From NCBI GenBank assembly GCA_903813345.2, contig CAIIXF020000010.1:1417169-1481168 (forward strand): a stretch of DNA of 64,000 bases. Direction: 5' to 3'. A program made the translations under genes and the position numbers. This stretch comes from Owenia fusiformis (taxonomy: Eukaryota; Annelida; Polychaeta; Sabellida; Oweniidae). Positions 1 to 64,000 of the stretch are shown piece after piece. Position 1 is the first letter of the stretch, and the number at the start of each line of letters is the position of its first letter. Under the pieces are notes generated by a model. That model was not told where the DNA came from. It saw only the letters and a list, made by a program, of their open reading frames with translations, and searched no databases.

Positions 1-232
1 AAAATGTGTTATCAATGATTTTCTTGTAATTTTGGATATAAATTGCGTTTTATTAACAATCCATAATCTTCCTTAAATATACCTTAAGTTCACTAATTCA
101 GCGTTTAAGAAAAAGATTTTATGTTTCAGGTCATGAATTCAAAACTAATGAGGTAAAACATGTAACTATGGTGTTATCTTGAACCATATTTTGTTTTCTC
201 ATTACCATGGTAACAACTAATTTGCTACATAC

Positions 233-742
233 CTTTTGAGCATTAAGCTTTCCCATTACCATGTCAACAAAGTCATCATCGCTGAGGGTAAGAGTACAAC
301 CAGCTTTAGCGCCCCCTTGTGGTGTCCCCTTATAGGCAGCACCATTGCCATTCTTTAGGTCTACCGCTGCAAGATGAAATAAGAGTCATATGTGAAATAT
401 TTCCAAAGCACAATTGGACTATAACCCGCTATAACAACAAGGTACACAATCAAACAAAATCATACATAAAACCACCTTAAAATTTACGATACATGCCTAC
501 AGTCTAGGCAATTCTGGAAAGGTTTGTCAGGAAATGTGCAAATAAGAAAAGTAAAAATTTCAGTGAAAAATGTGCAGTCATTCAAAAGTCAAATTCATTA
601 CAGACTTACTCCAAGTTTGGGTTTTGCCATCCTTTGTAATATTCCACTGGAAGATTGCTTTAACATTCTTGACCAAATTTGGGTTTGACTCGATACGTTT
701 AGCCATCTCTGCAAAGATTGGCTCACTTAACAAGCTATCTGC
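233..742 (-). CDS. HSD17B4: HSD17B4 exons 24-25: second, tandem SCP2 domain (3' exon missing)
   Basis: Exon 24 (610-742) encodes [20 protein letters not shown] and [14 protein letters not shown]. Exon 25 (233-366) encodes [20 protein letters not shown] and [20 protein letters not shown]. Boundaries and phases repeat those of exons 21 and 22, so a three-exon SCP2 block was duplicated. This second copy looks closer to the single vertebrate SCP2 domain. The expected AFMxGKLK exon and C-terminal targeting signal would lie before coordinate 1. Confidence 0.92.
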
Positions 743-3700
743 CTATAATATCAATTAGAAGCAATTTACTATTCAATATTTAAGTCTTGAATAATTCTTA
801 TACATTTTCATCTGTGGGTTCTGATTTCGCATCATATCAGTGAAGCTGATATGCACTTGATCATTTTAAAAACTAAAACTTGTACTCCCAATTGACCAAA
901 ATTATGTTTGGCAGTTTTTAAAATTTATTAGAACTGGTCATTTTCCAACCTAGTGTAATTGAGCTTAGACGGAAACGTTAAATAGACTATCCCATGGGGT
1001 AATTGGCATGCTTTTAAAGGGGAGTGCACATCTACATTTCATGCAATGTAAAAATCAACAAATAAACCCTTTTCTTATTTACCATAGCCTCTTTTCTTGT
1101 GGCCTCAAATATGGTGGATAGCTTTGCTGCCAGCATAATGTTGCCCTTGACCTTCAACTTGCCAGACATAAAGGCCTGAAACATCAATAAGCATAACATT
1201 AAAGTATGGGACACCTGTGTAAATGGAATACCCCTCGTACTCCTAAAAGGTGTTCCACTCTGGAGAGATTCCACATTCACAGGTTCATTTAACATTGTGG
1301 CAATGGGCCTTTTGTTCCATGTGTTCCACTTACAGAGGTGTTTCACTGGACAATTTCTATAGTATGTCTAATATATTTTAGTCGGTCTATTTATCAAGTA
1401 AATGCCATACTGAATAAATGGTCATGAACTTCAAGAATATTGAATGAATAAAAGTTGCTAAAAAAGACAGCATATTGTTGCCATATATAGCTATGGCATC
1501 TCAAAATAGAATGTCCTGCCGTCTCTTCCTCAATGATTTTTTCAAACAGTTATGATTTGATCTAATCAAATGAAAGCATGCACCTACCTTTTGGCCATTA
1601 AGTTTACCAGTCACAAGATCAACATAATCAGAGTCATCAACTGTAATTGTTACATCTGCTTTGCCCTTCTTAGGATCACCTTCATACAGTTCATTGTTCC
1701 CTTTCAGATCAAGCGCTGAAATATACAGATGAAAGTATTGATTACTGGTTGAAACACTCTTTTTCAGGCTCTACTTTGCTATTTCTAGCTAGCCCGTCTG
1801 CTGTTCTTTGTTATTCTGCTGATGTGTTCAAAAAGCTAGAACAATCTAATATGCATCACATTTTTTAATTTATTCAAGAATGAAAATTTAATTTTGAGTC
1901 ATTACATAAATAAGAATTTGATGTTAAGTTATTCAAAATGTTTTTTGATTTCTAGTAATTCAAGTAACTTACTCCATCTTCTCATTGGCTTCTTGTCCTT
2001 AGTGATGACAAATGTTAAGATGGAGTTCACTTGCTTAGCAACCTGGGGTTGCTCCTTCATCCTTGATCCCATTTCTTTAAATACAACATCACTTAGCAAC
2101 CCTTGTCCAGCCTGAATAGGAAAAAAGGTGTGTTATATACACTGGGCTCGTTTTGCATATTTTAAGCAGATTTTTGAAAGGTGGCGCAAAATCTATTTCA
2201 ATGAATCTTTTTAAAAAACTGACAGTCTCCTCATGTACATAGAATTCCATAGATCAAGTTTTACAATAATTATTAACTGACATATGTTGTTAATGTTACT
2301 TGAACTTACTGGAGCAGAGACAGGTCTAACATCAACACTATGGAGGTCAATATAAGCCCCTGATAGGCACACACTACCAGTCTCTGCAACCTAAATAAAA
2401 CAACATACATGTAGATATATACGATGGCATTCAATCAGATTCATACATCAATCAAACTATGTGGATAAGTTAAAATCACATAGGTAAGTTGTTTAAGTTT
2501 TAAATGTACTACTATTTAAAGTCATTTTATTCACATTAATTCTCTATTGTTAAAATATATTAGTGTAATTCTTGGCGTCTGTAGCAGCATAGTACTTGCA
2601 AAATCATCCCTCGTATTATATACAGTAGATAAAGTATGTACTATTCTACAATGTACAATATAAATATAGCAACTCTCAGCTGCATGGTCTGCCAAATCAT
2701 ACTCATCCAGTCTTATTTCAAGTTAGGGCTGATTTGAGAACACACCAAATGTCAATGCCTTCTATCATGGCCTACCTTTGTGTTAAAGTGTATCCTTGTC
2801 CCCTCTTGCCACATGTCAGTCTGTAGGGTCTGCCCTGGTAGGACAGGCTTGGCAAACCTCACCTATACAGGCATACATACATTGGGGTCAGCTTTAAGTA
2901 GCACTGGGAGGGGGTCTGGGGAAGGCATGAACCAGAATGTGGTTCAAACTCCAATTGCATGGAAAAGTTTAAGGTAGTTCCGCATTTTGACAAAAAAAGT
3001 TTAGGAAATGCCATTATCAGTTTGAAATTATCTGATAATCTTTAGGTAAATATATTTTTCCTGAAAAGGTAAATAACCACACAAAAATGTGAAAACTATT
3101 TTCTAATCTATTTCGTGAAATTTAAAAAAATTTCATCATGCAGAGCTACCTTAATAACCACAGCTAGGTCATGGGAATTCTTGCAAAGTAATAATTATAT
3201 TTCATGAGCATACATTAGAATACATGAGAAGTTCTGATGTAGATGTGCATATTATTTTTATATAGAAAGAACTCGTATCCCGGTGAATCTGTTCAAGAAA
3301 TATCATTATTGCTTTGCATCATACATGGTAGCATATAGTTAAGATAAACCAGCAAAATTCAACAATAATTCTCCATGAAGATCTTCAACTTGAATAATGT
3401 AAAATTGCTGGTTTATCTCAAAATTCAAAAACATATAAAAAGACTTACTGATTTTGATTTTGAGTGTTCCATTTTTGTGAGATTCGGTAGGATATATTTG
3501 AATGTATTATAATCCTTCTTAAAAGTTGAAAAACTGTGTACAGCCGTGTGTACTTTGTTATTAGACCAACATACCATTAAACTTTGTACAGTTCAACGCT
3601 ATTTATCATGTATTGCGAGATTACATGTGGAGATTTATGCTGTATTATTGGTCGCTTTATTTATATGAACTGCTCAATATCATAATTCAATAATTCCTTT

Positions 3701-6700
3701 CCAATTTTTCTGAGCTTAACAACATTATTTTTTGTGCTGGATAGTTCTTTTTGAAAAGAAAGATTCTTTGCAAATAATTTTTAAGAGTTACTATGATTTC
3801 TAATCTAGAATACCTTGCATAAAATGAAAAACATAAATCAAAATACAGTTTACATGTTTCAACTTTTTGCAAGGGCTTCACAGGAGTTTAAAAGAACCAT
3901 AATGCTTTAGAACCACAATGCTTACAGTATATTAGGTATGGTTTGACCTTTAGAAAACCCCAAGGCTATGATACAACTATTAAAGCAACTACTTTATAAA
4001 TGATAAAAATGATAAAAACGTTATTTTTAACAAGTGACATTAACACTCAAATAATAACCCAATATTTATGTCATATATTCTTAGTTGCCTCTCAACCTCT
4101 TTAGAAATTTCTTTTATTAAAAAGTGAAATATTTTCCAAACAAATAATGTGTTACAAAATATTCTCAAGAAATCTTTAAAGATTTACCTTGATGGCTTTA
4201 AATTTGGAGACATCGTTATTTGCAAATTTTTTCAGGACGTGTCTGGCAGCATAACCAAATGAGCAAAGACCATGCAAGATTGGCTCTTTGAAACCTGAAA
4301 TATAGTTTCATATCTTAGAAGTATTTGGAGAACAACAAAAATACAAAACATTAAGAATGATAAAATGCATTTCTTATTCTCATCAAAACTGATAATGTCC
4401 AAAATGTCACCTGATCTTGGCACTAGTATGCTCATGCATCTGTGAAGATTTCAAGTTGAACAAAAAAGACGTTTTTGAAAAAATTGATGATAAGATTTAT
4501 GCAGCACCCACATGCACCCAAACCCAGCAGCACAATACGATGACATTATACAGCAAAAAATGTGACAAGTTTGGTCAAAGTTGACATGCCTTATTTTGCA
4601 GCTTTGTGTGGATTGTATCTACTTGTGTACAATATGTACAATCATGGTTACAATAACTACAATAACTCACCACCCATTGCAGCAAAGCTAGGATCAATAT
4701 GTAGTGGGTTCCTGTCACCACTAAGTCTGTAGAGGGCTGCCTAGAAATACAAAAATAAACAAAATATATTGTGTTTTTCTGTGTATTTCATGGTAGAGGG
4801 GTTGGGTTATACCTGGTCAATGGTTGATAATACCTGGTCAATGGTTGAATATACCAGGTCAGTGGTTGATTATACCAGGTCAATGGTTGATAATAACTAG
4901 TCAATTGTTGAATATACAGTACCAGGTCAATGGTTGATTATACCAGGTCAATGGTTAATTATACCTGGTCAATGGTTGAATATACCTGGACAATGGTTGA
5001 TTATACCAGGCCAATGGTTGATTATACCTGGTCAATGGTTGATTATACCAAGTCAATGGTTGATTATACCTGGTCAATGGTTGATTATACCAGGTCAATA
5101 GTTGATTATACCTGGTCAATGGTTGAATATATCAGGTCAATGGTTGATTATACCTGGTCAATGGTTGATTATACCTGGTCAATGGTTGAATATACTAGGT
5201 CAATGGTTGATTATACCTGGTCAATGGAGAGATTATACCTGGTCAATGGTTGATTAAACATGGTCAAAGGTTACTATACCTGGTCAATGCTTGTTTTCTC
5301 TGACATGGTTGCATCTGGGGATCTCTTGGGGGGATTAACTGTAGGCTTGGCTTTACTTGAGCTTTTCTTGCCACCAAATCCTCCTGATCCAACGACAAAG
5401 GCCGCCATCTGATTGTAGGCGACTAACTCTCCCTTCTCATCATAGGTTTCAACTATGGTACGAAATAACAGTCAGAATATGAGATGTTTAATTAATACAG
5501 TAAGCTTTTGAGACAAAACTTGTGGACCGATTGGACAGGTGGATGTTTTTCATATATACTGCAATACAAACAATGCAGATGGAAGAATTGATTGCAATAG
5601 CTAGTAAAAACCTGCCATGCAACAATATAGGGAATGTTTGATGAGTAAGAATTGTGCAACTCCTACAGCATAAAGAACATGACAAACACAGATTCATAAC
5701 GCAAAAAGTGCATGATAGACTTAGAAGAAATTATTAAAACTATAATGTCCCTCTGCCCTGTTCTTCCCAATACCCACCACAGCAGACTCCAACCCCTCTT
5801 CAAATCTTTTCTAATGCTCATAATACGCTCATGGTGATTGCCACTTGAATATGAGACTTGGAGAGTTACTAGCATTCATCATAATGAATAATAAAAAATA
5901 TTTGCAATACTCACTGTCCTCAATGATCAACATGCCAGAGCCCTTGTCTAAGACGTCAGCAATACGAACATGTGATGTCAGAGTGCCCTCTGTTGGCAGA
6001 GGCTTATAGAGCTCCATGTACTGCTCACCATGGACAACCTGAAGTTTATAAAGATACAATGATTGGAATATTATTATTAAGCTTAATATACATTTTTCTA
6101 GCTCATTTACATTGTGCTATTATTTATGTTACTACAGTATATTAATTTTTACATTATAAATCTTTGATAAAAATGTAACAATATTCCTCATTTCATAAAC
6201 AGCGTAGCTACAGTTGAATTTATGTAAACAATTATCTTTTGTCTGTGGTTATCATTTATTCATATCAATTAATATTGAAGTATTAATATGTTAGGATATA
6301 ACAATCAAAAGCAAGCCTGAAATCCGGGGCCTGAAAGCTTTATTGCAGGTGCAAACGAATAGTAATTATACAAAGGTTTAACTGGATCTTATAATAAATT
6401 GTGTTTCTTATCAAAGCATAAATAAAATGACTTTAAAGGAGCATGTGTATAAATACTATCTAGTATATAGAAATAGAAATGAACTATTTATTAATTCTCC
6501 TCTAATATGACTGTCTTATCTTCTTGTTTCATGGGGATTTGTATATTTGTGCATAATAGGGAAGACGTGTTAAAGGAGCATGTGTATACACTATCTACTA
6601 TCTGGTATATAGAAATAGAAATGAAGTAATTGTCAATTCTCCTCATGTGACTGTTTTAGCTTCTTGTTTCATGGGGATGTTTATGTTTGTGCGTAATGGG

Positions 6701-9700
6701 GAAGATGTGTCTGATTTCTGTAAACATGATACATGTAAGATGCGTTATGAGGACATCATTCTATTGAACTGAACATTTTCTAATTGGAAGGAAAATGGAT
6801 TTAAATGAGGCTTAAAAACTAGATCAATGTCTCACAAAACACTGTCACATTAGATACATGGTAAGATACAATATGAGGACATAGTTTTGAATGGAACTAC
6901 ACAAATAACATCCTTACTTGTTACAATAACCCCAGTGTTGCCAATTAAGAGAACAAGCTTGGGAAATGGAAGCAAGAGAAATGTTAACTACGAGGCCTTT
7001 CTAATTAAAATGAAACACCTACCCTAGTTGGATCAATCACAATTCCTGATCCAGGGATACCTCCGCCAAAAACATCAAATGCGCACATGAGCGATGGTAT
7101 CACACCATATGTTGGTAAAACACTGAAATCTTCACTTCCTTCATATAAGAAGTTCAAATAATCTTCTTGTTGCGTGCTTACACCCACTGAAAATGGAAAA
7201 ATAAAAATATCACTGACCTTGAAAATTTCAGGACTCAGGATTCTGTAACCTAGGCCTGGGCTATGGTACGACATACCTTATAATAAGGGCAAAGGACAGC
7301 GCAAGAGGGAAAGAAACATTTAAAGCAGGAGACATCTATCTCCAGCATCCACATACCCTCGTGGGGTCCATTGGAACACCAGGTAGACCATTAGAGAGTG
7401 CGTCATAAACTGCCATCTGGGACGGGATCACCCCATATGTTGGTAAAACCGCAAAAGATTCGCTACCTTCATATAAACGATCCAGATAGTCTTCTTCCTT
7501 AGTTGAAACTCCCACTGAAAGCCATCAAAGCAATCTTTGTTATTTATAATGACGGTTTCGGTGAGAGTTCTTACTTATGTGAATGAAATGAAATGAGAAG
7601 CACAGGGCAGTTTCATGCACAGATTCAAGGAATAATCCCTCCATTCATAAGCATTGGCTTATCACTTATCACTTTGCTTATGCACAAAACTGAAGAGGGA
7701 CAAAAGGGGGAGTTAAAGAGACAGATATTAGGGCAAGGCTACCATTTCAATATTGATTCTAAAAATTGTTAATTTCACATAGAAGCGTTGAAATGGTAGT
7801 CTTTGTGTCATTATTTCTATGTTAAAGGAGTGTGATTGCTAATGGCACAAGATGAATGCACATGGACTGCATTAGACACTTTTGCCTCCACAAAACATTA
7901 GGGAGGTTAAGCTAGACAATTTGAAAAGAACTTGTGTGTGAAAGTGCAGACTTGTGGTCTTCTAGGGCTTTATTCTCCCTGTTTGTAATACTGGTATATA
8001 ACAGTCTTAAGATCTTTGGAAAATAGTTAAGGTCATAAAATTACACATACACATCCAAATTCTCTTGAACAAATGTGTATTTTAACCTCCCTATTACATA
8101 CAAATGAACATAAAGCCATATGGGAAATGTGTACCATAACTACTAGGGCCTAATACATGACTGCAAGAATACCTTCTCTGGGGTAACAGGTAAGCCAGTA
8201 GAGAAGTGAATCCTCATTTGTGCAATTGAAACTTGTGCCACAACTGCACTGTACGTGGGCAACACAGCGAAATCTTCATTCAGTTCAAATAGAAACTTCA
8301 TATGGTCATCTTGATTAGTACTAACTCCAACTGGAATCAATTTTTAAACCTCCATTTTGAACCTTTCGTATATATTAGGGATATACATGTAGCAATACTA
8401 TTATATAGCTGCAGCGTCTGTCACCTAGGCAACACAGCACTATAATACAACTACAATTGCAGCAAAACCTGTATTTCCAAAAACCTCTCTATATCTGAAC
8501 ACCTCTTAATCTGAACATTTTTTGCTTGGTCCCATTCTTAATCTGCAAGAGACTTCCATGTTAAAAAACTTGAAATGAGAACACTTGTGAAGCTGAACAC
8601 TTTTGCCAGCCTAAGTGGTGCTCAGATTACACAGATTTTACTGCACATATTTGTATAATGGGCCTGATGCATGGAGAACCATTAAATCACACACACATGT
8701 AGAAAATGAGGTCCCAATGTGACTATATTGGTCAGTAAAACATGTGTATGAGTGAAACAATTTATCAGTCAGTGGGTGTTAGAAGGCTGAAGTGTTCCAC
8801 TTACAGAGGTGTTCCACTTACACATGTGTTCCACTTACAGAGGTGTTCCACTTACAGAGGCATTCCACTTTAAAGAGGTGTTCCACTTACAGAGGTGTTC
8901 CACTTACAGAGGCGTTCCACTTTAAAGAGGTGTTCCACTTACAGAGGTGTTCCACTTACAGAGGTGTTCCACTTTACAGGTTTAACTGTACCTTTTTGAG
9001 GTGTACAGGTAAACCTTTTACACTACAAAGGTCATCCCCTCCCACCATGGGGAACAACAGAATCAGGCCAAGGTGGATTGGGAAGTGACTAGCGTATGTA
9101 GGGAATACAGTGAATTCTATGTCACCCTCATATAGGAATTTAAGGTAATCTTGGTGCTTTGTAGAGATCCCAACTAAAATGTTAAACTGTAACTATGGAA
9201 ACACATATAAATTAAGAGGTACGTTGTACATACTTGCTGCTCAAAAATATCCAAGACTACTGTACAACGAAGAATACAGAAAGCTTAAAACAGAAGTATT
9301 ATTTCTGCATTCTTCCTTGTACTTAAGAATATTATAGTACACAGTTTGTTCCAATATTGGAGTGAGATCCAAAGAAAATAATCAAACTTCTCTATAATAT
9401 TTCCTATCTCCTGCTCTATAGTCTATATGACCTAAGGCTAATATTTTCTTTGGGAACCTAGACAATAGCTAGATAGACTTAATCTTTAAGTACAATCATT
9501 AAGTACAATCACTATGCACAATCATTATGTACAACTCCACTGATCGTTTTAAAAATTAAATATCCAATGAAATGAAAACCGGCAAATTTTAAATCAATGA
9601 TTTTCTTTTTCTATCACTGCTAATTCTTTTTTTCTATATCATATTACTAAGTACTAAAATTAGTTTTAGATAAGTATTACAGTATTTTTTATGAAGATGA

Positions 9701-12700
9701 GGTCGGAAATGAGAATGGATTTTATGAAATGCAAAAAGTCTGAAACTAGAAGCAGGAGGAAAGTCCATGTACATGTATTAACATTCCTTCACTTATTAAG
9801 ACCTAATAAAATTGTGACCATTGGAGGCCATTTGGTGATTTGATACGCAATCAATGTTCTTACCTCCAAGATTGTACAGGATTGACTCTTTGTTCGTGTA
9901 TGTCCATTTGGCAGGAGGGAATTTAGCTTCTAGGGCTTTTTGCTGAAATGAAATAAATGACACAATTTAGCTGATGAGATATACATAAATTGCATATACA
10001 TTTAGGTTTTTTTAAATGACTCCCTTAATTTACTTAACATTTTGAAGATTATATATCAGATTCTGAAATGAAAAAAGAATCAAACTGCACTATATACAAG
10101 TATATACAGGGTGGGACGTTTTTATTGGCCCACCCTGTATATGATCTGACTCATGTCTGACTTTACCCAATGAAACACCTTACAGAAAGTACACACCACA
10201 TTGATTTCAGAGTCTGCAGCAATGGTATGTGGCATTATATTTGCGCTTGCATTGTTGGTCTCAACTCCTCCTTCTACTTCACTTATGGCAGCCATCAAGT
10301 GTGTCATGCCCTCTACAACATAATAAATATTAGTTATTTATACGGTAGGTTTAGTTGCGTTGTATTTTGACAAAATTCAGCAACAAAAGATCTACACAGG
10401 CACAATTTTTTTTAGAAGAAACTTTTTCATCAAATGGTGAAGGAAATAATTTTCCAATATTCTGCAATATTTCTGAAGAAATAAAGACATCAAAAGACAC
10501 TTTTTTCATCAACTTCTGGCTCAAGTTTATGCAGAGTTTACTTTACATCACTTATAAACATGGAAAGTACCTGTTATTGAAGTAGGATGGTTGGATTCTG
10601 TAAAATCAACAATCTTCTCCCAGTTTTCTCTCACTGAAATGACCAAATAATATATGATACATTCAGATAGTTCAGATTTAATTGTATTTTCTTAACATAT
10701 TAATGTGGAGATGTACATCAGAAAAAGGATCTAGGTATTTGCTAGATACTACATACCTAGGGAAGTATTTGTATGGAAGTCAATGGGAAAGTGAGTGAGC
10801 TATATCCACCGATATTGCCTGATGGATTACCCCGATATAGCCTGCTTACCTCATTTTGATATTAGATTTCTTCAATAATCATAACAACATGATGTCATGT
10901 TTCATTTCTATCAAATTCTACTCGCACGCAGATGTGTGATGTCATTGATACAAAGTAGCCATGGGAATAAAGGTATGTAATACATCAGTTATGTCACTAT
11001 GACGTGAAATATGCATTTGTTCTTGCCCAAATATAGAGGCTCCCAAGGTCGGCCAATATTGGGAGAACTCAGGCATATTTCATGTCAGAGTGACATAAAC
11101 TCTAAAGAACCAATTGAAAGCATGAAAATTAGTAATTTTAAAATAAAACCATTTCACATAAGACGTTGGTAAAGTGTATTACAATTTTCTTTTAAAGCCA
11201 TTTAAATTATTCGTAAACATAAACAATGAAACTACAAATATCACGCCCGGTGATCGTGAATATGGGACGGAGGGGGGGAGCAGGCAATTTCTGCTAGGAA
11301 ATTCAACAAATCTTGAAGATTTATTTTTTCAAGAAAAAGTTTACTATTGAATTGCTAAATGGATAGGCGCACGGTATGGTAGAATATGTTAGGTTTTCTG
11401 GGATTTTTTCTGAAACGATACGCATCTAAAGTATGAGATCTATTAAAAAAGGCGCAAGGCCATCAACAGGCACAAATCAACGTTTTTGCTATAAATCAAG
11501 CAACAATGGTCTGGACGACCTGTAATAAATACTTGTAAGTGATGTTATCATAACTAAGTTAATGTCATTGCTGAATTTATAAAATAAGTTTCCATATGTG
11601 AAATAAAAAATAATCGAAAATAATGAATTTGGGACGGAGGGGGGGAGGGGACGGAGGGGGGGAGCAATATGTATATAAGACATGATTAGAGATGTTTCGC
11701 GACTTTAAGTCCTTTTACTCCAAATGTCCCCATTTTTCAGTCTCCAGGGGTATATCATCCAGTTTCTTACTAAGTTAATGAGTTCATTTTTCAAATACAA
11801 GAATTCGTGTGAAGTTGTTTCACTTTATAGAATTATTACTCCCCCCCTCCGTCCCCTCTCCCCCCTCCGTCCCATTTTAATTATTTTCAATTATTTTTTA
11901 TTTTACGTATGGAAACTTATTTTATAAATTCAGCAATGACATTAATTTAGTTATGATGACATCACTTACAAGTATTTATTACAGGTCGTGTAGTCCATTG
12001 TTGCTTGATTTATAGCAAAAACGTTGATTTGTGCCTGTTGATGGCCTTGCGCCTTTTTTAATAGATCTCATACTTTAGATGCGTATCGTTTCAGAAAAAA
12101 TCCCAGAAAACCTAACATATTTTACCATACCGTGCGCCTATCCATTTAGCAATTCAATAATAAACTTTTTCTTGAAAAAATAAATCTTCAAGATTTGTTG
12201 AATTTCCTAGCAGAAATTGCCTGCTCCCCCCCTCCGTCCCATATTCACGATCACCGGGCGTGAATATGAACTTTGGTTGGTAATCACTTGTAAATGAGTC
12301 ATACTCTAAACATTTTGAGTTATCTTATCAGATAGCACATATTCAATTCAAGGCTCTTTTGAACCAATAATAATGAACAATTATTTACACACACATTTAC
12401 ATATGTCATGAATGTAATGTTCTAGATTTTGACATGACTATTTTGTCATATATAAAAGACTAGAATACTGAATGAAGGTCACTTGAACTGATTATAACCA
12501 AGCCTTTTGCTTCCACAATGTTCACAAAAAGCATCATTGATATTAAGGCTAAAATACGCAAAAATCCACACTTTGTGTTATATATCAATGCAAATCTTAC
12601 CTGCTTCAGGTGTGAATGCCTGGTTCTTTTTGCGCACCACAACACCCTTGGACTTCTCATATCGCACTGGAAGAGATAAATACACATCATATAAGAGTAA

Positions 12701-15700
12701 GATTACACAATTATTTTTGATGTTCTAGTTAGATATACTGTACTTGGGCATTAGTAATCTTTCATTCATTAAGACAGCATTCCTACAAGATGTGTAGCTT
12801 CAAGTTCAAAATTTGAAAATTGTAGTTTTCGAAATGAGTGAAAATACACTGTAAGCCAAAATTAGTTAAAATAAATTCAAATCCACAAGTTTACCACTTT
12901 GTCCAAACACAATTCGCTTTCCACTGGACATAGTCCAATGAAGCAACCTTTATACCACTCCACCATTTGAAAAAATGGGATCACATAGTGATAAAAAGCT
13001 GAGTTTTCTATAAAAACAAGGCAAACAAAATGCATAGACTCATCACATGAGCCAAAAACCACAAAACCCCAGATTAGAATATTATAATGAGACTTACACT
13101 TGGACATCCAACCAGCTCCGCATTCAAATATTCCACCAGTCTCTGAGCACGAGTCATGGCACAGCCAGGCAACCAATGGGGCAACAAACTCAGGCTTAAT
13201 CTGGTCAACCAATTCTGGGAAAATAAAACCCTTTACATGTGAATGTCAAAATAAGCAAATGCAACACAATCAACATACAGTTAGTTGTACAGTTTGATGT
13301 TTATCATCACATATTTTATCAGTATGTAGGGCGATTTAAGCAAATGAAACAATTATATTTTATATAATTACTTATAATGTATTAAAAGTTATAATAAAAT
13401 TTTCATCGTCTTTTATAATGACTACAGTTGAATCTAAGATTTTTTAAAAGGCTACAGCCAAAAGCATCTGGATGGTATGTACATTACAACTTAAAGGAAT
13501 ATTCCTTGCCAGACCCTTTCTCTCTTGATATGGTAGCTATAATCATATATATAGTTTCCATATTTAGCAAAACATGGGAAAATGTTTTAATATGGTCAAT
13601 ATTGATCATTTAAAAATCTAGTGCTTATTTCCAGTGAGCTGCCATCTTTTAAGATTTCTTGCAGGAAGTGATGTCATCAACTCTCAACTTCTATATCCTT
13701 GCCCATAACAGTATAGGAAAGTAGCACAAAATCACTTTTAGACAAGTGATCATTACTTTCTGTGCAAAAATATTTTCAGGGCTTGTCAACTTAGAATAAA
13801 AGAAGAGATTTTCAAAAGGATTAAATAAGATACAAAGTTGAAAAAGAATATTTAGCTGGTTTTCTAATTCTTAATAGGTCCTCACCTAATGCTATATGCA
13901 AAGTTGAGAGTCGATGACATCACTTCCTGTGTGAAATTTTAAAAGATGGCAGCTTACTGGAATTAAGCATCACATTTCTAAGTGATCAAATTTGACCATA
14001 TCAAAACATTTTTTGCGTGTTTTAATAAACATGGCAAGCACATATATGGTTATAGCTACCATATGAGGAGAGAGATGATTTGGCAAGGAATGTTCCTTTA
14101 AGTCATTTATCTTCCATACCTATCATGCTATAATTACTACCGTAACTATAAGGTATATGCTATTTAAGGAGAAGTGGAGTAAAGATAGAGGGCAGAAGAG
14201 ATACCTTGAGGCCACACAGTCTGTGTAAGACGGGAGCCAGCAGTAGGTGCAAGTGCATTACTTTGTATATTGTACTTTTTGCCCTCGATGGCTAGGGTGT
14301 GACTCAGTCCCACTAGGCCCATCTTGGCTGCAAAATACAAGACACACTTTAATTTAATACTATACAAAACACACTTTAACTAAATACTATACAAGAAATG
14401 TCCCTACAAATTTATTGTCTGTTTAGCAATGCCTGTCTGTTCATTCAAAAATCTCTGTGGTCAACTCTTTTGTTTTGTCCTTTTACAACATTTCTTTCAT
14501 TTTGACAGGTATTTTTATATTTTGCGGGTACTTAAGTTAGCAAAATAGGGCAATAATTAACATGCAAAATTGTCACTACACGTAGGTTGCAGTTAAAAAA
14601 GTTAACCATTTGTTACAGAGGCTGAATGCCAGCACCAAACACAGAGGTGAGAGCAGCTCACAAGAACCAATGGCTGTATAACAATTAACATGTCACCAAA
14701 GTGATATAAAAACAAGTCATATGATCCTTTTTTCAATCTAACTTAACAGACAATTTAACTTGTAAGGACAAAAAACATATACATTTGCGAGGGGATTGAG
14801 TGGGGAAGTGCAAGTACAAGATACAATACACTACCTTTGGGCCATAATTTAGGGGCAGTGGCAGTCATTCTGGTTCCTGCCCTAGGGGCTATGGCATTAC
14901 TCTTTATATTGTATTTACGCCCCTCTATGGCCAATGTATGTGAGAGCCCAATGGCCCCACTCTTTGCTAAAATACTATGATGTCTATTATGTCAATTTAC
15001 TACACTCCACATCTTAATTGTTCACTGAGAAGTATTAATATACATATACAGTGAAACCTGTATAATGGTACCTCTAATAATGTTCCACTTGGGAGGTTTT
15101 CCATTTATAGAGGTCCAGTTAACATTAAGTCAGTTGGTCTGGGGACACTGCAAAGTCTTCCAATTACAGAGGTGTTTCACTTAACAGATTTCACTTTACT
15201 CATTCAAGTTAAACTTCTCCACAAAAGAGTGAATACCAAACTTAATAAACCTGATTTCTCTATATTACTTCCAAAATTTGTTAAAGAGGCTCTATGCCAT
15301 AGGAAAGCACAATCAAGACCACTCTGGACTTTTTTGCATATTGAGTTTCACCACATATTCACCCATCTACTTACCAAAGAAAAAGTCCCACATCCCCCTC
15401 TTTCAGTGTAAATTTTGCGATTGTGCTGGCCAATCTAATTATTTTTGCGGAAATTAATTCAATCTGAAGTTTGAATATACCGGGAAAGTCCTCCTGTTAT
15501 CTGATTGGTCGTTGAGTCTGTTTATCATGAACCTGATAGGGTGTCTGGTTCAAGGCGCTTGTGTGACTCAATGGGGATCCCCCTCGCTAGCCGAGGAATC
15601 GATTGTGTTTAATTCTGGAGATTGGTTGTTCTGTTGATTATTTCAATATTTCGACAATAATATACCCATATAGTTATTTTCAAGATATATCCATGTTATG

Positions 15701-18700
15701 TGAGATATTATATGAGCAATAACAATAGGACATCATTGATTGTCTTGGGGAGAAACCTATGGTATAGTGCATCTTTAAATTACAACATTATGTTGAAATT
15801 TCGCATACTTGAGATTATTAATCTCCAAATTAATAGTAAAATGATTAATGGACAATGAGTAAATAATAAAAGGAAAGATATGAATGAGTCAACATTACCT
15901 GCACTGTAGTTGGCCTGGCCAAAGTTGCCATAGATACCAGCAGTGGATGTTGTCATTATAATCCTAGAAAATAAAAGATGAAAATATTTATAGAGGTTTT
16001 GGGGAGTCATTTGACTTACAGATGTGTATATACAGTTAAGCATTCCATACTGGCCATTGTCGAGAGTCAATATTAATACATTTATCTATAAGAATTCAAT
16101 ACACTATAAATGTGTTTTGACTGGTATGTGTCTTGACTGGTAATGCACTTAGATATTGCTTTTTCTTGCTAAGTTCCATTACAACTTTTAGTCCTTTCCC
16201 TTTGGCACTAGTGCTTATATATTTCCATTATCAACAATTCTTGAAATGTCCACATATACCCAGGTTTGTTAGGAAACTGTTTGTGGGATTGTATTATTAG
16301 AAAGGGATTTAAAAATGCACTGTGCCAGCTTTATTATTTACCTGCCAAACTTCTGTTTCTTCATGTGTGGCCAAGCTGCTCTGGTGACCATGAAGGAACC
16401 TCTTAAGTGGACCCGATGGATCAAATCTGAAATATACATGTAAGGCAAAAATGTGTAAAAAGCTAGGTTACATATTGGAAATTAGTATGTTCATTACAAT
16501 ATTACCGAATGGCATTATCCGCATAAACTATATATGACCGAGGTAAACTGAAAGGTGAGAATGGGCTTTCCTCTTTTTACCAAATCAATCATGAATTTTT
16601 ATCTGAATTCACTGCATAAATATCAATGACTGTCATTAAAACACATACTCAAGATCTGTACAGGTAGAACCTCCATATCTGTATTATGAGAACAATCCCT
16701 TCAACTTGGGGATGGAGTTTCAACTATTCAGATGATAGCTATTTAAACATCAAACTAGCATCCATGCTCTTAAACACAATACATGTACATGTACATAATC
16801 CCAAAGAGTGTTGTGCTTTTCCCAATGACCTATGCATATAATGCATTTTTTTCCTTGTTTTAATGAACTAATATCCTTTAATTAAAACTTTCAAGCACAA
16901 AAAACTCCAGATTTTTCTCCTTTCTTTTCATTCAAACTTTTTCACAGAAAAAAACTTGTATTGAATTGGTGCTAAATGTATAAATGGCAAGAAGCCTGAT
17001 ATTCAAATGTTGTGTCCTTAACAGCTAAGGTCTCAAACTTAACAGAACACTTTTTATCAGTTTGACACAGTTTGAACTTGGGACCTTATCAAAATCAATG
17101 TACATGTATGCCAACCATTTGTGATAAAAGACTGTTCATCCTTTGAGGGTATAAAATAATTTACTGACTGTTAAACCATGAGTACCTATAATGCACATAG
17201 TTTTGTTCTGAGTAGAATGAGAATTTTTCAGGGAGTAAAAACAATTTTGTTAGTAAATGATGAGTTTTGGGCACAGAAAGCAAATGTTATATAGTACATA
17301 AAATCATCATTATCCGAAATGATCCTTACCAATACGTGTGAACTTTTAGACACAATCCCTGACAGTTATTTGTTTGTATTTAGTTACTGAATCTAACCTT
17401 TGACCTAACTGTTAACTGTACAATTTGCTGAACAGGCAGATCAAAGTTCTTGAGATTGAATATCATCTAATTTGTGTTTCTCATACAACATGCAACAACA
17501 ATAACATCTATTGGAACTCATGAATTCACTGCAATCTGCCCTGTGGCTGGTTCGCATTTTTGATTCAGTTTATTTTGATCATGCATTCGCATATGTTAGT
17601 CATCTTTGAATTTTCATATTTAGATGGCAGAACGATCCATAATCATACAAGAGTACTTTTATCTTACCCATCATTCATTTACGAATTCATAAAGCACCGT
17701 TTTGAACAGCATATTAAGCAACAGAATATATTCTTGTTTGGTAGGCCTATGCAAGCAAACCTGTGCCTGACTAGCTAATTGTTGCACATTAGTTTTCAGA
17801 AAGTAGAAATAGAATCATAGAGCATAGAAATATAGTGATATATCAATCCTCTTTGCTTTAAACATCGATTATGGATTATATTTGGAAATGAATTTTTCAC
17901 TTACCCCAATCCAAATCACTAGTCCTTGCAAATGAGCGATCTCTCAGAATACCTGCATTGTTGATCACAATGTCTGAAACAAAAATAAAATGCAATATAC
18001 AATATGCAATATGCATTTTCTTGTATTAAGAAACAAATCCTAGGACATATAGAATATCCCTGAAATAATATTTTATTAACTAATAATTGGGGATTATTTG
18101 ATATAATTGTGGTTTTCAAATACCCGAGTTTTGAGTAAATAATTGGGGTTAGCACTGACAAATTAGGATTTCTCCCAATTTAAATCGAGACTTGACAGGT
18201 GAGATACCTCTCTCCATCATCACATCTCTTGTTTCCACTAGCAACATGCTCTGATTTTATTAGTCTCATCTGATGGGAGGAATTATAACTGTCATGAAGA
18301 CCTAATGTCCATGTATCATATTATAATATGTTATATTAATAGCCTCAAGTATTATCAATTAGAGTCTTTGTTAGATAAGACAAGACTGCTACAGACTCTA
18401 CCACAAAATGATAGTTTAATACATACCTATTCTACCAAAGTTATCTAATGCTGTTTTCACCAGTTTTTCCCCATCTTCCACAGAGTCTAAAGATGGAAGA
18501 ACACATTATGAACGTGCTGTTTATGCTTCATGTATGCAGATACATATGTATTTTACAAGACTAGAGGTTACAATACACTTAATGTTTTAATTATAACTTT
18601 CAGTATGTTTGCAATAAATTCTACATGTACATGCCCATATAAGGCTTTCATACCATAATTGGCAACTGCTTTGCCTCCTTTGGCCTTTATTTGATCCACT

Positions 18701-21315
18701 ACAACATCTGCTGGTCTTGAAGTACCTCCTCCATCTCCAGTCATTGAACCTCCCAGGTCATTTACTAGAAACAAAATAAAACCAATATAAATAGTTTTTT
18801 ATTCATTAGAGAATGAGAGATAGCAAAACACTTTTCTTGTGTAAGCTTTTATAGCATAACATGCGATTTGGAATCAAAATTGATATTTACAACACGTAAC
18901 AGGTACAAACCACATCAGTTTACTAGGCTGTGTTGAGCAGAATGCGGTAGTTTAGCTATATACATGTATACCACTGAGCAAACTCAAAAAGCTTATTGAG
19001 TGTACTCCACTTACCAACAACTGAGGCTCCCCTCTCACCAAATAGAAGTGCATACTCTCTTCCCAGGCCTAAAATAGAGAGCAGTGAACAGTTAAAGTGC
19101 AGTCAGTGTCGCAATATGGGAGATCAGCACTTGCTCATGTATCAAGCAACATTCACAGGAGTTCACAGACATGTAACCAGGCATACGTAAAGGTACGCAG
19201 TTGCCTACCCTAATAATTATGGAGCAAACAATGTATACAATAAATAGTGCCCCATTACAGTCTGATATAGCTCAGAATGCACCATTTAAGGTTTACAATC
19301 AAAAATTTTCCAGAGGGCCATGCCCCGGACCCCCTAGTTTTGATTGGCCTTCAGCCTAGCGTATCTGCTATCAGAAATCTGTTTGCGCTGCAGGTTCATA
19401 CACGTTCTCAAGAAATCTCATATGTAAATAAGAGACGACATAGACTAAATTAAGTATAGTGGGCAATGTTTAGAAGCTCTTGGATTATTGTTCATGTTGA
19501 TTTGAGCTTTAAAGTGCTGTAATGAAACTGAGATACTGGTAATGATATGTCATAAGACCATGGGCATTCAAGGGTGACATGCATGTGTACTGAAGACGTC
19601 AAAATGACTTGGTGGACAGCTTCGGTATCTTCCAGAAAGTATTTAGTTGACCGCAGAATTGTGGCTCCCATTTTGAAATATCTAACTATCATGACTTTTG
19701 TACATGTACACTATATGTATCAATTGGGAGTAAAGAATCACACATACATGGGCGTAGCTCTATTTTTCTAAGAAGTACGCCACCACCACAGGAACAACAG
19801 TTGAGTGAACCAAAAAATGAGCATTCAGGGGGTCTGGGGCTTCTCCCCCAGGAAAATTTTGGAATTTAGTTGTATTTAGAGTGAATTTGAAACCATCTGG
19901 TACGCCTGTGCGTACCCAGCCCATGACATACCAGAACTTGAATTTTGTGATTTTTTTCAATATTTACCATAGTGACACCATAACGTATCATAACTTCCGG
20001 AATAACAAGCCTTACGGAAAAATTTTGGGAATATTTTCACTTCGTTTACATTTCTTGTATAACTGTACTTATTGTTGATCTGACGGAAAGATAAGCTGAT
20101 GTAGTTACACTGGAGTTCGTTTACTACCATTTGGAAGGCACGTGAGGGTCCCATTCATCAGGTAACACTCATATGTCGATGTTATGTTCTTGCTATTTTT
20201 AACAGTTAACCAGGAGTAAGTCACGATAGAATTTCTACTGCATTTCTACTGACGGTGAACACCGCCTCTAATGCGTTGGATTGTTATGTGGCCAACACGA
20301 TCCTCAGAGACACAATCCAATGCATTAGAGGCGGTGTTCACCGTCTATCAGAGACCCAGAGGGTGCATGAATGCACCTTATCCCGTTCCCGGACTATGGT
20401 CCTGTGAACATCTCAATCTTTTGCCTGTGCGATTACAACATGGGAGAATTTTTTACTGATCTTACACTTCAGATACCTACTTCAATAGATTCCTTGGTAA
20501 TTTAGCATTCTTTTCGTGTAGTTGAATCCACAATTGTCTGGGTTTATCGGCAGAACGAAGACATTTTCGTTTTTGATCGCAATATTTGCGTGTAGCATTT
20601 AACTTATTTCAACCGTCAAATTCCTCCATATTGGTACTTCCAGGCTACATCCGGGACAGCCAAAGGGGGGATTCCCCTTTTAAATCCAACCACCATTTTG
20701 AAAAGTGATGGAATCTCTCTCGATGAAAAAGAGAAATGTTCCCGTTCTGCCGATATACCCAGACAATCGGCGGTTCCAATATATTAGAAGTTACATCTTG
20801 AGTTCTATAATGCATTGAGGTAGGTATCTTAAGTGTAAGGGGCGTAGATAATTCTCCCAAGTTGTAATCGTACAGGCAAATGAATGCGCTCAGTGCAGGA
20901 CTATAGTCCGGGAACGGGATAAGAATGCACCTACATTTTTAGAAGCCCAATTTTGCAGTGTCAAAGAATCCATGTACTTGTTATAACCTCTGTGAAGTAC
21001 AGTATACCAGGTGAATAAACAGGACATGGAAATATATTGCCTTGTCACTGTACTCAGTTATAATATACTGCACTTTGACCAATGTGAACTCTGTTCACAG
21101 CCTGATCAGTGATCTCCGAAATAATTTTATTTTTCGTGCCATTAGAAATATGTAAATTGCAAAAAAAGTAAACAAAATCAGAAATTGATTAGTATCCCTA
21201 CTAGTGCAGAAATAGTTTGAACATTGTTTGCAAGTCATAATGTAACTTTAAACTCACCCCCACCGGCTCCAGTAACCAAAACAACGCGACCATCGAATCT
21301 TAGAGGAGCAGCCAT
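233..21315 (-). CDS. HSD17B4: HSD17B4, peroxisomal multifunctional enzyme type 2 (3' end off window)
   Basis: Spliced gene encoding D-3-hydroxyacyl-CoA dehydrogenase, 2-enoyl-CoA hydratase-2 and SCP2 lipid-carrier domains, which act in peroxisomal beta-oxidation of branched and very-long-chain acyl-CoAs and bile-acid intermediates. Exons in coding order: 21258-21315, 19015-19068, 18654-18764, 18427-18486, 17905-17973, 16342-16426, 15899-15963, 8a 14835-14966 or 8b 14205-14327, 13098-13214, 12601-12666, 10571-10633, 10197-10312, 9864-9942, one of four exon 14 copies (8992-9173, 8173-8330, 7357-7514, 7023-7186), 5915-6038, 5280-5452, 4671-4740, 4188-4294, 2776-2862, 2310-2390, 1973-2111, 1588-1715, 1083-1175, 610-742, 233-366. 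All junctions are GT/AG and all phases match. With 8b and 14d this gives 833 codons to the window edge; human HSD17B4 is 736 aa. The start [20 protein letters not shown] matches the family N-terminus. The final exon and peroxisomal targeting signal are off window. Confidence 0.97.
1083..2111 (-). CDS. HSD17B4: HSD17B4 exons 21-23: first SCP2 domain
   Basis: Exon 21 (1973-2111) encodes [20 protein letters not shown], exon 22 (1588-1715) encodes [20 protein letters not shown] and [20 protein letters not shown], and exon 23 (1083-1175) encodes [20 protein letters not shown]. This is a complete SCP2 lipid-binding fold. Exon 23 ends at an ATG-GTAAATAAG donor in phase 0. If that donor were not used, reading would run on to a stop at 1032, giving a one-SCP2 protein. 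Confidence 0.93.
2310..2862 (-). CDS. HSD17B4: HSD17B4 exons 19-20: end of hydratase domain
   Basis: Exon 19 (2776-2862) encodes [20 protein letters not shown] and then GTRIHFNTK. Exon 20 (2310-2390) encodes [16 protein letters not shown] followed by a short linker. Both have phase-0 boundaries. They match the last strands of the hot-dog fold of family members. Confidence 0.94.
2969..3154. mobile_element. Short TTAA-flanked MITE
   Basis: TIRs TTAAGGTAGTTCCGCAT and ATGCAGAGCTACCTTAA are imperfect inverted copies flanked by TTAA. The length is about 186 bp with no coding capacity. It lies in the HSD17B4 intron between exons 18 and 19. Confidence 0.75.
4188..6038 (-). CDS. HSD17B4: HSD17B4 exons 15-18: hydratase-2 core and active site
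   Basis: Exon 15 (5915-6038) encodes [15 protein letters not shown] and [14 protein letters not shown]. Exon 16 (5280-5452) encodes [12 protein letters not shown], then a short Ser/Lys linker to TSIDQ. Exon 17 (4671-4740) carries the hydratase-2 signature [20 protein letters not shown], holding the catalytic Asp and His. Exon 18 (4188-4294) encodes [20 protein letters not shown]. The 3' end of exon 16 abuts and resembles the minisatellite that follows in the intron. Confidence 0.95.
4802..5279. repeat. 21-bp minisatellite made of a splice-donor-like unit
   Basis: About 22 units of roughly 21 bp, plus-strand core TGGTTGATTATACCTGGTCAA. On the gene strand each unit reads like the end of exon 16 plus its donor (TTGACCAG then GTATAA). 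The array directly adjoins the true donor at 5279/5280. Some units have CTG in place of CAG before GTATAA. The open frame through it is only a 7-residue repeat and not a gene. Confidence 0.93.
5735..5850 (+). mobile_element. 3'-end fragment of the LINE family seen at 35.3-36.1 kb
   Basis: Shared blocks with 35867-36005 include TGTCCCTCTG, CCAACCCCTCTTCAA against CCACCCCTCTTCAA, and ATGGTGATT.GCACTTGAATATG. It is a diverged solo 3' fragment within HSD17B4 intron 15. Confidence 0.75.
6436..6711. repeat. Two-copy tandem repeat of about 138 bp
   Basis: Units 6436-6572 and 6573-6711 both begin AAAGGAGCATGTGTATA, share TATATAGAAATAGAAATGAA, and end GGGGAAGATGTGT or GGGAAGACGTGT. It lies in the HSD17B4 intron between exons 14d and 15. 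Confidence 0.85.
7023..7186 (-). CDS. HSD17B4: HSD17B4 alternative exon 14d
   Basis: This 164-nt exon, phase 1 in and phase 0 out, reads [40 protein letters not shown] and [15 protein letters not shown]. Of the four copies it is closest in length and sequence to the single vertebrate exon segment. It joins to exon 15 as [19 protein letters not shown]. Confidence 0.92.
7357..7514 (-). CDS. HSD17B4: HSD17B4 alternative exon 14c
   Basis: This 158-nt exon, phase 1 in and phase 0 out, reads [40 protein letters not shown] and [13 protein letters not shown]. It is close to 14d and to the vertebrate sequence. The donor is GTATGT. The upstream ORF context does not reach 60 codons, so this exon is visible only by homology to its neighbours. 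Confidence 0.9.
8173..8330 (-). CDS. HSD17B4: HSD17B4 alternative exon 14b
   Basis: This 158-nt exon, phase 1 in and phase 0 out, reads [35 protein letters not shown] and then [10 protein letters not shown]. It keeps the LPTY core but has FELNE in place of YEGSE and a distinct middle helix. Acceptor and donor (GTATTC) are intact. It has no stops. Confidence 0.85.
8791..8980. repeat. 17-18 bp minisatellite carrying GTAAGT on the gene strand
   Basis: About eleven units of GTGTTCCACTTACAGAG with variants (TTTAAAGAG, GCATTCC). On the minus strand most units contain CTGTAAGTGG, a consensus 5' splice site. The array starts about 12 nt past the donor of alternative exon 14a. Scattered single copies of the same motif lie near 1245-1345 and 15080-15190, so this is a dispersed family. 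Confidence 0.92.
8992..9173 (-). CDS. HSD17B4: HSD17B4 alternative exon 14a
   Basis: This 182-nt exon, phase 1 in and phase 0 out, reads [20 protein letters not shown] then [12 protein letters not shown] and a divergent hydrophobic tail ending GLPVHLKK. It is the farthest upstream and longest of four homologous copies. The core (FLYEG, FPTY) matches the family's FIYEG and LPTF positions in the hydratase-2 N-terminal hot-dog half. Its donor GTACAG is followed directly by a minisatellite full of GTAAGT sequences. Confidence 0.85.
9864..13214 (-). CDS. HSD17B4: HSD17B4 exons 9-13: end of SDR domain and linker to hydratase
   Basis: Exon 9 (13098-13214) reads [20 protein letters not shown] and [13 protein letters not shown], the conserved SDR C-terminal part. 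Exon 10 (12601-12666) continues [16 protein letters not shown]. Exon 11 (10571-10633) has [19 protein letters not shown]. Exon 12 (10197-10312) is a poorly conserved, Ser/Ala-rich linker; its donor is the least certain in the gene (a GTGTGT site, chosen because exon 13 needs phase 0). Exon 13 (9864-9942) begins the hydratase domain with [20 protein letters not shown]. Confidence 0.9.
10104..10140. mobile_element. Minimal paired-TIR remnant (CAGGGTGGG type)
   Basis: The inverted ends ATACAGGGTGGG and CCCACCCTGTAT are separated by only 13 nt, with TA on both sides. The same end sequence starts at 53100. It lies 57 nt after the chosen exon 12 donor. Confidence 0.7.
11241..12263. mobile_element. 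Foldback element with arms of about 425 bp
   Basis: The left arm begins TCACGCCCGGTGATCGTGAA and the right arm ends with its inverse. The arms (about 11241-11667 and 11838-12263) are nearly identical inverted copies around a spacer of about 170 bp, and carry runs like GGGACGGAGGGGGGG. A possible 3-bp ATA duplication flanks it. It lies in the intron between HSD17B4 exons 10 and 11. Part of its arm recurs at 63922-64000. Confidence 0.92.
13491..14101. mobile_element. TTAA-flanked foldback MITE, 611 bp
   Basis: The ends TTAAAGGAATATTCCTTGCC and its inverse lie at 13491 and 14101 with TTAA at both boundaries. Arms of about 210 bp share GATATGGTAGCTATAATCAT and AAGATGGCAG. It sits between HSD17B4 exons 8b and 9. 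A half copy is at 44695-44810. Confidence 0.88.
14205..14327 (-). CDS. HSD17B4: HSD17B4 alternative exon 8b (canonical-like)
   Basis: This is a 123-nt exon, phase 1 at both ends, reading [20 protein letters not shown], then [19 protein letters not shown]. It is closer to the vertebrate SDR sequence (AGSRMTQTV) than exon 8a is, so it is probably the default. Both exon 8 copies have lengths divisible by three, so including either, both or neither keeps the frame. Exclusive use would have to be enforced by something other than frame. Confidence 0.92.
14835..14966 (-). CDS. HSD17B4: HSD17B4 alternative exon 8a
   Basis: This is a 132-nt exon, phase 1 at both ends. It reads [20 protein letters not shown], then [19 protein letters not shown] and PKLWPK. 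It supplies the catalytic Lys of YxxxK and the loop after it that lines the substrate pocket. It is clearly homologous to exon 8b about 500 bp downstream, but differs at the end (ATAPKLWPK against TQTVWPQ). It has a clean acceptor and a GTAGTG donor. Either it is an alternative exon or a decaying duplicate; no frameshift or stop is present. Confidence 0.88.
15281..15778. mobile_element. TTAA-flanked MITE, 498 bp (copy 1)
   Basis: TIRs are TTAAAGAGGCTCTATGCCAT and an inverse ending GTGCATCTTTAA, with TTAA at both edges. A second copy of identical length (498 bp), about 88-90% alike by eye, is at 47849-48346 in gene B. It lies in the HSD17B4 intron between exons 7 and 8a. Confidence 0.92.
15899..21315 (-). 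CDS. HSD17B4: HSD17B4 exons 1-7: SDR dehydrogenase, cofactor and catalytic half
   Basis: Exon 1 carries the glycine-rich Rossmann motif TGAGGGLG, completed in exon 2. Exon 3 gives VNDLGG, where the family binds the adenosine ribose. Exon 5 encodes [11 protein letters not shown], the NNAG structural motif. Exon 7 encodes the catalytic stretch [17 protein letters not shown] with the active-site Tyr; the paired Lys comes from exon 8. The residues match the vertebrate D-specific SDR domain closely. Intron 1 (19069-21257) is the longest of this block and holds two inverted-repeat structures. Confidence 0.96.
19302..19860. mobile_element. Possible inverted-repeat element in HSD17B4 intron 1
   Basis: AAAATTTTCCAGAGGGCCAT at the left and CCCCCAGGAAAATTTT at the right are imperfect inverted copies with matching GGACCCCCT/AGGGGGTC blocks. 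Termini and target duplication are unclear. Confidence 0.5.
20251..20345. repeat. Near-perfect 34-nt hairpin
   Basis: The arms GACGGTGAACACCGCCTCTA at 20251-20284 and its inverse at 20312-20345 are separated by 27 nt. One mismatch is visible (GCGTT against CATTG). It lies in HSD17B4 intron 1, just before another foldback. Confidence 0.9.
20372..20938. mobile_element. Foldback element, about 0.57 kb
   Basis: TGCACC.TATCCCGTTCCCGG at the left and the inverse at 20905-20938 are paired. Inner blocks CAATTGTCTGGGTTTATCGG and GCCGATATACCCAGACAATC also pair. It lies in intron 1 of HSD17B4. Confidence 0.82.
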
Positions 21316-21569
21316 TTTGAAGTAAACTTTGACCTTTCGAGGGCTGGCGCATCACGTGATAGGAGGCGTGGCATATATATTTGTAAACAAACGCACGTGG
21401 CTCAATCCTCCTATTTTTTATCAAATTAAAGGCTGCATACATTAACAACCTATAATATTATTAAAACATGGTTGTTACAATGCAATGTTTAATGTAAATT
21501 TTGTGAAAACTATTCTAGAACAGGTTGTAAACACTCCCGGGTAAACACTGTCACAACACTGTCCATACC

Positions 21570-21868
21570 ACTCCCCTAGCATAAGTTTGGCAACTTTTCC
21601 CCCATTGAACTACGTGTTAAAGCCTCTTTACCTTTGAATTTTTGTTTACTTAACCTGCGATGAAAATACTTATACTATTGATGAAAACGTAATTTGACTT
21701 TAATTCCAATACCTCCAAATGTTCTCAATTTTTTTCCTCAATTACAATAGGTCGAAAATGGATGATAGATTTGATGAATTTTTGAAAATCGACATTCCCA
21801 TGTTAACCAATGGCTTTAACACGGAGTTCAATGGGCGAAAAAGGTTGCCAAACTTATGGAGGGGACTG
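21570..21868. mobile_element. Foldback element, 0.3 kb
   Basis: ACTCCCCTAGCATAAGTTTG at the left pairs with CAAACTTATGGAGGGGACTG at the right. Inner blocks CCCATTGAACTACGTGTTAA and its inverse also pair. A solo end of the same family (CACTCCCCTGCATAAGTTTG) lies at 49241-49266. Confidence 0.85.
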
Positions 21869-22658
21869 TAAGTTTTTAAAATACAAAGTAGCATTTAAAG
21901 CCTGAAATTTGTCCCCCATCAATTGGTACCTCGATCATTTTAGTAATTGTCATGTATGACTGAGCAATTATGACCATTATTGGGGGGGGGTGGCAGAATT
22001 AGTGCTGCGCCAAGTTATTACAATGGATTAGGCCTTAAAACATGATTCAACTGACACTCGTGTCAAAGTGTATCAACATACCAAACGTTCCGATCCATTG
22101 CTGTTAAGAGGCTTTTAAGAGCTTAGTACAAAACAATTTTTCCTTTCTTTAGAAACAACATATTTTTTTTTGCAAAAAAAATATGGGAAATTAAATTAAA
22201 AACTTTTTAAAAATCACATTGCAACCATTCTGATACTCATAGCATCTCTCTCTGTTGCATCTCTCCAGATGGATAGAGATGGAGAGGGCGTGGCTTACCA
22301 CGATGCATTGCAACCATTTTGAAAAATGGTGGCTGTTACATGTTATTTTACGATTTTTGCCGTATCTGGAAAATCAGGATTTTTACATATTTGATATGTG
22401 AATACTGAAATAGTGTCCTAGAGCCTATGGCAGAGCGGGTGCCATAGCCCATGCCATAACTCGCATACTGAAAATGGCGGCCATTTTTCAAAAAGATCAG
22501 GTAAATGTTTTTTGATGACACATCAAAAACCTGTTTGTGTTTGGCGATTTGAAAAATCGTCAAATTTATCGTAAATTTGTTAATATTTTTTGATTTTTAA
22601 TGCAATTGTTTTTTGTTCCTTTCTACCAATTTTTGAGAATAAAAATAAAATATCTTTC

Positions 22659-22911
22659 CGAACCTTGTTGGAACAAAATAGCATATAAAACATTTTATTA
22701 GACCTCTCAATATTATAGTTATACAAAGGAAAATTTGTTTGATTTAACAAAAATTAATCAAAAATTAAAACAAAAAACCCCAAAATAGATAACCCTTTCA
22801 TTTCATTAACAAGATACTTTTTCAAAATCAACCAAACAATCCTTTGTACAATTACAATATTGAGAGACCTAAACAAGTTGTGTATATGTCGTTTTGTTCC
22901 AATGAGGTTCG
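22659..22911. mobile_element. Foldback structure, about 0.25 kb or larger
   Basis: CGAACCTTGTTGGAACAAAA at 22659 and TTTTGTTCCAATGAGGTTCG ending at 22911 are paired, as are GACCTCTCAATATTATAGTT and its inverse. Weaker pairing extends outward on both sides. Confidence 0.75.
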
Positions 22912-24237
22912 AATAGATCTAGATCTTTGGTTTCATTCCGAACATATGATACCAAGAACAAAAGATGTGTTTTCTAAAAAAATATAGAGAAAAGTATATA
23001 TTTTTTTCAAATTAAACTGTTACCATTCAAAAGATGATCATTAGATTGATGATGTGTAAAATTTTCAGAATTTTCTTTATGACTGGTTTAGAGAAACATG
23101 TGTTCAATTCAGTTCGCCATGTCGATACCAATCCTTTTCAAAATAAGGAACAAAATTGAGATTGAAACATCAACAGGCTTTGATGTACTGTCAATATGAA
23201 TATTAAAAATAGTATTATTAGGAAGTTGTGAAAATATAAAAAATCAAGTAAATTTTTAATGAGTCAACGAAAGGGAGACTACCGGTTATTAAACACGGAG
23301 GAGAGTATATGTGCATTTTATAAAAAAAAATTGTGGTTCACCCTGTTGAAAAAGCAGGTTATAGAGGTGTTCATCTTGGAAGGAATTGAAAATTATTACA
23401 ACTCAGTGTGCATGGCAACAGTAGTTGTTTGCATGCTTGTCTTAATTAGAGGTCGTATTATATTGTTGTTATTTTCTTCAGCCTTGAGATATACAAAGGG
23501 CATGAAACTACTCAGTCAGGGATAACCTATACGTATTGGTTTTAAGGAGAAAAAATAGCGATTCAGATGGTTTATCTAACTTAAACCACACCCTGGGTTC
23601 TTATGAAAGGTAAATGGTCCATGACCCAATTTTAGGAAAAAATGAATTTTTTCTTGACTATGAGGTAATTGTATTGAGAAATGAGTGGGTGTGATATGTT
23701 CAGCTTCAGTGCACTACATTGTACACCCCAGGTACATTTTAAATTCTGATTTCCTTTGTGTTTACTATTCAACTATTGAATGAGTGAATAGGGTATAATT
23801 AATTCAGCTGTACACTGCATGTGACAGTCAATCATCCTTTGTGCTGCATTGGTTTTAGATAGATTGTCAAGTGTATATTCTTTAGAAACAATAGAAAAAG
23901 AATGCTCTTTTGATTCTGGACATTCTTTAAAGTAAACTAGAGCTCATTCTGTTGTAATGCTACCTAAGTGAGGTTTAATTATCTATATAATCATTGTCCA
24001 ATAAAACATATGTTTGACAGATGCCACTGGGATAAGGCAGACACAAATTCCTTTTGATTTTTTTGCAGTATAATATAGAATAAATTATTGGATGATTTGA
24101 AGTGCAATACAGGATATATTGTGCTCAGAAATTTTGTATTGGCAAGAGACGAACTATAACGTTTTAATTATCGGGTGATCTTTGGCCAGTACATCTTGCT
24201 TAGGAGATAATCCCTAGGAAATATTTTATATTATTCT

Positions 24238-24331
24238 CTGTATTGCTACTGAGATTGTCCCCTCCGTACCAATATTAATTTTCTGTATTGCTACGGAGAT
24301 GATCAATGGGGACAATCTCAGTAGCAATACA
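24238..24331. repeat. Hairpin with 24-nt perfect arms
   Basis: CTGTATTGCTACTGAGATTG at 24238 and its exact inverse ending at 24331. A third, direct partial copy (CTGTATTGCTACGGAGAT) lies in the loop. It is about 300 bp downstream of the PI-PLC stop. Confidence 0.85.
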
Positions 24332-24628
24332 GATTGGTACAGCACAAGAACTGACGAATTGGATGATTTCATTTTACAGATCATAGGATAAAATCTGTTA
24401 ACAACACAACTCATCTTCTTAATATATAGTTTATTTAATGTTATTTGAATTTACAATGAAGGAAATGACTGCCAATGGTCACTATAAACCACTGATATAT
24501 ACAGCATATATGACTGTTAAAGTCCAATAGGGATTTATTTAAGTCTAATTCCCTGTGTCAAACAGGTGTCTGTCCTTTCTTACATCTGTAACATCCTTGA
24601 AATATTTTAAACAAAGTCTGCGTAATTT

Positions 24629-26798
24629 TTACCACCTGACAATGTTTACAACACCAATTGGTTCCGTAACACAATCCTCACCGAACGTATCGTAATTATC
24701 ATCAATGTAAGCAAATCCTGCGCCATCACCTAAATCTGTACCTCTGATAAAGAGATCGCGTGTCTCTAAAACCATCGTATTGATGTTTGCCCTGTACAAT
24801 TCGAACCAATCGTTGGCACCAGCACCTGTGACACTGATTACTATATCAGAGTCAATGGGAAACTCTCCCTCGCGAAGGTTGAGGGAGGTTTGGGATGGAA
24901 TAGGGACTGCGTCTTTAAGTGTTCCACTTGTAAGGGAGACTATGCTATATGAGGTAGTGGTAGTGTCACATATATGACCTTCATCTCCGTCGAGAGCTCT
25001 GAATCCTTCCCATCTGAGGTACCCATCTCTAAGATTTCCTTGGTTAGCGATAGTGACTTGACGAGGAATTTCCCCCAAGTTGCCCTTGATTGCTGTTTGA
25101 ACCAACGTTGAGGATTGAAAGGAATCAATGTAGATGATGTTGTTTTTGTAAATACCAGGTCGTGCCAGCCAGTTCTCAAATTGTTCATTGAGGCCTCGAT
25201 GATGTACTGAACCAACGCGTGTATAACGTTCAGGGTCTCTCCCGTTCATACCAAGGACATTAGCATTGTTGCCTAATTCAATAGTGCTTTTTTGTAGACC
25301 TTCAAAACTCATATCAGATGGTTGAACTCCCACGACAGAGTCGCCGAATATAAGTTCTAACACCTCTCGGAAGATAGGCTCAAGTTCTGAATGTCTTAGC
25401 GCACCACCGATGACGATATTAGTGTTAGGGGTTACACATGCGCTGATTCCTGTTATGTCATTGGGATTATTCTGTCTATATTCTCTCATCAAACCAGTAC
25501 GTTGTTCAAACAGATCTTCTGGATTTGAGACTCCTGTCCAATGATGCACAATGCTAAAATCCCAGAACAAATCTGATTTTTCAACAATGTAGTCATCTTT
25601 AACCATCGCTATGATATTCTTTCCAGTTGCAAGAACAGCATTGATGGTAGGATTGGAGTCAACAGCGGTCGAGTCGACCAAATGTGGACTCAGGATTCGT
25701 AACATCATGTCGCTAATCTCGTCTTTCCGATTTTCAGGGATTGGATCAGTCCCCGCTATTCCCCGCTGGGCAAAGTGTCCAAACTCGAGAAGAAGAATTT
25801 CATTGCGATTGTCTCGAGCAAAGTCGGCGATTTCTTGCAATCCTGGTTCTACCTCCGTTCCAGCTTTCCCATGCCACCATCTGTATATTCCATTGTCCAC
25901 TGCAGCGATTCGCATATCAAAGTATCTCAGGCCAGATCGGAGCTGCATGGTGAAATTCTGATCTTGATTGATCGACCAGTTAGCGACAACATCTGGAACT
26001 ATTTGATCTGCAAGTTCGAATAAAGGGTTATTATTTATTAGTTCACTTTCTGCAGTTATACCCCACGTGCCGGCATCATGACTCCCAGGAATAACAATAT
26101 CGCCGATCCTCCTGTCCCCGATCATTGGCCTCAACAGTGACATCCATTCTGTCTCTGGGTGGATCTGCTTCCATTTATTCCTTGTCAAGATATAGTCATT
26201 ATTTGAGCCATTAGTTTGGGCTTCATAATAACCACCACTGTCATCAATGAAGATGTCACCAATTACCAGTTTGTCCTTACTGCAGAGATTTTTGGGGTAC
26301 AGAAATGTTCCTTTCTGCAGTTTCAACCAATTATCATCCTCAATGTCGGGGAAGTTAGCAAACCCCTTTTTCTTTTCAAGATCCCCAGTACACTTCGCCA
26401 AATAGCAATCATCTGTCGTCTCTTTACAATAGATGTCACCTTGGTTGACATTCGGCCATTGTCCAACATATTTCGGATATTTGGCAGTTCCATATTGGGG
26501 TCTCCATCCCAGTGTATCATCTAGTTCTGAAAGATGGCAATTTACATGAAGTAATTCATTGAATCCAAAGTATACGTAGAGATGTAGAGCGAGCGTTCAT
26601 TCGAATATAATTAATAAGATCAGGTTATATGTAAAATTATATTTGTTACAAACACACCTTAGTTTGATACATCTGTAACACATGTTGCACAATATTTTTA
26701 ATATTAATACTGTGATATCAAATAATTTACTTACCTCGTTTAACGAGAGGTTTTGCCGCGACGCAAGCCAATAGTAATGCAAGCGTTATATGATACAT
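24629..26798 (-). CDS. Secreted PI-PLC X-domain protein
   Basis: Two exons: 26735-26798 (signal peptide) and 24629-26520, joined in phase 1, giving 651 aa. The start MYHITLALLLACVAAKP is a classic secretion signal. The X domain follows at residues of about 150-400: IPGSHDAGTWGI (His near 169), LRSGLRYFDMRI, and RWWHGKAGTE (His near 238), matching the two catalytic histidines of the bacterial-type PI-PLC fold that cleaves phosphoinositides or GPI anchors. No EF-hand, PH, Y or C2 domain is seen. The first 100 mature residues and the last 170 are not recognised. TTG at 26401 is only an internal Leu codon; the frame stays open upstream to the exon boundary. Substrate and activity are inferred. 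Confidence 0.88.
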
Positions 26799-28377
26799 CT
26801 TTTGTTTCAATGAATTGTTCTCCCTTGGGCAACTGCCATTGTGTCTTACATGACAAATGAAATATAGTTAAGATACTGCACTGGTATGTAAATTGTTGGA
26901 AGTGTACATAGTCATATTAATTCTCTGCTTTTCTTATATGTATGTAAATTTTTACATTTTCACATTTTATGAATAATTTGTTTTTGTAACTCTTTATGGA
27001 ATTACCAACACCATGCCTTGCGCCAGTTCAATTCTAAAAAGAGTATATTATTTCCCTCCGTTCCTGTGATTGTAAACAAAATGAAATAACATTTTTAGTA
27101 ATTTGTACCATGATAAAAACAACAGAAATAGAACACACAGCTTGAAAAACGCCTTGTCGTTCCCAAGTGATCCAACACAAACTGTAGAGTCATATACTGT
27201 ATAGTCATATATCAATAACAAGACTGGAAAAATATCCCGAGAAAATATCCCATCAATTCGACACCTGAAACGTTGAATTTGGAGAACTTTTTTGTTGAAC
27301 TACTTTCCGGACACGATGTCTCGAAATCGGTAAGAGTAATCAAAAAACAGATGGAACATTCGGTTTCTAAGCTATTAGCTTTTAAGAAAATTGGGAGAAA
27401 ATAAGAACGAAAAAAGAAGAAAAAGAATTGGTAAAAGCAATCTTGAATCTTATATAATGAACAGAATAAAATGTACACTTTTAGTCAACCTACGGATATG
27501 ATGAACTGTGACAAAATAAACAGGGAATGTCTTTATGAACACTTTAAGACACTTTTAGTAACATTATCCAAAGTGGAAAGATTAATCATTTCTAAACTTT
27601 CTTAAACATTTCAGGTTATAGTAACTGATTTAGTAAAAGGAACTTTAACAAACCTTCCAAAGTCTGGTCTGTCTCATTGCAGAGTTTGAATAATTCACTT
27701 CCCTTCCCAGACAGCCTTTCTCCTGAAAAAGACCACGACTGCATTTTCAAGCTGGGTCAAATTTTACTTGCCTATTTTTAATTTGTATTGGCAGAATCGC
27801 TTTACTTGATGATAGGTTACATAACGTTTACAAAATAACAGAAAAACCTACATGACATTCATACTTCTTTAGTATTCAGAATAAAGTGCCTACAGGCTCT
27901 GTAGAGAATTCGAAAAAGAATATGAGAGTATATCATTGCTATATAGTGATATATATTGATAAGACCATCACCTAGTGGCTAAATGCAATATAGTCAAAGT
28001 GAACATAAACCGTCGTATTAGCTGCGAAATTGAACTAATGCTACACTTCTCAATGACTTCTATTAGGCCTAAAAGTTATAGATAACCCCAAAACAATTGG
28101 TTGTTGCGCTGTTCAAACACATATGAAAAAGGACCTTAACACATAATCTGTCTCAATGTTAAATTTTTCAATCGCTTTTTGTACACATGACCTTCTCAAT
28201 CGTGATTCTAGCTATAAACGTATTAGTTATATTGTTGGACTTTGAAATTGATTTAAGTCAAAGTGTTTTTTTTATCAGTGAAGTGTGTTCGATCTTAAAA
28301 AAACATTTAGAATTCAAGTTCCTATATGGTTACTAGTAATAATGGTTATATTTGGATGATAAGTTATGATCCTTACA
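26799..28377. other. Intergenic region between PI-PLC and gene A
   Basis: The sequence is AT-rich with no convincing exon, repeat or RNA gene. From about 28180 it becomes similar to the region 36115-36545 upstream of gene B, so the last part belongs to a duplicated promoter and leader region. Confidence 0.6.
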
Positions 28378-28465
28378 GATTCCAGCCCGACGGCGAAGTT
28401 TTTCTTTATCGAGAGACGATGGAGTATGGAATAAAACTTACAATGTGAAAAACGGGAAGACAAAC
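28378..28465 (+). other. Likely 5' UTR exon of gene A
   Basis: The stretch ending AAGACAAAC before GTAAGTTTGACCTG looks like a leader exon with a consensus donor. A diverged copy lies before gene B, where the site at 36440 has become GTGAATTTGACCTG. The matching acceptors are TATATTTAG at 29126 and 36712, a few nt before each start codon. The 5' border is not determined. Confidence 0.5.
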
Positions 28466-29136
28466 GTAAGTTTGACCTGAAACCAATTGGTACGTGTAGG
28501 TTAACATTAAGTCGATGCTGACACGAATTTGGTAAATTTGGGTATTGATAAATCAGAGAAGATAATTCTAAATGGTAGGGACTTAACTGAATGCTGTGTT
28601 TCCAATGTCATATGGCATCCTTTCCATTTTAGAAGATATGAACATCATGCACCCCCCAGAGCCTTTAAGTTTTCAAAAAATACTCTAGTATTACAGTATT
28701 TTGTGATCTCATTGTGACTTTCAGGGATTGTTTAATTTACTGCTTGGACCTACATGGATTTCCACACCTGCCCACCCACCATGCAGGGGGTGCAGGGTCT
28801 TATAAATATATTTCAGTCAATGGTAAATAACATAATTGATGACATTCTGGTCTACCTGAACAGTGACTGATAAATATTTATTGTAGCAATTGGCGTAGAA
28901 AACATATGATAACCTAAGAAAACTGTTAACATTAGACAAGTTAATTTATCAATTTAAAGGTGTTCAAGGTTATTTTAACATTGGAGGAGAAGGGAGGAAA
29001 AAGCGCGACCGAAAAGTGTTCGGATCAGGTGATCTGACTTTTATCTCTATGGGGAATTGAATGAAAAATAAGTTAATCTCATTCGTGTCTTCAAACAATA
29101 TTCAAATTTTTGTTTTCTATATTTAGGTAAGAAATC

Positions 29137-29434
29137 ATGGGGGTCAGTATCGAGCAATGGCGATGTGCCATTGGTTCATTCCATCCACGCCATTTGAACA
29201 CAGGACGCATAGCTATCGTTCAGGTACAAGGTAAACCACCAGAACCACCTGACCTTGAGAAGAGCCCAGAGGGAAGGGAAAATAGAATTGGTGACCCATA
29301 TAGTCATGGTAAAATAATCACTTGGATACGGGCATTGAGGATCGACCCCCAATTGTTAGTAGTCATCGCATTTCTGCTGTTGATTGGAGGTGTAGAGGCC
29401 AATCCAGGGCCCTTGACACCTGATAGTGATAAAG
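29137..29434 (+). CDS. Gene A exon 1: N-terminal leader with 2A-like motif
   Basis: Starts MGVSIEQWRCAIGSF, then a Pro/Glu-rich stretch (residues 31-50), a hydrophobic run LLVVIAFLLLIGG at about 73-85 and VEANPGP at 86-92. 2A peptides of RNA viruses, some non-LTR retrotransposons and some sea-urchin NLR-like proteins end in NPG|P preceded by a hydrophobic helix, and cause the ribosome to skip the Gly-Pro bond. Here the usual Asp before VE is Gly, so activity is not certain. If active, a 91-aa peptide and a separate downstream protein starting with Pro would be made. The other reading is a simple membrane or signal anchor. Confidence 0.8.
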
Positions 29435-32400
29435 GTATGAGTATATTGAGTATATGAGTATACGATCGGCATTAATATTGCCAATATTACACTGACATTG
29501 GTCGTTCGTCAGTGTAAGAAAAGCGAGGGACTAAATACGTGAATTGTGTCTTTGTTAACATATAAAACCTAAAACCATCGACACATTCTCAAACTAGACT
29601 ATCTTCCTTAACTTCGAGCCAAATTATTATCCACAACGTGACTTATAAGTAGGTGTAAATCGGGAAATAAAAAAATCTTACCGAAACCTAGTCCCGGAGG
29701 AAGTTCCGCCATGATACACTGGCGATACGTCTGTGTAATTAGGTGGGTAGCAGTGAACATGTCTACATGTCAAATCATTGCTATGTTTGACCCTGTCAAA
29801 AGTAGTCACTAGCTGGGGAGATTAAGGAGATTAAGTTCTCATTTCTCATTGATTTCCTTCATTTTTTCCACTAACTAATATGACGATCATTCTATTTATT
29901 TGTCTAGATTTCTTACAAATACTTTTACAGAAACATTTGTGAACAGTAATATCTACCAGAAATATTTTTGAGGTAATTTCTCCGATTCAAAGTAGCACCC
30001 ACTTGTCAAATCATAAATTATTATAACATTTGTAGTGTTCATACAAGGTCTTCACATGCCAGTTTAATTTCCATATCCACAGTAACCACAAAAACATGGT
30101 GTTAATAAGCAGAAAATGTTTTGCATGCATAACTTTACTAATATTGATTCGATTTTGATGAAATTGGTATCGAATTAAAGAGAATTAAAAGTTCTATTTT
30201 TGAAAATTATATTTATGCAAATTGGCTCATTTGCATATTGATTGTGACGTCATAACTGCATTATTTTGCATATCTTCAAATAAATGAGTACATTTATTTC
30301 AGTATGGTAATGTACAGGTACGACATATGAATGAATTTGGTACTGTTTAAAAACTTATAGTATTTAGTTTTTAGATCCGCTTGTTAGCAATTACGGAAAG
30401 TGGGCCAAATGTGTCTAAAACACCCGTTTCCATTAACTTAACACAAAAATATGGTGTTTATAAGCATACAAGGTCTTCATACTTGTCTCCACGTTTTCTT
30501 CTCTTTCCTCAGGTCTTCTAAAACGTCTTACCGTGTTCTTGTCTTACCTTATTAGGTCGGCACAATTTTCTTCCCGTATTCTAGTTTTCCCTTATGTACA
30601 AATGTCTTGTATTCTAGTCTGCTTTGTGTTCTGTTTTGCAGAAAGTGAAATTTCTATCAGTCAGATGTCATTGGCCAAATTATTCTTGAGAAGATTCAGA
30701 GATTAGACCATTTAATAATGATACTATTGATTTCAAACGTACATCTATTTATTTTAGATCAACTTCCAAAACCTTCCACCGAGTGGACTTTTACTCAAGA
30801 GGTGTCAACATTTCAACATCTGAATACCATTATCAACAATAAGAAGGAATGTTCATCAGAGACTGGATCCATTAAAACGTCGGACAGTTATAAAACTCTA
30901 GAGTCATTAGTTAACAAATGTGGCTGGTCGGTAGAAGACAGCTCTCTGGATCAGAACCCAGGCGACTGTCTTTTTGAGGCTCTCTGCCATCAACTCAAAT
31001 ATACGAAAACGGCCGACACAAAACCCAGGGAGTTGCGACAGAATCTAGTAGCTTATATAAAGCAAAACACCCAACTGGTAAATTTATCTTCATATATAAT
31101 TATCGATATTGATTTACGTTTGGCAGGAAAGTATACCAAAGGTACAATTGGTCAGTTTCTACAGTTTGGGTTGAAAAATGTCAAATTACCCATGGCGAGG
31201 CATTTGTCTGTCCCATGCTTGACTACGCCCAGGTACTAATAAGATCGTACGGTGGGCAGTTGACAAGAGTCGGAGGCTAACACTATTTTTATCTGCCTTG
31301 TGCAAAATATCAAAGATTGAGGTCATTTTTCTAAGTACAGTATGGCCAATTTTGAAATTTATATAGATTTATTCATTTATGGTATAAAAAGTAATTTTAC
31401 CTACAGGAGAATGGCGACCATGTTATGACACTATTTGACACAACTACGAATGATGAATGGAGAGTTAATAGTAAGCAAAATGAGAAGAAAAGCGCCGATG
31501 AAATGAAGCTTTCATACTACACAGATTCGTACATGAACAAACCGGAGACAACGGGAGATACGTTGATGATATGGGCATGTTCGCAACTTTATGATGTTGA
31601 CTTTGAAATATTCCCAAGTGCATCTGATCGATCATATAAAATATCTGCAAAAGATGACGACTCAATAAGGGCGACTGTAAGACTTGGCTTTGTCGGCCAA
31701 GCATATTTCGTTAGCCTCGTCAGCACCAACAAAGGTAATAAAATGAAAATAGTTTCGAATAAAAATGTCAAATCAGCTAAATATTTGATTTAAAACTTAA
31801 ATGTATGCAAACGAATGTTTCAGTTTGACGATGGTGATTTTATTCTACCATGTACTTGGATTTTTTTCGCACATGGTGTAGCAAAAGATTACAATATTAT
31901 CATGTGCTTTCAGTTTATCATGTTGAAATCCACTTGGCTATTTATTGTGACACTAATAGTTACCCACTTGATTACAAACTTGAAATTATGAAAATGAAGA
32001 AGGTATCAATTTCACTAAAATTAGCCAGTGATGATTGTTATTTCAAGAATGCAGATTATTTGGAAAACTATGTTCTGATTGGCTGGAAATTTAAAAGATT
32101 TAAGCCCTTGACTCGGTGCAATGTGAAATGACCATTCCCTGAAGGTGCTGCTTTCGAAGATTTGCAAAAGATGTGGAGCATCGAGTGTTAATTTTTGGAA
32201 ACAGCGCATGAAAGTAAATTGATTACACAATGCATTGAGTCTTGGGCTTAAATTCTTTTCATACATTGCAAAAAGCAAAAAAATTCTACAAAATCATGTA
32301 AAGAATACGAAATCACTGAATGAACATATTTTCAATGAAACTTTTCGCAAGGGTCAAGCTGGCAAAGTATCTGTAGAGTCCAGTCATCACCATGACAACC

Positions 32401-33449
32401 GTTTAACTTGACCTTGAGTTCGTTATTGGTTATATAACGGAATGCGGTTACGAGAAATAGCATGTTCTGATTGGCTGAAATTGAACACACCTTGCCGAAC
32501 TATGTGTGAATCATATATTAGTCATAGCAATGTGTACACCATTTGTGACTCTGTCATTTCATTTGTATCATCAACTATTTCAGAGTCGACTGAATTCATG
32601 TACCTTCTTGGACGTAAGATTAAAGCCTGTGACCAGGTTACCGAAATTAAGAAACAAGCAGGACTAATGTCCGATTTGGGCCTAGAATATGCGGCTTTGG
32701 CCCTTGTAACTCAAGATGGCTGGCATTTCAATTACGCAGCAACTCTATTCAATGCAGCTCTACGACGCATTGAGGGATGTGCGACTGCAGATTGCTCTGA
32801 AGGTGAAGTAATGGTGAGAAACAACTCTCTTACAGCTGAATATCTACATGATAACCTCCAACAAATAGAGACTGCTTTCCTCAAAGCACAATCAAGTAAA
32901 AACAATGAGTCAACACTTAAGTGTACAAACAGGTACAGAGAAAAGCTGAGGAAAATAAGAACATATTCTACTAAAACAATCAATGACATTCATATCAATG
33001 ATATGCAAATTGATAGTATCACGACGGACATGATTCCTGAAAATGAGAAACGAACAATTCAAAATAGCAAAGAATACTATGATAAATTAACAGACATGAT
33101 CATAACATTTCACAGGCAGTTAATAGAAGAATGTGTTTCGGTACTTGGTGAGCCAGACTGTCAGTATGCCTTGATAGGGTTAGGTTCGCTTGCCAGAAAA
33201 GAGGTTACCGCTTGGTCTGATCTTGAGTCAGCAATTATATTTGATTCTACAGGGAAAACACCCGAGGAGTGTATTGAGATAAAACGGAAGTTTAGAGCAT
33301 TGGTTCATTATCTCCATATGAAAGTTATAAACTTAGGAGAAACTAAAATCAATGTTCTAGACATCCCTGTAAAAAAAGAAAAATGTTTTTCAATGTCAAT
33401 TTTTCTAAATATGCTTAACTTCAACAAAAGACCAATGTTCATTGTCTAA
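29137..33449 (+). CDS. Gene A: 2A-like leader, OTU and nucleotidyltransferase-like protein
   Basis: Exons 29137-29434, 30758-31077, 31407-31734 and 32584-33449 join in phase (1, 0, 1) into 603 codons plus stop. Order: short leader ending in a 2A-like motif, one OTU domain split by a phase-0 intron, then an N-terminal helical stretch and a DUF294-type nucleotidyltransferase-like domain. Similarity to gene B ends abruptly after LDIPV near 33370; the last 27 residues are unrelated, and the TPR array is absent. Gene A therefore looks truncated, or a further exon is spliced from a weak GTAAAA site there. Its OTU and NTase exons are closest to the second OTU and NTase of gene B. The role is unknown; a ubiquitin-related or immune role is inference. 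Confidence 0.8.
30758..31734 (+). CDS. Gene A OTU domain (Cys kept, His replaced by Tyr)
   Basis: Exons 30758-31077 and 31407-31734. The first holds NPGDCLFEALCHQL, with the nucleophile Cys codon at 30966-30968. The second should hold the catalytic His before FVSL, but it reads GQAYFVSL, with Tyr (31704-31706) and one codon fewer than the gene B copies. OTU proteases cleave ubiquitin chains using Cys and His, so this copy may be inactive. No frameshifts are present. Confidence 0.83.
32584..33449 (+). CDS. Gene A terminal exon: nucleotidyltransferase-like, truncated
   Basis: Starts ESTEFMYLLGRKIKACDQVT. The motif GLGSLARKEVTAWSDLES fits the GS...R.E...SD.[DE] pattern of DUF294/GlnD-type nucleotidyltransferases. 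The exon stays over 90% identical to the gene B equivalent up to LDIPV, then switches to unrelated Lys/Phe-rich sequence ending at 33449. The ATG at 32442 in the same frame lies in intron sequence before the CAG acceptor and was not used. Confidence 0.78.
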
Positions 33450-33627
33450 CAGGTTAAAAGGGAGAATATATTGTGTACAAATACAACATTTTTATGATTT
33501 TATTATTTCATGTTCATCATTAGTTTTCAAACTCCATAATACCTTTTCGAAACATTGACCAATAATCTTAACAATTCATCAATCCAATATAGTACTTATT
33601 ACTGTTCTTAAAGGCTATCTGCAGATA

Positions 33628-34434
33628 CAGGGTGTTCAAAATAAACGCAACCCAAAGAAATTGCTATATCTTGAAAAATACTGATTCAATTATGTTCATA
33701 TTTTCAAGAAATAAAGAAGAGACTGTGTATGTATAGCTCCTGTCAATGGTTATTTGTAAAACATGATGCCTTGGACACCTGCTCATAAGACAGTTGTTCT
33801 AGCAAAATGCGAAAAACGCAGTCAGGGGTGTCTGCAACCGCAAAAAAATTAAATAACTTCCTAACCATAGTGTTTTGGCTCTTCAAATTTTGCACAAACC
33901 ATCTTCATTCACTGCATGATAAATCTGTAGAGTGAAATCAAAATCACTTCAGGGACTTCACTGTAATGGTTGAAATGCTTTCAAATCGAAGTCAAACGCC
34001 CTGGTTCAGGGAGACTTAAGAAGGCATTTTGACCATGACTGTAAAGTCCCCGGAGTGATTTTGATGAAACTCCACAAATTCACTACACATTAAATGAGGA
34101 TAATTTGTGCCAAATCTGAAGTACGAAAACACCATGGTTAGGAAGTTATTTAATTTTTTTACATGCACAGTCTCTTCTTTCTTTTCCTGAAAAAAATAAA
34201 CATAATTGAATTAGTATTTTCCAAGATATAGTTATTTTCCATTCACCTTTTTCGTATTTTGCTAGTACAACTGTCTTTTGAGCAAGTGTCCAAGACATCA
34301 TGTTTTACAACTAACTAACAACAGGGGCTATACATACACAGTCCCTTCTTTCCTTCCTGAAAATATGAACATAATCGGATTAGTATTTTCCAAGATATCG
34401 TGATTTCTTTGGGTTGCGTTTTTTTAACACCCTG
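33628..34434. mobile_element. TA-flanked foldback element, about 0.8 kb
   Basis: Ends CAGGGTGTTCAAAATAAACG and its inverse (…TTTTAACACCCTG) with TA on both sides, as for Tc1/mariner-type insertions. Arms of about 180 bp pair, for example ATATCTTGAAAAATACTGAT with the inverse at 34380-34400. It sits just past the point where gene A loses similarity to gene B. Confidence 0.85.
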
Positions 34435-34554
34435 TACCTAAAAAGCATTTGAAATGTTTTAATCTATTTTTCATGATTTCATCATCTTTACATAGTCTAT
34501 AATCTATTTTCAAAACCGGCATTTCATGATCAAATTGAAATATGCATGTATTAC

Positions 34555-34695
34555 CTCTTAATTGTTCCCCAGCATCATGAATACTTGAGTCTTCAAAACC
34601 GTCCATTTTCTTAGATTTCTTGGTCCAGTAGACCTTGGGTATCCATGGTTGTGCTTTGGGGTATTCCTTAACAGGACCATCTCTTGGTTTCCCAT
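34555..34695 (-). CDS. Isolated coding-like exon of unknown family
   Basis: A 141-nt open stretch bounded by an AG acceptor and a GTAATA donor. It reads GKPRDGPVKEYPKAQPWIPK, then VYWTKKSKKMDGFEDSS. The composition looks like real protein. No partner exon was found nearby. It could be a captured exon, part of a nested gene or a transposon remnant. Confidence 0.35.
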
Positions 34696-35288
34696 CTTAG
34701 TGTACAAAACAAGAATTTATTTTCATGGGAACTTTTTGTTGTGACATCTTTATTCAGTTACATGAGGAGGAACACATGCAATAACACCACAATCTGCACG
34801 ATCCTTTTATGAAATAAACAGGCAGCTGAAAATATTAACGCTGGCTGTCACCTCGTTTCTCACAAAATTTAATAATTTTTCAAAGTGACTTAAGTATGTC
34901 TTGTTAGAGATATTCATACAGATGAAAAGAAATTATAAAAATTAATTCCTATTGTGATAATTTATCATATTTTGATAATTTATCATATTGTGATTATTCC
35001 TCCTATTGTGATAATTTATCATATTGTGATAATTGTCTTATTGCGAAAATAACCCCATTGTAAGATCTACATGTATCTGAAATATATGTATTGTGGATGA
35101 GAAACAAACATACAATGTAGGCTACATAAAATAATATATCGCCGAAAGTTGGGGTGAACGAAAATTTAAATGAAAGATACTAGGGAAACAGTAGGACTAA
35201 TAAATACTTTTACATTCACACATATAAAGCAGTCATCTACACAATTTCTGGTTCAACCACAATTGGTTCTTGCACTGATGAAACTACT

Positions 35289-36060
35289 ATGAAAAGGGAA
35301 TTTAACACAAAATATGCCACTACTAAATACCTGAACTCCTGCATACCAAATGCAATCTCCCATTGGCTATCTGTACCAAAGAATATTCAAACAAGTAAAA
35401 CCCTCATTACCTTTAAGAACAACAATCGCAAGCACCTTCTCAACCTTGATATAAACATAATCCCTACCTCAAAGCTTAATATTTCTAGAAATGAAGAAAC
35501 ACTTATTAATAGGTTAAGGGTAGACCTGCTCTTCAGAGCTCAACTCTTTGCCCACAATTACACCTTCATCAGTTCTCCTAACTGTTCTTGTGGTCTACCC
35601 GAAACTCCAAAACACTTCTTTTTTCACTGCCCTCTGAATGAAAATGCAAGAACCACCTTTTTCAATACTCTCTACACTGAAACTCATTTGATCCCCACAA
35701 ACCAATCTACACTTTTAGAATACCTAGCCTTTGGCAATCGTAATTTTAGCAAGGATGAAAACACAAAAATCTTTACTCTGACTTCTGCCTTTATTAAGAG
35801 ATGGCTTACCCCATATTGAACAAGACTATTATAGAACCTATTGTACCCTGCCTCGTCTTGCAACTATAAATTACATTGTCCCTCTGTCCTGTATTTCCCC
35901 CAGTCCCAGCCCAGCTCAGACCCCCCCCTTCCACCCCTCTTCAACTTTTTCCCCGCTAGGCTAGAGTGCTTATAATGCCAAGATGGTGATTAGCACTTGA
36001 ATATGCTCTCTTGTATACTATATTACCCTATGTACATTTATTTTATATAAATAAATAAAT

Positions 36061-36088
<28 letters not shown>
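35289..36088 (+). mobile_element. 5'-truncated non-LTR retrotransposon (LINE) 3' end
   Basis: A 176-aa open frame (35289-35819) has the C-terminal pattern of LINE ORF2 proteins: LINRLRVDLLFRAQLFAHNY then CSCGLPETPKHFFFHCP, the Cys/His knuckle after the reverse transcriptase or RNase H region. A 3' UTR of about 220 bp, (AAAT)n and a run of about 30 A at 36059-36088 follow. No reverse transcriptase is present. Another 3' fragment of the family is at 5735-5850. Confidence 0.88.
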
Positions 36089-36091
<3 letters not shown>

Positions 36092-36717
36092 GTCTTGTTT
36101 TTAAACTTTTAACTCACTTTTTGCACATATGACCTTGGTGTATTTCTAGTGATGAACGTACGATTATTATTGGACTTTGTAATTGATTTAAATCAAAGTG
36201 CCCTTAGCAGTGAAGTGTTTTTCAAAAACATATCAAGTTGTAGATCATACTGAGAGACATTATTGGGACTACCTCTCAGAATTCAAGAACATTAATGGCT
36301 ATATTTGGACGACCAAAGTTATGATCTGAACGGATTCTAGCTTGTCTTGGAGGCTTCTCTAAAGCGAGAGACTATCGAGTATGGGGAATTTAACTGACGT
36401 GGTCACTTACATGTGCAATGTGAAAACAGACAAATAAACGTGAATTTGACCTGAAACCAACTGGTACGTAAGTCATTACAATTTAGGTTAATATCAAATT
36501 GATACTGATACAAATTCGGTACATTTATGGTATAATTAAATCATAGAAGATAGCTCTGTATGGTGGGTTCTTACCTGTCCTTACCTTATTCTGTGATTTC
36601 ATTGTTGTTTTATTCATTAATAACTTAATATATTATATATCAAGGCATCGGCCTTAATCTCACTAGTGTCTTCAAAAATATTCCAACTTTTTGTGTTCTA
36701 TATTTAGATTAGAAAAC

Positions 36718-37024
36718 ATGGGGGTCAGTATCGAGCAATGGCGATGTGCCATTGGTTCATTCCATCCACGCCATTTGAACCCAGGACGCATAGTTATTGT
36801 TCAGGTACGAGGTGAACCACCGGAACCACCTGAAACACCTGACCTTGAGAAGAGCCAAGAGGGAAGGGAAAATAGAATGGGTGACCCATATAGTCATGGT
36901 AAAATAATCACTTGGATACGGGCATTGAGGATCGACCCTCAATTATTGGTAGTCATCGCATTTCTGCTGTTGATTGGAGGTGTTGAGGCCAATCCAGGGC
37001 CCATAACACCTGATAGTGATAAAG
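36718..37024 (+). CDS. Gene B exon 1: leader with 2A-like motif
   Basis: Same leader as gene A with a 3-residue insertion (PPEPPETP). The hydrophobic run and VEANPGP (residues 89-95) are unchanged in protein, with only silent or conservative base changes. Its conservation in two paralogues whose downstream parts differ greatly argues that the leader matters. The ATG at 36718 was preferred over the in-frame one at 36691 because an acceptor TATATTTAG ends at 36712 and gene A starts at the matching ATG. Confidence 0.8.
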
Positions 37025-40000
37025 GTATGACTATATTGTAATTTTAAGGGAATCAATCTAGTCTAACAAGTGGCATGCATATGGTTGATGGCATTTTTAA
37101 CATTAACTTGATACAGATACAGCTGAGGCCAAGGAATAAGAAATAAAATGTTTAAAATGTCGTCTCGTGTACTGAACTGTTATATGCAGCACATGTCCTT
37201 AGTCGGGGAAGGCGAGGGAGAGGCCATCACAGTATAGTATGTAGTAATATAAAATCAGGATTAGTGTAAAAGGTTTTTATTCAGCCTGAATTTGAAACAA
37301 AAATGAAATGATTTGTTGAATAACTATCAAAAGCAATTGAAAGCACATCTCTTTAATACCTTTATTAGATTTTATGGCAATTCCAAACAGTTCAGTATCA
37401 CATTTTTAGGTCTATTTTTTAACGGATCGGGCTAATTTTCATGTTTGATTGACATTGTAATAGTTTCTGGTTTCCTATTTATCTGTCTTTCAGGAACAGA
37501 GTTAAATGACCTTCGTGACAAGATTCAGGGTAAACTAAAATACATGGACGAGTCGATGACAAGATTGAAGAATAAAGGTTAAGTTACTATATAATATATA
37601 ATTAATTACGATCAGTTACAATAGATATGATATTGCATTGTTGGTCTCGAATTTAAATCAATAAGGGTTATGTACTGGGAGGTTTTGGACAATGGGTTTA
37701 TCCAGAGGGATATATGCATATCTTCCTGAGGGACCGAAGGTAGATGTGCATATATCTCACGAGTGATGAACCCCATATCCAAACCGACCGTACATAACTG
37801 CTTTATCCTATACCCAGTTAGATTTTTTAATTTTTTTCTAATTTTATTTCAACTTTTTTCATATTTTTCAAAAAAAAATCAGATTTTTCAATTTTTTTCA
37901 AAGCGGAAAGATATGCCCTGGAGCGGGAGATATGGAGGTTCTGGATATGGAAACCTCAAAATTAAAAATGGTTATTCAAAGTTTAAATGTTGATATATCG
38001 ATACTTAGAGAATTTTTATATGTATATATTTCAGTGCAAATGCCAATATCTGCTGGTACACAGGAAATATCCTCTGTCAATGATGACGTTCAAATGGATA
38101 GTGATTCTGATAATGAAACTGGAATCGAGCCCTGTGAAACGGATGAAGGTAAAAGTATCTACAGGGTGTCCCGAAAGTATGCCCCCCCCCCCTAGGCAGA
38201 CATATTCCAGCAGCAATTATTTTCAGATATGACCTTAAAAGCCCTTCAAATAGGGTTGTGTAATTTTATAACCCTCTTAAAACCTGTTAAGCAGTGAAAA
38301 CAAATAAGTGTTAAAAATAGGTATTTTTCATGTAATTGAACATAGCTGAAACAAAACGTATTTTTGCTCAACATTTTATGTATTCTAAAATAGAATGCCT
38401 TTATCTGAAGTATGTCAGCATACTTTTTGATCGTTTCGATTGTAAGTAACGTTGATATCTGGCTCCAAAATTGTGAATTTCGGTAAAATTGTCAATGTAA
38501 CAGGACAACACGCTTTTGAAAACATGTCATAACTCAATAATAAATGGTCGCATCTTTTAATTTTGGTTATGCTTGTATAGAGAACATTCATTCAGAGTGT
38601 GATGAGAGCACCGGATTTGATCTCCACCTATTACCGAATATATAGACTCAATAAAGTAAATGTAAAATTTATTCTGTGAAAATCGACATGGTCGTTAAAA
38701 CACACCCACAGGGCATTAGGGGAATCCGAGAAAAATAGGTTATATGTGGTTAGCAAGTCCTTGATTCAGTTTGTCAGACCATCGTATTCAAAATCGTGAT
38801 AATAATTGTGATTGAATTATAATGAGCATTATCTGAACATTTCTGAAAATTCACCATTTTTCTTGTGAAAAACGACCAAGATGTTATTCAAACATGGGCA
38901 GCATTCTTGTGTAAAGATGGACACTATTCAAGAAAACATTATATCCACTCTATTTTAACGAAAAGATTTTACGAAATAGCCAGCACGACCCCATCTATGA
39001 GCGAATATGGTGTGAATCTGTGACAATCGACATGCGTGAAAAATCGACATGGTTATACCAATGAACTCAAAGCAGTAAATTAGTCATTTGTATAAATCAC
39101 AGATGGATTAATTTGATTTTATATGATTACCAATACTCTGATAAAACATTTATAACAGTTTTACGGTAATTTACGTATAACGATCAATTGATTGACATTG
39201 AAAAGGTAACAGCTAAAGAGTTTTCTCTTTGTTCAGCGTACCTTTTCCATTTTATACGTCTTCACAAAAATACGTTACATGCAAGCAGATGTCAAGTTAT
39301 TTGGAACTTCCATAAGCATAATTTACCGAAAAGAATTTACTACAAAAATCACTATGAAGACCATAATAGCCCAAAATGTGTCAACCTCTGTAAATAATGT
39401 TTCGTTCAGTGCATTCCCGGGGATTGCTGACTGCAATCATAAAGTCTATTAACGTTTGGAATCAGTCTCCCTTTCAATGAATGCATCATTCTCAATGGTG
39501 AACAACATAAACAGGCATATCTTATTTGTAATATGAAAGATTTTATAGCTTTTCAACGTTGTTTATTTGCTTCTTATTTTTTAATTACGATCTGATCTAC
39601 TACTCGATACATTATTACGATCTGATGTATATTCAGTATCCATTCGTGAAACGTAATTCTTTGCAAAATATACAAAGAAAAACAGAAAGTAAGCAAAGCA
39701 ATGCTCGAGAATAAAAAAATCAAGACATGTGGTGCATAAAATTACGTTCCTCATTGAAAAATATCGCCAATTGAACTAGCATTATAGAAACATAAAGCAC
39801 GAGATGCGCATGCGACGATAGAGGCAACAAAAGCAAGATGATTTTCCCCCTCTTCGAACAATAAAACCGGGGGTAGTCAACTACAAATATATACACTTCA
39901 AGAGTTTCAAAGAAAAACAAAACATCAGAAGAAACAAGTTTGATTGCGAAAGTTATGAGATGCGAAATCAGAAATCCGAAAAAGGATCGAGTCTGACATG

Positions 40001-43000
40001 AAAGAAATTTGTTTCTCTAAAGTGGAAATTTTAGCGACTAAAACAAAAATCTCAGAATAAACCAAAGCATAGTAATAAAAACACTTCCAGTTGCCATGGA
40101 AAAGGGTTCTTGTGATAGGAACTTTAAGAGGGAGGGGGGGGGGGTCATCGGCGAAGCGCTCCGCAGATAATGGTGTCAAGAGAAACGTCTCTACACCAGT
40201 GCAGATGATTTTTATGATTGAACTATACGTCATCCTTAATGGACTGGACTCGACATCAATAATTCAATTGATAACGTAGACTCGAGTAGAATAAGGACCG
40301 GCTTCTTGATTTGGAATAAAGGGACATTTCAGATCATATCTCGATAGATGCTGTTTGTACTCCAATATGACGTAAATGGTTGTCCTGTTGTGATACATGC
40401 AGGAAAAACGTCACTACGTCAACCTGCAACTGGTTCAAGCATGCATAAAAAGCTGTACCCAAAGGAAAAATTACTCAAATTGTAAAAACAAGTCAAAGAA
40501 CCCTACCATATGTGAGATAAAAAAGTTAAACATATACCAAGGGTGTCAAAAAATTATTTTGACGACATGGCATCTGTCATCCCATTGTCATTCAATCTAA
40601 AAATGTAAATCTTTGGTTTCATGAATCAGTGCAATGTTTTGGTAAAGTTGGTGTGAAAAAATGTAGAAAAGATGTGTTCAGTGCATATAAACTTTGCGGA
40701 CGTAATACATACATGTACATATACTTAGTTTATTCTCTTTGACGATATTTTAGAATAAAATGTGAAACACGACAGTGTTTTGACGAAAATCTTTACATAA
40801 ACGTAGTCATATTTGGATACAAATACAGACTGGATGTTTCTCAATTCAGCAAGTTATATCATACATATCAAAAATGTCGATTCGTGAAGTGAGTGGTCCC
40901 TAAAGTGAACTTTCTAAATCATTGTCATTTGTTTCTAATTGTCTTGTGAAAATCGACATGCGGATGAATAGTGAACTAGCCTAATGATCAATTCTTGCCA
41001 AATAAAACTGTTATCATTTTCTTATCGTCTAAGCATCATTTTTCATGATCGCATCAATTCATGTTTCAATAGAGTCGACCCTTTCAATTTTATTCAAATG
41101 AAAAACAAAGGGGAAGTTAAAAATTGAGAAAAACGATAGATTTTATTGGTTCATGTTGACAAAGTGATGCACATCAAAAAGAAAAAGCTTGCAGTCCAAA
41201 TCCATCTGCGATTTTAAAGGACAGTTAAGTACTAGAGGAACGTTCTTGGTTTTTTGAAAATGATGCATTCTAATTTGAATAGCTTGACACATTAATCAGG
41301 GGGTCAAGGTGTGAAAATCGACGTGTTTGAGACGGACCCTAATTTCAATTTGAAAATTCGCCTATTTTTCCTTGGAGTTTACTTTAATGCCTTGGGTAAC
41401 GAATGTACAAATGTATGAAGATATATACCATATATCTATTTGAAAAAAACATTTTAGGATTTTTTTCACTTTTTAACAAAATTAATTTTACACTTAAGCG
41501 GTTTTGAGTGTAAGGCACTTTAGAAGAGTTTCCATAGAGTTTCTACCCTCAACGTTCTCTTTTTCCAACTCAATATCCATCCGATCCGAAAAGAATTGCT
41601 GCTGTTAAGATGGCCCGGAAGGACACATTGACTAGTGATTTGGTGTAAAATTGAACTTAATTTTGACCAAACACTAATTTTTTCACATTTGAGAGTTGAA
41701 CCATGATACTTGGTGAATCAATGTAACTTTGGATAAGCTTTAAAATGATATATGACACATACTATGACGACACTGGTATATGTCTACCTAGGGGGGGGGG
41801 CATACTTTCGGGACACCCTGTGTATACACATTATTCTGAAAAAATGACTGTATCAGTTGAATACTTTTCTCTTTTAAAGCGCATTATCGACATCATGATA
41901 ATTACATTTTTCATTATATATTGTAGATGTTCAAAAACTAAACCGTTTGCTGGAAAGACTAGTGGACATAGAGAAAAAGATAAAAGTAGAATGCAATGGG
42001 GACGGATATGAAACTGATGCCACCATCACAACGGATGGTAATTTCTCTCTATTTAGATTTACTTGTTGTTAGACATTATTATGAGTTCATTATGATATAC
42101 TCGTATCCGGGACTCGTATATTAAACAGTTGCTTTCAACTGTTATTTTCAAAATAGCGAATGATATGAGCTCAACATGTCTTAAGATCTTGAACTTTTTT
42201 TCACAGTAATTCCAAATAAGAAGAGACGATTAGACAAACTAAAAGTGACGAGTAGCAAAATCACACGGTCCAAGAAACTGCTTGAAGAACTGGATGATAC
42301 ATTGGAGATTATACGGCAGTTTGAAACCAACTTAACGTCAGATGGATCCATCGGTAAATAGTCCGATTTTTTATAATACAGTCCTTTGTAATCATATTTT
42401 AACCTTTAAACGCCCATCGAAAACGTACAGTGACAAAATATATTGTTGTACAGTTGAGCTCTTCATACCACGAGATAAACAAACAGAGTAAGGATACATC
42501 ACTCGTTGTTGTGGAACATCTCATCACAGGTGATCAACTCGATTACGCTGGTTTCCAAAACGGTTCGTTTCGGTAACAAATTGTCGGAACCTCGAATGTC
42601 CGATTTTTCTTTTTTTCGTTTTTTGAAGTTCCGTTTACGTTACAAAAGTGAGGTATTTGGGCTTGCCCTAAATCATAACTGCATACCGATTGCATTTTTC
42701 ACAAAATTAGGCATATTTCCAACCTAAAGTTATTTCATCCAGCCATGACAGTTTTCAATGGAAGAATTTAGAGAAATTGATTGTTTATACTTGCTAGAAG
42801 AAGGTATACTGATTTCGGTTTCCCCAAATCATAACTGCTCTGACTGTGGAAAAAATAATTATTTTCAATAAATAATCGCGCTTTCTAGAAGATTTGAGAT
42901 CGTTCTAGATCGTGTTCAGATGCAATGAGACATGTTGATAAAAAGCCGATATTTAAATGAGGAGGAAACAGAGGGGGAGAAACGCCAGGGTTCAAAGATG

Positions 43001-46000
43001 ACATACGCTTATAATGTAAATCTGTATTGAGATGACATCGTCGCTGATTGGTCAAAAGTCGACAAACAAATGGCGTCATCAATGGCGGTTTCAAAATTTT
43101 CGAAATACACTTCGAATAATATTATGTTCATTTCTGGCGTGTTAACCAATATCATAGCTTGTTATTTCACATCAAGATAAAGAAAGGTGTACGGAATATG
43201 CCTTTATCAATTAAAACATCCCATCGAAGTGTAGTATTTGATAACTAGCCGATGAAAATTCGAACGAACGAAGTTGGTAAGCAAGAGAGGTAATTATGTC
43301 TGTCATCTTTAATCTCTGGGGCTTTCCCTCCTCTTAGGAAGAAAGGCTCATATTCTGTCAAAACATCGAAATAAATGAGATTATAAACGCCAAAATCATA
43401 TCATGCTCTCCCGATTTTACGACGTTTTGAGATGTGATATTGAGGACACGTGATATGACAAGTGACTTATCAAATTATTACATTTCTCAAGTCATTGATC
43501 TTAGATTCAAAGAAACACAAATCAATACTAGTAACTATTTCACCAATATAAATATCTTAATAAATAGGAAAGACAGAATCATTGTCACCCTCCACGGTAG
43601 AACAAGTAAAAGCTTTTCTTCACGAACATGTCACTGATACAGCATGTCAGCCTAGTGTCGATGATCGTCTTACTGCTTGCGTGAAGAAACATGGCTTACA
43701 GATTGTTGAGAATAACGCTACTGGTGACTGTCTCTTTGAAGCACTTGCACAACAATTGGATCACTTGAATATCATAGCACTGGACCACCGTGAACTGAGG
43801 AACAACTTAGTGTCGTATGTTAAGAACAATTATATAATGGTGATTATTTTCTTCTATACGAGTGTATATGTTGTTTACGTTGAACAAAACCAGGGGTTGT
43901 GATCTAAATTGACTGGCGGATGAAGTAATTTTGCTAAAACAGCCAGAAATGAGATATTTCGTATGTTTAGAGAATACAGAATTGATATTATAAATCAATT
44001 TCACACAAATGAATATTGGGATTGAAGATTGAATGTGAACTGATTAAATTAATAAAATAGATACAATGATTTATATTTGACTGACCTTACTTTTAGCCAA
44101 ATAAAGAGCATGTGATGACACTTTTTGATGACAAATCTAATGAGGAATTGAAAAACTACATGTTTACTAGACCAGACAATGATGAGTATGATAATACCGT
44201 GCTTTTGTCATGGTACACCGAGTCATACATGAACAAGCCGAGGACCTGGGGTGACACCATTATGATTTGGGCATGTACGAAGCTGTTCAATGTAAATGTA
44301 AAAATATATACAGCAGGACACGATGAACCATACACATTAGTACCAACAGAAGATGGAACTATGAGAGGTGTAATCAAACTGGGATACATAAGCGAGCTTC
44401 ATTTTGTTGGATTGGTGGAAATAAAAGGTATGGACATTTGAAATCCACCGATCGAATATTAAGAAAATTGGCACCATTGAAACGTTTTGGCTCGGCTCTG
44501 ATAATAGAATATGCGGATTTTTGTATCAGACAAGACAATGAGAAATTACCTTAGCTTCAAACCCTGAACCTACCTTCACTACACAAAGAGAATTTTGTAA
44601 TTGTCGTTATATAATAGAGCAAATTGGGGTCAAAAGAATGACCCTTTTTGTGCAATAATCCCATTATACCATTGAAAAGGTGGCAATGTCAGCTGAAAGG
44701 TATATTCCTTGTCAGACCATGTCTCTCCTAATATGGTAGCTATAACCATATACACACTTTCCATGTTTAGAAAAACACGGGAAATGTTTTGATATGGTCA
44801 ATATTCACTGGCATTTAATGTAGCCCGGACATACTACTCCGTAACGTAGAGATCATGGTACATGTATATCCATGGGGTTTGGTAAATCCTTTAGATCATT
44901 AATTCGATATATTTGTGACCACAAATGGTGTGAGTGGAGCCTCTCTCCGGAATTTCCCTAAGTATTTTTCTGCTATGAAAAAAATTGTAATCGTAGTATA
45001 CGTAGCTACAGCGTCAACTAAATACCACGTTTGGTACAAAAATCAAGGTTACTGTATAGTCGCTGAGTTGGGGATGGTTGGAACTTGGGTTTTTATTTCA
45101 GAAATCGCTTGAAAGTCACACCATCTCAATTTTTTTCTAATGAAAATATAAGCTTAAGCTGGTACGATGTGCTTTCTTTTGAATATACAATATAGTTTAG
45201 TGAATACACTTTCAAACAACCCATATTACAAGGTATCCGGTGACTGAGATACAATGTTTTAATGTTTTTTAATTAAAAAAATACACCAAAAAATCTCCCT
45301 TTTCAGATTTTTATACACCTCCCTTTAGAGTTATGATTGATCTGTAAAATGGTACATTAGTTTTTACTATACCTCTTCAACTCCGGAAACATCTGACCCC
45401 CACCCGTTAGTCTTATAAAAAATGCGTTGTCTGCATTGGCTTAATGCCAGTAGTCAAATTTTGCGAAGAGTTTGTACAAAGTTCAACCCGAAACAGAAAT
45501 TAGATTGCGAGCTGACCACTTGGATAAAATAAGAATCTAAATCTAAACGGATCAGACTGGGTCTCTTGTTTGATTAGACTGTAATATTTATTTTTCAGAA
45601 ACAGAGTTAAATGACCTACATGACACGTTTAAGGGCAAACTAAGACGCATTGAGGATTTAATGACACGATTGAAGAATAAAGGTGATGTTTCTAATAACA
45701 GCTAATCATTTAGATATATTGCAGGATTCCAATCAAATCTCAAACTTCATAGGTGTAGATACAGCTATTTTTAATGAATATTCTCTATTCTCTAAAAAAT
45801 ATATCATCAGAATATAACAAAAGAAATAAATGATTAATTATTGCTCGATATTTTTTCAGTGCAAATACCAGTACACAAACCTGGTACTCAGAATATGACC
45901 CCTGTCAATGATGACGTTCAAATGGACAGCAGTGATTCTGATAATGAAACTAAAATAGAGACTTTAGAACAAGATGAAGGTAAAAAGTATCCATGCAAAT

Positions 46001-49000
46001 TATTGATATACCCAGTATTCAAACAAATTTACTGTCTACTGCATCCATTTTAACAGTTTCGCTATACTATAGCAAGCTTTTATTTCTACACTGATCTAAA
46101 ATGTTTTCACAGGAATATTGGAGCGGTAGATATACAGCGGGATATAAATGTATCGTCCATGGTACAGTATCTTTTACTATCTGTCTATGGTTATTCGATT
46201 TATGGATATCACATTGTTCCAAAGTGGATTTGTATTCGATTCGAGTTGTAAATACCTCTTGTAAACAGGTGGACAGAGATAGTAGGGAGTTTAAGCATGC
46301 ATACAAAATCGAAACGCCAACCTATACGGAGTGACCAATCGCCCGTATTAAAACCCGCTGAAGGTAGTACACAATAGACCAAACAGTTGATTATTTTTCA
46401 CGAATCTACAGCTACAGGGGGTCTGCGAGGATTGCAATCAGAAAACAAAAGCAAATCTTTTGTTTAGTGAGTGCAATCACAGTGGACCCCCTGCAACTGT
46501 GGATTCTTAAAAAAAGAATCCACACTTTACGCCAACAACTGTATGCTGAAAGGGGCAAATATGTTTTCTCTAACTTAAAACCCATACACTGTCACCTATG
46601 CAAGCTAAACGGTAATCTTTAGTAACCTACACGCTCTAGTAATTAGCCAATTTTCAGTTGATTTTATTTTCAGTTGACCTTGCATAGCTAAAACAAAGAA
46701 TACATATTTAGCAAAAAAATCCATCTAGCAATTTTACTTTCAGAATGTTCACTCTTGATTCTTCGAGCTACAGTCAAAGAAAACAGTTATATTCATACCC
46801 TTTTCTGCTTTTCTTGTCAATATCCATATCAGATACAGGTTTTCCAAATCTAGTGTTAGAATCGGAGGAATATCCAGGCTCTGATATGTCGGATGTTTCG
46901 ACACTGTACCGTAAATCCAATGTGCCAATTTCACTATTCATATTTATTTACTCCTCCTATAAGTTCCCCAAGAAAGTTTTCAAGATCTTCATCCGTGTCG
47001 ATATCTATCAATTCCTTGAAGGTATCCTGAGTCAAGGTATCCATCCTTTCGTATTCCATGCTTCTTCTCGAATGTTAAACTAACTGTACTGAACATAGCG
47101 TTGACACCACATACATACATGCAATACATACAAATCCAATACTAATCACCATTGCCCATTCAAATGATCACGGGTCAGTGCACTCACTTCGATTACTATA
47201 GTTCATTGAAAATTGGCTATTACTAGAGCGTGTAGGTTACTAAAGATTACCATTTACCTTGCATAGGTGACAGTGTATGGGTTTTAAGTCAGAGAAAACA
47301 TTCGTGAGAGTTAATTCTTTGAAATTAACGGTTCGGCTAACGCCTCACCGTTATTTTCAAAGAATCAACTCTCACTCATGCTTTCTCTATAACCTAATAC
47401 ATCGCTTTAATATTTTCCGTTCACGGTTAGGTTGTGAAAAACATTGCAAGCTTAAACTTCCTAATGTTAAGGATAGAGTCGTGATTATGTAATTCTTATT
47501 GGAGAACAAAAATCTCAGATATTATAATCATTCATCTTGAACAACGGCCTAAAATATCACATTTACCAGTATATTTGTCAAACGTCTATGTTCGTGTGAA
47601 AGCGTGAACTTCTATATGTGACATTTTACAAAACGCAGATACATATTTACCCCGGGTAGTTACCTCAGTTACAAGTGCATTTTACCATTTTTATGGCTGT
47701 ATAAATTAAATGTATTTGGGTGAAAACAAACAAATTCATTATCATTACGCGTTTCGAATTGATTTGATACATTGGAATATCGAATGGTTGTATTCAAGTA
47801 TAAAAGTGTGCAAATCGAATAAAGATGCAGAAAAAATTCCATAAGTTTTTAAAGAGGCACTATGCCATAGGAAAGCATAATCAATACCCCTCTGGACTTT
47901 TTTGCATGTTGAGTTTCACCACATATATACCCGTCTTCTTACCAAAGAAGAAGTCCCAAATCCCCCTCTTTCAGTGATAATTTTGCGATTGTGCTGGCCG
48001 ATCTAATTATTTTCGAAGAAATTAATTCAATCTGAGGTTTGAATATACCGGGAAAGTCCTCCTGTTATCTGATTGGTCGTTGAATTTGTTTATCATAAAC
48101 CTGATTGGCTGTCTGTTTCAAGGCACTTCTGTGACTCAATGGGGATTCTCCTCGCTAGTCGAGGAATCTATTGTGTTTAATTCTGGAGTTTGGTTGTTCT
48201 GTTGATTATTTCCGATATTTCGGCAATAATATACCCAAAAGTTATTCTCAAGATATATCCATGGTATGTGAGATATTATATGAGCAATAATAATAGGACA
48301 TCATTGATTGTCTGGGGGAGTCACCTATGGCATAATGCATCTTTAAGTAATAATCTTGTTGTGTATAATTACAGACACAAACGAAGAGACGAGTTACATA
48401 GTCACTCGGGCAGAGGGGTTACTTGAACAACTAGATGACACATTACACCTTCTACAACTGTTTGAGACTCACTTAGTTTTAGATGATCCAGCGGGTAAGT
48501 ATAACAGGCTTTGTATAAAAAACCTCCTACCCACGTACCCTCGTACCCACGTACGTGGGTCCTGACCCAGTCTTTTAAAGAGTTAAATTTTTAAATGTTT
48601 AAAACATTATTCATCTCAGTTTATCCTGAATTATAGATGAATTTATGCATCCATATGCCTTTATTTATAGGTCTGACATCTCTCTATTAAAATAAAATAA
48701 AGCCGGAATTGCATAAATGTTCATTATTTTTCAGCTATTTGATTTATGTTTTTGATATGTCGAAATGTTTTTTGTTGATCGGGCAGTCTTACCTGTATAA
48801 CACATCAGTGCTGATTAGCAATCTCCTAGCCTTCGTTCAGTGCAATCCGTGCCTCCTGTTACCTCATGCATATTGTAAATGTCCCGGGAAGTTTACCCTT
48901 GTCCAAAAGGTTACATCTTTTTAAAAATATATTTTTTAGAGTTTCCAACCAATTAAATTCACCACATTTTATTAGATGTTTATTTCAAATGTTATTAGAA

Positions 49001-52000
49001 TTCATTCTTACGAATATTATATTATACGTTATATTAACGTATGTTAGTCAAAGATTTGTTATCGTTGTTGTCCATTGTATTCACGTTTTACGCGCAAAAA
49101 GCTAGAAACTACAAAGCTGAACTTTTATCATTCAAACCAGTTTTACATCAAATCATTGTCAAAATAAAACTACTCTTCATATTACCTAATTATGGATCAA
49201 ACGGCCATGAATAATGTCGAAGTTTACAAAACCAAACTTACACTCCCCTGCATAAGTTTGGCAACTCTAACTTTTAATTCCATCTAAATGATTCACTGAA
49301 CTAGTGCGCACAATTATCCTTAAATTGTGCCAAAAAGCGATTAAAAACGAATATAGCGAATCCTTCTACTTTTCAAATATTTCGTTATTAGATTATTCAT
49401 GTTATTTACCTAATTTTGTTGCATTCGTCTATTAGGCTTCCATTGCGGTGCAAGTAATTTCGATTTGCATTCTCCTGACTGGAGTACAAATGTAAGAAAT
49501 GAGAGGAAGTAAATGTTTCCAAACCCTTTTCTTGCAACTTTGCAACTTTTCAAGTGTGAACACAAGAAGGCAACAGTCGGACTCGACGGACAGTGCTACT
49601 TGAACGGCAGATCTGCATGATCTTTTACTCTGTTTAGGTAAGTTATGTAGAACTTAAAGGTACGTATCACACTACCCTGCCCCTGCCCCCAAACTGTAGG
49701 CTAGCCTTTATTTCTTCAAAGGGTGCTGCAAAGAGGTTACAAACTGTGGAGAACGTTTGTTTATTTCCATAGTTCTGAAGGTACAGTATACAAGATTTTA
49801 GCCACATATATTCCAAGTGTTCTTCCCTTGCATTACATAGATTCATCGAGCAGTTTGCAAGGTGGCAGAAAAGCCCCATGGATAACATTTGCAAATTCAC
49901 TTCAGTCTGTAATTAATTTTAAGAAATACATGCTACAGTATGGCGGAGGACAGTGTTTTATAATGTGTTACCTTGTTTACTACGCCAGCATCATTAGTTG
50001 ATGCCATGGTCACATTTGCCCCGATTTTCAGCACCGGCGCCCGGCCAATGAGTATTTTGTTCAAAAGTGAATTCAATTCTGAACGAAATACTCAATCGGC
50101 CGGGCGCCGTAGTGAAAATCGAAGCAAATGTGACCAAGGCATAAGCAACCCTATCCATTCATAATAGATCTGATTTTCCTAAGACCTGTAGATAAGGAGT
50201 TTGTTGTCCGGGTGCCCTCTATAAAAAACAGCTACTCCATAGTAAGATAGTGTTCCTAGTAAAATTAATGATGATTTAAACAAAGATGTATTGACTTCAG
50301 ACGGGGCTACAGGTATGCATTATTGCCATATTGACTTTATATGGGGATATCATAATATTCAAAGCCAGCATTGATATTTATTTGGCTGTCATTTTTGTGA
50401 CCTTGTTAACATACATGATGATGAGACAGATGTCCGATCTAGAAATAAAGGCATATGGGTACATAAATTCATCCATAATTAAGCATACATTGAGATAGAA
50501 TAATGTTTAAAAAATGTTAAAGATTTAACTCTTTAAAGACTGGGTCAGGACCCACGTACGTGGGTACGAGGGTACGTGGGTAGGAGGTTTTTTATACAAA
50601 GCCAGTATAACATGTAAGAAAACGTGCAATAAAGATAAAAGCCAAAACATCTAGAAACACAAATGATCCACGAATTTTACCTTGTCTTACCATATCCGAA
50701 ATAGCTGGGATACATTTAACCCATATGAATATATAATGTTGAAATATTTTTAAATTGTCTACTTTTGAAAAAGAAGGTTGGCCGAATGTTTAATATTACC
50801 TTCATCTTAATAACATTCTGCGGGAGCGGGATGGATATATTATTTCTGCATGCTTGAATTTGTCCTGGACATATACACTATACCCCGTCCGTTCCTTAGA
50901 TATGATATATATTTCCGGGTGATATCTACCACAAACCCACTTAAGTGTGAGATACTGCTGAATATCTATGACCGTATTCGTTTTAAATTGAAGTTACATG
51001 GTCATTCCTTGATATATTTATGAATATTCATTTGATCAACATATGGGCGACTGCTTTATATATGATAGACACATAGGATGAATGAACATACCTAAATACC
51101 TAAATCAAGCCGGAAGCTCGAAGAAACAGGTTTGGGTTGGAGACGTTAATATTTATGATGCAAGCGAGTACTCTTGAGATATGATGACTCTTGAGGACAA
51201 CGAAAAATATTATTAACAGATATGATAGTGATTGACTAATTTGTAGATGAACAGAATAATGTAACATAGAAACATAACATATATATTATATATATATATA
51301 TAATTTACAATACATGAAAAAAGAACTACATGTAGTAATCTAAAAGCAAATAGAGACGAGGAAAACACCCAAAGAAGTACCTCTCCATAAACTTGGCAAA
51401 TCAAATACTCTAAATATTCACGATTGTTGATACGTCGGTATTTTTACGGAAAGATCGCTATGTAGCTTTAGACAAAGCCAAATCAAAAAGCATCAACTCC
51501 TCCAAAACTCAAAAATATTTATCTAATTTTAGATTGTACTCCAAATAAGGAGAGTAACAGTACTAGCGACACCTCAAAGAAAAACGTACGTGACCTTGCA
51601 ATTAAAGTACTTCAAGCTTCGTATAAAGGAGAAGGCCACAACTTATTAGATTCGTTAGACTTCGAGACGTTGGAAACGCTACAAACACTTTTCAAAACTC
51701 TTACAGTTGGTGTGTCGTCAAATCGAAGTTATAATGAATCAGGTAAAGATAACATATTTATTAGACGTTTACATTACTTTGTGCACATACACATTAGTTG
51801 TGAAAGTATCTTATATACACACTACACAGGGTATATCGAGGTTTGTACGATTATTCTTTGTAAACACCGATTTCTTTAGCCATCCCCATTTTTCCCGAAG
51901 TTTTAGAATTGTCACATTATTTCCCCAAACCCCAATTTTTCCCCTGATTTATTTTAGTAATCCCGATTTTTTAGAATTGTTGTTTAATTTTTGTTATCCC

Positions 52001-55000
52001 AATTTTTCTTCCTATTTATTTTAAGATTTCCCGATATTATTATAAACATCCCGTTTTTTCTCCCGATTTTCCAGAAAAAACGATTTTCACTCTGATTTCT
52101 TTTCAAAATATCCCGATTTCTCCCGATTCAAAAAAATATATCATATTTTTATTGTTTTTACTTGACAGCTGGGAAATTGACGTTTCTCCAAGAGAAATCC
52201 ACAATTCAGCATCTGAAAACAATCATTAACAAAAAGCAGAAACGGTCGTCAGATACTGGATCAATAAAAAGGTCGATTAGCTATCAAAATCTCGAGGCAT
52301 TACTTAACAAATGCGGTTGGTCAATAGAAGACAACATTCCAGATCAGAATCCAGGCGACTCTCTATTTGATTCTCTCAGCCACCAACTCAAATATACAAA
52401 AACGACCAACATTAACTCCATGGAATTGCGACAGAATCTAGTAGCTTATGTAAAGCAAAACGCACAACTGGTAAATTCATATTCGTTTCTCAGTTTGATC
52501 ATCAGATATTCTGCTGGATTGATTTACAGGAGACAATAGTTCCAGCTAAGGAAAGGCCACTGGGGTACTACATGTAATATGTTTTTACCGACTGACCCGG
52601 AAGTTTGCGTAATTTGTTTAAGGATAATAGTCATTTTTCTAAGTTTGGTCTATTTTCTACATACTTTGGCCTTCTTAAAATTTATTTCTGTTTATTGCCT
52701 GCAGGAAAATGGAGACCATGTTATGACACTATTTGACACGACTACGAATGATAAATGGAGAGTTGATCGTGAGTCAAATGAGGGAAAAAGCACCGATGAA
52801 ATGAAGCTTTCATACTACACAGATTCGCACATGAACAAACTTGGGACACCGGGAGATACTTTGATGATATGGGCGTGTTCGCAACTGTATAATGTTGACG
52901 TTGAAATATTCTCAGCCGCATCTGATCGATCATATAAAATATTCGCAAAAGATGATGACTCAATAAGGGCGACTGTTAGACTTGGCTTTGTCGGTTATCA
53001 CGCACACTTTGTTAGCCTAGTCAGCACCAACAAAGGTAACGTGTTTCTAATGAATATAGTTTCAAATAAAAATAGCAAATCTAGCTAACAGCTATAATAC
53101 AGGGTGGGCCAAAAACCACCCCCTAGAGAATTTTCCTGGTAAATATTTATTTTTTAACAAAAACACCAACAATGATATATCATTTTGAAGATAGTTTAAT
53201 TTGCAAACAAGATGATATATAATTAAATGAATTCATAAATCCTGGCCCTAGATATAACCAATTATGTGACACGGGGGTCTAAAAACACCTTCTCAATTTT
53301 TCATCAATCTTGTTGATTACCATACTAGGGGACATCTAGAACAGTTGGTCTATGAAGGTCCCCAGCCTCTCAGGGATGTAAAGGAATCAAAAGAACAAAT
53401 AATTAGGAGGTGGACGGTACTTCCGTAGATATTCATCGATCATGATAATAATCAAATCAGTAAATTAAACACAACAAACACGCATTGAATATCGTCTCGG
53501 GTTTAAGTAATGCGACATAACGTAACACAAATAAAGAAAGTAAATATAGAAAGAAAGTAAAAGAAAATGTTTCTGAAGTAACTAAAACAGGAACATGTTT
53601 CTGTTACATGAGCATTTTCATTACTAAATTAAGATTTTCATCACTACTAGTCTTTCTTCGTGTTGGAAAGGCAAAGACTATATGTTGCATGAAGTTGTAA
53701 GACACTCATGAAATATTTCTGACTCTTTGTCTTCTCTTTGTTCACTAGATCAAGGTAAAGTTACGCATACATTAACTGTGTGCATAAAGGCAAGATCATT
53801 ATCAGTCTTTTAGTCAACTTAACATGCATGCATAAACAAACAGTGCATAAAGACAATATTTCAGTGAAGACAAATACTCTTCATTTAAAGCAAACTTAAC
53901 GTAAAGACAAAATCCCAAAGAAAGGGTTGAAGAGAACTATGTAGTATTCACTCTTCGTCCTATTTAAACCTAAACTTAAACCTCGAAGTGAAGAGGTACT
54001 AGTCCATGGTATGAAATCTCTAGGACGTCTAATAAAGGAGCTGGTAGCACACTATAGCGCAGCGATATTTGACCTTAAATTAACATACCTACATAGTATG
54101 TTCCCTAATAATTTTTATTATAACCATTTAATATACTTCCGGCTTCTTTAGGCTGAATTATGACTGCCATTAACAGAGGTCAAAAAATTACCAAAAAATA
54201 AAATCTCAATTTTTCACAATTTGGAGTACACAACGCAACAAAAAATAATACAAAGTGATTTTAAATATATGATTTAGGTTTCTAAGCTATAAGTTTGAGG
54301 TTATTTTTCTTACCAATACCAAAAAATTATGTAATCAGTGTATCGACGTTTTGTATTGTTTCTCAGGTATTAATAAGATAAATGCAACAGATGATTCACT
54401 TTTAAATTAGAATGACAAATGCTTAAATTGTGCTAATTTTTCATAAAATGTGTCTCAATACGTTTTGAGATATGGACTTTTATTCAGCGGTGAACATTAT
54501 CAATAAAGGAGGGCACATTGCTCTTCCTTGACTAATTGGGACTACAGGTAAAATTCTATTTCTCGTAGTTAGATATTGCTCAGTTGCTCAAAAACAACCA
54601 TCAAGACTTGGTCGAATTCATGAATAATTTAGAAAAATCGTTATCATTATCTTTTTAAAATTTGATTGTATCCAGCGGTAAGGTCAAAGAAGAAACAACC
54701 ATCTGTTTTATAAAACATGAACAATTATTTGTTGTTTGACCTCTTGCGATTATATGGAAAAATTCTGGTAATAAAATGTTTTAAATGGTAAGAAAACTAA
54801 TATGTTCCCAATCATAAATCACCTAAATATTCCACACAATTTTGTCGAATCTGCTTGGCTCATATTTGAAACATCAAACAAAATCTGAAAAATACACTTG
54901 CGTAATAACACTAATTAAACACCGACATCTACAGTAAAATGATAGTATATTTTTACATTATGATAATCTATTTTTGTTCGTATGCTTAAAATAACGGTCT

Positions 55001-58000
55001 ACGTCTTATAAATGTATAAAAGTTCGAATCAAAATATTTACGTTTTTTGAACCCTTGTGATGAAATACATTTTCCGATCCGAAAACAGGAAGTTTTTTCA
55101 ACAAATGGTATTTTAAAAAAATCAAGATATATGCACCTCCATAAATAATGCTTCAAATTACTTGATAGAAAGACATGGAGAGAACTGATCTCCACTCTTC
55201 AGTGAAAGTAAAGACACTAAAACTCTTTTTTACAAGGCAAAGACCAATTCCAACGACCACTACCACCAATGAAGCCTTGAGCTCTATACTTTTTTAAATA
55301 GCTCTTTGGGTTCTTCATCAAATAATATGGATTGGTCTTGTTATATATAAAATACAAGATTAACACAGAATTAATATACTCATAACACTTTATTCCAAAT
55401 AAAAGAGTAACCACATACAATTATACATAGACATGTATTAAAAGACTTCACTCTTCATAAGTCTTCAACATAAAGAAAAGAATAAAGATAAATCTAATAA
55501 GATGTAAAATATGGTGTTCTAGGTTTCCCCTGGTCAAACTCTTTGCTGAAGGAAGAGAAAACTCCCTTAGATACTAACTTATAGGAAATGAAAAGCTGTA
55601 TCCCCTTATATATGAGTTAAATACCCTTATATGGCAAAAGTTAAAGGCCCACTATACGTAATTAAGAAGAAAAAAGAAAAAATATCATTACTCACACACT
55701 CGCTCAAATATGACACAAAGTTTGATTTGCTTAAATATTGAACCAAGAAAAAAATAAATAAAAAACCATTTGAAGATCAGAGATCATTAGACGTGCATGC
55801 ACATGCTAAACAAAGTGCATGTTTTAATTACTTTTGATTTAAAAGATGGCGACACTTCTATAAAAATGAATGTATCATGTAGTACAAACAACTTCGCCAT
55901 CTTTCAATGACATTGATAAAACTTGATATATAAAGCTTGACAGATCGAAAATATTTTTTGATTAATTATTGTAAGCTTTGATGTGGTCCGTTTGAGCTGT
56001 TGTTGGTGTCAAATGAAAGATAGGGTTCTTATCAATACATTGGACATTCTATAGAATTCATATAAAGTTTTTATTTTGCCCAAAAACATTATAAAATACG
56101 CAGAGTGGGCCTTCAAGGCGGCATATAACCCTGTTTATTTTTTCGCGAAGCCACTCAGTGAAATTACGATTTCTCTGCACCCTGATGTCCAATCAAGATC
56201 ATTCGAGTATCTATGTGTTCCTGACACGTTTGGGCATCCGGGAATGACAACGTCCACACAAAGTTTACACGACATATTGAGGTAATCTATGAGTGAAATA
56301 GGAAAAACAAAAAGGTGTGATATTCTTTCAGGATTGCTTATAATAACTATTTACAAAAATGTTCCCGAGACAAAAATCTATTTAGGTAATGGTTTGTTTT
56401 AAAGTCAGAAATTCTCGGATGTCCAAACGTGTCAGGAACACAAAGATACTCAAATGATCTTGATTGGACATCAGCGTGCAGAGAAATCGTAATTTTACTG
56501 AGTGGCTTCACGACAAAATAAACAGGGTTATAAGCCACGTTAACCCTACAACACCTATAAGAAAACATTAAAAGATGGCAGCGCTATACGTTGAGAAATA
56601 ACATGGGAAATGCTATATTATATTATGCTATATTATGAACTTTGATCTGATTGGCTAAATAAGGGTTATGTTCTGGGAGGTTTTGGATATAAGGTATATC
56701 CCGAGGGATATATTTATATCTCCCCGAGGGACCAATGGGTATACCGAGAGATTTATAGGATATCCTATGATTTTGAGGAATATCATTTTTATCTCCGAGG
56801 TGAAATTGATATCTGCACGAGAGAGCAAAGCGAACGAGTGCATATATCAATATCACCGAGTAGATTAAAATGATATTCTGAAAAAAATCATAATATGTTC
56901 TTATTATCCTACACTTACAAGGAGTGTACTAAATGTATAAAATCATTGTTAATGAATTCCATGCCAAATAGAGTCAATTTGGCGGGAAATCAACAAGCGG
57001 AGTATATCGTCACAATATCCTCCGCATATTCGGTTTTCCAGAGTATATCGTCACGATATCCTCCGCCCGGAGTATATCATCACGATATCCTCCGGTTATT
57101 CATTTTGCCAATAAATATCAAATTTATTTTTTAATGTTATTATACATTTAGTACACTAAGTGCAGGATAAATACTCTACATCCAAAACGGACCGTACATA
57201 ACTGGTGTATCTAATACTTGAGTGGGCTTGGGGTGGATATAACCTTTTCTACCTCTTTCAAATGACAAAATAGGCCTATAGTAGAAGCACAATTTATAAT
57301 TAACATTTTACAATTTTTTATTTTTGACATCTAACCCAAACCCACTCAAGTATGAGATACAATGTGATATATCATGCCTTGCTATGTGCACTGGTAATCG
57401 AGTGGATAACCAGTGATGTGGGAATACAGTACATCATTCATGGCACTGTAACTTCATATGCATCATTAACTTTTTCAGAGTCGACTGAATTCATGTACCT
57501 TCTTGGACGTAAGATTAAAGACTGTGACCAGGTTACCGAAGTTAAGAAACAAGCAGGACTAATGTCCGATTTGGGCCTAGAATATGCGACTTTGGCCCTT
57601 GTAACACAAGATGGCTGGCATTTCAATTATGCAGCAACTCTGTTCAACGCGGCTTTACGACGCATTGAGATATGTGGGGCAGATTGCTCCGAAGGTGAGA
57701 TAATGGTGAGAAATAAACCTCTTACAGCTGAATATTTGCACGATGAAATCCAACAAATAGAGACAGCTTTCCTTAAAACACAGTCTAGTGAAAATAATGA
57801 GCCAACACTTAGTTCTACCAAGAGGTACAAAGAAACACTAAAGAAAATTAGATCATATTCTACTAAAACAATCAATGACATTCATACTAATGATATGCAA
57901 ATTGACAGTATCACATCGGATATGAGTCCCGAAAATGAAAAGAGAACAATTCGAAATAGTAAAGAATACTATGATAGATTAACTGACATGATCATATCAT

Positions 58001-61000
58001 TCCATAAACAGTTAGTATGTGAATGTGTATCCATACTAGGTGAGCCAGACTGTAAGTATGCTCTCATAGGGTTGGGTTCGCTTGCTAGAAAAGAGGTTAC
58101 CGCTTGGTCTGATCTTGAGTCAGCAATCATATTTGATTCTGCAGGAAAAACACCCGAGGAATGTGATGAGATCAAACGGAAGTTTAGAGCATTGGTTCAT
58201 TATCTCCATATGAAAGTTATAAACTTAGGGGAAACTAAAATCAATGTTCTAGACATCCCTGTATTAACTGATTTCAACTCCAGACTCCCTCAAAATGTTG
58301 TTGATAATGATTTCTTTGATAGGGCTACCCCTCAAGGATTATGTTTTGATGGTACACTACCCAAGGCAAGTAAGCATCCACTAGGAAGAAGGTCGACCAC
58401 TGTTCCACATATAAAATCAGATAGTCTAGAACTCATTATGACAGTTGAAGAAATGCTTAATTGTCAGTCGGAAAATGTGGCCATCAAAGAAGGTTATCAT
58501 CTTAGCGATGTTCTTATGACATCTACTTTGATACACGGAGACGAATCTCTTTGGAAAACATACAATGATAAAGTTCATGAAATTCTTGCTTCCCCATCTA
58601 CCACTGATCCCACAGTTTCCGTTGGAACAGAACGTGGACAGAATACATTAAAAGATGATTTGAAAAATTATACCAGAAGGCCTCTGACACCACAATCGCT
58701 TCAAAAACAGTTACGAACAAAACACGACATCTATAGATTTGCTACGATTTCTATCAATATTCTTAAACTTCTGTATAATTGCAAATCATTCAATCCATTA
58801 GATATTATTGAGGAGTTATACGAAAATAATGTTCTCAGTGAGCGAGCTAAGATAGATTTACAGCTCATGGTCTGTATAACTATAAACATGAGACACCTTG
58901 TGTACAATAGGTATGACCAACAACAAGATACAATATCCTTCATCATTCCGAGGGCTGGACAAGACAATACGCAGGTATCCCCTAGAGTAGTTTCTGTGAG
59001 GGACTTTACAGCAATCTACAGGTTTTATGCTACATTTCTACCTTGGTCTCAATTCTTACAGGCACACAAAATTGACATTGCTACATGTTCACACAGTAAA
59101 AGATACTTTGACAGTAGCAATACCATGAAAGGGGAACTTCATCGAGAAATGTACTTTACTCAAAGTGCAATCAAAGCTTTCGAACTCGAAGAAATCAGAC
59201 TAGAAACACTTGATGTGACAGACGAAAATACATTAGAACTTGTGAGTGTTAAAGATACTTTAGGTTTGCTTCATTACTCACAAGGAAATTACAAAATTTC
59301 AATCAAATACTTTGATGAAGCTCTGGAAGAGGCTTTGCGTGTTCACGGGGATGCGCCTGATGAGAAAGTAGCAATGATTAGAAATAATATTTGGACTGCA
59401 CGTGTCCAAAAGGGAGACTATAGTGGGGCCATTGACTATTTCGAGCAAAATCTGGAAAATAAAAAACTGCTTCACGGGGATCAACCTCATCTAGAAATAG
59501 CTAGATCGTTTGATAAAATTGGTGCAACATACCATAAAATGGGAGATTACAAGAAGGCCTTTGAATATTATGAGCAGAGTCTTGCAATGGAAAAACTACT
59601 TTACGGAGACCAACAACATCCAGATATAGCTAGATCATTGTGTAATATTGGTGCGATGTACAGTGAAATTGGAGAATACAACAAAGCTATTGAATATAAC
59701 AAGCAGAGTCTCGCAATGAGAAAACTACTTTACGGAGACCAACCCCATCCAGAAATGGCTACTTCATTGGGTAATATTGGATCAACGTACAGTGCAATGG
59801 GAGATTACAACGAGGCCATTGAATATCGTGAGCAGAGTCTTGCAATGGAAAAACTACTTCATGGGGATCAACCTCATCCAGAAATAGCTACATCGTTGGA
59901 GAGTATTGGTTCAGCATACCATCAAAAGGGAGATTACAACAAGTCCATTGAATATTATGAGCAGAGTCTTGGAATGGAAAAACTACTTCATGGGAATCAA
60001 CCTCATCCAGAAATCGCTGCATCCTTGGGTATTATCGGTAGAATTTACAGGAAAATGGGGGATAACAAGCAGGCCATTAAATATCATGAGGAGAGTCTTG
60101 CGATGAAAATACTTCTTAACGGGGATCAACCTTTTCAAGGAATAGTCACTTCATTGGATAAAATTGGGTCAATTTACAGTGAAATGGGAGATTATAACAA
60201 AGTCGTTGAATATCAGAAACAGAGTCTTGCAATGAGAAAACTCCTCCACGGAGACCAACCACATCCGGGAATAGCTACTTCAATGAACAATATTGGTTTA
60301 ACATACAGTGAAATGGGTGATTATAAAAAGGCCATTGACTATCATGAGCAGAGTCTTGCAATGAAGAAACTACTTCACTTAGACCAAACACATCCTGGAA
60401 TAGCTACTTCATTGGGTAATATTGGTTTAGCGTACTATCAAATGGGAAATTACAACAAGGCCATTCAATATCATGAGCAGAGTCTTGCAATGGTAAAACT
60501 ACTTCATGGGGATCAACCTCATCCAGATATAGCTACATCGTTGGGGAGTATTGGTACAGCATACCATCAAAAGGGAGATTACAACAAGTCCATTGAAAAT
60601 TATGAGCAGAGTCTTGCGATGGAAAAACTACTTCACGGGAACCAACCTCATGCAGAAATAGCAACATTGTTGGGTAATCTTGGTACAATGTACAAGCAAA
60701 TGGGAGATAACAGCAAGGCCATTGAATATCATGAACAGAGTCTTGCAATGGAAAAACTACTTCACGGGGAACAGCCTCATACAAAAATAGCTACATTGTT
60801 GGGTTATCTTGGTACAACGAACAGGCAAATTGGAAATAAAAACAAAAGCATTGAATATCATGAACAGAGTCTTGCAATGGAAAAACAACTTCGTGGAGAC
60901 CAACCAGATCCAGTAGTAGCTACATTGTTAGGTAATATTGGTTCAACATACCATCAATTAGGAGATTACAACAAGGCCATTGAATATCATGAGCAGAGTC

Positions 61001-63342
61001 TTGCAATGAAAAAACTACTTCACGGCGACCAATCTCATCCTGATATAGCTACATTGTTTGGCAATATTGGTTCAGCATACCATCAAATTGGAGATTACAA
61101 CAAGGCAATTGAATATCATGAGCAGAGTCTTGCAATGAAAAAAAGACTCCACGGAGACCAACCACATCCAGGAATAGCTACATCGTTGTGTAATATTGGT
61201 TTAGTGTACAATCAAATGAGAGATTACAACAAGGCCGTGGCATATCACGAGCAGAGTCTAGCAGTGCAAAATCTACTTCACAGAAACCAACCACATCCAG
61301 GAATAGCTACATCGTTGAATAATATTGGTTTGGCGTACAGTCAAATGGGTGATAATAACAAGGCCATTGAATATCATGAGCAGAGTCTTGCAATGGAAAG
61401 ACTACTTCACGGGGATCAGCCTCATTCAGGAATAGCTGCATCGTTGGGTAGTATTGGTACAGCATACCATCAAAAAGGAGATTACAACAAGTCCATTGAA
61501 TATTATGAGCAGAGTCTTGCAGTGGAAAAACTGCTTCATGGGGATCAACCTCATCCAGAAATAGCTACATCATTGAGTAGTCTTGGTACTACATACCATC
61601 AAAAGGGAGATTACAACAAGTCCATTGAATATTATGAGCAGAGTCTTGAAATGGAAAAACTATTTCATGGAGATCAACCTCATCCAGAAATAGCTACATT
61701 GTTGGGTAATCTTGGTACAGTGTACATGCAAATAGGAGATTACAACAAGGCCATTGAATATCATGAGCAGAGTCTTGCAATAAAAAAACGACTACACGGA
61801 CACCAACCACAACCAGGAATAGCTGCATCGTTGAGTTATATTGGTTTAGCATACCATCAAATGGGAGATTACAACAAGGCTATTGAATATCATCAGGGGA
61901 GTCTTGCAATGAAAAAACTACTTCACGGGGATCAGCCTCATTCAGGAATAGCTGCATCGTTGGGTAGTATTGGTACAGCATACCATCAAATGGGAGATTA
62001 CAACAAGGCCATTGAATATCATCAGCAAAGTATCGCAATGAAACTTCTTCACGTAGACCAGCCACATCCAGGAATAGCTACTTCATTGAATGATATTGGT
62101 TTAGCGTATAGTCAAATGGGTGATAATAACAAGGCCATTGAATATCATGAGCAGAGTATTGCAGCGGAAAAACTACTACACGGAGACCAACCACATTTAG
62201 GAATAGCTGCATCGTTCAGTAATATTGGTTTGGCGTACCATGAAATGGAGGATTACAACAAGGCCGTTGAATATCATGAGCAGAGTCTCACAATGAAGAA
62301 ACTACTTTACGGAGACCAACCACATGTAGAAATATTAACTTCATTAGGTTATATTGGTATAGCATACCATCAAATGAGAGATTACAACAAGGCTATTGAA
62401 TATCGTCAGGAGAGTCTTGCAATGAGGAAACTACTTTTCGGCGACCAACCTCATCCAGGAATAGCTACACTGTTGGGTAGTATTGGTACAGCATATCATC
62501 AAATGAGAGATTACAACAAGGCCATTGAATATCGTCAGGAGAGTCTTGCAATGAAAAAACTACTTCACGGGGATCAGCCTCATTCAGGTATAGCTGCATC
62601 GTTGGGTAGCATTGGTACAACATACTATCAAAAGGGAGATTACAACAAGGCAATAGAATATTTTGAGCAGAGTCTTGCAATGGAAAAACTACTTCACGGA
62701 TACCAACCACATCCAGGAATAGCTTCATTATTCGGTAATATTGGTTTAGCGTACAGTAAAATGGGAGATAACAACAAGGCCATTGAATATCATGAGCAGA
62801 GTCTTGCAATGGAAAAACTACTTAACGGAGACCAACCACATCCAGGAATAGCTACTTCGTTGAATAATATTGGTTTTGCGTACAGTCAAATGGGAGATAA
62901 CAACAAGGCCATTGAATATCATGAGCTGAGTCTTGCAATGGGAAAACTACTTCAAGTGGATCAACCTGATCTAGGAATAGCTACTTCATTGGGTAATATT
63001 GGCATTGCATATGGCAATATGGGAGACTATAATAAAGCCATTGAATATCATGAGCAAAGTCTTGCAATGAAAATATTACTTTACGGGGACCAACCTCATC
63101 CAGGAATAGCTAAATTGTTCGGTAATATTGGTACGGCGTACAGTAAAATGGAGGGTTACAACAAGGCAATTGAAAACTACGCGAAGAGTTTAGAGATTTA
63201 TAGGCAGTTGAATGATGAGAAGAATAATCAAGAAACACTAAGTTTACTGTTTGGGATCGCCCACGCATATTCAGAGTTAGGTGAAGTGGACAAAGCCGTA
63301 GATTACATAGCAAAGGCTCAGGCCATTACAGATGGAAAATAA
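36718..63342 (+). CDS. Gene B: 2A-like leader, two OTU domains, NTase-like domain and TPR array
   Basis: Fourteen coding exons: 36718-37024, 37494-37577, 38035-38148, 41927-42037, 42207-42353, 43568-43839, 44097-44427, 45599-45682, 45860-45979, 48375-48494, 51533-51742, 52169-52470, 52705-53035, 57479-63342. All junctions keep frame; the total is 2798 aa. Domain order: leader with 2A-like motif; coil module 1; OTU-1; coil module 2; OTU-2; helical region; DUF294-type nucleotidyltransferase-like and DUF294_C-like domain; about 32 TPR units. The exon set 37494-44427 is a paralogue of 45599-53035, so half the gene arose by internal duplication. Function unknown; TPRs suggest a scaffold, OTU suggests ubiquitin editing. 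Whether every exon is in one transcript needs RNA evidence. Confidence 0.82.
37494..42353 (+). CDS. Gene B coil module 1 (four exons)
   Basis: Exons 37494-37577 (ELNDLRDKIQGKLKYMDESM), 38035-38148 (acidic, NDDVQMDSDSDNETG), 41927-42037 (VQKLNRLLERLVDIEKKIKV) and 42207-42353 (KKLLEELDDTLEIIRQFETN). All are phase 1 on both sides, so they can be skipped or duplicated without breaking frame. They predict charged helices or coiled coils with an acidic spacer. No known domain was recognised. A 3.66-kb transposon fills the second intron. Confidence 0.75.
37663..37800. mobile_element. Small inverted-end element (GTTATGTAC family), copy 1
   Basis: GGTTATGTACTGGGAGGTTT at the left pairs imperfectly with AAACCGACCGTACATAACTG at the right. 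The internal text (GAGGGATATAT, GAGGGACC) recurs in the larger copy at 56664-57203. Confidence 0.72.
38162..41820. mobile_element. 3.66-kb non-autonomous TIR element
   Basis: CAGGGTGTCCCGAAAGTATG at the left and CATACTTTCGGGACACCCTG at the right are exact inverse copies, followed by C or G runs and CTAGG. It lies in the intron after exon 38035-38148. No transposase could be read. It holds repeated copies of GTGAAAATCGACATG. The target duplication is not clear. Confidence 0.88.
43568..44427 (+). CDS. Gene B OTU-1 (Cys and His kept)
   Basis: Exons 43568-43839 and 44097-44427. NATGDCLFEALAQQL carries the Cys codon at 43729-43731; ELHFVGLVE carries His at 44400-44402. WACTKLFNVNVKIY matches the OTU middle strand. 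Of the three OTU copies in the window only this one keeps both catalytic residues. The Asp three places before Cys in classic OTUs is Thr here. Confidence 0.83.
44695..44810. mobile_element. Half copy of the 13491-14101 MITE family
   Basis: GAAAGGTATATTCCTTGTCA, AATATGGTAGCTATAACCAT and ATGTTTTGATATGGTCAATA match one arm of that element. No second arm is seen. Confidence 0.78.
45599..51742 (+). CDS. Gene B coil module 2 (four exons)
   Basis: Exons 45599-45682 (ELNDLHDTFKGKLRRIEDLM), 45860-45979 (acidic, NDDVQMDSSDSDNET), 48375-48494 (EGLLEQLDDTLHLLQLFETH) and 51533-51742 (VRDLAIKVLQASYKGEGHNL and LETLQTLFKTLTVG). The first three repeat exons of module 1; the VQKLNR exon has no copy here, and the last exon has no partner in module 1. 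All are phase 1. The third exon's donor is followed at once by a transposon insertion. Confidence 0.75.
46402..46506. repeat. Hairpin of about 35-nt arms
   Basis: GAATCTACAGCTACAGGGGG at the left pairs with CCCCCTGCAACTGTGGATTC at the right; GATTGCAATCA and TGCAATCAC also pair. Confidence 0.75.
46561..47301. mobile_element. Foldback element with arms of about 100 bp
   Basis: ATGTTTTCTCTAACTTAAAA at 46561 pairs with the inverse ending at 47301, through ACTGTCACCTATGCAAG and TAACCTACACGCTCTAGTAA. The interior has no recognised gene. Confidence 0.85.
47849..48346. mobile_element. TTAA-flanked MITE, 498 bp (copy 2)
   Basis: Same length, orientation and ends (TTAAAGAGGCACTATGCCAT … GCATCTTTAA) as the copy at 15281-15778. 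It ends 28 bp before the acceptor of exon 48375-48494, so it supplies the intron's 3' end region. Confidence 0.92.
48507..50603. mobile_element. 2.1-kb TIR element with 9-bp target duplication (Mutator-like)
   Basis: TIRs of about 90-100 bp start GGCTTTGTATAAAAAACCTC and include a palindromic ACCCACGTACGTGGGT block. AGTATAACA is repeated exactly at 48498-48506 and 50604-50612. A 9-bp duplication and long TIRs fit Mutator-like or similar elements. No transposase frame is visible. It sits 12 bp past the exon end at 48494. A nested hairpin is at 50001-50142. Confidence 0.9.
50001..50142. repeat. Long hairpin nested in the 2.1-kb element
   Basis: ATGCCATGGTCACATTTGCC at the left and the inverse ending at 50142 are paired, as are GGCGCCCGGCC and GGCCGGGCGCC, and the inner GAGTATTT and AAATACTC. 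Confidence 0.85.
52169..53035 (+). CDS. Gene B OTU-2 (catalytic Cys replaced by Ser)
   Basis: Exons 52169-52470 and 52705-53035. The nucleophile position reads NPGDSLFDSLSHQL: TCT at 52360-52362 where gene A has TGT. His is kept in AHFVSL (53005-53007). The second exon has the same length (331 nt) as in OTU-1. It is likely a pseudo-protease or ubiquitin-binding domain; a single base change separates it from the Cys form. Confidence 0.83.
56112..56541. mobile_element. Foldback element, about 0.43 kb
   Basis: CATATAACCCTGTTTATTTT, GATGTCCAATCAAGATCATT and GTTCCTGACACGTTTGG in the left arm (to about 56250) pair with inverse copies in the right arm (56405-56541). The similar minus and plus ORFs here are the two arms, not genes. 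Confidence 0.88.
56664..57203. mobile_element. Inverted-end element (GTTATGTAC family), copy 2
   Basis: GGTTATGTTCTGGGAGGTTT at the left and AAACGGACCGTACATAACTG at the right match the ends of the copy at 37663-37800. Inside are several short ATATC-rich repeats such as TCACGATATCCTCCG. Confidence 0.75.
57479..63342 (+). CDS. Gene B terminal exon: NTase-like domain and TPR array
   Basis: A 5864-nt exon. It begins ESTEFMYLLGRKIKDCDQVT, a helical stretch. GLGSLARKEVTAWSDLES (58072-58125) fits the DUF294/GlnD nucleotidyltransferase pattern, with Glu in the second acidic place; LDIPV may supply the third acid. A helical part follows (IYRFATISINILKLLYN, NPLDIIEELYENNVLSE) that resembles DUF294_C. 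From about 59215 come about 32 TPR-like units. The ATG at 57352 lies before the acceptor TTTTTCAG and is in frame, so an internal promoter product is possible. Confidence 0.85.
59215..63330 (+). repeat. Coding array of about 32 TPR-like units, 43 residues each
   Basis: Units of 129 bp follow NIGxAYxxMGDYNKAIEYHE then QSLAMxKLLHGDQPHPGIAT. This resembles kinesin-light-chain or nephrocystin-type TPRs, which usually repeat every 42 residues. Unit 22 (near 62040) has lost one codon. Units 17, 23 and 29 (starting 61315, 62086 and 62860) are unusually alike, which shows a six-unit higher-order repeat. Confidence 0.9.
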
Positions 63343-64000
63343 CATACCATGAGCGACGTTCTTGAACTCTGTCAAATCTATATCAGAGACAGGAATTGTT
63401 TCATTCATCAATTCGCGATGTTTGGTTTATTTTTACAAATTTTTACGAATTAAGTAATTGTTATTTCACGAAGGAATGGTTGCCTCAACCTTCTTAATTC
63501 TGACTGATATCCAAATGTTTTGATGATATTGTGCCCATTATCAGCCAAATGGCTACTGTATAACTGATAAGAATGGTCATGATTTTTATTGAAGAATTCT
63601 ATTTTGAATCAATGTAAAATACCTACATTAAAAAATTTCCATATCATCTTTTCCTTCATATTGTATACATTATTCAACAGAGGAATTTGGAGATTCAGAA
63701 AGAGATAACATGATCATAGACGCTATAAGATACATGTCGCTGTTTTTAGTACATGTAGCTATTGTCCGATTATTGTATATCATAATACAATAAATATGAA
63801 AAAGCCATCCAGTATGTTACAAATTCAAGCTCGTTAACATTTTAGTTTTTTTAAATGTGTATATTGTTATAATTAGTAAGTAATTTGTTGGGACTGTGAT
63901 ACAATGCTATATCTATATCTACTAAATCAGGCAATAATGGTCTACAAGACCTGTATTAAATACTTATAGGGGACGTTATTATCACAAAACTAATATTATT
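63343..64000 (+). other. 3' flank of gene B with a poly-A signal
   Basis: AATAAA at 63789-63794, about 450 bp past the stop, is the best candidate poly-A signal. After it, 63922-64000 matches part of the 11241-12263 foldback arm (CAATAATGGTCTACAAGACC against CAACAATGGTCTGGACGACC), running off the window. Confidence 0.6.

What the first reader, a model, noticed from the sequence alone, without database searches (positions are those of the whole stretch)
7023..9173. Four tandem copies of one HSD17B4 exon, with exclusivity enforced by reading frame
Exons 14a-14d are homologous, all start in phase 1 and end in phase 0 (182, 158, 158 and 164 nt, each 3n+2). Using exactly one keeps frame into exon 15; using two breaks it. 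All four have intact splice sites and no stops. They encode the N-terminal part of the hydratase-2 fold, where acyl-CoA substrates are bound, and differ mostly in the middle helix and tail. This looks like a mutually exclusive exon cassette that tunes substrate range of a peroxisomal enzyme. I know of no such cluster described in HSD17B4.
Basis: partly seen in the sequence, partly recalled or inferred. Interest (0 to 1): 0.9.

Follow-up and report, generated by a model that had tools for sequence, protein, structure and literature searches.

The report
Swappable exons in peroxisomal enzyme gene
An animal gene for a fatty-acid-degrading peroxisomal enzyme appears to carry four interchangeable versions of one exon and two of another, so one gene could make up to eight versions of the enzyme; this is read from DNA only, and no RNA was examined.

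Summary
Four homologous copies of one HSD17B4 (MFE-2) exon lie at 7023-9173, minus strand: 182, 158, 158 and 164 nt, GT-AG sites, no stop, phase 1 to 0. Of 16 subsets of the copies, only the four single-exon choices stay open from exon 13 to exon 15; none, 2, 3 or 4 copies hit a stop. All 8 combinations of the 26-position gene model are open, 861-872 residues ending in AKL. Likeliest: a mutually exclusive exon cluster whose errors are removed by frameshift and decay, a known mechanism that my searches did not find reported in this gene. Splicing is untested. Branch tests reject neutrality for 14d, only nominally for 14a, and not for 14b or 14c. Substrate tuning is inferred.

The parts
8992..9173 (-). 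HSD17B4 exon 14a, 182 nt, phase 1 to 0; longest variable tail
   Evidence: not matched alone by PF22622 at E 0.001, its isoform matched at 101 bits
8173..8330 (-). HSD17B4 exon 14b, 158 nt; weakest donor and acceptor scores of the four
7357..7514 (-). HSD17B4 exon 14c, 158 nt
7023..7186 (-). HSD17B4 exon 14d, 164 nt; strongest acceptor and best tblastn score of the four against the (recalled) human sequence
9864..9942 (-). exon 13, upstream of the cluster, ends in phase 1
5915..6038 (-). exon 15, downstream of the cluster, starts in phase 0
14835..14966 (-). exon 8a, 132 nt, phase 1 to 1: first copy of the duplicated dehydrogenase exon
14205..14327 (-). exon 8b, 123 nt, phase 1 to 1: second copy of the duplicated dehydrogenase exon
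1..21315 (-). HSD17B4 gene from the ATG (21315-21313) to the window start; the last coding exon lies just outside, in L001 (G000:C10), ending in AKL and stop
8784..8991 (-). minisatellite beside the 14a donor (approximate limits), carrying 8 perfect GTAAGT hexamers on the transcript strand; a role in splicing is not shown

Best explanation
This is a cluster of four mutually exclusive exons in a single-locus HSD17B4/MFE-2 gene. Each copy encodes the same segment (human residues about 351-403) of the first hot-dog half of the hydratase-2 domain. One copy is spliced between exon 13 and exon 15. Because each copy is 3n+2 and off-frame readings hit stops, transcripts with none, two, three or all four copies carry a premature stop and are expected to be destroyed by nonsense-mediated decay, so only single-copy mRNAs give protein. 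What picks the copy is unknown; trans-acting splicing factors acting on sites of unequal strength are the likeliest. A second pair, 8a/8b, swaps the dehydrogenase segment that starts at the catalytic-lysine position and runs along the substrate cavity; its exclusivity would rest on the fold, not on frame. Shown: anatomy, homology, frame logic, complete open gene model. Inferred: junction use, decay, and change of acyl-CoA range.
For: Four homologous adjacent exons with matching phases and GT-AG sites. Only 4 of 16 subsets are open, the single-exon ones. All 8 full-length combinations of 8a/b and 14a-d are open and end in AKL. Constraint across copies: one-ratio omega 0.075, 2dlnL 63 against omega 1 on all branches; making a and b, or a, b and c, neutral costs 7.3 or 4.9 lnL; in the 5 of 6 pairs tested, amino-acid differences are fewer than random substitution gives (four of these pairs over the first 28 codons only). 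One such locus found in the own genome. The MXE criteria and the frame-shift mechanism come from PMC5740500 passages. The hydratase-2 double hot dog changed to fit bulky enoyl-CoA (PMC2698920 passages). Exon 8 covers K168, I180 and hinge residues 167/171 and 189/190 at the substrate cavity (PMC3538638 passages; numbering, alignments).
Against: Omega = 1 is not rejected for 14b (2dlnL 0.30) or 14c (0.87); for 14a the rejection (4.98) is nominal and would not survive correction for four tests. Making b and c neutral fits slightly better than one ratio (by 0.7 lnL), and making a and c neutral costs only 2.0. 14a alone has no Pfam match at E 0.001. No docking/selector RNA pairing signal: on the summed energy 29 of 60 and 58 of 60 shuffles did as well or better, on the weakest arm 45 and 58 of 60. 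Introns are 170 to 984 nt, so steric hindrance is not available; all sites are GT-AG, so splice-site incompatibility is not apparent. PMC5740500 itself warns that many similar neighbouring exons are not spliced exclusively.
Confidence: 0.72

Rival explanations
1. Only one or two copies (d, and perhaps a) are used; the others, above all 14b and 14c, are decaying relics of tandem exon duplication that happen to stay open.
For: Branch tests do not reject omega 1 for b and c, alone or together; for a the rejection is only nominal. 14b has the weakest donor and acceptor of the cluster, 4.1 and 4.2 against means of 7.7 and 7.5 for the other exons of the gene.
Against: Simulated neutral decay, substitutions only and started from 14d, keeps the frame open with both splice dinucleotides in about 3% of cases at 1.09 substitutions per codon and 9% at 0.65, the levels fitted for b and c with omega 1 on all branches; the fits with only b and c neutral give somewhat lower levels, 0.92 and 0.55, which would make survival somewhat likelier. 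Length differences between copies are all multiples of 3. In the b-c pair the amino-acid differences (12 in the first 28 codons) are below random (mean 18.6). b and c alone still match PF22622.
Confidence: 0.19
2. The exons are ordinary cassette exons that can be combined or skipped, with no exclusivity.
For: Exons 8a and 8b together, or both skipped, stay in frame, so exclusivity there is not forced by frame.
Against: For exon 14 every non-single combination is stopped. Each copy covers the same segment of a known domain, so tandem inclusion would disrupt the fold (inference).
Confidence: 0.05
3. The copies come from assembly error, mixed haplotypes or a neighbouring paralogous gene.
For: None found.
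Against: Copies differ at 18 of 53 (c-d) to 30 of 50 (a-b, a-c) aligned residues, far more than haplotypes; synonymous divergence of the two pairs computed, c-d and 8a-8b, is saturated; the protein search of the own genome found only this locus, the next match being E 1.96 with a stop (withheld stretches cannot be seen); one full gene with a single set of other exons surrounds them.
Confidence: 0.02

Closest known systems
Mutually exclusive exon clusters (as in PMC5740500, passages; Dscam, PKM and sodium-channel genes recalled)
   Same: Tandem homologous exons, same phases, similar length, one needed for an open frame; frame shift plus decay is a described control for them, and a cluster of four (CD55) is mentioned there.
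   Different: Found here in HSD17B4, where my searches show no such report; a second two-copy set in the other catalytic domain of the same enzyme; junctions not yet observed.
HSD17B4 / peroxisomal multifunctional enzyme type 2 (human 1s9c and 1zbq, fly 3oml)
   Same: Dehydrogenase, hydratase-2 and SCP2 domains in order, AKL end.
   Different: Two SCP2 domains and two duplicated-exon sets. That the human form has one SCP2 domain is recalled.
Docking-site/selector MXE systems (Dscam exon 6 type, recalled; PMC6071210 seen in the search listing and abstract start only)
   Same: Arrays of alternative exons of which one is used.
   Different: No competing base-pairing signal found in the two layouts tested.

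Membership tests
Mutually exclusive exon cluster | Adjacent internal exons with sequence similarity | tested here: met
   E 2e-20 to 9e-7 between the copies
Mutually exclusive exon cluster | Same reading frame, lengths equal or differing by multiples of 3 (up to 60 nt in the PMC5740500 prediction) | tested here: met
   182, 158, 158, 164 nt; largest difference 24 nt
Mutually exclusive exon cluster | Compatible splice sites, no in-frame stop | tested here: met
Mutually exclusive exon cluster | Junction reads that join each copy to the flanking exons past the other copies | not testable with these tools
   No RNA data available
Mutually exclusive exon cluster | Joint inclusion absent, or causing a frame shift and premature stop | tested here: met
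   For exon 14, all 11 multi-copy subsets and the skip are stopped; sequence only. For 8a/8b this is not met by frame: both together stay open
Docking/selector RNA-structure MXE | One docking site able to pair with a selector at each exon | tested here: inconclusive
   No excess over shuffles in two layouts, 60 shuffles each; no related species for covariation
HSD17B4 / MFE-2 | Dehydrogenase, hydratase-2 and SCP2 domains and a peroxisomal AKL-type end | tested here: met
   PF00106, PF22622, PF01575, two PF02036 stretches in the 8b-14a isoform; AKL end (the meaning of AKL is recalled)

The most novel reading that the evidence does not exclude
Both catalytic halves of one bifunctional peroxisomal enzyme are switched by alternative exons, 2 x 4, and the two choices are coordinated, so one gene yields up to eight matched hydratase/dehydrogenase pairs for different acyl-CoA classes: an isoform code for beta-oxidation substrate range, instead of separate paralogous genes.
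Probability: 0.3. Interest if true: 0.75.

Novelty: new member of a known kind. Interest (0 to 1): 0.58.

Why it matters
Mutually exclusive exons are best known from channels, receptors and muscle proteins (recalled). Here they would sit in a core lipid-metabolic enzyme, in segments at or near the substrate sites of both catalytic domains (8a/8b; exon 14 by inference). If used, this is a natural set of swapped segments in the enzyme defective in human D-bifunctional protein deficiency. Each version could be expressed and assayed to learn how the hydratase-2 and dehydrogenase sites choose chain length or sterol side chains. It also gives a four-copy test case for error removal by frame.

Tried and rejected
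Docking/selector pairing: 30-nt windows of the flanking intron against introns a-b, b-c and c-d, in two layouts, showed no signal (summed energy: 29 of 60 and 58 of 60 shuffles as good or better; weakest arm: 45 and 58 of 60). The 170-nt intron c-d folds no better than shuffles (z -0.92). Steric hindrance and U2/U12 incompatibility were set aside on intron lengths and on the donor and acceptor sequences; no U12 model was run. Haplotype, paralogue or retrocopy: one locus only in the own genome, next match E 1.96. Hidden further copies: tblastn of all 30 exon peptides over the gene found, beyond weak matches, only exons 8, 14 and the SCP2 exons (21-23 against 24-26).

Dating by tree: 8 rows, 56 columns, no starred branch, so it says nothing on when the copies arose. 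Naming the organism: no COX1 match, though that family rang in 8 of 14 control genomes; no match to bindin or to a mollusc haemocyanin family, where none of the 14 controls rang, so those absences prove nothing. No tRNA match (ARAGORN, bacterial code) and no Rfam match at the gathering score in the window.

Comparison with sister species was not tried: the genome collections open to me are prokaryotic, viral or plasmid, and metagenome scans were capped at 0. Of the papers listed, four of five were not opened; the fifth (PMC10483729) mentions Hsd17b4 only for gene expression in zokor liver (passages). The two papers listed were not opened.

Full report
WHAT IS THERE. The window lies at G000:C10:1417169-1481168 of an unnamed 498-Mb genome, an animal by gene structure. 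On its minus strand is an HSD17B4 (MFE-2) gene. I built a model of 26 coding-exon positions from the ATG at 21315 to a stop just outside the window (exon 26 in L001). Domains by Pfam, scanned on the 8b-14a isoform, are short-chain dehydrogenase, MFE-2 hydratase-2 N domain, MaoC and two SCP2 stretches. The protein ends in AKL, a peroxisomal signal (recalled). The dehydrogenase part matches rat 1gz6 and human 1zbq at 1e-136 or better. The hydratase part matches human 1s9c at 2.5e-30.

THE FOUR COPIES. Exon 14 exists as a 8992-9173, b 8173-8330, c 7357-7514 and d 7023-7186: 182, 158, 158 and 164 nt, all 3n+2. Each has an AG acceptor and GT donor, phase 1 in and phase 0 out, and no stop. Peptide tblastn between copies gives E 2e-20 (c-d) to 9e-7 (a-b). 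Amino-acid identity is 35 of 53 for c-d and 20 to 23 of 50 for the other five pairs. The N-terminal half, up to the P-T-Y motif, is the most alike; the tail after it differs in sequence and length. Pfam PF22622 matches all four isoforms, at 121.5 (d), 123.3 (c), 114.5 (b) and 101.3 (a) bits; much of that score comes from the shared flanks. Exon peptides alone match for d (33.0), c (32.8) and b (27.2 bits, cut-off 27), but not for a at E 0.001.

FRAME LOGIC. I spliced all 16 subsets of the four copies between exons 13 and 15. Open: the 4 single choices. Stopped: the skip, 6 pairs, 4 triples and the quadruple. So the rule 'exactly one' holds at sequence level. It removes errors; it does not choose the exon. 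The step from stop to mRNA decay is inferred.

SPLICE SITES. Scored leave-one-out on 23 donors and 23 acceptors of the other exons of the same gene, donors average 7.7 (sd 2.1) and acceptors 7.5 (sd 3.4). For a, b, c and d the donors score 4.8, 4.1, 10.1, 9.9 and the acceptors 7.1, 4.2, 4.8, 12.7. None is below the minimum of the other exons (3.6 and 0.1). The sites look usable, d looks strongest and b weakest.

SELECTION. Synonymous sites are saturated in c-d and in 8a-8b. A codon likelihood fit on 50 aligned codons gives omega 0.075, against omega 1 on all branches at 2dlnL 63. By branch, omega 1 is rejected for d (2dlnL 10.4) and nominally for a (4.98, which would not survive correction for four tests), not for b (0.30) or c (0.87). 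The branch lengths are at saturation and move much between fits, so these numbers are rough. Against the one-ratio fit, neutrality costs 2.5 lnL for a, 2.1 for d, 7.3 for a and b, 4.9 for a, b and c, 2.0 for a and c, 0.1 for c; it gains 0.9 for b and 0.7 for b and c (topology ab|cd, the best of three). Against decay of b and c: with substitutions alone, at the amounts fitted under omega 1 everywhere, a copy keeps an open frame and both splice dinucleotides in about 3% (b) and 9% (c) of simulations. In 5 of the 6 pairs (c-d whole; a-d, b-d, a-b, b-c over the first 28, best-kept codons; a-c not tested) amino-acid changes are fewer than uniform random placement gives: 0 of 5000 for c-d, a-d and b-d, fraction 0.0002 for b-c, 0.0022 for a-b. 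I conclude that d is constrained, a very likely, and that b and c probably are but this is not separately shown.

Exon 8 of the dehydrogenase domain is also duplicated: 8a 14835-14966 (132 nt) and 8b 14205-14327 (123 nt), phase 1 to 1, 65% identical, E 2e-16. Both start with the alanine-lysine that aligns to human A167-K168 (numbering). [quoted passage not shown] Here both together, or neither, stay in frame, so exclusivity would rest on the fold. 8b is the closer copy to human and rat (472.7 against 458.7 bits for 1zbq). All 8 combinations of 8a/b with 14a-d translate through (862 to 873 symbols with the stop, so 861 to 872 residues). A tblastn of all 30 exon peptides against the gene found no other duplicated exon except the SCP2 set.

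MECHANISM. Introns around the copies are 690, 661, 658, 170 and 984 nt: too long for steric hindrance. All sites are GT-AG. Docking/selector pairing in two layouts gave no signal. What remains is frame-based removal of errors plus unknown selection of the copy. PMC5740500 (passages) describes frame shift and decay as one of the controls of human exclusive exons. It also says that many similar neighbouring exons are not exclusively spliced, so RNA is needed. PMC13247117 (passages) finds C. elegans exclusive exons to be all triplet in the sense of the length difference between alternatives, which these copies also meet. PMC7954323 (abstract and passages) reports that such exons tend to keep the fold and alter residues at or near functional sites, which fits here. 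[quoted passage not shown] That exon 14 changes the acyl pocket is an inference from this; the catalytic residues lie in the other half (exon 17, recalled), shared by all isoforms.

NOVELTY. Searches of the PMC library for HSD17B4 or MFE-2 with mutually exclusive exons, duplicated exons or mutually exclusive splicing found no report of such a cluster: 5 papers, one opened, the others judged by title and abstract start, 0 papers, 0 papers, 2 papers, not opened, unrelated by title. Broad searches listed 15 of 346, 12 of 22 and 10 of 2,418 papers, none with this enzyme in the title. Preprints and subscription papers are not covered. I file this as a new member of a known kind: exclusive exon clusters are well known, also with four copies (CD55); this enzyme, and a second set in the partner domain, are new as far as I can see.

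LIMITS. No RNA, no sister species and no structure of the isoforms were available.

Noticed in passing
window 8784-8991: A 17-nt minisatellite beside the 14a donor gives 8 perfect GTAAGT hexamers on the transcript strand within 193 nt of the donor (none in the four other introns around the cluster). They could act as decoy donors for 14a; reading on into them meets a TAA 15 nt past the donor. It belongs to a dispersed repeat: 16 exact matches to a 36-base piece listed in the genome, this one included, some overlapping.
   Followed up: partly
window 1-2111 and L001: The gene carries two tandem SCP2 domains (exons 21-23 and 24-26) that differ clearly from each other (43% to 74% identity by exon), where human HSD17B4 has one (recalled).
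   Followed up: partly
window 4747-5318: Tandem array of a 21-nt unit in the intron after exon 16, roughly 20 units.
   Followed up: no
window 11241-11662 and 11842-12263: Near-perfect inverted repeat, two 422-nt arms 95% complementary with 179 nt between, in the intron between exons 10 and 11; a foldback element by look.
   Followed up: no
window 57352-63342 (+): 1996-aa open frame of TPR repeats (21 PF13424 stretches) with a DUF294 match; shorter frames at 30718-33449 and 52162-53088 look related by eye, as if copies of one gene.
   Followed up: partly
window 24629-26401 (-): 590-aa uninterrupted frame without Pfam match at E 0.001; by eye it recalls the X domain of phosphoinositide phospholipase C (recalled, not tested).
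   Followed up: partly
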